From Sphaerolaimus hirsutus (taxonomy: Eukaryota > Nematoda > Chromadorea > Monhysterida > Sphaerolaimidae), in contig OZ038452.1 of assembly GCA_964036195.1 (NCBI GenBank), positions 15,308,704-15,372,703 on the forward strand: a stretch of DNA of 64,000 bases, in the 5' to 3' direction. The notes under the pieces were generated by a model. That model was given only the letters and a program-made list of their open reading frames with translations, was not told the origin of the DNA and searched no databases. Below, piece by piece: positions 1 to 64,000 of the stretch (position 1 is its first letter; each line of letters starts with the position of its first letter). Made by a program: the position numbers and the translations under genes.

Positions 1-1610
1 ATCATTTTATGATTTGAAAGTTTTTGGCTTAGGGGGTTCATTTTTATGGTTATGGTAATGTAGTGTCAAAATGAAGTGCATATTTCAAATGAGTGCAATC
101 AGAAACCTGAAAATGAATGATTTCACAAATTGAAAGTTTTTGGCTCCAGAGGTTCATTTTCAGGGTTATGGTTATGTAGTTTTCAGGGTTATGTAGTGTC
201 AAAATGGATTGCATATTTCAAATCAGTGCAATTAGAAACCCACATCGAATCATTTCACAATTTCTAATTTTTTAAGCCCTGGGCATATTTGAAATAGCTA
301 CACTCTGAAACCCACAAATCCATCATTTTATGGTTTGAAAGTTTTTGGCCCAGGGGGTTCATTTTTAGGGTTATGGTAATGTAGTGTCAAAATGAAGTGC
401 ATATTTCAAATGAGTGCTATCAGAAACCCGAAAATGCATCATTTCTCAAATTGAAAGTATTTGGCCCCATGGGTTCATTTTTAGGGTTATGGTAATGTAG
501 TGTCAAAATGGAGTGCATATATCAAATTGGTGCAATCATAGACCCAAATTTGAAATCAGTGCAATCAGAAACCCAAAAATGAATGATTTCACAAATTGAA
601 AGTTTTTGGCTCCAGAGGTTCATTTTCAGGGTTATGGTTATGTAGTTTTCAGGGTTATGTAGTGTCAAAATGGTGTGCATATTTCAAATCAGTGCAATTA
701 GAAACCCACATTGAATCATTTCACAATTTCTAATTTTTTAAGCCCTGGGCATATTTGAAATCACTGCACTCAGAAACTCACAAATCCATCATTTTATGAT
801 TTGAAAGTTTTTGGCCTAGAGGGTTCATTTTAGGGTTATGGTAATGTAGTGTCAAAATGAAGTGCATATTTCAGATGAGTGCAATCAGAAACCCGAAAAT
901 GCATCATTTCTCAAATTGAAAGTATTTAACCCCATGGGTCCATTTTGAGGGTTATGGTAATGTAGTGTCAAAATGGAGTGCATATATCAAATCAGTGCAA
1001 TCAGAAACCCAAATTTGAAATCAGTGCAATCAGAAACCCAAAAATGCATCATTTCACAAATTGAAATTTTTTGGCCCCAGTGGTTCATTTTCAGGGTTAT
1101 GGTAATGTAGTGTCAAAATGAAGTGCATATTTCAAATGAGTGCAATCAGAAACCTGAAAATGCATCATTTCTCAAATTGAAAGTATTTGGCCCCATGGGT
1201 TCATTTTTCAGGGTTATGGTAATGTAGTGTCAATGGAGTGCATATATCAAATCAGTGCAATCAGAAACCTAAATTTGAAATCAGTGCAACCAGAAACCCA
1301 AAAATGCATCATTTCACAAATTGAAAGTTTTTGGCCCCAGTGGTTCATTTTCAGGGTTATGGTAATGTAGTGTCAAAATGGAGTGCATTATATATCAAAT
1401 CAGTGCAATTAGAAACCCACAATGCATCATTTCACAATTTGAAAATTTTGGCCCCATTTTGGGTTCAATTTCAGGGTTATCGTAATGTACTGTCAGAATG
1501 GAGTGCATATTTCAAATCATTGTAATCAGTAACCCACAAATGCATTATATCACAGTTTATATTTTTTAGCCCCGGGGGCCTCACTTAAGGATTATGGTAA
1601 TGTTATTGTT
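1..1610. repeat. Degenerate satellite, units of about 115-165 bp
   Basis: Roughly a dozen imperfect tandem units share the blocks GTAGTGTCAAAATG, ATATTTCAAATCAGTGCAAT, AGAAACCCA, TGCATCATTTCACAAATTG and GGTTCATTTTCAGGGTTATG. The unit length changes because sub-blocks are gained or lost (for example an extra 'tcagggttatgtag' near 180 and 640). The array runs off the left edge of the window, so its true size is unknown. No credible coding potential is seen. Confidence 0.85.
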
Positions 1611-1820
1611 AACTCCCATAAACTCAGCCCCTAATTTGGCAAACACCCATCAACTCAACTCCCATAAACTCAGCCTCTAATTTTTAAACTTGTGTCAACA
1701 GCCCCTTATCTTTAAACTTCTGTCAACTCAACCCTAATTTATCAACACCCATCAACTCAACCCTGAATTGTAAACTCAGCCCCTAAAAACTCAAGTCAAC
1801 CCCCTATACATGTGCAATTG
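1611..1820. repeat. Short degenerate tandem repeat (ACTCCCATAAACTCAGCCCC-like)
   Basis: Imperfect repeats of ACTCCCATAAACTCAGCCCCTAATTT-type words, alternating with AACACCCATCAACTCAA, directly follow the satellite. Low complexity, no gene. Confidence 0.6.
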
Positions 1821-2194
1821 CATTCTTGGGAAGCAACTTTGCCATCTACTAACCCTGTTTGTCAAGATTGTGGATCGTGTTTGTAAAGGGCATTTGTACT
1901 AATAAATAGTGACTGCATTGTGTGCAAAAACACACACGAATCGGGCACAATGAGGCCTGTGATTGTGCCTCCTATCTTTTGCATTGAAGCATCCTTAGCG
2001 TGCAGTTCTTTCGCAATTGTATAGGTGGAGATATCAATCCATATTTTAAACTACACAAGCACACTCACAGACAGTTTGTCTGCACCTAAACAAACCTCAC
2101 TTCATTCACGTCACCCATACCTACCTTCTCCTCCATAAGCACAATATTAAATAAAGAAATACGTAATTAAATAACTCTGAAAAATCCCAGTAGA
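1821..2194. other. Intergenic, no gene; piece shared with about 14.45-14.53 kb
   Basis: I see no supported gene. A stretch around 1905-2000 (GTGTGCAAAAACACACACGAATCGGG, followed after a gap by CCTATCTTTT...GAGCATCCTTA-like sequence) recurs near 14455-14525, so part of this is a dispersed repeat. Confidence 0.4.
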
Positions 2195-2957
2195 AGTGTA
2201 TACCAAGTGGAGTGCCTATTTTGCGCAGAATCCTACCATAATTTAATGAAAAAAGGTGTGATAAATTTCGTAATTAATTATTCCATAGCGTGAAGCCCAC
2301 GGCGAAAAGGAGGAATATCAGTGGTCGTGGTCAGGTATTAAATGATATCTCTACAATACTATGTACACCTACACACGCATTTATGTGGCACACACGCAAA
2401 GTTTGCATTCTGGGTTTGAACGTTTTTGCACACAGAACTACAAACGCTGTGTTATACACCACAAAAAGTTCAGCTGGAATAGCTGAAAGGTAAATTGCGT
2501 GGATGATAAAATAATTGGATTTTTTGTTGCTTCCAAAACGTGGTGTTCTTTAGATTTTAATTTCACCGCTTGTAGTTCAGCGTCAAAAAAGATGTAATGC
2601 AGAATTTCAGTCTATGCTGCGCTTATGCAGATGATTGCGACACTCACGGCGGCGGGATTCTTCAGAAATTACTCCTCCGCAGGCATAAATTGCGGGTGGC
2701 ACTGTAGAATGGCGGTTGCACGGTGCAACTTGCATCTGGGATGTCCAGGTGGAAAATGGAACAGGTATACTCGGCGGACATCAAACTTTGTATGAAAATT
2801 TACCATAACCCATCTGAATAATGAAATAAAAATTATACAGTTTCTTCATCGTAAATTGTATTTTGTTTCTACTGTGGAATAATTAATTACGAAATTTATC
2901 ACAAGATTTAATTCATCAAATTATGGTAGGATCTCATAGTAGGTGTGCTGTCCGCCG
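2195..2957. mobile_element. Palindromic DNA element, ACTCGGCGGAC termini
   Basis: The left part (about 2210-2290: CCTACCATAATTTAATGA, TTTCGTAATTAATTATTCC) is repeated in inverse orientation at 2876-2935. An inner copy with TIRs TACTCGGCGGAC at 2766 and GTCCGCCGAGTA at 2950 is flanked by TA on both sides. The same family recurs near 38.03 kb and at 43.52-43.70 kb. Non-autonomous; no transposase reading frame is visible. Confidence 0.55.
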
Positions 2958-3077
2958 AGTATACCACAAACGGAAAAACTTTTGCGTTACCAGAAAATGG
3001 AAAACAGACAAATGATATGCTGGAAAATGACAAACAGATAGCAAAACTTGCACAGAAACAGTAAAAAGAAACGTTCC

Positions 3078-4257
3078 CAGGGGTCTCGAATGGGGGGGTC
3101 GGGGGCTCCAAACTGCCCAGTAGGGTTCGAACGATATGACTTTTCGATATCGATATTCAATATTCGATATTTTTTTCTGAAACTCGATATTCGATACGAT
3201 ATGGAACCTCGATATCGATATTTCATATTCGATATTGCAATTTGTTTTTGGTATAGCAAGGCAAATTTCAAGCGGCATATTGTATTTTCATGTGGTTGCA
3301 CACATGATTAATGCTGGTTAATCATTTCTTTACTGAAATGTGAATAGTACAAGTCATTTTAAAAGGTTTACATCAGTCAAAAGGAGAAAATGAAAGAAAA
3401 ACATGATGAATCAAAGTGTATCAGGCAAACAACAATTAGTGAATATTACAGTTCATACTTATAACCAAATTGCTTGATGTATGTTGCAAAAAATAGCATA
3501 TCAGCATTTTCAGGCTTCAAATTCAGCGCACCAACAGAAATGACAACATAAATATTGTACTTTTACTCATCAAATGAAATACTATAAGTAAATCAGTTCA
3601 ATCACAAATATCTCAAAATGAAAATAATGACTTTAATTAGGGACACAATACAGGTTCGATATATCGACAAAATGGTCGATATTTGATATTTTTTCAAAAT
3701 TTTTGATATCGATATTCGATATTCGATATTTTTTCAAAATTTTCGATATCGATATTCGATATTCGATATTCGATATTAAAAAATGGTCGATATCCGATAT
3801 TCAATACGATATATCGTTTGAACCCTACTGCCCAGCTATCTATCTATCCCGGAGGCCGCTCAGCTATCTATCTATCCCGGAGGCAAAACTTTGGGCTACT
3901 ACCCCCTAAACCCCCGCCCCTAATCGCTTAGCTATCTACCTATCTGGAGCAATTTTTGCGAAACTTTACCCCAATTTTCACTCAAAATCGCTATTTTTCA
4001 TACCTTTTTATATATTTTCACTTCCAAAATCATAGTTCTGGTTCCTATTCTCCTATTTTCAGCTATATTTAGTACTATATGCTCTTGTAGTCTTGTATAC
4101 CCATTTTGACCCATTTTACACCTAGTTTTAGCGATTTTTCGCCCTTCTACGCCCCGAAAAAGCTTATATATCGAACCATCACACCCCCCCCCCCCCCCGA
4201 AAATTTTAAAGCTATCTATCCAACCACTCGGAGGGTCAAAATTCAAGATACCCCTGA
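3078..4257. mobile_element. hAT-type MITE, CAGGGGT family, with a nested element
   Basis: The termini are CAGGGGTCT at 3078 and ATACCCCTG ending at 4257, matching the hAT-type YAGNG terminal pattern. The flanking octamers AACGTTCC (3070-3077) and AACGTTCG (4258-4265) agree at 7 of 8 positions, as expected for an aged 8-bp hAT target duplication. The interior has CAGCTATCTATCTATCCCGG words and poly-C tracts. Related copies lie at 57411-58494 and 58575-59066. It carries a second hAT insertion at 3121-3827. Confidence 0.8.
3121..3827. mobile_element. hAT-type MITE, TAGGGTTCRAACG family, ATATCG words
   Basis: Starts TAGGGTTCGAACGATATG and ends CGTTTGAACCCTA. The exact 8-bp duplication CTGCCCAG flanks it (3113-3120 and 3828-3835). 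Both subterminal regions are dense runs of GATATCGATATTCGATATT. The interior of about 400 bp is AT-rich and non-coding. It is nested in the CAGGGGT element 3078-4257 and homologous to 47479-48210. Confidence 0.93.
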
Positions 4258-5459
4258 ACGTTCGTCCAGGAACCGACAAAAGTGCAGCTATTTTGCCAGA
4301 AAACAAAAAATGCTGAAATTTGCTGGGAAGTGGAAAAAAATTGCAAAGTGTGCCTTAAATAGGAGAAAAATTTGCGACATGTAATCTTGCGTGCAAGGTA
4401 TACTGCTTACGCAAGCAGAATTTCCAAAACTAAAACTAACCATGACAGATTTCTTCACTTTTTTTCCGTTTGATTCGCTTGCTTTGTCACCGTTCATACA
4501 AAACGAAACTAATGTAAATAGTAGAACCAGGCGAAAATAAATGCAAATCGCGACAAGCTATTGCAGGATACGTTGTCCACAGATGCGCCAGAAAGTGTTC
4601 GCCAATCACTGAACTATAACAAATCGCGGGCGAATGCCAAGTACGCCAACCGCGCGTATGAACAACCAAAAGCAAACGAAGTAATCTGCGTCACCGCGGA
4701 TGATTTTGTTTTAGTGTTCAATTTTTACACAATTTTGATATGTATTTAGGCAGTACCATATACTGTACATAAAACTCGGCAGACATGAAACGAATCAGGT
4801 ATTCGGCCCTTGGTTACCAATGACGTATCTTTTTTAATTTGAACTTGAATGGACGGATTCCATTCGGTTCACGATACTTTTGATTCAATCCAACTTTTTA
4901 TGCGAGAACGAGATGAGTTTGATAGACAAATCGTTATAGAAAGTTAGATTGTAAGGTCTTAGGTCGGATCTTATCGTCGCAGTCTCGACGAATTCCTTCA
5001 AAAAAGAACGTATGAACTTCCCAGTGCATCCAAGTTACCTTTGCGTTGAATACGAATGAGGTAAAAGATGCTAGATTTCCGCTCTTGTCAACGAAAATGA
5101 CCGCGGTATCCAATTAAATCAACATGTGTGTCAACTCGTGTGTGCGCCGCCATTAGCGACCAATTGCGTTCGCTTAATCGCATTCCGCAGCCATTTTTGG
5201 TGACGCAGACGGAAATCCTGCATCTTTCATACTGGGTAACATTCTCTCAAACGGTAACTTGGACGAGTGCCAACTACAAATATACGCAGTTGTACGAAAA
5301 TCCCGTAGAGCATTGACTTCCATAATGTCCGTCGAGTTTTAACTATAAACAGTCATGACTAAGAGAATACAACATTTGAAGTTGCAGATTTACATGATGT
5401 TCATTTTTATTCTCCCTCATCAATAAACATAAATAGTAAAGAATTGTAAAAGTAGTATC
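4258..5459. other. Intergenic stretch, no supported gene
   Basis: No gene is supported. Near 4770 there is a degenerate ACTCGGCAGACAT end of the palindromic family seen at 2.8 kb. The segment around 5115-5160 resembles the GTGTCAACTNGTGTGTG terminal part of the GGCCCACACAC element family at 49.5, 51.3 and 57.4 kb. Confidence 0.4.
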
Positions 5460-6140
5460 TAGGGTTGGCCGATATTGTTTTATATTTAAAAACCTGTTTT
5501 TTTTAAAAACATGACGTCCGAAGTGTTTTTTTTTTTAAACATCGGCTGAAATTTTTAGTACTAAGCAGTGGGTATTTTGAAAAAATTTTGCGCGGAAGCG
5601 CGCAACTTCACACACAAATTGACATTGGTGGTTGTTTTCATTGGTTTTGTGGCATTTTTAGTATCAAAACATCCATTTCTATGTGCTACTATGGGTGAAT
5701 AAGCCGTCATATGTTGCTGTAGTATATAATATTGAGGTAATGTGCTTCCGATGTACCCCCACAGTGTGTAACATCTCTCCCAATGTAACAACCTCCTTTT
5801 ATAACGTTGTTTGATCACTGTTCCATGCCAAACTTCACTTGGAAGTCACAGGAGGACTTCACTTTGACTATAAGGCGATATACAAACATGTTTTCAAAAA
5901 AATGGATATTTTTGACACAAATCACCACTTATAATGCTATCCCATGGCTCAACAGCCATTGTATGGTCATATATAACATCACAGAGTATTGCCACTGTCT
6001 TATATACCTATATATGTTGACACAAAGTCATATCTGGGAGCTTTAAAAAGAAAAGTTTTTTTTTTAAACTTCTTTTTTTTAAACTTCTTTTTATTAAAAA
6101 AAACATTGCATTTAAAAAAACACGTTTTTTTCCAACCCTA
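5460..6140. mobile_element. hAT-type MITE, TAGGGTTGGCCGATG family, poly-T/poly-A words
   Basis: Starts TAGGGTTGGCCGAT and ends CCAACCCTA. The exact TSD GTAGTATC flanks it at 5452-5459 and 6141-6148. Subterminal words are AAACATG, GTTTTTTTTTTAAACAT and AAACGT-like. The interior contains TTGCGCGGAAGCGCGCAA and GTGGTTGTTTTCATTGGTTTTGTGGCA, shared with the copies at 8863-9408 and 48807-49430. Confidence 0.93.
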
Positions 6141-6522
6141 GTAGTATCACAAACAGTACAGTAAATAAATATAAAGTAGATTGTATTTGTATTTAACAAA
6201 TTAATCACTACTGCATTGTATCATCAATTGCCGGATGGGCAAGTTGACTGAATCAGCATGTTGTCAATTCTGCAAGTGAGCAAGTAAAGACCCATATGTG
6301 AAGGCGCAAGCATTACGAAAAGTGAGACGTGAAATGGCAACTGATATCTCAAAAAATGAGAAGTTAAAGGCCAAAAAAAGTAAACATCAATGTGAAATGA
6401 GAACTGTGAACATAAATGATAGTGAAAATTTAAAACTCCACTAAAATAAAAAGTGAAATAATAAGCAGGAGATTTACATCGCTTTGATCTGTTTAGTTCT
6501 TACTTCAGTACTGATGTTACAT
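6141..6522. other. Intergenic, nothing recognised
   Basis: AT-rich, no convincing exon, splice pair or repeat boundary seen. Confidence 0.4.
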
Positions 6523-8064
6523 TTTGACTTTTGAGCGGGGGGGGGGCTGCTTGTTTATGGACGCCGGCGAACGGGGGGGCTCAGCCTAGGGATGGCAAGC
6601 GCTTTTTTTAAGTACTTTTTTTTTAAACGCCGCCTTTTTTAAAAAAAAGCGCTAGGGTCCCAGCGCTCTTTTTTTAAAAAAAAGCGCTGGCAAAATTTTT
6701 TGTACTTATGCACTAGGTTTTTTGCTAATTTTTTTTGTGCGCAAGGGCAAAATTTCACATGCAAATTACCACTGGTGGCTGTTTTCATTGGTTTTGTGGG
6801 ATTCTTAGTGGCATTGCTGCTATCCCTGGATGCTATCATGTAATAATAAGTTGTGATATGTTAGTGTAGTATAGAATATTCAGCCAATGTGTTCCCAAAT
6901 ACTTCAACAGTGGGGAACATTAGTGTCAATGTATTAGCCTTCTCTTATAGCCTTATTTATAAGCACGATTTCATGCCTAACTTCATTCAAAGTCATGAAA
7001 CTTTAACAAACTGCAATATACATAATGAGTCAACATAAAAAGTTTTTTTTTTGGCAGAAATCACAACTGATCATGTTATCCAATGACTACACAGCCATTA
7101 TATGGCTATATTTATATCATCACAAGTACTGCCACTTGTCTGATATACCTGTATATATTGATACAGAACCATATTTTGGAGGTTTTTAGAGAATGTCTCA
7201 ACATTTTTTGAAAAAAGCGAACAAAAGCGCGTTTTTTTAAAAAAAGCGCCTTTTTTAAAAAAAAGCAGGGCCGTTAAAAAAAGCGCTTTTTTCCATCCCT
7301 AGCTCAGCCCCCCCCCCTAAAATTTTGCCTTCAGCGAGACGGAATGGCGCCATTCGTAGGCGCCATGCCATGGCGCTCTTGGCGTTGGCGCTGGCGCCAA
7401 GAATCGCTCAAATATATGTAAATAAACATATATACGAAGCGACAGGCACATCATTCAGTGTATTTTGGAGAGTATTGTGTGTACAGGTACTGATTTTCAA
7501 AAAAAAATACATCTGTATGAACGAAAATGCGGGCTTCCACGCAAAATTTTTACACAAAAACTTGAAAATTACTACCAAAAGTTGCATTTTCGCCGAGTTT
7601 TTCAGGTCTCACCCGGAAACGGGGGGGGGGGGGGGGGTCATTGTCTTTTATTGTTTTTCACCTTAGAAATCACAGTTTTCGACTGTATACATTTCGATTT
7701 GTGATATAACTATTTTGGCTATTTTCAACCTAATTTAATAGTTTTTTTTCTCCATTCCTGGCTTCTAAACCCTGAAAAAGCCTATACATTTTGCTCCCGC
7801 GACCCGTGAATCTTCCAGCTATCTATCCTCTCGGGGTAGCGATTTACATGTATGCAGCCCCCGCAGGGCGCGGGGGTCAAAATGTTGGAGACCCCAGTGC
7901 TTTTCCACCAGATTGCCACGAAAAATTCAAACACACCTTTCAAATCTGGCATTCGAGCACAAATGATAACACAAACCAGGTCTGACCCTTCCAGCCCTTC
8001 CCCGGCGCTGTTCCAAATTTGTTTTCGACGCCCCTGCTCGAAAATCCTGGCTACGTCCCTGGAA
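6523..8064. mobile_element. Decayed element with GGACTTTTGAGCGGGG / CCTGGCTACGTCCCTGG ends
   Basis: The left part (TTGACTTTTGAGCGGGG, then poly-G, ACGGGGG, CCCCCTAAAATTTT and a GGCGCCATTCGTAGGCGCC block) matches the element at 52397-52799. The right end, AAAATCCTGGCTACGTCCCTGG, resembles GGCTACACCACTGG there. It also holds AGCTATCTATCC and poly-C/G tracts related to the CAGGGGT family. Boundaries are uncertain; it hosts the hAT at 6587-7301. Confidence 0.4.
6587..7301. mobile_element. hAT-type MITE, TAGGGATGGCAAGCGC family, AAGCGC words
   Basis: Starts TAGGGATGGCAAGCGC and ends TTTTTTCCATCCCTA. The exact TSD GCTCAGCC flanks it at 6579-6586 and 7302-7309. Subterminal words are AAGCGCTTTTTTTAAAAAAA. 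The interior (GGTGGCTGTTTTCATTGG) is clearly homologous to the TAGGGTTGG family at 5460-6140, but the poly-T/A word is joined to AGCGC instead of ACGT. Confidence 0.93.
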
Positions 8065-8086
8065 GTTACGGTTAAATAGTGTGTGA

Positions 8087-8253
8087 CAGAGTTGTTAAAA
8101 GTACCGAACTTTTTTCAAAGTATACGTAAATGTAAAGTATTCAATTTTTACTCACCCATTGAGTACAGAAAACGTGAAGAATTTTTTTAAACTTTTACTC
8201 ATGAGTAAACGTGAGTAAACTTAACTTTTTGCTGATTTTAAGCACTTTGGCTA
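8087..8253. mobile_element. hAT-type MITE fragment (left half), CAGAGTTGTTAAAAGTAC family
   Basis: Starts CAGAGTTGTTAAAAGTACC with following AAGTATACGTAAA, GAGTACAGAAAACGT and ACTCATGAGTAAACG words, as in 46055-46663 and 19799-20296. No matching right end (AACAACTCTG) is found before the next element, so it is truncated. Confidence 0.6.
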
Positions 8254-8257
8254 TATA

Positions 8258-8678
8258 CCGTATTACCTCGAATTATCCCCCCCCTTGAATTAACCCCCCC
8301 TCGAATTAACCCCCCCTCAAAATGGGCTGGGGAAAAAATAAACCCCCCCCCCCTCGAAATACCCCCCCCCTTCGGAATGATGTACGTCATGTACATAATA
8401 AATACGTCATGTATGCAATGTACATGATGTATATTACTGTTTAATTGTATTGCAGCTACACATGGACATGTTTGTGTAGCTAATCTACGTTTTTATGTCC
8501 AAATATATCTTGTTTGGACACATTTATTACCTGTTTTGGGCATGCAAATGCCTACTTTTTACCACGATCCTTACGAAAATTTCTGACGAAATAATAAGAC
8601 CCCCCCTCGAATAAACCCCACCTCAAATTTTGCTGGCGAAATAATAAACCCCCATGGGGGTATTTCGAGGTAATACGG
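8258..8678. mobile_element. TA-flanked MITE, CCGTATTWCCTCGAA termini
   Basis: Inverted termini CCGTATTACCTCGAAT at 8258 and TTTCGAGGTAATACGG ending at 8678 are bordered by TA on each side. Arrays of CTCGAATTAACCCCCCC lie inside the ends, with a shared interior (GAAATTTCTGACGAAATAATAA, reading GGCGAAATAATAA in sister copies). Sister copies are at 30230, 36026, 38873 and 43946. Non-autonomous; no transposase frame. Confidence 0.85.
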
Positions 8679-8862
8679 TATGTATTACGTTGTAAACTAA
8701 TTTAGGTACATTTATTTTTTTGTGATCTCACATACACATACATTCATGCGTCCCATTCTGTTGTACATTGGCCAATCTTGATGCCCTCCGAGTATGTTGG
8801 GGCTTTGGGTCTGGGCTATGACGAATTGTTTTGGTTTGCTCGAACAATCCCCCAGTCCTGAG

Positions 8863-9408
8863 TAGGGTTGGGAAAAAAACGTTTTTTTTTAACTCGATGT
8901 TTTTTAAAAAAAAAAACGGGATAGCATTATAAGTGGTGATTTGTGTCAAAAATATCTATTTTTCGTCGACATATCGTTCGTATATCGCCTTATAGTCGAA
9001 TGTTCGTGACTTCAGCTAAAGTTTGGCACGGAATAGTGATCAAACAAGGTTATAAAAGGAGGTTGTTACTTTGGGAGTGAAGTTACACACTGTGGAGGTA
9101 CATGGAAGCACATTACCTCAATATTATATACTACAGCAACATATGACAGCTTATTAACCCATGGTAGCACATAGAAATGAATATTTTGATACTAAAAATG
9201 CCACGAAACCAATGAAAACCACCACCAATGTCAATTTGTGTGTGAAATTGCGCGCTTGCGCGCAAAAATTTTGCAAAATACCTAGTGCTTAGTACTAAAA
9301 ATTTCGGCCGATGTTTTTAATAAAAAAAAAACATTTCGGACGTCATGTTTTTAAATAAAAAAAACGTTTAAAAAAAAAACGTTTAACAAAAAACATCGGC
9401 CAACCCTA
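8863..9408. mobile_element. hAT-type MITE, TAGGGTTGG family
   Basis: Starts TAGGGTTGGGAAAAAAACG and ends CGGCCAACCCTA. TSD GTCCTGAG (8855-8862) versus GTTCTGAG (9409-9416) agrees at 7 of 8. It lies in inverse orientation to 5460-6140, with the same interior (GTGGTAATTGG-type block, TTGCGCGCTTGCGCGCAA). The right arm of the host inverted repeat (about 12.70 kb) lacks it, giving an empty-site comparison. Confidence 0.9.
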
Positions 9409-10853
9409 GTTCTGAGATAAGGGGTGTCTACAAAAAGGTCGTCATTTTGCATGGATGATCTGCACATTGTATTTGAAGCTTAATAACTGGGCGATTTCTG
9501 GGCCGATTCGGATCATTCAACAGTTAAAACGATCAGGACAACCTGCAGATTCAATTTTTATAGTTTGATTTGTGATGTCTAAATTCCATGTCGATTAGAT
9601 CCGGTTTTTGAACATGAAAAAAAATTGTAATAGTAATCTTTCAAGATGGTTATTTTGAACATGCTATCATATACTTTAAACAAAAATAATAAATCTGGCC
9701 CAAAAATTATTTCAATATCTCTTTTTCCAGTCAAAAGTTACGGCACTTCAAACTTCCACCTCCAACCCATGAATATAAATTACCACATGACAAACAAAGC
9801 ATGCAAATTCAAAACTCAAAACAAAAAGTTAAATAATAATTATAATTTTTATTCTTTTTGTCTAAAGTATGAAAAATAATTGTAATAATAATTACCAAAC
9901 CATGAATATAAATTACCACATGACAAACAAAGCATGCAAATTCAAAACTCAAAACAAAAAGATAAATAATAATAATAATTTTTATTCTTTTTGTCTAAAG
10001 TATGAAAAATAATTGTAATAATAATTTTTCAAGATGGATATTTTGAACATGCTATCATATACTTTAAACAAAAATAATAAATCTGGCCCAAAAATTATTT
10101 AAATATCTCTTTAAATTATTTAAATATCTCTTTTATAAGTGGGAGGCAAAAATTCAAAGTCCTATAACTTTTGACTGGAATTTTGCTTGATATAATCTGA
10201 CTTGATTGATATAATTTTTAATCAATAAATTTAAATAAATAAATAAATTTGAATTTTTAAATTAATAATAATAATTTTTATTCTTTTTGTCTAAAGTATG
10301 AAAAATAATTGTAATAATAATTTTTCAAGATGGATATTTAGAACATGCTATCATATAATTTAAACAAAAATAAAAAATCTGGCCCAAAAATTATTTAAAT
10401 ATCTCTTTCCAGTCAAAAGTTACAGCACTTCAAACTTCCACCTCCAAACCATGATTATAAATTACCACATGACAAACAAAGCATGCAAATTCAAAACTCT
10501 ACATCTCCGCCATTTCTCAGCCGATTTTTACTTATGAATGCTTAAAGTGATCATAATGACCTGTAGATTTCATTTTTATGTTCTAATTATCTGTATGCAC
10601 TGTTCTTCATGCAGTTATTTACTGAGTGGGAGGCAAAAATTAGATGTGCTATAACTTTTGATTGGAATGAGATATTGATATAATTTTTAATCAATAAATT
10701 TAAATAAATAAAAAAATTTGAATTTTTAAATTAATAATAATAATTTTTATTCTTTTTGTCTAAAGTATGAAAAATAATTGTAATAATAATTTTTCAAGAT
10801 GGTTATTTTGAACATGCTATCATATACTCTAAACAAAAATAATAAATCTGGCC

Positions 10854-11943
10854 TGTGTAACATTATCGTAAAATGTAAAACTTTTAATATTTAAGTTGAC
10901 GTTCTTATGTTCGCTTTTATATTTAGTTAATTCAATTTATCAATATTCCTTTTCGTTCACATTCCACCTTTTAACATCTTCACATTCACCATTTAATATC
11001 TCAAGCGATCATGTTTACAACGTGCGCTTTACGTTGCTCACATATTTAGATCTTAGTCATTGCTCACATTCCGCCACATTTCCTTGACAAGCAGCACGCA
11101 AATACGCCGACATGTTTATGTTAAGCGGCGGGCTCGCCCCAAGCTGGGGGCCGAGCCCGCGCGCCATTTCAAATGCTGTCTGGCTTGTCTCACATTTTCA
11201 CTATCTTGCCAGTTTAGCTCGCTTTTCGTCGGAAGAGCGAGCGGGCAAGAGTTGAACTTTCACAATTGGAAATGTTGGAAAGAAATCGGAGATTAGAGCC
11301 GACCGAATGGCGCCAAGCTAGTCGCCATCGGTCTGGCCCTTAAAAGCCGATCTCACAGCTAAAATCGGCAGTGTTTGCAACCTCGTCAACTTCACACAAA
11401 TATCTTCCTAGGATCTAAATAAGCGCCGTTGTCACCTTTATTTAAGTCGCTTATTTTTGGTGCTAAGTTTTAACCCTTGGTGCTTTAAATCACCTTAGTG
11501 CTTTATTCACACCCGCACTATTTAAGGTGCTTTGTTCACAACCGCGCCACTTAATTATCGCCTTGTTGTCGTAATTAAGTGCCTTCTTTAAGTTGCCTTA
11601 TTTCTTTGGTAATTTGCGTTTAATTTACTTTTCATTTAAGTAATTAATTTAGCTGTAAATTAATTCCCTTATTTAAGTATATTTTATTCGCATTAATTTC
11701 TTTGTATTTAATTGTCTAAATAAAAAGGTTCGTCAAACCCTTTTGGAAACAATCTAAATATTGAATCACACTAACTCACGTCAATTCACTTCAACTCAAC
11801 TAATCACATTGATAAAATAGCGGAACGTCAACTAAGAGACGACGCCTCACGTCACAATTCATTCGTTCACATTTGTCCTCTTCCTCGGTTAGGAATAGGA
11901 GCTCGTTCACAAATTAACTCAACTAGTTCCGTACTATTTTACA
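10854..11943. mobile_element. Solo LTR (TG...CA, 5-bp TSD)
   Basis: A 1,090-bp insertion begins TGTGTAACATTATCG and ends GTACTATTTTACA, so it has the TG...CA ends of an LTR. The 5-bp duplication TGGCC flanks it (10849-10853 and 11944-11948), and the host repeat is restored when it is removed. It contains a GC-rich block near 11130-11165, an AATAAA-like signal near 11720 and no gag/pol. This fits a solo LTR left by recombination of an LTR retrotransposon; the clade cannot be decided without internal genes. Confidence 0.8.
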
Positions 11944-12759
11944 TGGCCCAAAAATTATTTAATTTTGAACATGCTATCATATACTTTAAACAAAAATAAT
12001 AAATCTGGCCCAAAAATTATTTAATTTTGAACATGCTATCATATACTTTAAACAAAAATAATAAATCTGGCCCAAAAATTATTTAAATATCTCTTTCCAG
12101 TCAAAAGTTACAGCACTTCAAACTTCCACCTACAAACCATGAATATAAATTACCACATGACAAACAAAGCATGCAAATTCAAAACTCTACATCTTCGCCA
12201 TTTCTCCGCCGATTTTTACTTATGAATGCTTAAAGTGATCATAATGACCTGTAGATTTCATTTTTATGTTCTAATTATCTGTATGCACTGTTCTTCATGC
12301 AGTTATTTGATGAGTGGGAGGCGAAAATTCAAAGTGCTATAACTTTTGATTGGAATGAGATATTGAAATAATTTTTTATCAATAAATTTAAATAAATAAA
12401 TAAATTTGAATTTTTAAATTATTAATAATAATTTTTATTCTTTTTGTCTAAAGTATATGATAGCATGTTCAAAAAATTATTTTTTTCATGTTCAAAAACT
12501 GGGTCAAATCGGCATAAGGAATTTAGACATCACTTATCCGACCATAAAAATTGAACAGGCGGGTTGTCCTGATTATTTTTATTTTGTTGAACGATCTGAA
12601 TCAGTCTAGAAATGGCTGAGTGAGTAAGCTTCAAAGGCGATGTGTAGATCATCCGTGCAAAATGACCACCTTTTTATAGACCCCTCTTATCTCTGGACTG
12701 GGGGATTATTCGAGCAAACCAAAACAATTCGTCATAGCCCAGTCCCCAAACCCCAACAT

Positions 12760-13190
12760 TAGTGATGGAATGGCGCCATGGCACTGGCGCCATTTGAGGG
12801 CGCCAAAGGGCGCTGTGCCATGGCGCCATTGGCGATTGGCGCCCTTTTTCTGTGGCGCCCTTGGCGCCTGGCGCCCACTTTCTAAAAGGCGCCATGGCAC
12901 CCTTTTTCAGTGGCGCCCTGCCCTAAAAGGGCGCCAAAGTGGTGCCAGCCGGGTTTCAAGGTGACTGCTGCATAAATAAGTAAAAGATAGAAAAGCGCGT
13001 GCGCGGCTAATCGAAATTCACCGGAAAAACGGACTACCTACGTGGTGCGAGTACTCACCAATTTATCTTGGCGCCCTCTGTGGCGCCCGCTTTCCGAATG
13101 GGGCCCTTGGCGCCTGGCGCACTTTTTCTGTGGCGCCTGTGGCGCTTAGCACCCACTTTCCGAATGGCTCCATGGCGCCATTGGCGCCTG
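12760..13190. mobile_element. hAT-type MITE fragment(s), TAGTGATGGAA family, GGCGCC words
   Basis: Starts TAGTGATGGAATGGCGCC, followed by GGCGCC/GGCGCCATGGCGCC words to about 12955 and again at 13068-13190. The octamer before it is CCCAACAT, the very end of the 4-kb inverted-repeat element. No closing TTCCATCACTA end is present nearby, so the right end is lost. Confidence 0.6.
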
Positions 13191-13254
13191 GTCCAGTATT
13201 CTTCGCATATCCTGTTCCTTTTTCTCTTCTATGCCTTCAAAAAATCACCATAAA

Positions 13255-13430
13255 AGACTGTCATAAATACGTTTTCTGCACTCGAGTACTTCGAAAAAGT
13301 ATACGTAAAAGCGAGTACAGGAACTTTTTTCGGTGGAAATGTAAACGTATTTACTATGTACTCGAGTATACATATTTACCGAGTTAAAGTAAATAGGTAC
13401 GTATTTACAACTATGGTGGCCGCACGGCAG
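13255..13430. mobile_element. hAT-type MITE fragment, GTAC/ACGTA words
   Basis: Contains ATACGTTTTCTGCACTCGAG, AAAAAGTATACGTAAAAGCG and a terminal TACGTATTTACAACTATGG that resembles the right end of 19799-20296 (TTTTAACAACTATG). The left end is not identified. Confidence 0.5.
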
Positions 13431-13717
13431 CGCACAGCGACACAGATGCACATGAAATTCCGTTCTGCACCCTCTTATCGTCACAGTTCAGCGTGTTAAA
13501 TCTAAGTTCAGCGTTCGAGATCATTTCAGCGCACCAAATCGTCCGAATTTTTCACTCGCCGAATTGAAAAACCACCCAATTTTTATCGTCCGGACGATTT
13601 GGAGTTCAGCGCTTTTGTCGGTTCCGCGTTTTTAGTTCAGCCGATGGCAAAAAACGTTCGAACGCTGAACTCGCGAAGGCAGTGTACGGTGCGCCTTTTG
13701 CACAGCAAAAAACTTAC

Positions 13718-13865
13718 CTCATTTTCCCCATCAGCCAATGGCAAATGATCATCATCATCGGCGTTTTTGCCAGATTTCGTTTCCGATTGGGCGGTGGCGG
13801 CGGCATGAATTTGAGTTCATAATGATGTCTTCCAGGAAATAGTGCTTCACTGGGTGTGTGTGACA
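13718..13865 (-). pseudogene. Isolated exon-like segment, possible DExH helicase fragment
   Basis: On the minus strand a 148-nt segment is bounded by a good acceptor (CATTTTCCAG) and a strong donor (GAG|GTAAGT). One frame begins CHTHPVKHYFLEDIIM, which resembles the PV..FLEDI block after helicase motif III in some DEAH-box proteins, but it meets a stop. The +1 frame then reads KSGKNADDDDHLPLADGENE up to the donor. That pattern suggests one exon with a frameshift. No other exon of such a gene is seen nearby. The family call is weak; a chance match is possible. Confidence 0.3.
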
Positions 13866-13945
13866 CTGGAAAATGTAAAGACATTTTGGTGAGAATTTTG
13901 AGATTGAGAATGACTACGTTTTTGTAGTTGGGCAAGGGAGCTATT

Positions 13946-14043
13946 TCTTTGATACCGAAATCTCAAAAAAATGAAACCCGATCCCGACCCCAAAAAATCA
14001 AAATGAAACCCGATCCCGAAAAGTCGATCCAGCTTCAACCCTA
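13946..14043. mobile_element. hAT-type MITE fragment (right end), GATCCC words
   Basis: Repeats of GAAACCCGATCCCGA end in CAGCTTCAACCCTA, resembling the CGTTTGAACCCTA end of 57892-58451. The left part is missing. Confidence 0.5.
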
Positions 14044-14607
14044 ATGTTTACGCTGTTTTCCATTCACTACCAAGCTAACTATTAGGGATTAAAAACGATA
14101 AAGTTGGAACAATGCCAAATGAGAAAGCAGCGATAGAAGTGACAATGTTGAACGTGAATGTTGGGGAGTTTTCCACCGGAAAAAACACACCTCCTTAAAA
14201 GCGATCTGCCTCAACGTGAAACAGTTTTCAGGGGGATTCATTCATCCTGCGGTCATTGCGGTGGCGTGACATTCTGACGCTGAGCGCCGAATTCACGCGC
14301 AGTCGTGCCACAACCGCCCCCTCATTTTTATTTTTTTTAGTACATTTCTGTGTGAAAATAAAAAGTGGCTTCTTACTGTGTGAACAGCACAGGAATCAGA
14401 CAGAATGAAAGTTTCTGAATTTAAAGGGCATTTTGTGCTGATAAAAAGTGTCCACTTTGTGTGTAAAAACACACACGAATCGGGCAGAAGCAGAAACGTC
14501 CTATCTTTTACGTTGGAGCATCCTTACCACACGAATAAATAGTGGCTTTATAATATGGTAGTAGATAAAAATGATTTAAAATTCAAAAAAAAAATTAGAT
14601 TCGCTCA
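14044..14607. other. Intergenic, no gene; contains a copy of the 1.9-kb dispersed piece
   Basis: No supported exon. 14455-14525 repeats the ACACACACGAATCGGGCA ... GAGCATCCTTA segment found near 1.93-2.0 kb. Confidence 0.35.
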
Positions 14608-14994
14608 TCAGATCACGTATCGGGTATAATGGATTTCACAGTAGGTATATTTATTTGATGGGAGGTTTACAAAATAGGCAAAAACGGTTGGGTAAATAGA
14701 TCGCTGTTTTTTGAAATATGAATAAGCCCATACTATGGACAAAATTGCACAGCACATGAAGCCTTCGCCGGTGCCTTTCCCGGTGCCTTTTACTTTGGCC
14801 CTGGTGCTAGCACCTTTGGCACCGGCAAAAAAATGGCACCGCACCGCACCGGCACCGGTGCTATTCTGAAAAAAATGGCACCGGCACCGGCATGGCACCT
14901 CTGAAGATTTCAATGGCACCGCACCAGCACCGGTGCTGGTGCCCTTCGGTGCCCAGCACCGGGGCACCGGTGCCCCGGTGCCTTTACATCACTA
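14608..14994. mobile_element. hAT-type MITE, right half, GGCACC words
   Basis: Matches the right half of 20334-21262, from ATTCGCTCATCAGATCACG through GGATTTCACAGTAGGTAT to the terminal CGGTGCCTTTACATCACTA at 14994. Dense GGCACC/GGTGCC words occupy 14760-14980. The left terminus is absent, so the insertion was truncated or its left flank rearranged. The octamer after it is CCCGGAAC. Confidence 0.75.
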
Positions 14995-15236
14995 CCCGGA
15001 ACGGAAGATCGCAGAGCGCGAACGCTGCACGTTCGAATTTGTTGGGGGTCGGATTTGGTGATTTCGATCAAATAGGTGTAAGTAGAAGCGAAAAAAATAC
15101 TGGTTTTCAGAGTGACATTTGTGGAAAAACGTTCTTTGATATACCTAAATATTTAGGGTTTTTCAATGATAAGAATCACTGAATAACTGAAAAATAGTTT
15201 CCGCATAGCATTTCTTTGTCAGTCATTAGTCATTAC

Positions 15237-16303
15237 CAGGGTTGGTTTTATAAAAATTCATTTTAGTAAAATTGTATAAAAATTGTATAAAAATTTTATT
15301 TTATTTTAATTTTATTCTTGTTTCATTTTATTTTATTTTATTCCCAAAATTCATAAATAAAATAAAATGACACATTTTACAAAAATTGTACAAAAATTTT
15401 ACAAAAAATCTGAAACATGCATGCAAGGCCAGAAAAATGTTATAATTAGACCTATACATGAAAAACCTGTGACAAATTTTTCCCTTACTTTTCAAAAGTT
15501 GCATGCAGTATGTATTGTGAGCTAGCTGCATGTGTAAAGTTACAATTATTGATAAGAATGGTTTGCATTTTCAGTAGAAGGACTACTGGAGTGTGCTGGG
15601 CACATTTGTAAAATGTCATGGAAAGTGTCAATTGTCATGACAAATGTAAAGTAAACTATCAATTGTCATGCAAAATGTCAAGTGTCATGTAAAATTTTGA
15701 GCAAAGTGGCAATTGTCATGACAAATGTCATGCAAAGTGTAAATTGTGTATCCATGTGTTTGTGTATTGTGTTTTTGTATCCATGGTATGTTTTATATCC
15801 AAATCTTATGTTTTTGTATCCAAATGTTCACATAAGATTTTTAGTCAACAACAACATAATTTGGATACAAAACATAAGATTTCGAAATAAAACATGAGAT
15901 TTGAACACAATTTGCTTGACAATTGATACTTTAATTTTTACATGTCATGACAATTTACACTTTACTTTACATTTGTCATGACAATTGACACTTTGCATGA
16001 CATTTTACATGACATTTGACACTTTGCAATGCTTGGGACTGCCCCCAGATCCATGAATAAACAGGTAGAGACTCAAGCAACGAGACAAAATTTTACAAAA
16101 AATATGAATTTTTATACAATTTTACAAAAATACGGATTTTTATACAATTTTACAAAAAAATTTACAAAAATTCGAATTTTTATACAATTTTTATTTTTAT
16201 TCTTAAATTTTCCATTTTATTTTAATTTATTTTATTTTATTCTTGAATATTCCATTTTATTTTTATTTTATTTTTATTTTTTTCTGAGATTTTGCCAACC
16301 CTG
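15237..16303. mobile_element. hAT-type MITE, CAGGGTTGG family, TTTTACAAAAATT words
   Basis: Starts CAGGGTTGGTTTTATAAAAA and ends GATTTTGCCAACCCTG. TSD GTCATTAC (15229-15236) versus GTCATAAC (16304-16311) agrees at 7 of 8. Partner copy 22015 shows the empty site. The subterminal words are runs of TTTTACAAAAAT and TTTTATTTTATTTTAATT. A palindromic TGTCATGACAAATGTCATG array lies inside. Confidence 0.9.
15595..16045. repeat. Palindromic word array (AAGTGTCAATTGTCATG) inside the hAT
   Basis: Left half reads TGTCATGGAAAGTGTCAATTG..., right half its inverse, ending GCTTGGGACTGCCCCCAG. A loop region (TTTTTGTATCCAAAT ... ATTTGGATACAAAA) pairs at the centre. Similar CAGTCCC-ended arrays sit at 38520-38747, 41436-41606 and, without clear ends, 55415-56015. 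It is probably a separate element inserted in the hAT. Confidence 0.55.
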
Positions 16304-16639
16304 GTCATAACATCTTTTTTGAAATTGCACATTGGCAGATTGGATTTTTCCGATTTTTTAGACAGTATAAAACAAGTTTTGATACTGATATTAAGTCTTG
16401 TATTTATTAGGGTTGAATAAAAGATAAAAGAAAACATTTGAAATTTTCACTGAATTTGTGTAACATTTTGCAACTTCAAGATTGTACTTGCTTGCGCTGA
16501 CATTTGATTGGTATAGGTAATTATTCCTGTCATTAGATAAGCATTTTTTGCACTTCATCTAGTATTATTTAGAAAAATAGATAGATATTTCTTCACGATT
16601 TTCTTAATTTAGCAATAAAAAATTGCGATTTTAGGACAA

Positions 16640-16770
16640 AAATGCATTTTCTGTACACGTGTACTTTTCAAAAGTATACGTGCATCAGAGTACGGGTACT
16701 TTTTTAAAAGTACATGTACTATATGTATTTACAAAGTACTTGAGTACCTATATCAAATCAACTCAAATCA
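16640..16770. mobile_element. hAT-type MITE fragment, GTAC words
   Basis: CATTTTCTGTACACGTGTAC, AAAAGTATACGTGCATC, AAAAGTACATGTACT and TTTACAAAGTACTTGAGTAC words match the subterminal arrays of 46055-46663. Neither terminus is intact. Confidence 0.45.
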
Positions 16771-16787
16771 ACTTTATTACCACACTG

Positions 16788-17592
16788 CAGAGTTGCGAAA
16801 GTGTATTTACACTTACCCGAAATACCCGGGTAAATGGGTATTTATATTTACACTTACACTTACACTTTCCTAAAATACCCGTACACTTTTTTTACACTTT
16901 CCTGGGCGAAATACCCGGGTACAGAAAGTGTATTTATTTTCTTTCAGATGGCCCTGTTTTATGCTTTTGAGAAAGGTTCAAGGTTCAGAAAGGTTCAAAA
17001 AACAGGTTCATGTACAAAAAATAACTGCACAGTGCACATGAATTATGCATTGAATGTAGAAAATATGGAAAATGTGCAAACTAGCACTATCACTGACAGT
17101 TGAACAGTACTCATGGTATTCTACAGTTACATCATACTTTTGTAAAAAGGACAAGATCAGTTGAAATTCACCAGCTGGACACAAAGTCGACTGCTTTTGC
17201 ATTGATATTTGCTGCATGTACATTCTTGCATTTAAACAGTGTGTATCGCATTGCTTAATCAGTAAAATATCAACACTGAAAAAGTGCCATTATTAGGCAA
17301 CTTCATACCACTAAATTTGTTACAGTCTGAAATGTTTCATAATCTGCAGTAAAATGTGAAATAATGAATGAAAATTATAGATAAATTGATCTAAAGGTGA
17401 AAACAGTGGTGTTTTCTAATGCTCAACAGTGAGAGCTCTTTCTCAAAAAAAATTTTTACACTTACACTTTTTTACACTTTCCTGGGTATTTTAAAAATAC
17501 CTTACACTTTTGGTATCCATACTTAAAATTTGGAAAGTGTATTTACACTTACACTTACACTTTCCAAAAATACCAGTATTTGAACAACTCTG
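16788..17592. mobile_element. hAT-type MITE, CAGAGTTG family, AAGTGTAA words
   Basis: Starts CAGAGTTGCGAAAGTG and ends GTATTTGAACAACTCTG. The exact TSD CCACACTG flanks it at 16780-16787 and 17593-17600. Subterminal words are AAGTGTAAGTGTAAATAC, with a conserved TACCCGGGTATTTCG block. It is homologous along both ends to 18987-19735 (AACGTAA words) and 33244-33860 (AAGCGTAA words). Confidence 0.94.
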
Positions 17593-17690
17593 CCACACTG
17601 CCAGCGCGCGTCAAACGGGTAATACTACAACAATAGAAAAACTGTCACAAGCACATGTATGTATGTATATGTATTTTTCGAGTAAATGTA

Positions 17691-17765
17691 CCGTATTTAC
17701 TCGAATAATTCCCCCCACTTGAATAATTCCCCCACTCGAATAATTCCCCCCTGTTAGGCGAGTGA
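17691..17765. mobile_element. TA-flanked MITE end fragment (CCGTATTTACTCGAATAATTCCCCC)
   Basis: A TA-preceded CCGTATTTACTCGAATAATT end with two further CTCGAATAATTCCCCC words. A matching right end (CTATTTCTAGGAAATATGG, ending about 18431) lies inside the neighbouring hAT, so the two halves cannot be one simple insertion. Confidence 0.5.
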
Positions 17766-17896
17766 GGAAAAAATAATCACAGATAGACAATTTTCATGAC
17801 AAATAAATATTACGTCATAAGTTTCCGCATCACGATGTAGTTGTAATCGCACCTTTTCTGGCGCCAGCACTCGCAAATAATACCTGTGCATGTATC

Positions 17897-18809
17897 TAGT
17901 GATGGAAAAAGCGCCAGACTTTTGACGCCAAGCGCCAAAAGCGCCATGGCGCTTTTCTGACCCCCAGCGCCAAGCGCCAATGGCGCCAGAGCAAAATAGC
18001 GCCAAGCGCCAAAAGCGCCATGGCGCTTTTCTGAACCCCAGCGCCAAGCGCCAATGGCGCCAGCGCCAAAAATTTGTTCTGCAATTCGTTTGTAGAATAA
18101 TCAATTTGTAGCTGTGACATACCGCTGATGTCGCAGTAGTCAATTTAACTTTTGCAATAAAAGTTCAATCAACCACTACAATGTTTCATACATCGTTACA
18201 ATCCCAAGGGATACACCTATTTTTCAGCGAAACAGCGTTCGTTGATAGGTCCAAAATATTATATCCCATTAAGTCATGTTTATTACCAGTTATGGGTATG
18301 TAACTACCTATTATTTACACTATCCTTCACGATAACTCCTGGCGAAATAATCAACCCCTCCCTCAAAATACCCCCTCAAAATTTGCACTCTGAAAAAATA
18401 AACCCCCTGAGGCTATTTCTAGGAAATATGGTATATACATTTGCCCCAAATATTACCTAATCAATATGTTTTTCATATAAATGTTCCCTTACACCCTTAT
18501 ATATTTATCAATATTTATTCAGTCATTCTCAAAATTGATCAACTGGCTTGTCTATTTTCACTGAATCATAAAAATTTTATAATCATGGTTGGCGCTTTTT
18601 TGGCGCTATTTAAAATGCGGGCGCCAGGCGCCAATAGCGCCACCAGAAAATGGCGCCAAGCGCCAAAAGCGCCATGGCGCTTTCTCAGATCCCGGCGCCA
18701 AGCGCCAATGGCGCCAGAGCGTTTTAGCGCCAAGCGCCAAAAGCGCCATGGCGCTTTTTGCTTTGGCGCTAGCGCCAGGCGCCAGCGCCATGGCGCTTTT
18801 CCATCACTA
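17897..18809. mobile_element. hAT-type MITE, TAGTGATGGAA family, GGCGCC words
   Basis: Starts TAGTGATGGAAAAAGCGCC and ends GCGCTTTTCCATCACTA. The exact TSD CATGTATC flanks it at 17889-17896 and 18810-18817. Both ends carry about 200 bp of GGCGCCAAGCGCCAAAAGCGCC words. The interior (18240-18435) holds half of a CCGTATTT-type MITE. The sequence it interrupts is contiguous in the related segment at 35.43-35.72 kb. Confidence 0.94.
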
Positions 18810-18844
18810 CATGTATCAATCACATTGATTGCACCAGGCACCAG

Positions 18845-18985
18845 TCACATGGGTGGCGGTGTGGCGCACTCGAAGCTGTGGTACAGCTGCTTGGCCAACG
18901 TGTGCTCGGAGCGCAGCATGGACAGCCAGCGCGAGCTAGCTGGCATGTCCAACGAGATCGTGTACCGTCGCGGCGGGTATGACAG
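18845..18985 (+). CDS. Unrecognised exon, copy 1 of a duplicated segment
   Basis: An open stretch follows an acceptor-like GGCACCAG and ends TATGACAG before a donor GT that survives in the right TSD copy of the next hAT (GACAG|GTCC at 19739-19743). It reads HMGGGVAHSKLWYSCLANV, then CSERSMDSQRELAGMSNEI, VYRRGGYDR. Third codon positions are mostly G or C, as in the firm genes here. A second copy at 35570-35716 has the same reading with a stop codon. I do not recognise the protein. hAT elements sit on both sides (17897-18809, 18987-19735), the second right at the donor, so this copy may also be dead. Confidence 0.4.
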
Positions 18986-18986
18986 G

Positions 18987-19735
18987 CAGAGTTGGTCAAA
19001 TACTGCTATTTTTGGAAAACGTAAACGTAAACGTAAATACCTTTTCCAAAATGAAAGTATAAATACTATAACGTAAGGTATTTTTAAAATACCTGGGAAA
19101 ACGTAAAATAAAACGTAAACGTAAAAAAATTATTACCATATTTCATCTAATAGAAGGGCGCCCTTCTATATTTTTCACCAACTTTCTATTATGGAGACGC
19201 CGTCTGTTGAAAGCTGCCCTTCTATTTTTTCGCCAGCTTTCAGTCCATTTTTCACGTTCTGTCAACGTTTTCCCAAGTGTTATGTGACAAAAAATGATAT
19301 TACGACGATTCTTAGAGTTCTTTCAACATTTGATCTTCAAATAGCGCAAAATCAATCGAGGAAAGCCACTAAATAACAGCGTCCGCTGATTTTTTTATAA
19401 GCATTTGGCTCTGCACTGCAGGTGGTGTCGAACTAAAGAATAATTTGAAAATTGAATACACCTATATTGAAAATATGGCTTCTGTGGGGGAAAAGTGCGC
19501 GCTTGCGCGCAAAATTTTTTATGTTGTCGGAAATTTATATGGTGGAAGTTGCATTTTGCTGAAAATTTTTTGGTCTCACAACGTTTTTTACGTTTTCTCT
19601 GGTACCCGGGTATTTCGGTCAGGAAAACGTAACAAAACGTAATGGTATTTTATGAAAACGTAAATGTAAACGTAAGTATAAATACCCGAATAACCGGGTA
19701 TTTCAGGTAAACGTAAATACGTTTTTGCAACTCTG
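18987..19735. mobile_element. hAT-type MITE, CAGAGTTG family, AACGTAA words
   Basis: Starts CAGAGTTGGTCAAATACTGC and ends CGTTTTTGCAACTCTG. The exact TSD ATGACAGG flanks it at 18979-18986 and 19736-19743. Subterminal words are AAACGTAAACGTAAATAC. The interior includes TAATAGAAGGGCGCCCTTCT and TGCGCGCTTGCGCGCAAAA. The TSD overlaps the splice donor of the exon at 18845-18985. Confidence 0.94.
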
Positions 19736-19798
19736 ATGACAGGTCCATTTGTTGGTTTTTTGTTGGTTAAATCCGTCTATTTTGTCACTGATTTATGT

Positions 19799-20296
19799 CA
19801 AAGTTGTTAAAAGTACCAAACTTTTCAAAGTATATTTAAACATAAAGTATTTATTTTTTACTCATACCCTTAGTACAGAAAACAGTCATTTTACCTTTTG
19901 CTCAGGAATATATATTTCCCTGACTGGTACTGATTGATTTAGTAAGTCAATCAACTACCTGATCACTGATTTTCACACTCATTTGCACATGTTCATATTC
20001 AATTTCACTAGTTCATATGCTTTTTGCCTATTTTCTGTAAATTTTGTCTATGGTAGGTATTTGTAAATAGGTATACCTATTTTGGAGTATTTTACCCTTT
20101 TCTCCATTCTATTCCTAGAAAAAGCCTATATAAAACCCATCTGAAATACGTTTTCTGTACTCAAGTACTTTCAAAAAGTATACATAAAAGCGAGTAAAGG
20201 TACGTTTTTTTCAGTGGAAACGTAAATGCATTTACTAAGTACTCTAGTATGCGTATTAATCATGTAAAAATAGGTAGATACGTTTTAACAACTATG
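19799..20296. mobile_element. hAT-type MITE, GTAC/ACGTA words
   Basis: Starts CAAAGTTGTTAAAAGTACC and ends ACGTTTTAACAACTATG. TSD ATTTATGT (19791-19798) versus ATTTAGGT (20297-20304) agrees at 7 of 8. Words include AAAGTATACATAAAAGCGAG and GAGTACAGAAAAC. Confidence 0.82.
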
Positions 20297-20333
20297 ATTT
20301 AGGTGTACTTAACGAAATATGACCTTCTGCGAG

Positions 20334-21262
20334 TAGTGATGTTAGAGGCACCGGGAAAAATGGCACCGCACCGCACCGGCACCTTTGCCAATGCTTGAAA
20401 AGGGCACCTGGCACCCTGGGGCACCGGCCAGAAAATGGCACCGCACCGCACCGGCACCGGTGCCATTCGGAAACAAATGGCACTGGCACCGAAGGGCACC
20501 GGCGGGTTGCCGGTGCTGGCACCGAAAGGCACCGCACCGGGCTGGAATTTCCGAAGTAAATATCGGGCAGTTTCTCAGTGGGCGGGCACGCCTCCGGAAG
20601 TGCATATTTCCATGAATTTTTTACCGATTTTGATGGTTGAGCACTTAAAATGATCAGAATGATGTGGCGATCACTTTTATGAAGCAATTACAATGATTAC
20701 AAATGAATGTTAAAATATTTAATACACTACAATGCCCCATAGCCACGATTGTCTACTGATTGGAGCGTTGCTGTACAGAGAAATGGAACTATCTCTGTCA
20801 TAAACTGACAACAAATTTTGAACAAAAACGAGAAACATAAAATATAAAATTATTTAAAATTCAACAAAATTTTAGATTCGCTCATCAAATCACGCATCGG
20901 GTATAATGGATTTCACAGTAGGTATATTTATTTGATGTTTACAAAATAAGCACAAAACCGTTGGGTGAATACATCACTGTTTTTTTGAAATATGAATAAG
21001 CACATACTGTGGACAAAATTGCACTGCACATGAAGCCTTGGTCGGTGCCTTTCCCGGTGCCTTTTACTTTGGCCCTGGTGCTAGCACCTTTGGCAAAAAA
21101 ATGGCACCGCACCGCACCGGCACCGGTGCTATTCTGAAAAAATGGCACCGGCACCAGCAGGGCACACCTTGAGGATTGCAATGGCACCGCACCAGCACCG
21201 GTGGTGGTGCCCTTCGGTGCCCAGCACCGGGGCACCGGTGCCCCGGTGCCTTTACATCACTA
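20334..21262. mobile_element. hAT-type MITE, TAGTGATGT family, GGCACC words
   Basis: Starts TAGTGATGTTAGAGGCACC and ends GGTGCCTTTACATCACTA. The exact TSD TCTGCGAG flanks it at 20326-20333 and 21263-21270. About 200 bp at each end is GGCACCGGCACC/GGTGCC words. The architecture matches 17897-18809, with GGCACC in place of GGCGCC. Confidence 0.94.
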
Positions 21263-21783
21263 TCTGCGAGAGAAAGGCTCAGCAGCGGAATAAAACAACA
21301 AGTGGACTTCATCATATACCTATTTAAATATTGTATTTATTCATTTATTCATTTGCAATTTATTTTTTAATGGATTATTCGTAATAGGTAGTCACGAACG
21401 AAGGGGTGAAACCGAAACTGCGCTATCTTGAGCGTGGGGGAAATGATAAGACATTGGTATTTTTTGTGTAAACAGAGCGACATCCGGTCAATTATTTTTT
21501 TAAATTCACTTCATTTGGTATGGTTGCACGCTGTTTTTTTTGAAAAACGCACTGGAAACTAACAAATCACCAAAAAAAAACAATAAACCTAAAATGCTTC
21601 TGGTGCCTTTAACGTTTTCTAATAGCTGTGGGAAAACGACACATCACACGACCTAAATTCATCCACCAAACATCGCACTCCACCGATGTCAAGCAAAAGC
21701 AATGAAAGGTACACGATTTGTCATGACAGCGGTAGAATCATTCATCAGCCTGGGCGAGGCTGGCGGCGGAGGCGAGCACCCTG
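21263..21783. other. Intergenic, nothing recognised
   Basis: AT-rich, no supported exon. Around 21395-21500 (GGTGAAACCGAAACTGCGCT ... GTAAACAGAGCGACATCCG) matches 38218-38300, so it is part of a dispersed repeat. Confidence 0.4.
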
Positions 21784-22290
21784 GACCCGGAACGGAAGAT
21801 CGCAGAGCGCGAACGCTGCACGTTCGAATTTGTTGGGGGTCGGATTTGGTGATTTCGATCAAATAGGTGAGTGTAGAAGCGAAAAAAATACTGGTTTTCA
21901 GAGTGACATTTGTGGAAAAACGTTCTTTGATATACCTAAATATTTAGTGTTTCAAGGATAAGAATCACTGAATAACTGAAAAATAGTTTCCGCATTTCTT
22001 TGTCAGTCATTAGTCATTACATCTTTTTTGAAATTGCACATTGGCAGATTGGATTTTTCCGATTTTTTAGACAGTATAAAACAAGTTTTGATACTGATAT
22101 TAAGTCTTGTATTTATTAGTGTTGAATAAAAGATTTAAAAAAACATTTGAAATTTTCACTGAATTTGTGTAACATTTTGCAACTTCAAGATTGTACTTGC
22201 TTTCGCTGACATTTGATTGGTATAGGTAATTATTCCTGTCATTAGATAAGCATTTTTTGCACTTTATCTAGTATAAAAACTGTCAAATTT
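21784..22290. repeat. Segmental duplication copy 2 (partner at 14995-16620)
   Basis: Near-identical to 14995-15236 joined to 16312-16600. Here the sequence upstream of the shared start is retained: after ATTCATCAG one frame reads AWARLAAEASTLDPERKIAE, then RERCTFEFVGGRIW before a stop. This looks like a short exon, unrecognised. There is no insertion in this copy. Confidence 0.7.
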
Positions 22291-22339
22291 TGAGTGAATT
22301 CAAAACTATTTTCTGCATCAAATTATTCAGACACCGTTA

Positions 22340-25300
22340 TTACATAATATAACCGACGCTCATGGTAATGGAGCCGCCCCTGTGCGCGGCGCGGACGCGA
22401 GCGAGCGAGTTCTCTGCGGTGTCCGCGCGCTCCTCTGCGTCCTCGAGCTGGTGCTGGATGGCGCGGTACTTCTGCAGGTTGGTGGTCGCCAGCTCCTCCA
22501 CCTCGTCCACGTTGCGCTTGTACATGCCCAGCTTCTGCTGCAGCTTGTCCACCAGGTCGGTCAGGCGCTCGCCGTTCTTCTTGTCCTCCTCCACCTGCGC
22601 ACCGAGGCAACGCATGCTCACTGGCGCACGCCTCGCATACAGTGGAATCAGCTCAATGAGCACAAATCAATGCCAACCTGGAAGGCAAGTTCGCGCAAGC
22701 GGCGCTCCTGCTTGGCGACGTTCTTCTGCGCCTCGGAGTGTCTGCGCTGCTCCGCGTCCAGCTCGGTCTCCAGGTCGCGGATGCGCACCTCCAGCTTGGC
22801 GATGACCTTCTTGCCGCCCTTGAGCGCGGCCGCCTCGGCCTCGTCCAGCCGCGTCTGCATGTCCTTCACCTGCTGCTCGAGCGCGCGCCGAGCTCGCTCC
22901 AAGTGCATTGCGTGCTCCTGCTCCTGGCGCAGCTCCTCTGCAAACCACACGTGTTACAATGATGAAATGTGCGTTTTGATATGATCTTATGAACCATATT
23001 TAGCGTTCCAAGAATGTCGGGAGATTTACATTTTTATAAAAAAATTTCCAAATTTTTCTGGAGTGATTTAATTATATTTATTTTATGAGAAGAAAATATA
23101 GAGAATCTTACATTTATATTTATTTATATTTACTCTGCGTTTTTCATAGAGATATATTTACTCATTTTTGAGAGATTTCCTGAGATCATATTTGCCGTAT
23201 TTCTTCTAATAGAAGAACGCCGTTATATTTTTGCGTCAATTTTTTTACCTGCCATTCTATTGAAGGTGCTGCTCTATTGGAGGTATGCCATTCTATTAGA
23301 AGAAATACTGTAACTAGATTTTCTGAAAAACACTCATTTTTGAAACGCTAAGCATAATTATGATGAACAGACCAGCCAGGCGAGCAGCATCGGCCATCGC
23401 TTTCTTAGCATTGTCCTCGGCCACGCGCAGCTCAGTCACAGTATCATCCAATTCAGCAGCCAGCGTCTGCAGCTCGCCCTCGGCCTTGCGTTTGGCCGCA
23501 GACAGCGCCGTGTTCTGCACAGACAGGTCGTTCGCCTGGCTGCGCGCCTCCTCTGCCTCGAACTCGGCGGACTTGCGGGCGCGCTCGGCCGCGTCCAGGT
23601 TGTTGGCGAGGTCGTCGCGCTCCTGCTGCAGCGCGGTGGCGCGGCGCTCGGCGCTCAGAGCCTGCTCGCGGAACTCCACCGCAGCCCGGTGCTCCTCCTC
23701 CAGGCTCACTTGCAGCTCCTTGATTTGCTCTTGAGCCCTGAAGTACAGTGTTGGAGTGATTCAATGCACTGTGACCAGGGTTCAAACAATGTCGCATTAC
23801 GATATCAATGACCATATATTTTGGATGTCCATACCGATTTGTATAATTGCTCGATGTCCCTTATTTGATACAGTATCTGGACCGGACTTTGTTTCAATTG
23901 TTTTCCATATAGATAAATTTTCATGATGAAAAACTGTTCAAATTTGATACAGTATATTGTTCCAATGGTAAGTCTTTAAGCACTAACGATGGCAAACAAA
24001 AATTCCACAATTCAAAAACTTTTTTAAATTTCCAATTTTTTTCTTATGTTTTCAAATTTTTATCACTGGAAAAACACTCAAATCGATTTTTTTTCTGAAA
24101 AAAAAATAATTCAGAACTCAAAAAGTCATTGTAGAAAAAAAACACTTAAAAATGTAAATATCTTTTTTCCAGAAGGTTTGCCATCGTTAGTAAGCACACA
24201 AGTGGTGAATGTGAAATATCAGTTTGAGGACGGACTTGCGCAGGTTTTTCTGGCAGTCAGCGACGGCTTTGTTGGCGTGGTCGAGTGCCACCTCCAGTTC
24301 GTTGATGTCCGACTCGAGCTTCTTCTTGACACGCAGCAGTTCAGCCCTCTGGCGGGACTCAGCCTCCAGCGACGCCTGCGGTGGCGCGCCGTAGAAAGTG
24401 CACCCAACCCAGGCAAACCGCAGTGGCTGCACCAACCTGCATGGACTCGAGTGCACGCTGGTGGTTCTTGCGCGTGTTCTCGAACTCCTCCTCTTTCTCC
24501 TGGATGCGGCGTTCGATCTCCTGGCGGATCTGTGACACCTCAACCTGCGCGCGCAGCACCTTGGCTTCCTCAGCCTCAAGCGCGGCCTCTGCCTCGTCAA
24601 GTGCGTGCTGCATGACAGAAATGTATGCATTGATGATGACCATAGCGCGCATCAATTGTAACAAATAAAACCTGCAGCTCCTCTTTCTCCAACTCCATCC
24701 TGCGCACCATCTTCTGCATCTCGTGGACAGTGCGTCCACCCTCAGTAAGCTGGTCACTCAAATCCTTGATCTCCTGGCTCATGGTCTTGTTCTCACGGCG
24801 CAGAGCATCCAGCTGCTCAGACATCTCATCATTCTGTGACTTGAGTTTGAAGCACTCAGCACTCAGATTGCGCGAGTCACGCTGAGAGGCATCCAACTCG
24901 GCACTCAGATCATCACATTTGTGGCGCCATTCCTCAACTATCTTGTCAAAGGTGCGCTGCTTCCGCTCCAGGGAGTCCGCATATGCGGTAGCTCGCTGAA
25001 GTTCACTCTGCGTCTCATCCAGACTGGCCATCAGTTTGGTGCGGGCGCGGTCCAGTCCAGCGATCTTGCTGTTGGCAGCATCGAGTTGTTCCAGGGTGTC
25101 ATTCAGACGAGCGGTAACCTTGCGCTTGGCTTCTTCAATTTCCTCAGCACGCAGCAGACCTGAATGTGAGGTAAATATTTTATGCTGGAGTGTTGGCCAG
25201 TGACAGGAATGCATAGCATGCATAATAAAGATATTGTATTGAATTTTATGCACCCCACTGCATTTATTACCCACACATGAATGAAGAGTACAAACCTTCC

Positions 25301-27561
25301 TGTTCGAAACGCGTGCGCCACTGCATGACCTCAGCATTGGCACTGCTCAGCTGGCGCAGAACATCATTCTTAGCCTCAGCCTCCATGTCCAACATGTCAC
25401 GCAGCTGGTCGAGTTCATGCTGGTAGTTCTTGCACTGGGCTGACAGCGACATGCGCTCCTACATCATACAGAAATCATGTTTCCAAAAACTACACTGCTA
25501 TCTCATTCAATGGAGAAGCAGACAACAACAAACCCTGCCCTCTTCATCTGCCTGGCGCTTGGCATCCTCCATCTGCGAGTTGAGCTGCGACTTGATGCGC
25601 TGCAGGTCAGCCATGCGAGACTCTGCTTCATCCATCTGCCGCTGCAGCTCGCTGTTCTCACCCAGCAGCCGGGAGCGCATCTGTGCAGCGTCAGCCAGCT
25701 GCCGTGCCTGTTCATCACTCTTGATCTGCAGGTCCCCAGCTTGCATTTCAAAGGTTTTCGCCTGGCGCTCAAAGTTGCCCTTGGCTTTGGTTTCTGCATC
25801 AAGAGCCTGCTGAAGTTCATCCACCTCACGCTGCAGTGAATTCTTGTCCTTCTCAATTCTAAAAAGGTTGTGAGGGGAAGATGAAGGGTGTGCTTTTAAA
25901 GCACCAATATACAAAAACAAATTGATTTTGTGATAATCAATGTTGAAAGTTTGAAGTATGCAAACCCATATGGGCATCAGCTATGTATATTCAGAGTATA
26001 GAGTTGGGTATCCAGATGTATGGGTATACTCATTGCTGATCATGTAGATCCAGCTTAATAAAATTTAGCTCATTGAAAGTTACTAGTGATATCGCACAAT
26101 AGGATAACTTAGCATTATCCCTATTTTGGAGAAAAAATGCATTTGCAAAAAGGGAGTGATGAGATGGCACATCTTCAAATAGATCCAGATTATAATGCAC
26201 ACATTGTAACTTACTTAGTTTTTGCTTTGTTGAGAATGTCAAGCTGGTCACCCATTTCTGCAACAGTATCATTGTGCTTCTTGCGCATCCCTGCCATCTG
26301 CTGCTCATGCTGCTGACCCGCATCGTCCAGGTCATGCTTTGCTCTGGCCAACTCAGCATCACGCTTCTTCACCAGCTCCATCTGTGCTGCGGTGGCAGAC
26401 GTGGCTTCATCGACACGCTCCTGCATCTCCTCCAACTCGCGCTGCAGCTCAGCCCGTGACCGGTCCGCCTTGGACCTGGATGCACGCTCTGCCTCCAGCT
26501 CCTCTTCCAGCTCACTGATGCGTGCTTGCAGTTCTTTCGACTGCCGTGTGAGTTTTCCCAAGGAACCTTGCTCATCCTCCAGCCGTGTAGTGAGTGCTTG
26601 GAGTTCAGATTCCTTTTTCTTCAAGTTTCCATCCAACTCAGCCTTCTGTTTGTTCAGCTCATCAATGCTCTCATTGGCCACTTTCAACTCGCCCTCAGTC
26701 TTGCGCTTAGTTTTATCCAAATCTGCTTTGGCACGCTTTTCCCGTTCCACATTGTCTTCGAGCTCATCTAGTGTCGATTCGAGTTTAGATTTCACTTTGT
26801 TCAGGTGAGAGACCTGTTGGAAGTTTATTGTTGATAATTGCCACTGTCATAAATAAATGATAAATGCAACGTGCAGACCTTGTCCTCCTCTGCCTGCAGG
26901 TCCTCGGTGAGTTTGCGAGCGATTTCCTCCTGGGCCTTCTTCTCCTTGTTAACCTTGGCCAGAGCCTCATCCTGCTGCGCCATCTCATCCTGCGCAAGCA
27001 TCCACAGTGTTGCCACAGCTGCCACAGCCACATCACACACACAGACACAGTGTGCTGAGCAAATGAGTAACTGACCTGCAGCGAGCGCAGCTGGTGGTCC
27101 TTACCCTGCTTCTCAGACTCAGCCTTGCGCACAGACATCTCCAAGTCTTGCACATTGCGCTTCAGGTTGGAAGCTTCCTCCTCAGCTTTTTTCTTTTGAC
27201 TGCTCACATCACCAGTCTTGTGCTCTTGATCAGCAATGCGATCATTCAATTCCTGTAACAGTTCAAAACTTGACTTGACACATGTGTATTCATGGCAGGT
27301 GAAGATGTCTCAATGCATGATAGCACACAATACAATGTAAGTACTGTGACATCCAAAAATGTGAAAACACACTTGTACAGTCTTCTCCAGCTCCTTCTTA
27401 GCTTTTTCAAGCTTTTCCACATGGCCATGTGCCTCAGAGCTGTCAGATTTGAATGCATCCAACTGAGCAGTCAGATCAGCCTTTTCCTTCTCCAGTTTGT
27501 TTATTTTGTCCATGACACCCGACATTTTGGCTTCTTCCTCTTTCCTCAGTTTTTCAAGTTC
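22340..27561 (-). other. Mhc: Myosin rod (S2 and light meromyosin) exons 18-29
   Basis: Continuous heptad coiled coil with the 28-residue charge pattern, for example [50 protein letters not shown]-like [20 protein letters not shown]. Exon 21 (599 nt) is the largest. The C-terminal tailpiece is short ([17 protein letters not shown]), lacking the long Ser/Ala-rich tail of nematode body-wall myosins. Confidence 0.92.
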
Positions 27562-30500
27562 CTGAAATTTATGGTTAACAAGTGATTAAATTTTGTTGAG
27601 GGTGGTGAAAAACTGTATGATTAACCTCCAGCCTCGCCTTCTCAGCTGCAGCTGCAGCCTCCTCTTCTTCCTTGCCCTTATCAAGCATGGGGAGGACATT
27701 CTTGTACAATTTGAGCCACTCCCATTCTTTCATTGTAGCCCAGTGTTTCACATTGCGCTGGAGAACGAGGTAGCCTTCCAACTGGTCCTTGCGTCGTGCA
27801 GCATCAGTCTGCACATGTGCCACCATGCAAAACAGTCACAAATCACACATATAAGCATTCATGCAGCCTTGTTTATTTTTTCATATTTGTATGTTTGTAA
27901 GTATAGTTGAACATGACTGAACAACTTGCAACTCATTAGTTGAACATTTGTACATTCAATGCCATCTTTGAAATTCAACTTCAGAAATGACAAACTTTCC
28001 TACTCCCAACTCAAAGTCGGAATGCATAATCTCACCTGAGCACAGTAAAATCTGATCGCAGCTTGGAATTTGGTCATCAGCTTGGCCATAGCATCATCAC
28101 GCAAGTCCTCCATATGCGCCAGGATGCCAGCCTTGAAGAAGACCTTGGTGTGGCCGACCTTGAACATCTCTTCTTTGAGACCACCCTCAGACACCACCTT
28201 GTCCAACATGGCACGCGAGCACTCCTGTATATTATGCCATGATAAAATATATTTTAAAATGCTTTATAATTGGGATAGATATATTCAGGCTGAAAAAGGT
28301 GGATCAATCAGCATGCAACCACTACTGCTGCCCACTGCATGACATTTACTCACCTTTGATGGTTCTGGGTTAGCCTTGCAGGCTTCTACGGCAAGGATAG
28401 TGTAGCGGAACTTGAAGTCATCATGCGACGTCCTGTTGGGGAATCCCTTGCGGCAGATACGGATGCCTTCAAGCACACCATTGCACTGCAGCTGGTTCAT
28501 GACCAAAGCCGCATCAATCAGACCTGTATACACCAGGATTTTGGTACATGTAAAGCACACACATCAGCAGTTACCAGCCTGCGGTCTTCTTTTCATTGGG
28601 GATCAGGCAGCGCACAAAGTGGGGGTGCGTCGTGTGCAACATGGACATGAGCTTGTTGAGCGACTCGCGGTACGCCATCGACACCGTCATCATCGATGCA
28701 GACTTGCCCTTCTTCTTGCCACCGCCGCCACCTGAGAAATGTCACCTTTCACGTTTCCTCACATTGTGGAAGTGGCATATTTGAGCCCCGTGACGAACCC
28801 TTCTTCTGCGCTTCCGACTGCTCCTCCATAGTGATGAAATCGCTCCAGCAAATTTTAAGCAGCGAATTTCCTTTGCTCTGCTTCATGACTTGCACCACGG
28901 AGTCGTTCAGCGGATCCTTGTTCTTCTCCAGCCAGTTGGACACGTTGTAGCGCACCTGTGTTCACACAAAAATGCTGTCACGATTTGATAAAAAAATGCC
29001 AGGCATTGAGCACGTAGATGAGTATGAATATAAAATTTGCAGAATGTGACGAACTAGGGTTGGACAAAAATCAATTTTTTCAAACACCTTGATTAAAAAT
29101 TTATGAACAAATGGGAGTTTTTACACTAAAAATGTCTCAAAACCATTGAAAACAACCGCTAAAGTCAATGTGTATGTGAAATTGCAAGCTTGCATGCAAA
29201 ATAAAAATACCCTGTGCATGCCTACTAGGAATTTTGCCTTTTGATTTGAAAAAAAGTTAACTTCGATCCTGTGATGAAAAAAATCAGTTGGAAAAGTCAA
29301 GTGCCATCTCTATGACGAACCGTGCCGGCGTAATGCCTGACAGCGAAATGGGCCTCTGCCTGCTTGCCCTTTGGCGGCTTGGGCTTTTCCAGGTTAGGGT
29401 GCTTGCCCACATGCATGTCGCACACTTTCTGTCCATAGGTCAGGTCGGTGGCCTTGGGAACGATGCACTCCTCGTCCAACATGGAGATCAGACCCATCGG
29501 CTGCAGGATTTTGTACAAAGTACATAATGCTGCATCAGTGTGAGGTAAAGTCAATGCAGCAAGCGTCAATTCACCTTCTCGAACAGCTCCAAGCAGGACT
29601 GCAGATCGAGTCCAAAGTCGACGAACACCCAGTCAATTCCCTCGCGTTGATACTCCTCCTGCTCCAGGACGAACATGTGGTGGTTGAAGAACTGCTGCAG
29701 CTTCTCGTTCACGAAGTTGATCCACAGCTGCTCGAACGAGTTGAACTGCAAACGCGGGTAATGTAGAGGCATGCTTACATGTTTATGTTTGAAATGAAAT
29801 GAAATGTTTAATAAAAAATCTAAGTGAACGCACGTCGAAAATCTCGAAGCCGGCGATGTCGAGCACACCGATGAAGTAGGCGCGGGGCAGCTCCTTGGCG
29901 TCCAGGGTCACGTTGCACTTGACAACGAGCCAGTTGAATAGACGTGAGAAAACACCTTTGGCCATGGCGCCGATTGCCCATGTTACCTGCAGTGAGTAAG
30001 TGGTAGAGCGAATAAGTCTAAAAAGCACACAACTAGCGATGAACAAGCCGGACCTGTTGCATCGTCTGACCCTTGTTGACCCACTCGGTGCCGACCTTGA
30101 CGCGGGGCTTGCACAATGCTTTCAGGAACTCCTCCGTGTCGATTCCAAACATTTTAGCGCACTTATCGGCATCTGCGAGTGTAAAAAGTTGATTTCAAAG
30201 TTGGTCATCACATTTAAATATTACATTTACCGTATTTCCTCGAAATACCCTGCCCCCACCCTCAAAATGGGCACTATGAATTTGTGGTCCGGGAAATGCA
30301 TAACAGACGTTCAAAACACTTACTGTGTTACGTTAGAACATCGTTTAATAAGGCTGTAAAAACTTATAAATGGTGGTTATTGTTGCATTTTTCACGTTTT
30401 TCTCTCAAAATTTACACTCTGAAAAAATAAACCCCCGGGGGGTAATTCGAGGGAATACGGTATTCAAATAAATATAGTTCAAAAATATGTGTGCACACAT

Positions 30501-33500
30501 TTAGGTAATCGATAACAACTGCAGCGACATGCTCACTAACCATCGGTGCCCTCAGGCTCAGCCTGCTCACCGCGCTGCTTGAACTTCATCTCGCCCATGT
30601 GCAGCAGCGCGGCGCACAGCTTGTACACGTTCTGCTTCTCTTCATTCGTGAATAGAAGAATGTCGAACGCCTCCTGCAAAAAGGCGCACAAGTTTCAACG
30701 TCAAAGTCAATTCGGAAGTGCGCACGGTTTTTGGTTTCGGTTTTCGGTTCAAATAGAGTGGGTAAATAACATATTCTCAGAATGGGGCAACGGAGTATTG
30801 AAATTCAAAGTCCGGTGCACAGAGATGCACCATTCAACGATCAAATTGTCAACTAAGATGGCAAAATGGATAAATTGCATGCACACACATCGGACATGAG
30901 GAACTCTTCTGCATCATCGACGCCAACAATGGTCGTTTCCGCCTGATTTTGGTACCAATATTCAGTTGGCGGTTTGTCGAGCAGCAGCTCCTTCTTGAGG
31001 TTCGGGTTGGCGCCCGACTGGATCTGGTAGAAAATGTGGTAGGCGCGTTCTCCCGGCGCCTGGCGGATCACACGCGACTTCTCCAGCAAGTCTGTGTTTT
31101 GTATTTACAAATTTATCTACCGCATTTCTTCTAAAGAGCGCCATTCTATGTTATATTTACCTGTCGTTTTATTGGAAGTGCCGTTCTATTGGAGGTGCCG
31201 TTCTATTGTTTTTGTGAGTGCACAAACATACCAAAGCCTGCCGTTCTATTGAAGGTGCCATTCTATTGGAGGTATGCCGTTCTACTAGAAGAAATACAGT
31301 AGTCATGGATTTTGTGCAACGGTATGTTACTCAGTTTATTGCATTGAAAAACAGCGCTAAACCAGTATACCGTGAACTGACAGTGCTCAATGTCGCAGCC
31401 GGCCACCTTTCCATCTTTCGAGAAGTGGATGCGGATGAACTTTCCGAAGCGGGAGGAATTGTTGTTGCGCACGGTCTTCGCGTTGCCGAACGCCTCTAGC
31501 ACGGGGTTCGTCTGCACGATCTGCTCCTCTAGGGAGACCTGCGGATGGCGTCACGTGTGTGAATTATATATCCTCAGACAGGCGAAATGATGCAAGCAAT
31601 CTTAAGTCAAATGTATCAGAAACAGCAACCTTCTTTTCCTTTGGCTTCTCAGACTCGGCTTTCGCCGCCTGCTGAGACGCGCCGACGAAGGCGAAATAGG
31701 CAATGACCTTTTTGGTGTTTTCGGTCTTGCCCGCGCCAGACTCGCCGGTGATCAACATAGACTGGCACTGACTGTCTGCGAACGATATTTCGAGATTGCA
31801 CAACACGGTATTCTACGATTGTAAAATTTCGGTCTTTTACTCACGCGACATTACACCTTACAATGAAATCTTGCATATCTCATCTGAATAAAAGAAAAAA
31901 CTTTAATTTTTTTCACTTAATATTTATCACATTGCTGCTACTTGGGTGAATTTGGTGCAGTTTTTCATGTGACCTTTTTCATCAAAATATGGTATCATTT
32001 ATTGTATAGTGATTTGTCTGTTCAGTTTACATAAATATTTTTATAATAATCATAGAGCGCACTCACCCATCAACATGTTCCTGTATGCCTCGTCAGACAC
32101 GCCCCACAAATGGGGAGGCACTTCATTACGCCTCTTGCCCATGAAGATATGGGCCATGCTGTCCGTGTAGATGGGCAAGCGCTTGTACGGGTTCACCACC
32201 ACGCAGAACAACCCAGAGTAGGTCTGCGTGTTGGTGGCGGCTATTAAAGCTATCGCTATTTGTAGCATTTTGTTGTAGAACCTACCTACCATAATTCTTC
32301 TAATAGAAGAGCGCCGTTCTATTTTGTCAACTTTTTACGTGCTGTCCTTTTATAAACATCATTTGTTCATTGGGATTTTCCAAGAAGATTGGGGGGTATA
32401 TTATGATTATTCATTGTGATGGGGGCGCGAATGTCTACAAAAGATGATTCTATTAGAGATACCGTTGAATTGAAGGCCGCCGTTCTATTTTTTACCCATT
32501 TTTCACACATTTTTTCACACATTTTTCATTTGAACATAGGTAGTTTTATGTGTTTAATGAAGCTTGAGCAAAAATTTTATATCAGAGCATCGCTTTGAGA
32601 TTTAATATTTATCAATTCAAATGCTTTTTACATTTTCGCCATCAATGTGTATTTATGACATTTTTGTGCTTTGCCGATTTTCCAAAGTGATATCAACCAG
32701 CTGTTCAATTTGAGGCTGCCGGTCTATTGTTTTCCTGACCGCAAAAACGGGCCAAAAACTGCCGTTCTATTGGAGGTATGCCGTTCTATTAGAAGAAATA
32801 CAGTAATCAGTTGGTTGAATGTGTCGAATGTCTGTGACTTGTAAATAGTCACTTACAAGTCACCGGTCCGCCAAGCTCAACGTGTAACTCACGTAGATGA
32901 GCATGCTGGCGTAGCGGTCGCGCAGGTTCCACAGCACGGACGCGTCGTTCAGGAAGGACAAGTTGGACATGTCCTCGCACTTTGTGAATTTCGGCGGGTT
33001 CATCTCTTGCGCATCGTCTTTTTTCAAGGTGACTTCGTTGCCTGAATCAAAGGATTCGTGGGTGGATGGGTAAGAAAGAAAAGGACGAAAACGCAGACAT
33101 CACCTTTGCATGTCATCACGGTGACCATGTCGCCCTTGGTGGACTTGATCTCGCCGGCCAGGTAGCCCTCCTCCTTGTCGGGCACCCATACGGCCGTCTT
33201 GCCGTCGTGCGGCCTGGCTTGCTCCTGCGGGCGAGCGACAAACCAGAGTTGTTAAAATATTGGTATTTTTGGAAAGCGTAAATGAGGGCGTAAATACACT
33301 TTCCAAATTTTGAGTATGGATACTGTAAGCGTAAGGTATTTTTAAAATACCTAGGAAAGCGTAAAAAACGCGTAAGCGTAAATTTTGTTTTGAGAGAGCG
33401 CTCTTGCTATTGAGCATCGGAAAATACCCTTGCGTTCACATTTAGATCAATGCATCAGAGATTCTGTTCATTTTTGTAAAGTGAATACTTTCACAATCAC

Positions 33501-33988
33501 GCTCTCAGTGACATTTTTCCCACTTGGTAGTCTGCTCTTTGATGTAGATGGCAATTTATGGACAGCGACACTCAATTCCTCTATAGTGCCGCTATTTTCA
33601 GTGTTTTACTGCACACACGCGGTCATTTTTTATGGTACGCATTGTTGTTCATTTTCGTTTTTGTTGTTTTACACTTTTTCAAAAGCGTTAAACTGGACCA
33701 TGTGAAAAGTTTTTTTTACGCTTTTGGTATCCGGGTAAATTGGCCGGGAAAGCGTAATAAAGCGTACGGGTATTTTATGAAAGCGTAAGCATAAGCGTAA
33801 GTACAAATACCCATTTACCCGGGTATTTCGGGTAAGCGTAAATACGCTTTCGAAACTCTGCGACGAACCGACGCTCCACCAAAATGAAACATCCGATGTC
33901 ACTCTGAAAGAATAAAACGCACCGCGGCAATGGTGTCGCGGTCGAGACGCAAGTACTTCCAGCCGGGGTCATTTTCCCATTCACCCAT
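22340..33988 (-). CDS. Mhc: Muscle myosin heavy chain (class II), complete, 29 exons
   Basis: Actin-based motor of the thick filament. Exons (plus coordinates, 5' to 3'): 33923-33988, 33104-33224, 32893-33041, 32067-32223, 31630-31775, 31382-31538, 30889-31091, 30541-30673, 30054-30172, 29834-29986, 29575-29745, 29321-29500, 28799-28955, 28579-28731, 28354-28523, 28036-28224, 27626-27808, 27373-27561, 27076-27252, 26879-26989, 26215-26813, 25534-25858, 25296-25458, 24672-25159, 24437-24607, 24236-24375, 23373-23737, 22678-22937, 22340-22594. They total 5,850 nt, so 1,949 residues, the usual muscle myosin length. The start [17 protein letters not shown] fits the family N-terminus; the end is [11 protein letters not shown]. 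All junctions are GT-AG except intron 14 (GC-AG). No stop or frameshift is seen. No tandem alternative exons were found, unlike insect Mhc. Introns hold hAT and TA MITEs. Confidence 0.95.
23195..23310. mobile_element. TA-type MITE, CCGTATTTCTTCTAA termini (myosin intron 27)
   Basis: CCGTATTTCTTCTAATAGAA at the left and TTCTATTAGAAGAAATACTG at the right, with CCATTCTATTGAAGG words inside. Short copy of the family also at 31120, 32290 and 36302. Confidence 0.75.
27626..27808 (-). other. Mhc: Myosin lever arm / light-chain binding exon 17
   Basis: Encodes [20 protein letters not shown] followed by [20 protein letters not shown] and an Ala/Glu-rich start of the S2 coiled coil. The W.W.KLY segment is the usual hook region at the head-rod junction, bound by regulatory and essential light chains. 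Confidence 0.88.
29055..29312. mobile_element. hAT-type MITE at the 5' splice site of myosin intron 12
   Basis: Starts TAGGGTTGGACAAAAATC and ends AAGTGCCATCTCTA, an asymmetric degenerate TIR. The exact TSD TGACGAAC flanks it at 29047-29054 and 29313-29320. On the minus strand the second TSD copy, GTTCGTCA, is the first eight nucleotides of intron 12, directly after exon 12. Confidence 0.85.
30230..30460. mobile_element. TA-flanked MITE, CCGTATTTCCTCGAA family (myosin intron 8)
   Basis: CCGTATTTCCTCGAAATACC to TAATTCGAGGGAATACGG with TA on both sides. The interior (TACGTTAGAACATCGTTTA, CTTATAAATGGTGGTTATTG) is shared in inverse orientation with 36026-36270. Confidence 0.85.
31120..31299. mobile_element. 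TA-type MITE, CCGCATTTCTTCTAA family (myosin intron 6)
   Basis: CCGCATTTCTTCTAAAGAGC to TTCTACTAGAAGAAATACAG, flanked by TA. The interior is GCCGTTCTATTGGAGGTGCC words. Confidence 0.8.
32290..32803. mobile_element. TA-type MITE, TTCTTCTAATAGAAG family (myosin intron 3)
   Basis: AATTCTTCTAATAGAAGAGC at the left and CTATTAGAAGAAATACAG at the right, with GCCGTTCTATT words near each end. The interior is related to 36302-36749 (ATTTTTCATTTGAACATAGG, GATATCAACC...). Confidence 0.75.
33244..33860. mobile_element. hAT-type MITE, CAGAGTTG family, AAGCGTAA words (myosin intron 1)
   Basis: Starts CAGAGTTGTTAAAATATTGG and ends CGCTTTCGAAACTCTG. TSD CGACAAAC (33236-33243) versus CGACGAAC (33861-33868) agrees at 7 of 8. 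Subterminal words are AAAGCGTAAGCGTAAATACGC, with TACCCGGGTATTTCGGG near the right end. Confidence 0.92.
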
Positions 33989-34127
33989 GGTTGACTAGTT
34001 TTTGTTCAAATTCGTGAAAGAATCCGGCGTCTGGGGTATGAATATCAGTAGCTTGAGGCGGGGGAGTGCGATGCACGCAGGCTGCTCGCGAACGGAAAGC
34101 CTGCAAGTGCACAGAATCACACACCTA

Positions 34128-34520
34128 CACAGTTGTAAAAATTTATTTACATTTACTCAAAAAATACATATACTCGAGTACTGGGTAAATACATTTACAT
34201 ATACGTTTATGTACCTGTACTCACCTGTACGCGTACGTTTGAAAAGTACACGTGTACAGAAAATATATTTCAGAAATTTCAAATTGCGATTTTTTTGTTA
34301 AAATAAAGAAACCTTAAAGAAATCATATTATTTTTCTATAGAAATGCTAAATAATCATGAAAAATGACACTGTCTTTCATTGTAAAAATCGCTTTCACGT
34401 GTAAAAGTAGTCGCTTTTACATTTTCCATAAAAAGTGCACTCTCATATTCAAAACAAAATTTCATGTGGCATAGTAGCATGGTAGCATTTGAAATGAAGC
34501 ATTACAGTATTTGAACTGTG
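34128..34520. mobile_element. hAT-type MITE remnant, GTAC words
   Basis: Begins CAGTTGTAAAAATTTATTTAC with ACATATACTCGAGTACTGGG and ACGCGTACGTTTGAAAAG words. The interior (AATTTCAAATTGCGATTTTT, AAGAAACCTTAAAGAAATCAT) is shared with 44620-44720. The right terminus is not found. It lies just upstream of the myosin start codon, so it is in the promoter-side region. Confidence 0.55.
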
Positions 34521-34571
34521 CCTTCCGCAGCATACAAAATGGCTAGCATTTGAAATGATACACCCTCGAGA

Positions 34572-34688
34572 TGATCGGGTGAGCATAAAAGGCGGTCGTT
34601 CACCGCCCTGGTGGCTAATTTTGAGGGTCGTCGTGAGAATTAGCCATCACGGCAGTGAACGGCCGTCTTTTATCCCGCACCCGATGAA
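34572..34688. repeat. Compact inverted repeat (hairpin, about 115 bp)
   Basis: GATCGGGTGAGCATAAAAGG, CGGTCGTTCACCGCC and GGTGGCTAATTTT on the left pair with AATTAGCCATCACGG, CAGTGAACGGCCG and TTTTATCCCGCACCCGATG on the right. It could be a small MITE or a structured RNA; the sequence alone does not decide. Confidence 0.6.
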
Positions 34689-34699
34689 CTCCAGCGTCA

Positions 34700-35429
34700 G
34701 CCCGGATTTTGGTGACACTCCAGTTAGACACTCGAAGATGTTCCGAAATGTGTACATAAATATAATATGCTTTTATGTGTATATTGCATTGTGCACTTTT
34801 TATGCGTGCATATTGTAATTTCTAGCTTCCATCCACTTGTCGGCCGGGATGATGTTCGAGCTTAAGATACTTGACATGGAACTGAGCGCCGTTCGTGCAC
34901 CTACCATAAGGATTACGGTAGAAGGGGGGGGGGGATTGACGCCAATTTTTGTGCAAAACTTCGGGAAAATGTGGTTTTCATTAATTAATCACGTGTTACG
35001 TGTTTTCATTAATTAATCACATTTTCATTAATCACGTGTTACGTTTATTTCACTCATTGCAGGGATTCCCCCTCCCCCCCCGTTTGGTCAGACTGGGGAT
35101 TTTTCGAGGGGGTATTAATCGAAGACGTAAGCCTTTATCGCCGCAAGTCAGGTGTCACGACAACGCCCGAGTGCTAATTCCCGCTGCTACGTCTTGGAAC
35201 ACAGGTGAAGTGGTATTTTTTGCGAAGCGGGTTCGTATAATAATTCATAATAACTCGGAATCCCAGATCTCGAGAGCGATATACACGGCATGGGTGGAAA
35301 ATTATAAGCGCAAAAATGGATATCGTGGGCATAAATGGATCGCTGTGGGTAAAAGCACTGTCCTATTCGCGACGACTCCAACCTACATACATAGGTACCT
35401 AACTGATGCGCAACACCATCAAAGCTAGA
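34700..35429. other. Intergenic, no firm gene
   Basis: Two weak coding-like patches. On minus near 34826-34910, an acceptor TTATGGTAG is followed by a frame reading NGAQFHVKYLKLEHHPGR. On plus at 35120-35420 there is an open frame ending in FATTPTYIHRYLTDAQHHQS. Neither has a supported partner exon. The TTAATTAATCACGTGTTACG words near 34980-35045 are short repeats. Confidence 0.25.
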
Positions 35430-35569
35430 CAATTATTTTACGTTGGGCGAAATTTTCGTGACAAATATTACGGCATAATTTTTGCAACATCATGTAGTGT
35501 GATCGCACCTTTTTCAGGCGCCAGCCCTCGCAAACAGTATCAGTGCATGCATCGCATTGATTGCACCAG

Positions 35570-35716
35570 TCACAAGTCACATGGGTGGCAGTGTGGCGCA
35601 CTCGAAGCTGTGGTAGAGCTGCTCGGCCAACGCGTGCTCGGAGCGCAGCATGGACAACCAGCGCGAGCCAGTTGGCATGTCCAACGAGATCGTGTACCGT
35701 CGCGGCGGGTATGACA
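35570..35716 (+). pseudogene. Unrecognised exon, copy 2 of the duplicated segment (stop codon)
   Basis: Matches 18845-18985 closely (HMGGSVAHSKLW, stop, SCSANACSERSMDNQREPVG, MSNEIVYRRGGYDR) and ends at the same donor context TATGACAG|GTCT. The TGG TAG in place of TGG TAC makes this copy non-coding as read. Upstream homology to copy 1 reaches back to about 35430 (GACAAATATTACGGCATAA, TGTAGTGTGATCGCACC). No hAT lies in this copy, so it shows the empty sites. Confidence 0.5.
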
Positions 35717-35766
35717 GGTCTATTGCCTCGCCTGTTTTTTGGTTAGTTGTTAAGCATTATTTTGCA

Positions 35767-35935
35767 TAGTTGTTAAAACGTATTTACGTTTACTTTATAA
35801 ATACGTGTACTCGAGTACTGCGTGAATACGTTTACTATTCCTCCCATAAAAATACTGGTACTCACTTACTCGTATACTTTTTGAAGGTACGCGAGTACAG
35901 AAAACGTATTTCAGATAGGCTTTTATATAGGCTTT
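35767..35935. mobile_element. hAT-type MITE fragment, GTAC/ACGTA words
   Basis: Starts AGTTGTTAAAACGTATTTACG, then ACGTGTACTCGAGTACTG and ACGCGAGTACAGAAAACG, as in 19799-20296 reversed. The distal end is missing. Confidence 0.5.
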
Positions 35936-36025
35936 TTCAAGACATAAAAGGAAAAAAGTACTTTTAAAATCTCCGCTATATTGTCGTCACTGTGCCTGTA
36001 GACATGTAAACCTGCTCTACATGTA

Positions 36026-36270
36026 CCGTATTTCCTCGAATTACCCCCTGGGGGTTTATTTTCACAGAGTGAAAATTTGGAGAGAAAAACGTGAAGAATG
36101 CAACAATAACCACCATTTATAAGTTTTTACAGCCTTATATAAGGATGTAGATGGTATAAACGATGTTCTAACGTAACACAGTAAGTGTTTTGAACGTCTG
36201 TTATGCATTTCCCGGACCACAAATTCATAGTGCCCATTTTGAGGGGGGGGGGTATTTCGAGGAAATACGG
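36026..36270. mobile_element. TA-flanked MITE, CCGTATTTCCTCGAA family
   Basis: CCGTATTTCCTCGAATTACC to TTTCGAGGAAATACGG, TA on both sides, with TTTATTTTCACAGAGTGAAAA and CGTAACACAGTAAGTG inside. Inverse copy of 30230-30460. Confidence 0.88.
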
Positions 36271-36301
36271 TAAGTGAAATGTAGCCAAAAATAGGTTAAT
36301 A

Positions 36302-36749
36302 CCGTATTTATTCTAATATAATGGCATACATCCAATAAAATGGCAACTCCAATAGAACGGCAGGTTTTGGCACGTTTTTGCACTCACGAAAACAATAGAA
36401 CGGCAGCCTCCAATGGAACGGCACATTCAATAGAACGGCAGGTAGAATTTACGTTGGAGGAGTGCCAAAACACAAAAATATTTGAAAACTGGATGGTGAG
36501 AACATCCAAGGTGTTCACAACTTTAATTAAGGGTTGTTTTCACATTTGGTTTTGTTTGAATTGACGCTCTGATATTAAAATGTGGTATACACGTTACGTT
36601 TAAAACACTATGTTCAAATGAAAAAGGTGTGTAAAATATTGGTGAAAAAATAGAATGGCAGCCTCCAATAGAACGGCACCTCCAATACAACGGCAGGTGA
36701 AAAGTTGATGAAAAAATAGAACGGCGTCGTTCTATTAGAAGAAATACGG
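36302..36749. mobile_element. TA-type MITE, CCGTATTTATTCTAA family
   Basis: CCGTATTTATTCTAATATAA at the left, TCTATTAGAAGAAATACGG at the right. GAACGGCAGCCTCCAATAGA words lie near both ends and the interior has CAACTTTAATTAAGGGTTG. Same family as 32290-32803. Confidence 0.82.
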
Positions 36750-36949
36750 TTATATCATGTATATATCCCAAAATAGTTATTATAGTTTGAAAATTAACAA
36801 AAAGGAACAAAAATTAATCATTTTGAGAGAAAATGTGGGGAAAATCGCTCGAAATTCGCTCCACTTAAATAGATAGATAACTGGGCGGTTTGGGGGGGGG
36901 GGGGGTTCAGGGGATAGTAGCCACAAACTTGCCTCGGGATACATAGATA

Positions 36950-37286
36950 CCGTATATCCTCGAATAAGACCCCCCTTGAATAACTCCCCACCGTTGAATA
37001 ACTCCCGCCTCTGTGATGAGTGGAGAGGATACTCAAACAAGTGAAAAAACCGAAATGCAAATGCAGTGCAGTATGTGAGACAAAAAATACAAAGGCATAT
37101 GGCAGCGACAGCAGATGCACAGTGTGTATTTTACACAGTGTATACACACCCACCTACCTGCAAGTTTTGCTGAAAGCTATGAGGAAAAAATAACTCCCCC
37201 TTGAATAACTCCCCACCCTTGAATAACTCCCCCCTACAAAACTGACGACCAAATAACTCCCCAGGGGACTTATTCGAGGATATACG
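36950..37286. mobile_element. TIR MITE, CGTATATCCTCGAATAA family
   Basis: CGTATATCCTCGAATAAGAC to CTTATTCGAGGATATACG, with CCTTGAATAACTCCCCACC words in both ends. The interior includes GTGAGACAAAAAATACAAAG. It is a third sub-family sharing the CTCGAA motif. Confidence 0.8.
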
Positions 37287-37299
37287 CAACAATGGAAAA

Positions 37300-37769
37300 A
37301 AAACAGAAATTGAACACAGAAACTCATTGAGTTTCTGTGTTTCAGAAATAAAAACAGAGTTACTCATGTTTTTTACGATAAAAAAACTCAAAACACAGGT
37401 AGGTATTCATTTTTGAAAAACTCAAAACACAGAAAGTGTTTTTTTTGGAGAACTTACCCATCGTTGGATATACGATAGATAGCTGGCCGATTTGAGGGGG
37501 GATGGGGCAGTTCTCCCCATTGGAGTTACCTGCAACTGGTCTAAATGTCGACCGGATTTACATGTATATTTTGTCATCGATTTAAAGGTGAAGTGCACAA
37601 AATATGACCTTCCACTGGATCAGCAGCAGGATCAGCAGGAGAACGTTCAAAGTATTCAAATAGGTGTTAAATTTGAAATTGATCTTCTGATATTAAAATA
37701 TCGCTCAAGCTTCATTAAAACCTATGTTGAAATGAGTAATTTGTGTAAAAAAATTGGTGAAAATATAGA
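37300..37769. other. Low-complexity and repeat remnants, no gene
   Basis: ACTCAAAACACAG/ AACACAGAAACTCA words at 37310-37440 form an imperfect inverted repeat. A CAGCAGGATCAGCAGGA patch follows near 37620. No exon supported. Confidence 0.35.
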
Positions 37770-37864
37770 GCGGCAGCCTCAATAGAACGGCACCTTCAAT
37801 AGAACGGTATCTAGAAAAGTTGATGAAAAAAAAGAACGGCGCTCTTCTATTAGAAGAAATCCGG
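37770..37864. mobile_element. TA-type MITE right-end fragment (TTCTATTAGAAGAAATCCGG)
   Basis: GAGCGGCAGCCTCAATAGAACGG words lead to TCTTCTATTAGAAGAAATCCGG; the left terminus is missing. Confidence 0.6.
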
Positions 37865-38027
37865 TAAGTGAACTTCATCATATCTATAGGTAGATCTTGC
37901 ATTTATTTTTTATTTTCAATTTATTTTTAATGAATACCTAATGATTTTTATATCAATTTCGTTATTTGAAATGTGACTTTTTTATGAATAGCGAATAGGT
38001 AATCGTTTTATTCGTAAAAGTGACTAG

Positions 38028-38370
38028 GTATACTCGGCGGACCGCAAAGTATGTGCAGAATTTCACCATAATTTAATGAATAAAATGTTGTGAAAAATTT
38101 CGTAATTAATCATTCCATCGCAAACGCGAAATAAAATGATGAAAACCTTGTGGAAGTTTTGCGTTTTTATTCAGATGGGTTATGGTAGGTTTCCATACGA
38201 AGTGGGCGTATAACAACGAGGTGAAACTGGAACTGCGCTTTTCTTGAGCCATTGGTAATGAAAATGACAAGACATAGTAGTTGTTGGTGTAAACAGAGCG
38301 ACATTCGTTCATAATTTATTGCATTCACTTCATCTGACTGCCAAACCAATCAAACACCAAATTGAGGTTG
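38028..38370. mobile_element. ACTCGGCGGACC-type element, left end
   Basis: TATACTCGGCGGACCGCAAAG, then ACCATAATTTAATGAATAAAA, TTTCGTAATTAATCATTCC and TCAGATGGGTTATGGTAGG, the same order as in 2.2-2.95 kb and 43.5-43.7 kb. The sequence after 38218 (AGGTGAAACTGGAACTGCGC ... GTAAACAGAGCGACATTCG) is shared with 21395-21500. Confidence 0.5.
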
Positions 38371-38519
38371 TTGACTTAAGCGTTTTCAGTGCCCAATGGC
38401 GACATTTTGTAGCAAACAAATCGTATATACATAAATGAATAAACAAATAATGAATAAATATTTGCGTATTTAAATATATTTCAATGGGTATTTAATGATT
38501 TCGTACTTTGAAATGCAGC

Positions 38520-38747
38520 TGGTGGCAGTCCCAAGCCCTGTAAAGTGTTAAGTAAAGTGTCAAACGTAAAGTCAAATGCAAAGTAAAGTGTCAAATGTAA
38601 AGTCAAATGCAAAGTAAACTGTCAATTGTCATGCAAAGTTCAGTAATAAAATCTTTTTGTCTTTGTTTTGATTGACACTTCACTTTGCATTTGACTTTAC
38701 ATTTGACACTTTACTTTACACTTTACAGGACTTGGGACTGCCCCAGG
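38520..38747. repeat. Palindromic word array, CAGTCCCAAG ends, AAAGTGTCAAATG words
   Basis: CAGTCCCAAGCCCTGTAAAGTG at the left and CTTTACAGGACTTGGGACTG at the right. AAGTAAAGTGTCAAATGTAA words run in each arm, and the centre is about 38640-38670. Probably a MITE of unknown superfamily. Confidence 0.65.
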
Positions 38748-38872
38748 TCACATTTCTCGAATATCTGGCTCAAATGATTCGAGATGAGTGGGTGCTGTAG
38801 TTTGATCGCGAATCGGCGTGCTATAGCTTCGACTTCAAACGTGAACACACGAATTTATCTGTAACATATATA

Positions 38873-39199
38873 CCGTATTTCCTCGAAATACTCCCACTCG
38901 ATATACCCCCTCAAAATGGCCACTATGAATTTATAACACCCTGGAAATACCCCCCCCCCCCAATTGAGTGTAAATGACAAAAGCTGCGGTTTGTGATCCG
39001 AGCAACGCAGAACACACGTTAAAAACAATGACGGTGTTATTTTAGAACAGAGTTTTTACACCATCTACCTACATACATATAAGTCTATAGACTCTAGTCT
39101 ACCGGCAGTTCAAAAAATTTCTGGCGAAATAATAAAAAAAACCCTAAAAATTTTCACTCTGAAAAAATAAACCCACGGGGGTATTTCGAGGAAATACGG
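38873..39199. mobile_element. TA-flanked MITE, CCGTATTTCCTCGAA family
   Basis: CCGTATTTCCTCGAAATACT to TATTTCGAGGAAATACGG with TA on both sides. The inner blocks AATTTCTGGCGAAATAATAA and TCACTCTGAAAAAATAAACC are shared with 43946-44392. Confidence 0.88.
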
Positions 39200-39248
39200 T
39201 ATACAAATTTGACGTTGAGTAAGCACACATTTACTAATTATCAAAAAT

Positions 39249-42243
39249 TTAAGGGTTTTTCTCAATTTCATCCGTTACTCCTCTCTCGAGCTCTCTTTGG
39301 CTTGATTTCATTGCTACGTTAATCTTGTCACCTCGCACACTTTTCACCTTCACCAGAGCTTGTTGGCGATTCAGTTGCTCATATCTGCCAAAAAAACACA
39401 CATTTATTTACCATTGAATATGATCAGGTACAAAACAGTAGAAAAACGAGCCTGTCATGGAGATTGGATTTGCGCTTAGACACTGAGCTCTCGGTGCCCG
39501 ATGAGGAGTCGCTGCCGCTCGAACTTGAGCACGAAGTGTGACTGCGTTCCGCTGAGGCGGCACTGTGCGACTGCTCACTCAGTCGGTCTGGGTGGCAAAC
39601 CGACTGAATTATCGATAGTTATGGTTGAGCTTATGTTGTTATGCAGTCGTGATTCTATCAGGTGAGTTCAACAGTTGTTTTCAGTGTTAAATGGTAGGTG
39701 GAAAGTGTGCCAGTAAGTCGCACGATGCTATGCATTGTTTTCTAATAATTTCCTATATTCACATCACTAATCGTAACCGTTGCCACCAAAATACTATCTC
39801 TTTACATACAGATTTGCTTTATACTAAAGCTAGACAAATATGCTTTATAAAAAATCATTCATCGATTGTTTTTAAAGATATGGGCACGGACAGTATTTTT
39901 TCTTACATATGTGGGTGGATTTTTTGAGGGATTATTTTTTTCTCACTTGTCTAAAATGGGGAATTTTTCGAGTGAATACTGTATGATACAGTATTCACTC
40001 GAAAAATTCCCCATTTTAGACAAGTGAGAAAAAAATAATCCCTCAAAAAATCCACCCACATATGTAAGAAAAAATACTGTCCGTGCCCATATCTTTAAAA
40101 ACAATCGATGAATGATTTTTCATAAAGCATATTTCATGAAATGTATTGATACAAAACATGCCTAGAAAATGTAGACGAAAAAAATACCCCCACCCCCTTG
40201 AATAATTCCACCCTCCATAGTCCCACTCAAAAGTCTCACCATTCACCCCATTTGCACCAACCAATTTGCGCCGTGCCGCCGCAGCTGGGCGGCAGTCGCT
40301 GCCACGCCACACGCACACTGCACTGCTGGAACACGAGTGACGCTGAGCTCTCATCATCGCTGGTCATCTCAGTAACCCGCAGGATTTCTGCGTGGGAAAG
40401 TGTGTTTTTAACATTACCTATTCCGCTGAGATGGAAGTAGAAATGATCACATTTTAAACAAATTTCGGCTGAATAATCTGAAACCGAATCAAATGCACAA
40501 AATCATATGCCACAAAATTCTATGGCATGTGAGAAAAAAAATTTAACTGAATAATTTGAACCGATTGAGAGTTCAATCAGTTTTAAAAACACACCGTTTT
40601 TAAATTCTTTTTTAAATAGCTTGTGTCGGTCAGTAAAAATAACCGTACCAACCAGAAATTACGCTATCCCAAATAATAGTGCCAGAGAAAAACCGGCGCT
40701 AGCACCGATGACACCATCATATGACATCGACGACATCAGCGATCACAACATCATCAAACGAAGTGTTTTGTACGTTGTAAATGGGGCTACACACCGGCAG
40801 TATCTGGGCCAGACGGTCCAAGAGACATTTTTGGTCGAAACACACACCCAGTGCCCAAAACAGCTGCGCTTGCTCTGTCGATTTCGGGCAGTTTGCCAAT
40901 TTGCAACTGCAAGCCACTGTGCCGTTTCCGCGGCCGACTGAGCTGCGCACTGGCACGCAGAGTAGGCGATTCCGGCCCGGCGTGCACGATCACGGCGCGA
41001 GATGCTCTGATGTTCGACCTGGACGCAATCACAGATACTCCAGGTGCCAGTTTCGCAAATTGAGAAGTGAGAAGTAAAATGGCAAATGCGAAGTGGATTG
41101 AGAAGTAAATTGGCAAAAGTGAAGTTAAAAAGTTAAAATTAAAAGTAATTTCCCTTCGCTTTTGCCAATTTCCTTCTCAATTCACTTCACACTTCTCAAT
41201 TCACTTCGAAATGGATATTTTACATATCACTTCTCAATTTGCGGAACTGGCCGCAGTTGTCACAATCATAAATATTCACGTATGCATGCTTTTAGTGTGG
41301 AATGCGATTTTTAACCCACTTGTCAGCACTTCGCGTGTGCAAGCGCGACGCGGGGTTGGACTCGATGCGGCGCACCGCGTGCGGCAGTGTGTCGGATACG
41401 CGCGGCTGCGTAGGTGCGCTGCTCGCACCTTCGACCAGGGGCCAGTCCCAGACCCCGTAAAATGGCCTGTAAAATGTCAAATGGCATGCAAAGTGTCAAA
41501 GGTCATGTAAAATGTTCTGGAAAATGGCAAACGTATGACCTTTGACACTTTGCATGACATTTTACATTTTACAGGGCATTCTACATGGTCTGGGATTGGC
41601 ACCAGGTGACGCGACCCCGACGCAGGTTCACTGGCCGCCCTATCAATGCAGGCTCATTGTGTGAGAGACGAGTATAGGATGGCACAAGAATCTTCCACTC
41701 TCCAAAAAAGCACCTGTGGATCTTGCCTTTAGAGCCCCAGGCGAATCGCCTATGAAACGCGTCGGCGACCATCTGTCGCCTGCCGGGCGAGTCGTCGTCG
41801 TTCACGTCGCCGCGCGCGCGCTGTTCTATGAAGGCCGTCTCGCTGGGCGCTTCGGGGCGGCGGCGGCCGGCGCGCAATCGCAGCACGCCGGTGGCGGGCA
41901 TGGACGACCCAATTGAGGGCGACGAGATCGGTCGGGCGGATGGCTGCGGTCGTCGGTGCTACGTGCGACCGTGTCGACAACTACTGGCTAGAAGAGGCTA
42001 CGCACATTGACGTCGGCGGCTGGACTGATGCGGGTGGGCGTCAGCCGGGACTTGCGCGGCAGCGCCGGTAACACGCCGTTGCCGTGCGCGGGCGTGGGCG
42101 CGTCGACGCCGTTGAGCACGCTGCTCCGTGTGTTGCTGCAGGCGACCGCGGCGCCGTTGGCAGTCCCGCCCGCGGTTGCACCCATCGGCGGCATGGCGTC
42201 GTCCGACCCGGCTACTGCAGTGGGGCGGCGTCGCAGCGAGCAG
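39249..42243 (-). CDS. Unrecognised Ser/Pro/Arg-rich protein, 3' seven exons
   Basis: Seven minus-strand exons join in phase: 42006-42243, 41714-41943, 41320-41421, 40795-41018, 40319-40387, 39452-39587, 39249-39384, ending in TAA at 39249-39251. The product reads ...PTPAHGNGVLPALPRKSRLT, PSARPISSPSIGSSMPATGV, SETAFIEQRARGDVNDDDSP, RVSDTLPHAVRRIESNPASR, LGTGCVFRPKMSLGPSGPDT, EILRVTEMTSDDESSASLVF, then Ser-rich SCSSSSGSDSSSGTESSVSK, and ends RELERGVTDEIEKNP. GC-rich wobble positions match the myosin exons. Exons 2 and 3 have alternative boundaries. Intron 6 would use a GC donor (GACAG|GCTCG); otherwise exon 6 reads on to a stop. The low-complexity, basic/Ser composition suggests a phospho-regulated intracellular tail, but I do not recognise a domain. 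The 5' end is not found. Confidence 0.6.
39835..40135. repeat. Near-perfect 300-bp palindrome
   Basis: Arms 39835-39983 and 39987-40135 are reverse complements with about one visible mismatch around a 3-nt spacer (TGA, 39984-39986). The centre reads GAATACTGTATGATACAGTATTC. Arm landmarks are GGAATTTTTCGAGTGAATAC, GATATGGGCACGGACAGTAT and ATTCATCGATTGTTTTTAAA. It lies in intron 5 of the minus-strand gene 39249-42243. Confidence 0.92.
41040..41256. repeat. Palindromic word array, CAGTTTCGCAAATTGAGAAG type
   Basis: CCAGGTGCCAGTTTCGCAAATTG at the left pairs with AATTTGCGGAACTGGCCGCAG at the right. The arms carry GAGAAGTGAGAAGTAAAATGG words, and the centre is near 41140. It sits in an intron of the minus-strand gene. 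Confidence 0.65.
41436..41606. repeat. Palindromic word array, GCCAGTCCCAGACC ends, AAAATGTCAAATGG words
   Basis: CAGGGGCCAGTCCCAGACC at the left pairs with GGTCTGGGATTGGCACCAGG at the right. The arms are CTGTAAAATGTCAAATGGCA words and the centre CGTATGACC. It starts 14 nt from the acceptor end of exon 41320-41421, so it supplies the polypyrimidine side of that intron. Confidence 0.65.
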
Positions 42244-42430
42244 CTGCAGCCCATCAAATATTTCGAACGCGACAGCGAACACGTCAAGGCATATTACCGT
42301 TGAGACTATCCGAAATTGTGGATATTCTTTTATATATATTCATAACGATTGAAGTGATGGTAGCACATTGCATCATTATCATTAACAAAAAAACTTTAGC
42401 GCATAAGATAAATAATAGAGCGCATATATA

Positions 42431-42541
42431 GATAAATACTTCGTTTACGTAGCGATCTTTCGGTCTGTCCATTAATCCATGCCCACACAATGCTAACGAG
42501 CAACAAACGAAAATAGTGGCTGCCGTGGCAACGCGACGCAA
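42431..42541 (-). CDS. Possible first exon encoding a signal peptide
   Basis: A minus-strand frame starts MRRVATAATIFVCCSLALCG, then HGLMDRPKDRY before a possible donor (TAC|GTAAAC). The hydrophobic core and the HG..... P..R spacing resemble the start of AA15-type copper oxygenases (mature N-terminal His), but no later exon of that family is seen and the match rests on few residues. It could be chance. Confidence 0.22.
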
Positions 42542-42559
42542 TTAATAATTTGAACCTGA

Positions 42560-43490
42560 GCGCAGCAGGGCTGCAAACTCACAGCACAGCATCCGAGTGC
42601 AACTAAATAAATAGCACACGAAGCTTCAGGAAAACGGTGCACTGCGCGGCACAACGCAGGTGACGTAGCACAGCGTCGAAGCGACACAAGGCCGCTTAGG
42701 TTGCAAGCATTTCGCTAATCAACACCGCACGGTCACAGACAAGGAAAGATTACAGAAAATGTGTCCTACCAAAGCGTAGACGTTAAACGGGATGTGTCAC
42801 GCAAACGCGTCAATAATTTTTTTCAAGATCACAAGTTTATAATGCAAAGCTGCACGAGAAAAATTGAGTCAATATGCATAATTAGTATGGTAGGCATTTC
42901 TGTTTCCCCTCTATATTTCACATTTCTATTTTTCACTTCCAATAAATATTTGAAGTGAGAAAGTATGATCTCATTCGCAAAACTCACCCAACATGCATTC
43001 TTTCCCCCTAAAATAACTTTTTCTTTTCAAATTTTTACACGCACCCACGCACTTGAATTTCCCCATAAGACGATATGTCACTGCAAAACGGTACCGAAGA
43101 GACCATTAATGGCAAAAACACACATTTTGAACACCGAAATACAATGATCATGTGTTTTTGTTTTACACAGAAGCATGACAACTCAATGTTTTGAAAAAAT
43201 CAAAACTCAAAGGGTTTTTTTCCGGAGAACACGGAAGCCCTGTTGACGAAAATTGAGAATAAGTCATTCTGCCGAATTCAGATGTCTTTAAAACGGATTT
43301 GTTTGTCAATTTCGAAATTTTATCGTAAACTAGTACGTGGCCAAAATACTTTTTCTCATGAGCCAGGTTGCATGTATAAACACCGCAAAATAACGTCTAA
43401 TTGAGGTAAATATTCGTTATTTGTGCTGTTTAGGAATTCACCTATTCGAAATGGCCACCAAGCGCTATGAAATCTAAGAAGGGTTCCATA
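42560..43490. other. No supported feature
   Basis: Possible upstream exons of the receptor gene (N-terminal domain) should lie here or further left, but I could not place any with confidence. Confidence 0.3.
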
Positions 43491-43514
43491 AGCTGGTACC
43501 GCCGAGGAATTGCA

Positions 43515-43705
43515 CTATAACTCGGCGGACCGCAAACTATACGCAGAATCTTACCATAATCAAATGAACAAAATCTTAAGATAAGTGTTGTAATTATGTA
43601 TTCCATAGTATAAAAAATATTATAATGAAAAACTGTACCAATTTTGGTTCATTATTCAGATGAATTATGGTAGGTTTTATCTATACCGGTGGTGTAATGT
43701 CCGCC
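43515..43705. mobile_element. ACTCGGCGGACC-type MITE next to a receptor exon
   Basis: TATAACTCGGCGGACCGCAAAC at the left to GTCCGCCGAG at the right, with the family interior (ACCATAATCAAATGAACAAAA, TCAGATGAATTATGGTAGG). The 17-mer CCGCCGAGGAATTGCAC occurs on both sides (ending 43514 and at 43700-43717), so the element duplicated part of the receptor exon or replaced its start. Confidence 0.65.
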
Positions 43706-46700
43706 GAGGAATTGCACATGTGCGAATCTATTTATGTCGAGAAAGTTGACACGCCGCCGGACGCCTTACCATTGCTTCGTTCAGACAGGTATAAAAACTG
43801 CATCACATTTGCGCCCTTCTTTAAGTTCCACAATTACAGGGGCAGTGGATTTTATCAGCATTAGAATGTACACCCAATAATATACTCCAGTGCTTTTACA
43901 CGTTACACGTGCTCCAACATGAGATGAAAATGTCCATGTGGAATACCGTATTTCCTCGAAATACCCCCCCCCCTCGAAATACCCCCCCCTCGAAATACCC
44001 CCCCTCAAAATGGACACTATGAACTTATAAACCCCCCCCTCGAAATACCCCCCCCCCAAATTTAGTGTATAGAGAACGTAAATGACAAAGGCTGTGGTTT
44101 GTCATCCCGACAATGCAGAATACACGTTAAAAACGATGACTCTGTTATGTGAGAACAGTGTTTGTACGTCTACACACGTATAAATGTCTTTAGAGTCTTA
44201 TAAATGGCGATTTTTGTTGCATTTTTCGACGTCTGCGTACGTTTCAGACTACATTTTAGTACTGGGATTTCAAAAAATTTCTGGCGAAATAATAAACCCC
44301 CCCCTCGAAATACCCCCCCCCTCGTTTAACCCCCCCTCAAAATTCTCACTCTGAAACAATAAACCCCCCGGGGGTATTTCGAGGAAATACGGTAGACGTT
44401 TTGAATTGTGTTTTTGCAGTTTATTCACAAATTTTTATGCATTTTCAACCAAAAATCATGCAAAAGTGCAAAAAAAATGTTTCAATGGGTTTTCTAGTAG
44501 TGGAAATAAAATTACAAAAGTGGAAAAAATTCACAAAATCGAAAAAGTATTTAAATTTTTTTGTCAACATTAGTCAACAACAATGAAAAGGGTGAGCTTA
44601 GTGCACCACCTTTACAGACAATACATTTCAGAAATTTCAAATTGCAATTTTTGTTGCTGAAATAAAGAAACCTTGAAGAAACCATATCATTCTCATATAG
44701 ATTCTCACTAAATAATCATCAAAAACGATATCTATTATTTCTTCCAGTGTAAAAAATAGTGCTTTCATATCTAAAAAGTAGTCACTTTTATGTTTCCATG
44801 AAAACATACCCACTTCTACACATTATATGAGGAAAAGTACTCACTTTTACATTTTACATGGAAAATTAATCACTTTTTCATTTTCTGGCGAAAAAGTACT
44901 TGCTTTTACATTTTCCTGAAAAACTTTCTACTAACATGTACTCATGAGTACAGGTAAATAAGTATTTTACATTTTCTGTACTCAAGTGTGAGTAAAAAAG
45001 TATTTTGCAAAAACATATACTTTGAAAAAAGTTCAGTAATCTTAACAACTCTGCATTTTATAGCTGATGCCTTTATATGTTGTGTTATCAGGCCTTTGGC
45101 TTTCCTGTATCATCATCACCATCTTGAATGTTTTTTTTCACCGTGATGTGTGCATAACTATGGATGTTTTCAGAAATGCAAGCTCACTAAACTAAGGCAA
45201 TCAATGAGGAGCATAATATCTAGAAAAAGCAACCGCCCCAGTAATTCCGGGACAAATGTAATTACTTAGAACTCAGATGATATCTAATTACAATATGACG
45301 GGATTACCTCTTATAGACATTCGAAAATTAAAATTCAATTAATTGCTGGTAAGTATGAAAATGAATTTGACTGTCGGAATTGTGATCGACCCAGCGCAAC
45401 AAGCAACACCTTGCGCATTGGAAAAACACAGGTTTGTAAGCAGCATTGAAAAAACCCATCAATTTTTAGAAAATATGATTCAATATAATCTCAGAAAATC
45501 TCTCAAGAAAAATAAAATAAAATCTCTCTCAAAAAACCTGCAAAAAATATAAAAAAATATAAATATCAGAATTTGAGAGATTTTCTGATATTTTCTCAGA
45601 AATCTCAGAAAATCTCTCAAAAAGAAAAAAATAATTAAATCTCTCTAGAAAATCGTGAGAAAAAAATCTCAGAAAATCTTAGATTTTCTGAGATTTTTTT
45701 ATTATCCCAGAGATTTTTCATGATATTTGCAAGTATCGTTCATACCGTTATGATCCTGCATACACCAGTTGATAACAGAAGATTCCAAAGCTGATTGAAC
45801 AATATTTTTTTGAGTTTACCAGAAAAAGGAGTCCACGAGCTACTGTTTAACCTGCGAACTGCGATTACAGCACCGCTTGAAATTCAAACATACAATTTTA
45901 CCGCAAATTTAATTGCACATTGCTTTTGGAGAAAGCCTGCTATTTAGGTAGCTGAAACGTGTGATTTTCAGAAAGCCATCCTGTGCGCCCGGTTACGAGG
46001 TTGAAATCTTTGAACTAGCATGCAAATTGCTGCAATGGAATGTCACATTTGTTCCAGAGTTGTTAGAATTACTGAACTTTTTTAAAAGTATATGTAAACG
46101 TAAAGTATTTTTTTTTTACTCACCACAAAGTATAGAAAACGTAAAATACATTTTTTTTACTCGTACGTACGCGTAAATGTGGGTACTTTTTTGTGAGTGT
46201 AGAAACGACTACTTTTCTTCATAGAATGTGTAAAAGTGGGCACTTTTTCATACGTGTATAGCACAACGTATGTTTTTCTATAAGCAAATGACAGATTATT
46301 TAGTTTTCAAGGTCTCTTTTTTCTAGGAGATAAAAATCATCGTTCTCCCGACTCGTTTACCACATCCATTGTCTCCACAACCATTTCGATTTGGTTGCGA
46401 ATTTTGAAATTTTTAAAGGCACTACCCCCGCATATCTAAAATATTCAATGGAACCACGTCTGTAAATACATAGCAGTGTAGTTACTTTATAAATATGTTC
46501 CACATTGAATTTTCATAAATACATTTTCCGTACGCGTACGCTTTGAAAGTGTACGCGTACAAGTGCGTACGGTATTTTTTTGAAAAGTATATGTAAATGT
46601 ATTTACCGTGTACTCGCGTACGCGTATTTTTCGAGTAAACGTACGTACCTTTTAACAACTCTGATTTGTTCAATCTACCGATGGTTACGGTGCACCGACA

Positions 46701-49700
46701 CCGAACAGCGGCGGAAAAAAGAATGGCCGCGGATCATGGAATGGACTAATGAAAATGTTACTGGTTGGTCGAGCCGTCCAGTCCAGGTTGCGCTGAGTTT
46801 CATGGATGGTCAACTCGGGCTTCGTTAACTGTAAAATTTAATAAATTGATTGAAAAAGCTATCAGAAACAGAGTTTTGCAATAAAACTGAACAGAAAAAG
46901 CGGTCATGGCGTAGAGCCTCATGAACACAGCTATGTAAAACTTTGCATGCAGCAATCGGCATGTGGGGTACAGCTCCGATGGGACATTGTAGCATGTGAT
47001 TCGAATATTCATTACATACACTTACACTTTTATCAAACACAGGATGAAGAAATCGACTGTACAGGGGTTTCCATGCGAATCACTGATGAGCGCCTGAACA
47101 GTCCAGTCAATTTTGCTTTTCCACTGTCTTATTATGTTCCAGTGTTCATGATTGGATACGACTACAATGAATACAACAAGGTCGTGATTAGGGATGGAAA
47201 ATCGTTTTTTAAACTACCCCCTTAAAAATGTTTTTAATTAGAAACGTTTAAAAACGGTTATTATAGAGCCTCCCTAATGTGGTGAGGAGTCTACAATTTA
47301 TATACAGCTGTATAAGACAAGTCACAGTACTATGCGGGGTCTCATTTAGCTATATAATGACAATAAGTGACGATTGGCACCTGCGCACACTAGTTGACAC
47401 CTGTAACTTGACAATTATTAATCGGCTTTCAAAACAGTCGAGCTTTCTCCACACTTACAAAGACACAGATCACACAGATAGGGTTCAAACGATATGACTT
47501 TTCGATATCGATATTCGATATTCGATATTTTTTTCTGAAACTCGATATCGATATTCGATATTTTTTGCTGAAACTCGATATTCGATATCGATACGATATG
47601 GAACCTCGATATCGATATTCGATATTAAAAAATGGTCGATATTCGATATTCGATATTTCGATATTTTCGATATTCGATATTGCGATTTGCTTTTGGTATA
47701 GCAAGGCAAATTTCAAGTAACATATTGTATTTTCATGTGGTTGCACGCATGGTTAATCAACTCTTTAGTTAAATGTGAATGGTACAAGTGATTTTAACAA
47801 GGTTTACATCACTCCAAAGTAGAAAATGGAAGAGAAACATGATGATTCAAAGTGTATCAGACAAATAACAATTGGTAGATATTACAGTTCATACTGATAA
47901 CCTGATTGCTAAAAATAGAATATCAGCATTTTCTGGCTTCAAATTTAGCACTCCAACAAAAATGACATTATAAGTACTGTACTTTTACTCATATAATACA
48001 ATTCTCAGATCAGATCAAGCACATCAGATCAATCATAAATATCTCAAAATGAAAATGATAACTTTTTTTAGGGACACAATATAGGTTCGATATATCGAAA
48101 AATTGTCGATATTCGATATCGATATTCGATATTTTTACAAAATTTTCGATATCGATATTCGATATTTTTCCGATATTCGATATTCGATACGATATATCGT
48201 TTGAACCCTACACACAGATCAACTATCTCACCACACCATTCACAAACCGGGTGTGGCTCCTATTGGCGGTGAGCATCGCGCTGTGTTCGTTCGTGGCCAG
48301 CACCATCGACAGGGTGCTGGGCCACATAAAGGGAACCCCTCTGGCGAACCAAAACTACATTGTGCTCGACCACGTACTCGCCATTTGCGGCACTGGCCTC
48401 AGGCAGCTGTACTACAAACCCAAGCCGATTTCCGGCAAAGTTCTGACGGTCGTGTGGCACTTGTCAAGCTACGTGATAGCGATAATGCACATGTCGACGA
48501 TGAACGCCCTGCTGGCAGTGGAGACAAGGGCGGCGCCTCCGTTCTCCACGTTAGCAAGAAGTTTAATGGAGGCCTTGAGTGTAAAGTAGACATTTTCAGA
48601 CTGGCTGAGCTGTTGCCGCTGCTGTCGAACGACTCGTGGCGGCTGGTGCACCACATGCACGGCGCCCTACCCACGTGCATCTCGACTGACTGTCAAGTTT
48701 GTTTCAAATGCTGTTATGGGCAACAATGGCGGCCCGCAGTAGTTGACAGACGTCAACTCAAATCGACTTCACGTGTCGCAGAGCGATCTTCCAATGCACT
48801 TGCCGTTAGGGTTGGCCGATGTTTTTTCTTAAACGTTTTTTTTTCTAAACATGACCTCCGAAATGTTTGTTTTTTAAAACATCGGCCGAAATTTTTAGTA
48901 CTAGGCACTAGATATTTTGCAAAATTTTTGCGCGCAAGCGCGCAATTTCACACACAAATTGACATTGGTGGTTGTTTTCATTGGTTTTGTGGCATTTTTA
49001 GTATCAAAGTATCCGTTTCTATGTGCTACCATGGGTTAATAAGCCGTCATATGTTGCTGTACTATAAAATATTGAGGTAATGTGCTTCCATGTACCTTCA
49101 CAGTGTGTAACTTCACCCCCAAAGTAACAACCTCCTTTTATAACCTTGTTTCATCACTAATCCATGCCAAACTTTACCTGAAGTCACGAACATTCGACTA
49201 TAAGGCGATTTACGAACGATATGTCGACGAAAAATGGATATTTGTGACACAAATTACCACTTATAATGCTATCCCGTGGCTCCACAGCCATTATATGGTC
49301 ATATATAACATCACAGAGTATTGCCACTGTCTGATATACCTATATAAATATGTTGACACAAGGTCATATCTGGGAACTTTAAAAAAACAACGTTTTTTTA
49401 TTTAAAAAAAACGTTTTTTTTCCAACACCACTTGCCGTGATATTAATTTTTCAACATCGCCGCGTGTACATTTCGAGATGGCTCTGCGACACGTGAAGGC
49501 GAATACTGAGTTGACATAGACCAGTTGACACACGTGTGTCAACTAGTGTGTGGGCCGCCAATGCATCACAGCAAGTCAGAACAAAACGCAGAATATGGAC
49601 CAAGTGCTCAGCCGGGTGCCTCCATACTACGGTAACGTGAGCAACGTGCAAAAAATGATCCTCAATGACACCGGAGTGTATTTCTCGTTGATGGACAGCG

Positions 49701-51123
49701 AATTGGTGACGTCGACATACATGCACTTTGTGGCAACTTACAGAAAAAGTTCGGCAATAGATACTTCGCTATGCATATAGCGTATTACCTCGAATTACCC
49801 CCCCCCCCTAATATTGAAAGTAACGAGAACGTACATTGTGAGAACGAGAATGTAACGAGAACGAATTTTGAGAGAAAATGTGGGGAAAATCGCTCGAAAT
49901 TCGCTCCACTTGAATAGATACCGTATTACCTCGAATGAACCCCGCCCTCGAAATACCACCCCCCCTCCCCTAAAATTGAATGTAAAGTGAACGTACATGA
50001 CAAATACCACAGTTTGTGATCTGTACAATGCAGAACACACGTTAAAATGATTGAAAGATGATTGAGTGAAGTTAGGGAAGGGTTTATGTGTATACACAGT
50101 CATATATGACTATAAACACATGTACATCTATGTAATTGTTTGATTTTTATACGTCTGAGAATGGGGAATTTCCAAAAATTTCTGGCGAAATAATAGACCC
50201 ACTCAAATTCTGCTGGCGAAATAATAAACCCCCTGGGGGTGTTTGGGGGATCGGGCAGGGCTCGAACTTGTAAATTGGAGTCAAAAAGAGTGAAAAATAA
50301 GGCTGCAACCGGAGATTTTCCTGGCTAATTCGAATTTTTGGTAAATTTCGAGTAGCAACTACATAAACACAAGTTAGGCACATCCAGCAAACCCCCAACA
50401 GCTAAACAGATATTACACACACCTACATAACCACTCATCTGCGCAACCCACAGTGTACCAGACAAACAGCGTGATGCTGATCCACGACGCGACACCGCCA
50501 GAAACGTATCTCAGTTTCGCCTGTAAGCCGGGCTTCGATAAAATTGCCAGAAACGAGCTGGACCAAGCGTTGATCACGCTTTTGCCCGCTGTGAGGACAA
50601 TCATGCGGAGATACAAGAAGAGGCACATGCCGGTGAGATGTTTGCATCTACTAGAACCCCGCGGAACATAAAATGAGGTTTTATAACACCACAACAAATG
50701 CTAGCCGCTTGATACACGGCGAATTTGCAGTTTACATGCCACAGCGCACCATTTTGTATGTTACAGTTTATATACCGAAATAAAATGATCCCATATAGCC
50801 CACTAACACTTTACATGTGATCGGGTGCAACACTTTACATGCTAAATCATTTCTGCACTCAGGTGGACTTCAAGCCGAGAACGCTCTACCATCAGCTGAA
50901 TTATGAAGACATCACACCCCTGCTATTCAGAATAATCATTTTCATCTGCCTGCCAGCAGCGATCATGATACTAAGTGTCGAAGTTATCCACGACAAATTT
51001 AGAAAGCGATACAGCGGCGCCTATAGCTTGCCAAATGCGGCAACACCCAGCAAAGTTTTCCGCCGGCGCGACAAAAATCGGATATTGGGTAGAAAGTACA
51101 CGAGTACGAATGCGCGTGAATAA
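43697..51123 (+). CDS. Ionotropic receptor (IR/iGluR family), ligand-binding and channel domains
   Basis: Chemosensory ligand-gated cation channel. Exons in phase: about 43697-43788 (ESIYVEKVDTPPDALPLLRS), 45972-46054 joined to 46672-46775 (S1: GYEVEIFELACKLLQWNVTF ... GSWNGLMKMLLVGRA), 47043-47180 (S1 end: DCTGVSMRITDERLNSPVNF), 48218-48549 (M1 TPFTNRVWLLLAVSIALCSF, pore region, M3 WHLSSYVIAIMHMSTMNALL), 48600-48696, 49580-49748, 50454-50632 (S2: ETYLSFACKPGFDKIARNEL), 50863-51123 (M4 TPLLFRIIIFICLPAAIMIL and a basic tail, stop). The Arg of the S1 T..R motif is present. The M3 SYTANLAAF signature is replaced by divergent residues, as in IRs. Intron 48550-48599 is only 50 nt. The S1 exon is split by a 609-bp hAT with its TSD and no usable splice sites, so this allele is probably null. 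The N-terminal domain is not found. Confidence 0.78.
43946..44392. mobile_element. TA-flanked MITE, CCGTATTTCCTCGAA family (receptor intron)
   Basis: CCGTATTTCCTCGAAATACC to GTATTTCGAGGAAATACGG, TA on both sides, three CCCCCTCGAAATACC words at each end. Best-preserved copy of the family. Confidence 0.9.
44600..45053. mobile_element. hAT-type MITE, right half, GTAC/ACTTTT words
   Basis: Ends AGTAATCTTAACAACTCTG at about 45053, preceded by CATGTACTCATGAGTACAGG and AAGTAGTCACTTTTA words. The inner part matches 34270-34420. The left CAGAGTTGTT terminus is not found. Confidence 0.6.
45470..45730. repeat. Palindromic array of AGAGATTTTCTGAGA words
   Basis: CAGAAAATCTCTCAAGAAAAA, GAGAGATTTTCTGATATTTTC and TCTTAGATTTTCTGAGATTTT words run in both orientations around 45590. 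Resembles the subterminal arrays of the hAT families, but no terminus was recognised. Confidence 0.5.
46055..46663. mobile_element. hAT-type MITE inside an ionotropic receptor coding exon
   Basis: Starts CAGAGTTGTTAGAATTACTG and ends CCTTTTAACAACTCTG. The exact TSD ATTTGTTC flanks it at 46047-46054 and 46664-46671. Words are GTACGCGTACGCTTTG and AAAAGTATATGTAAACG. Removing element plus one TSD restores the frame ...LLQWNVTFV / QSTDGYGAPTPNSGG... of the S1 domain. Confidence 0.95.
47189..47280. mobile_element. Possible hAT-type fragment (TAGGGATGGAAAATCG)
   Basis: TAGGGATGGAAAATCGTTTTT begins eight bases after the donor of the preceding receptor exon; AAACGTTTAAAAACGG words follow. No closing terminus or TSD partner was found, so only a remnant, if real. 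Confidence 0.4.
47479..48210. mobile_element. hAT-type MITE on a receptor 3' splice site, ATATCG words
   Basis: Starts TAGGGTTCAAACGATATG and ends CGTTTGAACCCTA. The exact TSD CACACAGA flanks it at 47471-47478 and 48211-48218. CACACAG is the end of the intron and A the first base of the M1 exon, so the acceptor was duplicated. Homologous to 3121-3827. Confidence 0.95.
48731..49560. mobile_element. GGCCCACACAC/GTTGACA-type MITE with nested hAT
   Basis: GGCGGCCCGCAGTAGTTGAC ... CGTGTCGCAGAGC on the left pairs with GCTCTGCGACACG ... GTCAACTAGTGTGTGGGCCGCC on the right. Same family as 51295-51480 and 57393-59146. It lies in a receptor intron and is split by the hAT at 48807-49430. Confidence 0.65.
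48807..49430. mobile_element. hAT-type MITE, TAGGGTTGGCCGATG family (receptor intron)
   Basis: Starts TAGGGTTGGCCGATG and ends TTTTTTTCCAACACCA. The exact TSD CTTGCCGT flanks it at 48799-48806 and 49431-49438. The interior closely matches 5460-6140 (GTGGTTGTTTTCATTGG, CAACCTCCTTTTATAAC). Confidence 0.92.
49781..50245. mobile_element. Overlapping remnants of CCGTATTACCTCGAA MITEs
   Basis: CGTATTACCTCGAATTACCC at 49783 and CCGTATTACCTCGAATGAACC at 49921, with AATTTCTGGCGAAATAATAG and ATAATAAACCCCCTGGGGG at the right. Right TIR lost. Lies in a receptor intron. Confidence 0.55.
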
Positions 51124-51294
51124 GTTTAACAGATAGTACTTTACATATGAAAATTTATTCATGAATGATTATGAAGGTGTTGACGATAACACTCAAGAGA
51201 AACATAAAGTGTTAGCAAGCTGCGGAAGGCACACACGAACTAGATACCAGAAATGACTTGGGATGTATTTATCAGATAGAAGTCAGTTGACAAT

Positions 51295-51480
51295 GGGCCC
51301 ACACACACTAGTCGACATCGCGAATAATGTCAACTGGATGTCACTAAATAACTTACAATTTTTTTAAAGCATCACGCTCAACAGAAACAATGGAACTGTC
51401 ACGATGTATAATAAACTGCCACATAATTAATCTAAATTCAATTGACATTAATTTTGATGGGAACTAGTGTGCGTGGGCCC
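51295..51480. mobile_element. Short MITE, GGGCCCACACACACTAGT termini
   Basis: GGGCCCACACACACTAGTCG at the left and ACTAGTGTGCGTGGGCCC at the right, with TAATGTCAACTGGATG inside. It lies just 3' of the receptor stop codon. Confidence 0.75.
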
Positions 51481-51797
51481 CATAAGACACAATCTTGCTA
51501 TTTTAGGATGAAGGCAGCAGAGTTTGGTTGGACGCTTTGCACACGCAGAACAAATACAAAGGAATGATGCCACATTTAATTATATAAAAATAAAAATCTG
51601 CCAGCAATATACCACAAACGTGAGAAAACTAACACCGAACCTGAAGAATGCAAAATGTTATGATCACACACCAATTTCGCGGCCAGAAATTTCCTTCGAC
51701 ACCTCAAGTGGAGAAGTAAACTGAAAATGGTGCATCGCATTACAAAAGTAACACTATTATCACTTTTAAAGAATAAATTAGTGAAAACGAAAAGTAA

Positions 51798-54659
51798 TTA
51801 AAACTGACTGATAATTATGATCAGCACAATCAAGCCGATCACCCCCATCAAAATCATCATTTTGACATTTTGCCACCAATACTTCCGTTTCAGCGTGCCA
51901 GCGGACTTCTCAAACTGCGACGCGCCCTCTTGCAAGGCATCTGCAAAGTTTTGGTAAATGGAGTATATCTGGGATGGGGATGGGTTTACGCACAGTAGCG
52001 CGCGAGGGCATACAACCCCTTTTGCTGGAACGTTAATCTGCAGTTAACATTCAAAAAGACGCATGATTTTTATCGATGAGAAAAATAATACCAAAAACAC
52101 CGAATCTTAACTTCTCAACATACCGGGAGTACGAAAGATTTTTTCAATCATTCACACACATTACTTGACACGTGGATGATGTTTCGATGGTAAATTTATT
52201 AACTGGCATAAAATCGGCAGTTTTTCGAATGTCATCTACAGTGTAGTTTTGATAAAGTGCTGGGCCCCACACACGTCAGTGCCGAAGAAATTGGAAAGCT
52301 GCATGCGTTACTTAGCTGCATAGCTGCAAATAAATAACCAAAAAGAATTCGAATCACACGAACAGACGAAACCAATAACAAACACAAAACACACACCGTG
52401 GCGTACCCAGGACTTTTGAGCGGGGGGGGGGATTGTTTAGGGAGCCCGGCAAACGGGGGCGCGGCGCCCCCCTAAAATTTGACCACTGTAGTAGGGAACT
52501 TGCGTCATGGCGCTGGGGCCATTCGTAGGCGCCACGCCATGACGCCATTGGCGCCTAAGACCGCTGTATGTGTATGTATTTTACATACATATAAAGTGAC
52601 ATGGACACAATTGAGTGCATTTTCACAGAGCTTGAGGCAATCGCGACCTGTGAAGTGAAAATGCCTGTAATGTGAAGCAAAAATGCACGCTTGTGCTCAA
52701 TTTTTGAAAAATTGCCTCAAAATCGTCGCACGAGAACAGATTTCCTTGCATTTCTATGTCTCACCCCGGAAAGAGGGTACCCCCTGGCTACACCACTGGT
52801 AACACACAAACAAAGGCATTTAGATTGTGCAACGATGACAGATAACATATAAACACAATTAGCCCACCAGCCCAAATGGACAGGACCGGACGAAACCGCT
52901 ACTCAATTTGACCAGCGATTGAGTATGTTTCAAACTGTGAAAACCGGAGAGAAGACAATTAGGTAGGAAGCATCACCAAATAGACTGCATACATTACCCA
53001 AACTGTTAGTGAATAAAACTTGGGTTACTTGTGCGTAAAGATTACAAACATGATTTTACCTGCCCTGTGGTCTAACTGGGACAATTTTTCATCTCTCTCC
53101 AGTACTTTGTCAATGTTTGTCCGCATTATGTTCACAACCTGAAAAGATATAATAATTATTATATCCTAGCTTTAGACAGCGCAAATTTTCAGACATGGTT
53201 CACTTTATTCCACATACAGCTGGGAATACAGAATGGGATCTCGATCCAGAGTTGGCAAGAATATTGACTCTCAAACTTTCAATCTATATTCGACACCAGT
53301 CCCGAATCAATCATATAAACACCTTCCCGGTCACGTCCGGCAGTCATTTTTTGATTTTACTTCTTACATCCTATCCCCAGTTCTAGGGCGCCCCAGAGGC
53401 TGAAACTTGGGGGAGATATTGGCGCAACCCCCCTCTACTTCGCATGAATTGGGGGGGTCGCGGCGACCCCTCCCAGGGTGGGTTGCCCTAAATGCAAATT
53501 TGTTTTTGGCTTTTTTGGTGTCCCACAGCACCGCTGATTTCTGAGCTGTGGGAGGGGTATAAATCTAAAATTTTGGGGATGTGTTACCAACACCACTCCC
53601 TTACTATACACTATTCAAAAATGTGAGATTAATGTGAAATTTTTTTTAAAAATTTGCTTATTCTCTACAAAAAAACACCACTCCCCAATAGATTGATGAC
53701 AAAAAATTCACTTTTTGGAACTTTTTCATTAGACACTTGAATAGCTGGTTTACGATACTTTAAAGGGAAGGGTTTGATGTTTAGAGTTTTGTAAAGAACC
53801 ATACCTCTAAAATGCCTGCATTGCAAAATTTACTTAGGGCGAATTTTATGACATCATAATGACATCATTTCAGGAACAAAAATTTACAAAATTTACACTT
53901 TGAAATTCACCGTAAGTAAATTTTGCGATGCAGGCATTTTAGAGGTATGATTCTTTACATAACTTTAAACATCAAACCCTTCCCTTTAAAGTATGATAAA
54001 CCAGCTCTTCAAGTGTCTAATAAAAAAGTTCCAAAAAGTTAATTTTTTGTCATCAATCTGTAGGGGAGTGGTGTTTTTTAGAGAATAAGCAAATTTTTTA
54101 GAAATTTTTCACATTAATCTCACATTATTGAATAGTGTATAGTAGGGGAGTTGTGTTGGTAACACATCCCCAAAATTTTAGATTTTTACCCCTTCCACAG
54201 ATCAGAAATTAGCGGGTGACGGACCTGCTGTGGGACACCAGAAAAGCCACCAAAAAAATTGCACTTAGGGCGACCCACCCTGTAAGGGGTCGCCGCGACC
54301 CCCCAATTCATGCGAAGTAGAGGGGGGTTGCGCCAATATCTCCCCCAAGTTTCAGCCTCTGGGGCGCCATAGAACTGGGGATACGATGTAAGAAGTAAAA
54401 TCAAAAAATGACTGCCGGACGTGACCGGGAAGGTGTTTACAACCACCCTCAAGTAGGCCTTGACAACAGAAAAGACACATACTCAGTCAATTCCTACCAA
54501 GGATCTGGAAATAAGTCGCGATCTCGTAAACAACAGCCGACTGAGCACCCCCTATGCTTTTCTATGGGCGTAAACACGGTACAAACCTCGTTGACCTCGG
54601 CCTGCGTCTGGTCCAGGCGCTTACTTTTCGAGTTCTGCGACGGCGGCGGTGCTGACGAC
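51798..54659 (-). CDS. Synaptobrevin/VAMP (vesicle R-SNARE), three 3' exons
   Basis: Vesicle-membrane SNARE that pairs with syntaxin and SNAP-25 to drive synaptic vesicle fusion. Exons 54587-54659 ([24 protein letters not shown]), 53060-53138 ([26 protein letters not shown]) and 51798-51940 ([26 protein letters not shown], then anchor [21 protein letters not shown], stop TAA). The R-SNARE zero-layer Arg (LERDEK) and the juxtamembrane KRKYWW motif are present, followed by a single C-terminal transmembrane helix with almost no lumenal tail, as in VAMP1/2 and n-Syb. Phases agree (0, then 1). The start-codon exon was not found. The first intron here holds a 1.1-kb hairpin element, the second a CCAGG-type element. 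Confidence 0.93.
52397..52799. mobile_element. DNA element, CCGTGGCGTACCCAGG / CCTGGCTACACCACTGG ends
   Basis: CCGTGGCGTACCCAGGACTTT at the left and GTACCCCCTGGCTACACCACTGG at the right, with a poly-G tract, CGGCGCCCCCCTAAAATTT and a GGCGCCATTCGTAGGCGCC-like patch. Flanks are CACA-rich on both sides, so a TSD cannot be read. It lies in a synaptobrevin intron. Confidence 0.6.
53316..54439. repeat. 1.1-kb inverted repeat (foldback) in a synaptobrevin intron
   Basis: Left TAAACACCTTCCCGGTCACG pairs with right CGTGACCGGGAAGGTGTTTA. The arms continue through GGCTGAAACTTGGGGGAGAT, GAATTGGGGGGGTCGCGGCG and CAGGCATTTTAGAGGTATG to a centre near 53880, with indels and about 5-10% mismatch by eye. No coding frame. 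Confidence 0.85.
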
Positions 54660-55303
54660 CTGCGACAGGTGCAACATTTCACACTGCACAATTTTGCATT
54701 GCGACAAAATGTGTGACTCATAAGTCATTTTAACACCAGTTGGATGGGATAAAGTGGTCGCATCGTACGAAGCATCAACTTACATGATGTATTGTGTTGC
54801 TGCAGCAGAATTTCGATTTTGTTTATTTCAGAACGAATGGAAGGATGGCGGCAGCCGAACGAAAAGAGGAAGCATGGGCTATTTCATGCTCGTACGCTTT
54901 TTCTGTTTATTACTGCTGGGCGTTTTGCCAAAAGCGACTATTTTGCACGTTTTATCTAAAAGACAAAACGCGCAACCACTGTCGCAATCATGTGACATCT
55001 TAATACTTATAGGGGCCCATCCTATGCACCGGGGGCCACTGGTCGGGAACACCCCCTACATAAAAATACAATCCCAATATAGGAGGTAGAACCCTATATT
55101 GAGTCTAGGTGCAGACCCAAGTGGGTCTGACTTGAGCTCTGGCTGTCTAGGGAGCTGGTTTTATACTGGGTGGGTGACAGAGGTTAGAGCAGTTACACTA
55201 ACACAGTGGGCGGAGCCTGCAGGCACCAGCTGGCTCTGTTTGGACATGTTTGCTGTGGTCTGGAATTGGCTCTAGCTGGCTCTGTACCTCGCGGGTTTGG
55301 CAA

Positions 55304-55403
55304 CATGGTTTTTGCCCAACTGTATCAAGGTAACTACCATAGTGGTGATATTATTTATCACCACTGTGGTAGTTACCTTGATACAGTTGGGTAAAAACAA
55401 CCT
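55304..55403. repeat. Tight hairpin, about 42-nt arms
   Basis: CCCAACTGTATCAAGGTAAC, TACCATAGTGGTGATA on the left pairs with TATCACCACTGTGGTAG, TTACCTTGATACAGTTGGG on the right around a TTAT loop; one or two mismatches. Confidence 0.8.
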
Positions 55404-55414
55404 GGTAGCTGTCA

Positions 55415-56015
55415 AACACAGTCAAATGTGTAATGTAAAGTAAAGAGTAAAGTGTCAAATGTAAAGTCAAATGTGAAATGTTAAGTAAAGAGTAAAGTGT
55501 CAAATGTAGAGTCAAATGTGAAATGTAAAGTCAAGTGTCAAATGTGAAATGTTAAGTAAAGAGTAAAGTGTCAAATGTAAAGTCAAATGTGAAATGTAAA
55601 GTAAAGTGTCAAATGGAAGGTCAAATGCAAAGTCAAATGTGAAATGTAAAGTAAAGAGTAAGGTGTCAAATGTAAAGTCAAATGTGAAATGTAAAGAAAA
55701 GTGTCAAATGTAGAGTCAAATGCAAAGTCAAATGTCAAATGTAAAGAAAAGTGTCAAATGTAAAGTCAAATGCAAAGTCAAATGTTAAGTAAAGTGTCAA
55801 ATGTAAAGTAAAGTGTCAAATGTAAAGTAAAATGTCAATTGTGTATCCAAATCTTTTTTTTTCGTATCCAAATCTTATGTTTTTGTATCCAAATCTTATT
55901 TCGAAAAGTAAGATTTGGATACAAAAACATAAGATTTGGATACGAAAAAAAAGATTTGGATACACAATTGACATTTTACTTTACATTTGACACTTCACTT
56001 TACATTTGACTTTAC
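55415..56015. repeat. AAAGTGTCAAATG tandem array ending in a perfect hairpin
   Basis: About 400 bp of AAAGTAAAGTGTCAAATGTA words, then arms TTGTGTATCCAAATCTTTTT, ATGTTTTTGTATCCAAATCT facing their complements up to ACTTTACATTTGACTTTACC. The same hairpin (TTTGTATCCAAAT) sits inside 15595-16045. Confidence 0.8.
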
Positions 56016-56041
56016 CACTACCTATTTAAGCCATTTTTAAA

Positions 56042-56403
56042 ATGGTTCATTGCCCTAAGCTTAAAATGGTTAGTAGGGCTAAGCTTAAAATGGTTAGTAG
56101 GGCTAAGCTTAAAATGGTTAGTAGGCCTAAGCTTAAAATAGTTAGTAGGCCTAAGCTTAAAATGGTTAGTAGGGCTAAGCTTAAAATGGTTGGTAGGCCT
56201 AAGCTTAAAATGGTTAGTAGGCCTAAGCTTAAAATGGTTAGTAGGCCTAAGCTTAAAATGGTTAGTAGGCCTAAGCTTAAAATGGTTAGTAGGCCTAAGC
56301 TTAAAATGGTTAGTAGGCCTAAGCTTAAAATGGTTAGTAGGCCTAAGCTTAAAATGGTTAGTTGGGCTAATTTTTTACCTAAGCCTAAGCCTAAGCTTAA
56401 GCC
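56042..56403. repeat. 24-bp tandem repeat, about 14 units, ending in (CCTAAG)n
   Basis: The unit is GGTTAGTAGGCCTAAGCTTA AAAT, with AGGGCT/AGGCCT variants. After 56370 it passes into CCTAAGCCTAAGCCTAAGCTT, the complement of TTAGGC. The unit length (eight codons) keeps frames open on both strands, so the long open frames here are not genes. Confidence 0.9.
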
Positions 56404-56781
56404 CAAAATAGTGAATTTTCCTAGAAAACAGTTGGTAGAATTCTTTTAAGCTTTTTACCATTTCAATATACGACGTTACAGTGCGTTGGCATCGTGCCAA
56501 AAAGAGTCTATTTTCCAACGCACGAGCATGAATAAGCCGGAAGCATGCACCAGAAATTTTCTTTTTATGAATTTTTGGCTGATTTCCAGCACCTGCTTAC
56601 GTCTTTTCTGAAAAAACTTTAAGCGGTAAAACTACGCCTTTATTACAACGAAAAGATATCTTACGGTAACTTTTGCACGGAAATTTTCGATGCAGCTCGT
56701 GGAGATTACGTGAAAAAAATTTGGCCCAGTTTTTGCTCAACTGGATCCGAAAAATTGGAAAAAGTCTTCGCGTTATCGAAA

Positions 56782-57331
56782 ATGGCTGCGACAACAGTTG
56801 AGGAACCCAAAGCGACGAGCGACGATGCATCGGCCGCCGCCACGGAAGCATCTGGTGCGTTTTTGAAAAATCAGTGAAATTGTCCATTTGATAGATCAGT
56901 GTAGCGCCCGCCGTATTTAGATTTGCTTCACTGGAATGTGTAATTAGTAATTTTCTGTCCTCAGATCGCGTCTTCGAAAACGTCCAGGCGGTTGTGGCGG
57001 ACGGTGTTGACCTACAAAAGTCACTGAAACTATCGGGGTTTACCCTTGACGACGATTGGAAGGAAAAAGTTAAGGACGCCCTCAAGACCAAATTTGACAT
57101 CCTGCCCGAATCCATCGAGGGTTTGAGGTTGTGCACCAATGAGTCTTCTGGCAAGGTAATTCAATATTCCGGCGGGATGTAATATTCCTTTGCGAAGAAT
57201 TCGTTCAGTGAAATGCTTTAACGCGCAGGATGTAGTGATCACGTTTGGTGCGGGACTGCATGCCAAGCGCATCTTTATCGAAAGTAAAACATCAGATTTG
57301 CCGTATACTTTTGAGATGCTTGCCTCTGATG
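56782..57331 (+). CDS. Unrecognised protein, first three exons
   Basis: ATG in a good context (GAAAATGGCTG). Exons 56782-56854 (MAATTVEEPKATSDDASAAA TEAS), 56965-57155 (DRVFENVQAVVADGVDLQKS, LKLSGFTLDDDWKEKVKDAL, KTKFDILPESIEGLRLCTNE) and 57229-57331 (DVVITFGAGLHAKRIFIESK TSDLPYTFEMLASDG) join in phase with GT-AG borders (G|GTGCGT, AAG|GTAATT, G|GTTGGT). The N-terminus is Ala/Thr/Ser-rich and looks disordered; the rest appears folded and soluble, with no signal peptide. I do not recognise the family. Further exons are not visible; a 1.75-kb element nest follows at once. Confidence 0.6.
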
Positions 57332-57410
57332 GTTGGTGTTTTGGCATTCGGGGGGGGGGGGTTTCATTCGTTCTGCAAAGCATGTGCCACAGGGCCCACA
57401 CACGCTAGTT

Positions 57411-58494
57411 CAGGGGTATCTTGAATTTCGACCCTCTGAGTGGTTGGATGGATAGCAAATCCGTCCTCCACAGGGATAGATAGCTGAAAATTTTTCTGGG
57501 GGGGGGGTTGTGGTGGTTCGATATATAGGCTTTTTCTGGGCATAGAAGGAAGAAAAGGGGGAAAAATCGCAAAAAGTAGGTGTAAAATAGCTCAAAAATG
57601 GTATACAAGAGCATTTAGTACTAAAAATAGCTGAAAATAGGCAAATAGGAAAATAGGCAACCAGAACTATGATTTTGGAAGTGAAAACCTATAAAAAGGT
57701 ATGAAAAATGCGATTTTGAGTGAAAATTGGGGTATAGTTTCTCAAAAATCGCTTCAGATAGGTAGATAGCTGGGCGATTTGGGGGGGGGGGTTTAGGGGG
57801 TAGTAGCCCAAAATTTTGCCTCTGGGATAGATAGATAGCTGAGCGGCCTCCAGGATAGATAGATAGCTGGGCGGTTTGGGGGGGGGGGAACTAGGGTTCA
57901 AACGGGATCCCGATCCCGGATCCCGTGAAATTCCGGGATTTAGCAGTCCCGATCCCGATCCCGAAACCCCAATCCCGATACCGATCCCGAAATCCAAAAA
58001 TACCAATCCCGATCCCGATCCCGAAAACTTTCAAATCCCGATCCCGAGAATCTCCCAAGTCCGGGATCCTGATCCCGGAAAAAATAGTGAAAATTATAAA
58101 AAGTTTAAAAATGAAATTTTTGCGTGCAAAAATGTGAACGCAAACCCCCAGCGTCCATTTTATGTCACTTTTCTGGCATCCAACAGTGTTTCAAGACCTT
58201 TATGAACAACTGTGAATGCCAGAACAGTGACGAAAATCTCTATCCCTACACCCCAATCCCGATCCCGAAAAAATGCCAATCCCGATCCCGATCCCGTGAC
58301 CCCAATCCCGGCCAATCCCGATCCCGATCCCGAAATCTCAAAATACCAATCCCGATCCCGATCCCGAAACCCCAATCCCGATCCCGATCCCGAAATCTCA
58401 AAAAGTGAATCCCGATCCTGATCCCGAAAAGTCAATCCCGTTTGAACCCTAGGGGGAACCCCCTCCCCAACCCCCCCCCCATTTGAGACCACTG
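57411..58494. mobile_element. hAT-type MITE, CAGGGGT family, copy E1 (reverse)
   Basis: Starts CAGGGGTATCTTGAATTTCG and ends TTTGAGACCACTG. Left octamer CGCTAGTT and right octamer GAACGTCA do not match each other, but pair with the flanks of 58575-59066 after inversion. Carries the nested hAT 57892-58451. Confidence 0.8.
57892..58451. mobile_element. hAT-type MITE, TAGGGTTCAAACG family, GATCCC words
   Basis: Starts TAGGGTTCAAACGGGATCCC and ends CCCGTTTGAACCCTA. The exact TSD GGGGGAAC flanks it at 57884-57891 and 58452-58459. Both ends are runs of GATCCCGATCCCGAAA. The outer 13 bp are those of the ATATCG-word elements 3121-3827 and 47479-48210. Confidence 0.94.
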
Positions 58495-58574
58495 GAACGT
58501 CATTCGTTGGCTCGTAGGCAAGCTTTGAATCAGGATCAGCACCAGTTGACATTTGGTGTCGATGTCAACTAGCG

Positions 58575-59066
58575 CAGGGGTCTGAAATGGGGTTGGGGGG
58601 GGGTACCCCCCCCCCCCCCAAACGGCCCAGCTATCTATCTATCCCGGAGGCTGCTCAGCTATCTATCTATCCTGGAGGCAAAATTTTGGGCTACTACCCC
58701 CTAAACCCCCTCCCAAATCGCCCAGCTATCTACCTATCTGGAGCGATTTTTGAGAAACTATACCCCAATTTTCGCTCAAAATCGCTATTTTTCATACCTT
58801 TTTATAGATTTTCACTTTCAAAATCATAGTTCTGGTTGCCTATTTTTCTATTTCTATATTTTCAGCTATTTTTAGTACTAAATGCTCTTTTACACCATTT
58901 TTGAGCTATTTTACACCTACTTTTAGCTATATTCCTCCTTTTTCTTCCTTCTGTGCCCAGAAAAAGCCTATATATCAAACCACCGCAACCCCCCAGAAAA
59001 ATTCCCCAGAGGAGCGATTTGCTATCTATCCAACCTCTGAGAGGGTCGAAATTCAAGATACCCCTG
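58575..59066. mobile_element. hAT-type MITE, CAGGGGT family, copy E2 (forward)
   Basis: Starts CAGGGGTCTGAAATGGGG and ends TTCAAGATACCCCTG. Left octamer AACTAGCG, right octamer TGACGTTC. Same interior as 3078-4257 (CAGCTATCTATCTATCCCGG). Confidence 0.8.
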
Positions 59067-59159
59067 TGACGTTCCAATGCAAGCTTTGGAATGGGAACGG
59101 AACCAGTTGACATGTGGTGTCAATGTCATTTAGCGTGTGTGGGGCCATACTGCCATATC

Positions 59160-59890
59160 GAGCGAAGTGAATTTTTTTTGGCCTTGTAGTGAATGTTTTC
59201 TTTTGACAAAATCTGCTGTTCGGGGGAGCTGGGGCGCAGCCATTTTTAACCCAAGCCCCAAAAATCTGATGGAATTTTCAGCTCATCCATCTCGGTTGCC
59301 TTCACCCCAATTTTGAGCTTTTAAACTTGGCAGAAGTCTCCAAAAATATAGTAGATGATAATGAATTTGTTATGTATGAAATGGTACCAAATTTAGTGAA
59401 GTACGCATTGAAAATGACTAGCAACACGCGAATACCTTTAAAACACTGTAATTTAAATAACTTTTTGCATTTTAAGGAAATACAAATTTTGGTGCCAAAG
59501 GAACTACACAACTATGTATGTATGTATGTATGTATTCATTGTTTTTACCGATTTTCGATACTGGGACTACTAATGAAAATGTCATCATGTTGTGTATGCT
59601 CTACACAGAGAACATCCATAAATTTAAACAACGCAAAACGGTTGTAAAGAAGTATCACAACGTGAAGAAAAAAAACAACATCACTACGTGAAGTAATCAT
59701 ACGTAAAAGTATCACATATACTGGGACCATTGTCGACCATATTCCGCGAGGAGTGCCAGAAGAGAAGCAGCCGGCGCGGTAGGAAAATAAAGAGCGTATT
59801 TATTGCTCATGCATGAGCAGTCAGATAAATTATCTATCTGACGCGCCGTGCGTAAGGCGCATACACTGCCATTCACAGTGTTTGATACGC
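59160..59890. other. No supported feature
   Basis: AT-rich. 59327-59500 has a modest open frame on plus (EVSKNIVDDNEFVMYEMVPN) with no splice partner. TATG microsatellite at 59514-59532. The 3' untranslated part of the retrotransposon probably reaches about 59760-59890. Confidence 0.3.
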
Positions 59891-59909
59891 TTTGATATCA
59901 AGCTCGAAA

Positions 59910-62115
59910 TCATTTCGCGATGATTGTGACATCTAGCATCCAATGTGTGCCAGTGCATTTGGCTGTTGTTGAGTCCATGCTTGGAGCTTGACAAGGACAT
60001 TTATCGCCTTGTTTTTCGAACAAATTCGAGTTCGTATGGCGTGTTTTTGAGCACGTCAGTAATATATGCTTAGGTGTCAGTATCGCTCCACCTGAGTCGT
60101 GCCCACAATCCATGCAGCGCGCTCCATTTGGAATTTGTAAGGCATTGTACCGTGCCTGTAGCCACCATCTATGGCGGCCCAAAAAGCTGCGTATATGTAA
60201 AACATCATCCAAATCATGTAGTCGGTAGCACTGACTTTTCTTTTCCGCCATCAAATTCCGTTGCCGATCCGTACATCGGACCTTTACCAACTTTTTGAGC
60301 CACGCCTTATTCCTCGGGGCTCCGTTGTTTGGCATGAAATTGTAGAAGCGCGCATAAATCGCGGCCCTGTCTGGGACACAAGTGCCCATCAAATCCCGCT
60401 GTAGCGCATTTGAGCGACGGGGAAGATTCTCGCACAAGTGATCATAAGCACATCTCATCAAATTTCCAATTAATCCACTCAAATAGCCCGAATACGCAAT
60501 CATGTGTTTTCTAATCCGATCGGAAGGCTTAACACAGCCCAAATCAAACCAAATCGCATCAGAGCACGTGGTTTTGAGCAACCCCACACTTTGTTTAACT
60601 GCCTTTAGGAAGGATTTATCAATCGCTTCCAATTGTGGGCGCCGTATTCCGGTCACCTCCAGCCCATACGCAATCGCGCTTTCCGCGTATTGTTTCCACA
60701 TGAAATCTACGCACCAGAATTTTGCATCTGTCAAGTTCGCAGATTTTTGACACAGTTCACCCAGCCGTTCAGCTTTCCGCACGGCATTTTTCCTGTGTTC
60801 TTCGAAGGTGTCACAAGCACTAGTTAGAGTCACACCGAGATATTTTATTTTGTTGGTTTCGGAAATGAACATTCCTTTTTTGTGATGGTTGAAACCCAGT
60901 TTCCATTTTTTGGATGGGTTCGCCTTTTGTCCCCATCGCAGAACAAAACTCTTCGTGGCGTTAATTGCCACATCCCAATCCCAACTCCATCTGGAAAAGA
61001 TGTCCAGCGTGCGTTGTAGATCAGATTCTGTTTTGCTCAAAAAGCAAATATCATCGGCGAAAAATAAAGCCGGTACTTTATGCGGCCCAAATCTGGCTCC
61101 TACGTCAGCCGCCTCTAGGTGGAAGCGCAAATCTGCCAGGTAAATTATAAAGCCAGTGGGAGACCAACAGCATCCCTGTCTCAAACCGATGGGATACTCC
61201 ATTTCCTTGCTAACGTGGTCGCCAAATGTCATTACGCATTTTTGGTTTTTATAGGTATTTGTGACCGCTTGCACAAATTTCGATGGGTATCCAAAGTGAC
61301 CCATTTCAGCCCACAATTTCTTTCTATTCACGCGGTCAAATGCCTTTACCGCATCGACGAAGCATGAGATTAATCTCCCCTTTGTTTTGTCCGCGTGTCT
61401 TTTGCATGCCTGCATTATCACGACGTTATCCAATGTTCGTCGCTTTCCACGAAATCCGCCCTGAATGTCACCGAATCCGTTATTTTTTTCCGAAGGCGTC
61501 AAGCGTGCGCCTATTCAGAACCGACATGTATAATTTCATTACATTACATCCAATTCCCAAAGTACGGTAGTTTCTAATGTCCATAGTACTCCCCTTTTTG
61601 TGCAAAAGTACCATTTTGCACAGCTGTTTATCGGGGTCAATTCTGCCTCCGTCATTAAACAGCGTCACAAGGCAAAGAATTCGTGACTGGTCCAGAATCT
61701 TTAAAACCTCATGTGGCATTTCGGTTGTGCCAGCAGATTTTCCGCTTTTGAACTTTTTGATTTCCGCGCGAATTTCCGATTCGGTAATCAGTTTTGTTAA
61801 CTCAGATTTTGATTCGGGGCTGATAATGTCCCCGCCAAACCATTTTCGCGCATCCATATTTTTGGATCCTGGGTTTGGAGACATCACAATGTCCCAGGCC
61901 CGTTCTAGTTCCCGTTGTATTTCCGGTTCGGTGCATACTAGCCCCGCCTCGTTTTCCAATGCAAAGCGCCTCGATGAAACATCCTTCATTCCATTCATGT
62001 GATGGTAAAGGCGCTTTACTGCCGTACTGCAGTTATATTGCAGCTGAGTTATGAAATGTAATTCTTTTTCATCCTTTTTTGCGCATCTGTATTTGTGCAA
62101 ATGTAGGCGTGCCAA
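59910..62115 (-). pseudogene. LINE reverse transcriptase and C-terminal zinc knuckle, frameshifted
   Basis: First part (61480-62115): KSAGTTEMPHEVLKILDQSR, MVLLHKKGSTMDIRNYRTLG. Second part after a frameshift (59910-61502): GGFRGKRRTLDNVVIMQACK, ISCFVDAVKAFDRVNRKKLW, GLRQGCCWSP, the catalytic FFADDICFL (FADD, variant of YADD), KYLGVTLTS, and a CMDCGHDSGG...H....C knuckle near the end. All core RT motifs are recognisable, and the break is a single shift, so loss of function is recent or reflects one sequence error. Confidence 0.9.
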
Positions 62116-62166
62116 ACGCAGCCGTAAAATGGCCTCTTTGTCCGTCCGATTCTTTTTTAAATGCCG

Positions 62167-63250
62167 TCAGGATTTATTAACCTTCCTGGACAGCTTTAAC
62201 TCATAATTGTCGTATTTTTCCCGCTTTTGCCGCCCGCCCTTGGGTGTCATTGGCGCAACCCTGTTAGCTAAATCATGAATCGAATCAATGAAACTCGAAT
62301 GTGAGTTTCCCTTGTTCAGCGGGTTATCATTCATGAGTTCAGATAACTGTTCCAGGTGCAGTTTCTTCCGTGAAATTTTCGTCGAGTGGGCAGTTACATT
62401 GCGAGCCTCACAATCCGGCCAATGCAAAGTTAATTCCAGTGCGTGATGGTCACTCGACATCGGACTTGATGTCCCATCGTCGTCTATTCGACCGTTTATC
62501 AGTCGCGTTTGCCAACTGTCCAAAAGCGCCAGATCAATAATCAATCTACAATTATGGCGCGTAAATGTCCATAAACCAGACATTTTTTTATTCAATAATT
62601 CTAATCCGGATTCTTTGTACCAATTGCGAACTTCCCTACCGTTTGCATTCAATGTCGCAGTGTTGCCCGGTATTCCCCATTTACCGGTCCCTATGTGGCC
62701 GTTAAAATCTCTGACCAATAGTGTTTCGATGTTTTTCAATCTGTTTTTTGCAATCACATCCGTCAAAGTGTTCAGCAGAATCGACTTATTATTTTCCATT
62801 ATTGATTGCGAGCGGCTTGCCTTGCCATTGTTTTCCAGGTAAACTAGCGTCACTCCTACTCTACCCGTTTTGCTTTGTAAATGAATGCTTATTATGTGAT
62901 CTTCATGTCTATTGGGTGAGACATATTCACCCCGCCACTTCACATGCGTGTAAATCAGCAGACCACCTGTTTTCTTTGTGTCTGACTTGACACGTATAAA
63001 TCGATCATAGTTTTTCAATTGCGGAGCATCCACGCCGAAAAGACATTGCGCTTCACATAGACAAATGACGTCATACTGCATCTTGCTCGAGACTTCTCTT
63101 AGAGCGTTAAAATTCCCGCGTAATGATCTAACGTTCTGGTACAGGACTGTTAATTCATGTCCATTTTTCACGGCGTTAACCTTACTCCGACTGCACTGAG
63201 CCAAAAATGCCCCTGTCGCTAGGCTTGCTGCTACTGGCACGTCTGATATT
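62167..63250 (-). pseudogene. LINE apurinic/apyrimidinic-type endonuclease domain
   Basis: Starts around LTVLYQNVRSLRGNFNALRE, with the catalytic Glu in DVICLCEAQCLF, RDFNGHIG (the family GDFN with G changed to R) and the terminal SDHHALELTLHW. The domain nicks target DNA for target-primed reverse transcription. Reading stops after SRKVNKS, but the same frame continues downstream (HLKKNRTDKEAILRLRLARL), so the stop is a mutation within the polyprotein. Confidence 0.85.
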
Positions 63251-63776
63251 TTTATGTTATTTGTAATTTGCAGTGTAATCGCAAAAGTCGGAGCGCAGTG
63301 CAATACCAGCACGCAGATGAGTAATTTGAACGCAGTAAATTCAATTCTTGACTTCCAGTTCACGCAAAAAATCTTCATGTAATTGCCAAAAAACGAACAC
63401 CAAACAAACACATCAAAAAGAAATTGCATACTGACTGCAAAACCATTTTTTACCAGTTCCGATGTGAACAATTCCTGAATGTTCCGAAAAAAACCCAAAA
63501 ATATGTATTTGGGGGGGGGACAGAATGCACGATAAAACATTTCCAAAAAACCGTAAAGCGATAAATTCGACGGCAGAGATCTCTGTAAACGTAAGAGATT
63601 TAAAAAAATCAAACAATCACATTTGGCAGCAATACACGCTGTCAAATGGTCCCCTAAAAAATTCTGCCCAAATCCTCCGCTCTCTGACCGGTGCACCATA
63701 AAACGGGTGGCATCTGCGTGCATGCAGTTGAATTCGTATTGGTCAATTTCAACATCCAACAGCGTTACTTGGAAAT

Positions 63777-64000
63777 ATGCCAAGTTATAGCTACAAACCT
63801 CAGCGGCTGTTGCGGCGCGGCATGCACAGCCGGCGCAGGACGTCCCTAATATCGTTCGCCCACACCCCCTTGACGCTGGGGACGACCAAACCGGCCTCCA
63901 GTCTCTGCTCCAAATCGACCCGTGCCTCGGCATCGGCTGCGCCAACTCCGCCCACGATTCTGATAAGGGGGGTTCATTAATGTCCAATGGTTTGCCATAC
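63777..64000. other. GC-rich coding-like patch, strand unresolved
   Basis: GC content jumps here. Plus frame: LQTSAAVAARHAQPAQDVPN, IVRPHPLDAGDDQTGLQSLL, QIDPCLGIGCANSAHDSDKG, open to the window end. Minus frame: GGVGAADAEARVDLEQRLEA, GLVVPSVKGVWANDIRDVLR, RLCMPRRNSR then stop. Either could be an exon; neither is recognised, and I cannot choose. Confidence 0.3.

Follow-up and report, generated by a model that had tools for sequence, protein, structure and literature searches.

How can a short word, repeated along both ends of a transposable element, be exchanged throughout while the ends around it remain alignable? The question is raised by three hAT MITEs in a window of 64,000 nucleotides from the nematode Sphaerolaimus hirsutus (contig OZ038452.1). 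E1 (16788..17592, minus strand) is a GT-word element of 805 bp with the TSD CCACACTG on both sides; it lies in reverse orientation relative to E2 and E3, with its 5' end at 17592 and its 3' end at 16788. Its 5' subterminal array (17448..17592, minus strand) contains seven direct GTGTA words and one inverted, and its 3' array (16788..16922, minus strand) has six GTGTA words in direct orientation plus an inverted word at the terminus. E2 (18987..19735, plus strand) is an AC-word element of 749 bp with the TSD ATGACAGG twice, and ACGTA words occupy its 5' array (18987..19131, plus strand) and, together with one ATGTA, its 3' array (19601..19735, plus strand). E3 (33244..33860, plus strand) is a GC-word element of 617 bp. 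Its 5' array (33244..33388, plus strand) holds GCGTA words, one of them destroyed, and an inverted word that reads GTGTA; its 3' array (33726..33860, plus strand) holds GCGTA words and one GCATA. A preliminary description of this DNA had all three elements bounded by TSDs; those of E1 and E2 are perfect, and that of E3 is imperfect, with CGACAAAC and CGACGAAC matching at 7/8 positions. The TIRs read CAGAGTTG...CAACTCTG in E1 and E2 and CAGAGTTG...AAACTCTG in E3. All three are short and start with C/TAGNG, the consensus of hAT tips and a criterion for the superfamily.

Both ends of E1-E3 were alignable through the blocks named in the preliminary description, in agreement with the homology proposed there. 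The interior of E2 has no match to that of E1 or E3, and the E1 and E3 interiors have two stretches in common, one of 58 bases at 78% and one of 11 bases. The repeated words occur at the same 14 places in the three elements with the sequence AA[GT/AC/GC]GTA. The reported word swap was thus recovered, but the second word, previously given as AACGTAA, is better read as AAACGTA, which makes the words a substitution series, AA-GT/GC/AC-GTA, with no lost base and a one-step path, GTGTA-GCGTA-ACGTA. The swap had also been described as running throughout; family by family it does, but the window copies are not perfectly pure, given the ATGTA in E2 and the GCATA and destroyed word in E3. A fifteenth word, inverted and located in the 5' end, reads GTGTA in E1 and E3 and AGGTA in E2. 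This word failed to follow the GT/GC swap, which counts against an explanation by a shift in transposase specificity.

Differences among the three family consensuses are concentrated in the R/Y letters of the words, where all 27 comparable columns vary, compared with 0 of the 41 columns of the GTA word core and 37 of the 209 others. The 14 words are spread over nine separate tandem runs at both ends, eight of them sitting in runs of two or three, and at the terminal inverted word the exchange occurred on the word's own strand. With the R/Y letters set aside, the consensuses of the ends are 87-94% alike (16, 32 and 24 differences in 248, 250 and 249 columns), and long blocks between the words align among the families. 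The alignment persists after word masking (213 columns; between-family mean differences of 0.12-0.195), corroborating the claim that the non-word blocks are related. In the word-masked tree all 25 GC elements cluster together (bootstrap 99), as do 31 of the 32 AC elements (bootstrap 82); most inner supports in the GT part are below 60, and no root for the families emerged. End alignments and consensus columns both agree with the earlier picture of arrays whose positions stay constant and whose words changed together within otherwise homologous sequence.

The swap of subterminal words is real and genome-wide, and involves thousands of small elements, with roughly 6,000-9,000 ends in all. Word purity was assessed in 80 distinct TSD-flanked elements, allowing no more than one TSD mismatch, that comprise 23 GT, 25 GC and 32 AC elements; the sample includes E1-E3, was mostly found by similarity to them, and holds a few segmental duplicates (L030-L032; L010 and E2). 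Among words still reading xxGT, foreign-family words at the 14 sites were absent from 68 of the 80 elements, present once in 12, and present twice or more in none. A continuous mix of the three words within single elements, the pattern that the preliminary description had set against its own reading, was therefore not seen. Two word-blind lists were also compiled, each limited to the 100 zero-mismatch places that came first; all of these lie on contig C1, so that neither list is a random sample, and some are segmental duplicates. The direct and inverted words of the 3' tip agreed in 92/100 places of one list, where 36.2 were expected and the best of 10,000 shuffles reached 55. In the other list, agreement between words 4 and 5 was seen in 86/100 places (expected 47.1; best shuffle 62). 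When elements were linked by position, words 4 and 5 equalled the 3' word in 28/30, with one odd word in the other two, and word 1 equalled the 3' word in 9/9. Mosaics with one foreign word exist, some of them common to several copies: GC then GT (6/100), AC then GC (4/100) and GC then AC (1/100) for words 4 and 5, and GC direct with GT inverted (4/100) at the 3' tip. Exact genome counts gave 2,093 G-Y triplets, of which 952 are pure GC and the other 1,141 are pure GT plus any GT/GC mosaics.

The hAT-like character first assigned to these elements was upheld by an 8-bp TSD logo and by a hAT dimerisation exon in an AC-word element. Perfect 8-bp TSDs, 67 of them distinct, were found among 85 terminus pairs examined, some of which are not true elements. 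The logo, S-T-W-N-N-W-A-S, resembles the Hermes pattern, nTnnnnAn. The AC family is placed in hAT because a 1,266-bp AC-word element (C7:9378238-9379503), with identical TSDs and AC words at both ends, carries inside it a 101-aa exon of the hAT C-terminal dimerisation domain (PF05699; 49.3 bits, cut-off 21.4). This exon has 141 matches in the genome. Among those of at least 59% identity whose downstream letters were read, ACGTA words follow in L095, L096, L099, L103, L110, L111, L113, L114 and L115, and none follow in L112. A search for autonomous partners through PF05699 gave 28 genome matches, of which four were read with 4.4-4.5 kb and 16 with about 640 bp downstream. The four longer ones (L089-L092) were rejected as partners, as no RYGTAA array belonged to the hAT gene; on either side of L092 lies a MITE tip, the first carrying GC words and the second mostly AC words, and both elements extend away. 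AC arrays lie downstream of L096, L099 and L103, and two AC words with a CAGAGTTG tip downstream of L095. Other arrays accompany L093 and L094 (CGGAAA), L100 and L101 (TATCGA), L102 (GCGCCA) and L107 (AATTCG-like repeats). Beyond L106 stands a GT-type tip, its element extending away and possibly independent of the match, and nothing clear was seen in the approximately 640 bp downstream of L097, L098, L104, L105 and L108. The matched transposase pieces are all C-terminal and come from AC-word elements and a CAGAGTTG relative with some ACGTA words. No GT- or GC-family transposase, and no full transposase for the GT, GC or AC family, was present among the sequences read, and none of seven regex matches to the BED domain in the collected sequence was convincing by eye.

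Other TIR classes of the window show a similar pairing, in which one terminus goes with more than one word. A fourth CAGAGTTG element (46055..46663, plus strand; 609 bp, TSD ATTTGTTC) has GCGTAC/CGCGTA words and a few ACGTA, and its 5' end aligns with the flank of the hAT remnant L095. An TAGGGATGG element (6587..7301, plus strand; TSD GCTCAGCC) with AAGCGC-type words is homologous through the interior to two TAGGGTTGG elements, at 5460..6140 (plus strand; TSD GTAGTATC) and 8863..9408 (minus strand; TSD GTCCTGAG/GTTCTGAG), both with AAACAT/AAACGT-type words; the words of these three were read by eye, in the first from the alignment. Two TAGGGTTCAAACG elements have an identical 13-bp terminus and different words, CGATAT at 47479..48210 (plus strand; TSD CACACAGA) and CGGGAT at 57892..58451 (plus strand; TSD GGGGGAAC). 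Likewise, two TAGTGATG elements with an identical 8-bp terminus carry GCGCCA words at 17897..18809 (plus strand; TSD CATGTATC) and GGCACC words at 20334..21262 (plus strand; TSD TCTGCGAG).

E1-E3 are probably non-autonomous hAT elements for which related transposase lineages read different RY letters, with amplification of the matching arrays; a change in the word recognised by the transposase is the most likely explanation for the swap. The approximately 14 copies of the heptamer AA-RY-GTA at fixed places in the element ends are most likely binding sites of an N-terminal BED finger, and the CAGAGTTG tip would be read by a different part of the enzyme. Independent precedents are the Hermes BED site, AAG(T/C) (PMC10368747), and four tested hAT proteins with motifs that fit their own subterminal regions (PMC8097297). 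We infer three things: recognition of the words by BED domains, a shift of specificity as related lineages came to recognise different RY letters, and, as the driver, selective amplification of only those elements whose whole array fitted the new enzyme, which would leave one word per family throughout and mosaics rare. Against this reading stand the mosaics with one foreign word and the small number of families: with only three, selection and a handful of founder events are not cleanly separable. The GT/GC pair, moreover, is a weaker case of a specificity switch than the preliminary description held. The single BED domain of Hermes contacts two related motifs, AAGT and AAGC (PMC10368747); one transposase might therefore serve both words, and different enzymes for GT and GC are not a necessary conclusion.

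The same dual contact by Hermes favours a different account, within-lineage homogenisation by conversion, slippage or founder events under one tolerant transposase and with no shift in specificity, as does the probable acceptance of hexamer-related sequences by maize Ac (PMC3260210). The eight words in tandem runs could moreover turn over by slippage. Local slippage cannot homogenise all of the words, however, because they occupy nine separate runs at both ends, one word being inverted, and neutral drift would leave mosaics, whereas 0/80 elements had two foreign words; we consider this account unlikely. It is very doubtful that the words bind a host protein, a silencer or chromatin factor, instead of the transposase, with the exchange serving to preserve or escape such binding. 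Host proteins derived from hAT and having such motifs do exist (PMC8097297), but known hAT transposase sites have the layout seen here: they are subterminal, occur at both ends and are densely packed within 200 bp (PMC3260210, PMC10368747).

That the GT family is merely a CpG-decayed GC family (GCGTA to GTGTA), without functional meaning, is barely credible. GC and AC words do contain CpG and decay is visible in individual copies, but it runs both ways (C>T 2 and G>A 9 in the GC family; 16 and 10 in the AC family), whereas all 14 sites differ in a single direction when each word is read on its own strand, with a chance of 2 x 0.5^14 if words are counted and 2 x 0.5^9 if runs are. Decay also cannot account for the G/A difference between GC and AC. 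Being bidirectional and leaving isolated odd words, it was rejected as the cause of the swap. Decay of AC words yields isolated ATGTA: of 98 places with AT-starting triplets 17 were readable, and none was pure AT (12 AT-AC-AC, two AT-AT-AC, two AT-AC-AT, one AT-GT-GT). ATGTA, the fourth corner of the word path, appears in the letters read only as isolated decay and was rejected as a fourth word for the readable cases. The unmatched interior of E2 would suit unrelated families that acquired similar arrays independently, but the 87-94% likeness of the ends, including the long inter-word blocks, and the survival of the alignment after word masking make this extremely improbable.

Beyond a change of recognised word in the three families, we suggest tentatively, at slightly less than even confidence, that hAT elements have radiated in this genome with the subterminal word serving as an exchangeable recognition code. 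Several classes (CAGAGTTG, TAGGGWTGG, TAGGGTTCAAACG and TAGTGATG) would each pair one tip with different private words, and the best-studied class would move by single steps within a small alphabet, AAGT-AAGC-AAAC, exchanging whole arrays of approximately 14 sites so that intermediates seldom survive. In that case the evolution of BED-finger specificity would have left a direct written trace in the arrays. With many sites to serve, a DNA-binding protein is generally regarded as locked, since a specificity change breaks all sites at once; homologous elements here appear to have come through such a change with every site replaced, across thousands of copies within a single genome and, it seems, beyond a single element class. 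How multi-site recognition evolves becomes directly testable, and BED-finger specificity would become readable from sequence alone.

Within the literature searched, as far as the sources were accessible, no description was found of homologous element ends with concerted word exchange. The CGGBP/hAT DNA-binding proteins are alike in that related hAT binding domains recognise differing short motifs, and the motifs of four tested hAT proteins match their own subterminal regions; that comparison is of proteins across families, and the portion available describes no near-identical ends with coordinated exchange (PMC8097297). Maize Ac/Ds, with the word AAACGG, has an 8-bp TSD, a short TIR, many hexamer copies within 200 bp of each end, and non-autonomous copies that retain the word. 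Its classes differ in AAACGG copy number, and a homologous end with the whole word exchanged is not described in the part of the source consulted (PMC3260210). In Hermes the BED finger, with N67 and R70 at its recognition positions, binds AAG(T/C) subterminal repeats, and both variants lie inside one element (PMC10368747), whereas here there is one per family, in regular arrays. The AC word reads AAAC, unlike the Hermes repeat, whereas the GT and GC words begin with AAGT and AAGC, the published BED site (PMC10368747).

The three small hAT-like elements E1 (16788-17592, minus strand), E2 (18987-19735, plus strand) and E3 (33244-33860, plus strand) were found where the preliminary description had placed them in the window (C3:15308704-15372703, within a 348-Mb assembly of 762 contigs), each with 8-bp TSDs (7/8 for E3). 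Once put in one orientation, the elements could be aligned at both ends, with their short subterminal words in the same places. The word was GTGTA in E1, ACGTA in E2 and GCGTA in E3, as a rule with AA in front, and these define the GT, AC and GC families. Departures were limited to one ATGTA in E2 and one GCATA and one destroyed word in E3. A fifteenth word, inverted, read GTGTA in E1 and E3 alike and AGGTA in E2. A myosin N-terminal exon (PF02736) at 33100-33230 immediately adjoins E3 on the left, so E3 may sit inside an intron; this exon is also the ground for treating the DNA as that of an animal. The stretch holding E2 (L009) was probably duplicated after insertion, because L010, some 26 kb distant, is a 98% copy with TSD and flank in common with it. 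Dense tandem arrays occur at the window start (82-1558, units of 115-465 bp) and at 55420-56370 (units of 19-95 bp and 24 bp).

DNA searches of the genome with E1, E2 and E3 gave 47, 47 and 72 matched stretches, taken from the scored best 40 of 3,154, 4,666 and 2,719 candidates, respectively. From the collected loci and the window, 80 distinct elements (32 AC, 25 GC and 23 GT) were retained that had TSDs and both 8-bp tips, no more than one mismatch being tolerated in the TSDs and in each tip. Excluded were three loci that are the same as window copies (L001, L009 and L059), one element identical to another, and loci with disagreeing TSDs (for example L040, L047, L050 and L054), adjoining N (L002) or failures of the tip or length rule. 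At the 14 sites the family-consensus word was present at 287 of 305 places in GT, 300 of 319 in GC and 341 of 381 in AC elements. The expectation that words are homogeneous within an element held: among words still of the form xxGT, 68 of the 80 elements contained no word of another family, 12 contained one and none contained two.

The same was seen with genome patterns in which both variable letters were left free and up to three mismatches were allowed. The 5' end pattern matched 6,163 places (control 0), the 3' end pattern 9,036 (control 1) and the pattern for words 4-5 5,063 (control 0). Among the 100 zero-mismatch matches listed for each of the latter two, the direct and inverted 3' words were the same in 92 (36 by chance) and words 4 and 5 in 86 (47 by chance). 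Where matches from two lists could be joined into one element, words 4-5 equalled the 3' word in 28 of 30, the other two having one odd word each, and all 9 elements joined through word 1 had the same word there as at the 3' end. The discordant pairs among the 100 listed for words 4-5 (GC to GT, 6; AC to GC, 4; AT to AC, 2; GC to AC, 1; GC to GG, 1) establish that mosaics with a single odd word exist, some common to several copies, and these count against the reading proposed here.

The observation of a coordinated exchange of words on homologous ends was confirmed. Among the three end consensuses, all 27 comparable columns of the two variable (R/Y) letters varied, compared with 0 of 41 GTA-core and 37 of 209 other columns (Fisher P of 4e-18 and 0.001 for word and core versus other columns, which were treated as independent and are not fully so). 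In a tree with the words masked, the GC elements grouped together (bootstrap 99), as did 31 of the 32 AC elements (bootstrap 82), with the GT elements as the remainder without resolved grouping; the thirty-second AC element, L077_82, is a distant relative that has AC words too. Strand-biased mutation or local slippage alone is insufficient, since the words fall into nine runs that lie apart from one another, and the inverted word at the terminus was altered on its own strand. CpG decay was rejected as the cause; within families it runs both ways, and ATGTA, its product in AC arrays, was found across the entire triplet at none of the 17 readable places of 98.

A scan of the window for termini of 9 bp flanked by 8-bp TSDs gave 17 matches, several of them chance-like. 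Two elements with perfect TSDs, at 47479-48210 and 57892-58451, have the 13-bp terminus TAGGGTTCAAACG in common and different dense words (CGATAT and CGGGAT), and two TAGTGATG elements with perfect TSDs carry GCGCCA (17897-18809) and GGCACC words (20334-21262). Both pairs are weaker evidence than E1-E3 because little is alignable beyond the tips. Three TAGGGWTGG elements are homologous across their interiors, and the middle one, the TAGGGATGG element at 6587-7301, differs in word (AAGCGC-type) from the TAGGGTTGG elements at 5460-6140 and 8863-9408 (AAACAT/AAACGT-type, read by eye); judged from the alignment, this trio appears to be the second example of homologous elements that differ in their words. 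A CAGGGTTGG element at 15237-16303 (TSD GTCATTAC/GTCATAAC) has ends made of ATAAAA/ATTTTA repeats.

The AC family is hAT, based upon an AC-word element with a transposase exon and sampled groups of that exon's matches. In the complete 1,266-bp element C7:9378238-9379503, the TSDs are identical (GCACCATG), each end carries six AC words, and the last exon, of 101 aa, holds the hAT dimerisation domain (PF05699). A six-frame genome search with this exon gave 141 matches, whose multi-copy groups were sampled at one to four members each; L113 had AC words, and L110, L111, L114 and L115 belonged to the L095 relative, in which a TACGCGTA stretch accompanies two ACGTA words. The GT and GC families are placed in hAT by their shared ends rather than by a transposase of their own. 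The TSD logo, from 67 perfect TSDs, was S-T-W-N-N-W-A-S. These observations fit thousands of small copies relying on an enzyme whose source lies elsewhere or which has ceased to be produced. PF05699 had only 28 matches in the genome, one of them in the C7 element. Downstream of others were word kinds also present in the window, TATCGA (L100-L101) and GCGCCA (L102), and CGGAAA arrays of 17 copies each (L093, 1-641; L094, 1-646), which suggests that these word classes are hAT-linked too.

The preliminary description had attributed the exchange to shifting transposase specificity, and a likely, still putative, explanation combines BED-finger specificity with selective multiplication. The word array would be read by a BED finger, related enzymes would have come to favour one RY pair each, and multiplication would have been restricted to arrays matching the enzyme. 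The arrays, their fixed places, the exchange, the purity within elements and the hAT nature of the AC family are shown by the data; binding, specificity and selection are the inferred parts. No published account of such a word exchange was found in the literature searched, most subscription journals lying outside its coverage.

The CGGAAA word is close to the Ac word AAACGG. In PMC10368747, the Hermes BED finger is described as binding AAG(T/C), and its N67/R70 pair takes up two conformations, through which the A of one half-site and the G of the other are contacted; by our own reading of that text, the contacted base would lie opposite the last letter of AAG(T/C). That Hermes itself takes both AAGT and AAGC, according to the same text, is a weak point of a specificity shift. 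The GT words start with AAGT and the GC words with AAGC, matching the Hermes site as given there, and the AC words start with AAAC; with GTA and the CAGAGTTG tip fixed, the varying letters are by analogy those that a Hermes-like finger would read.
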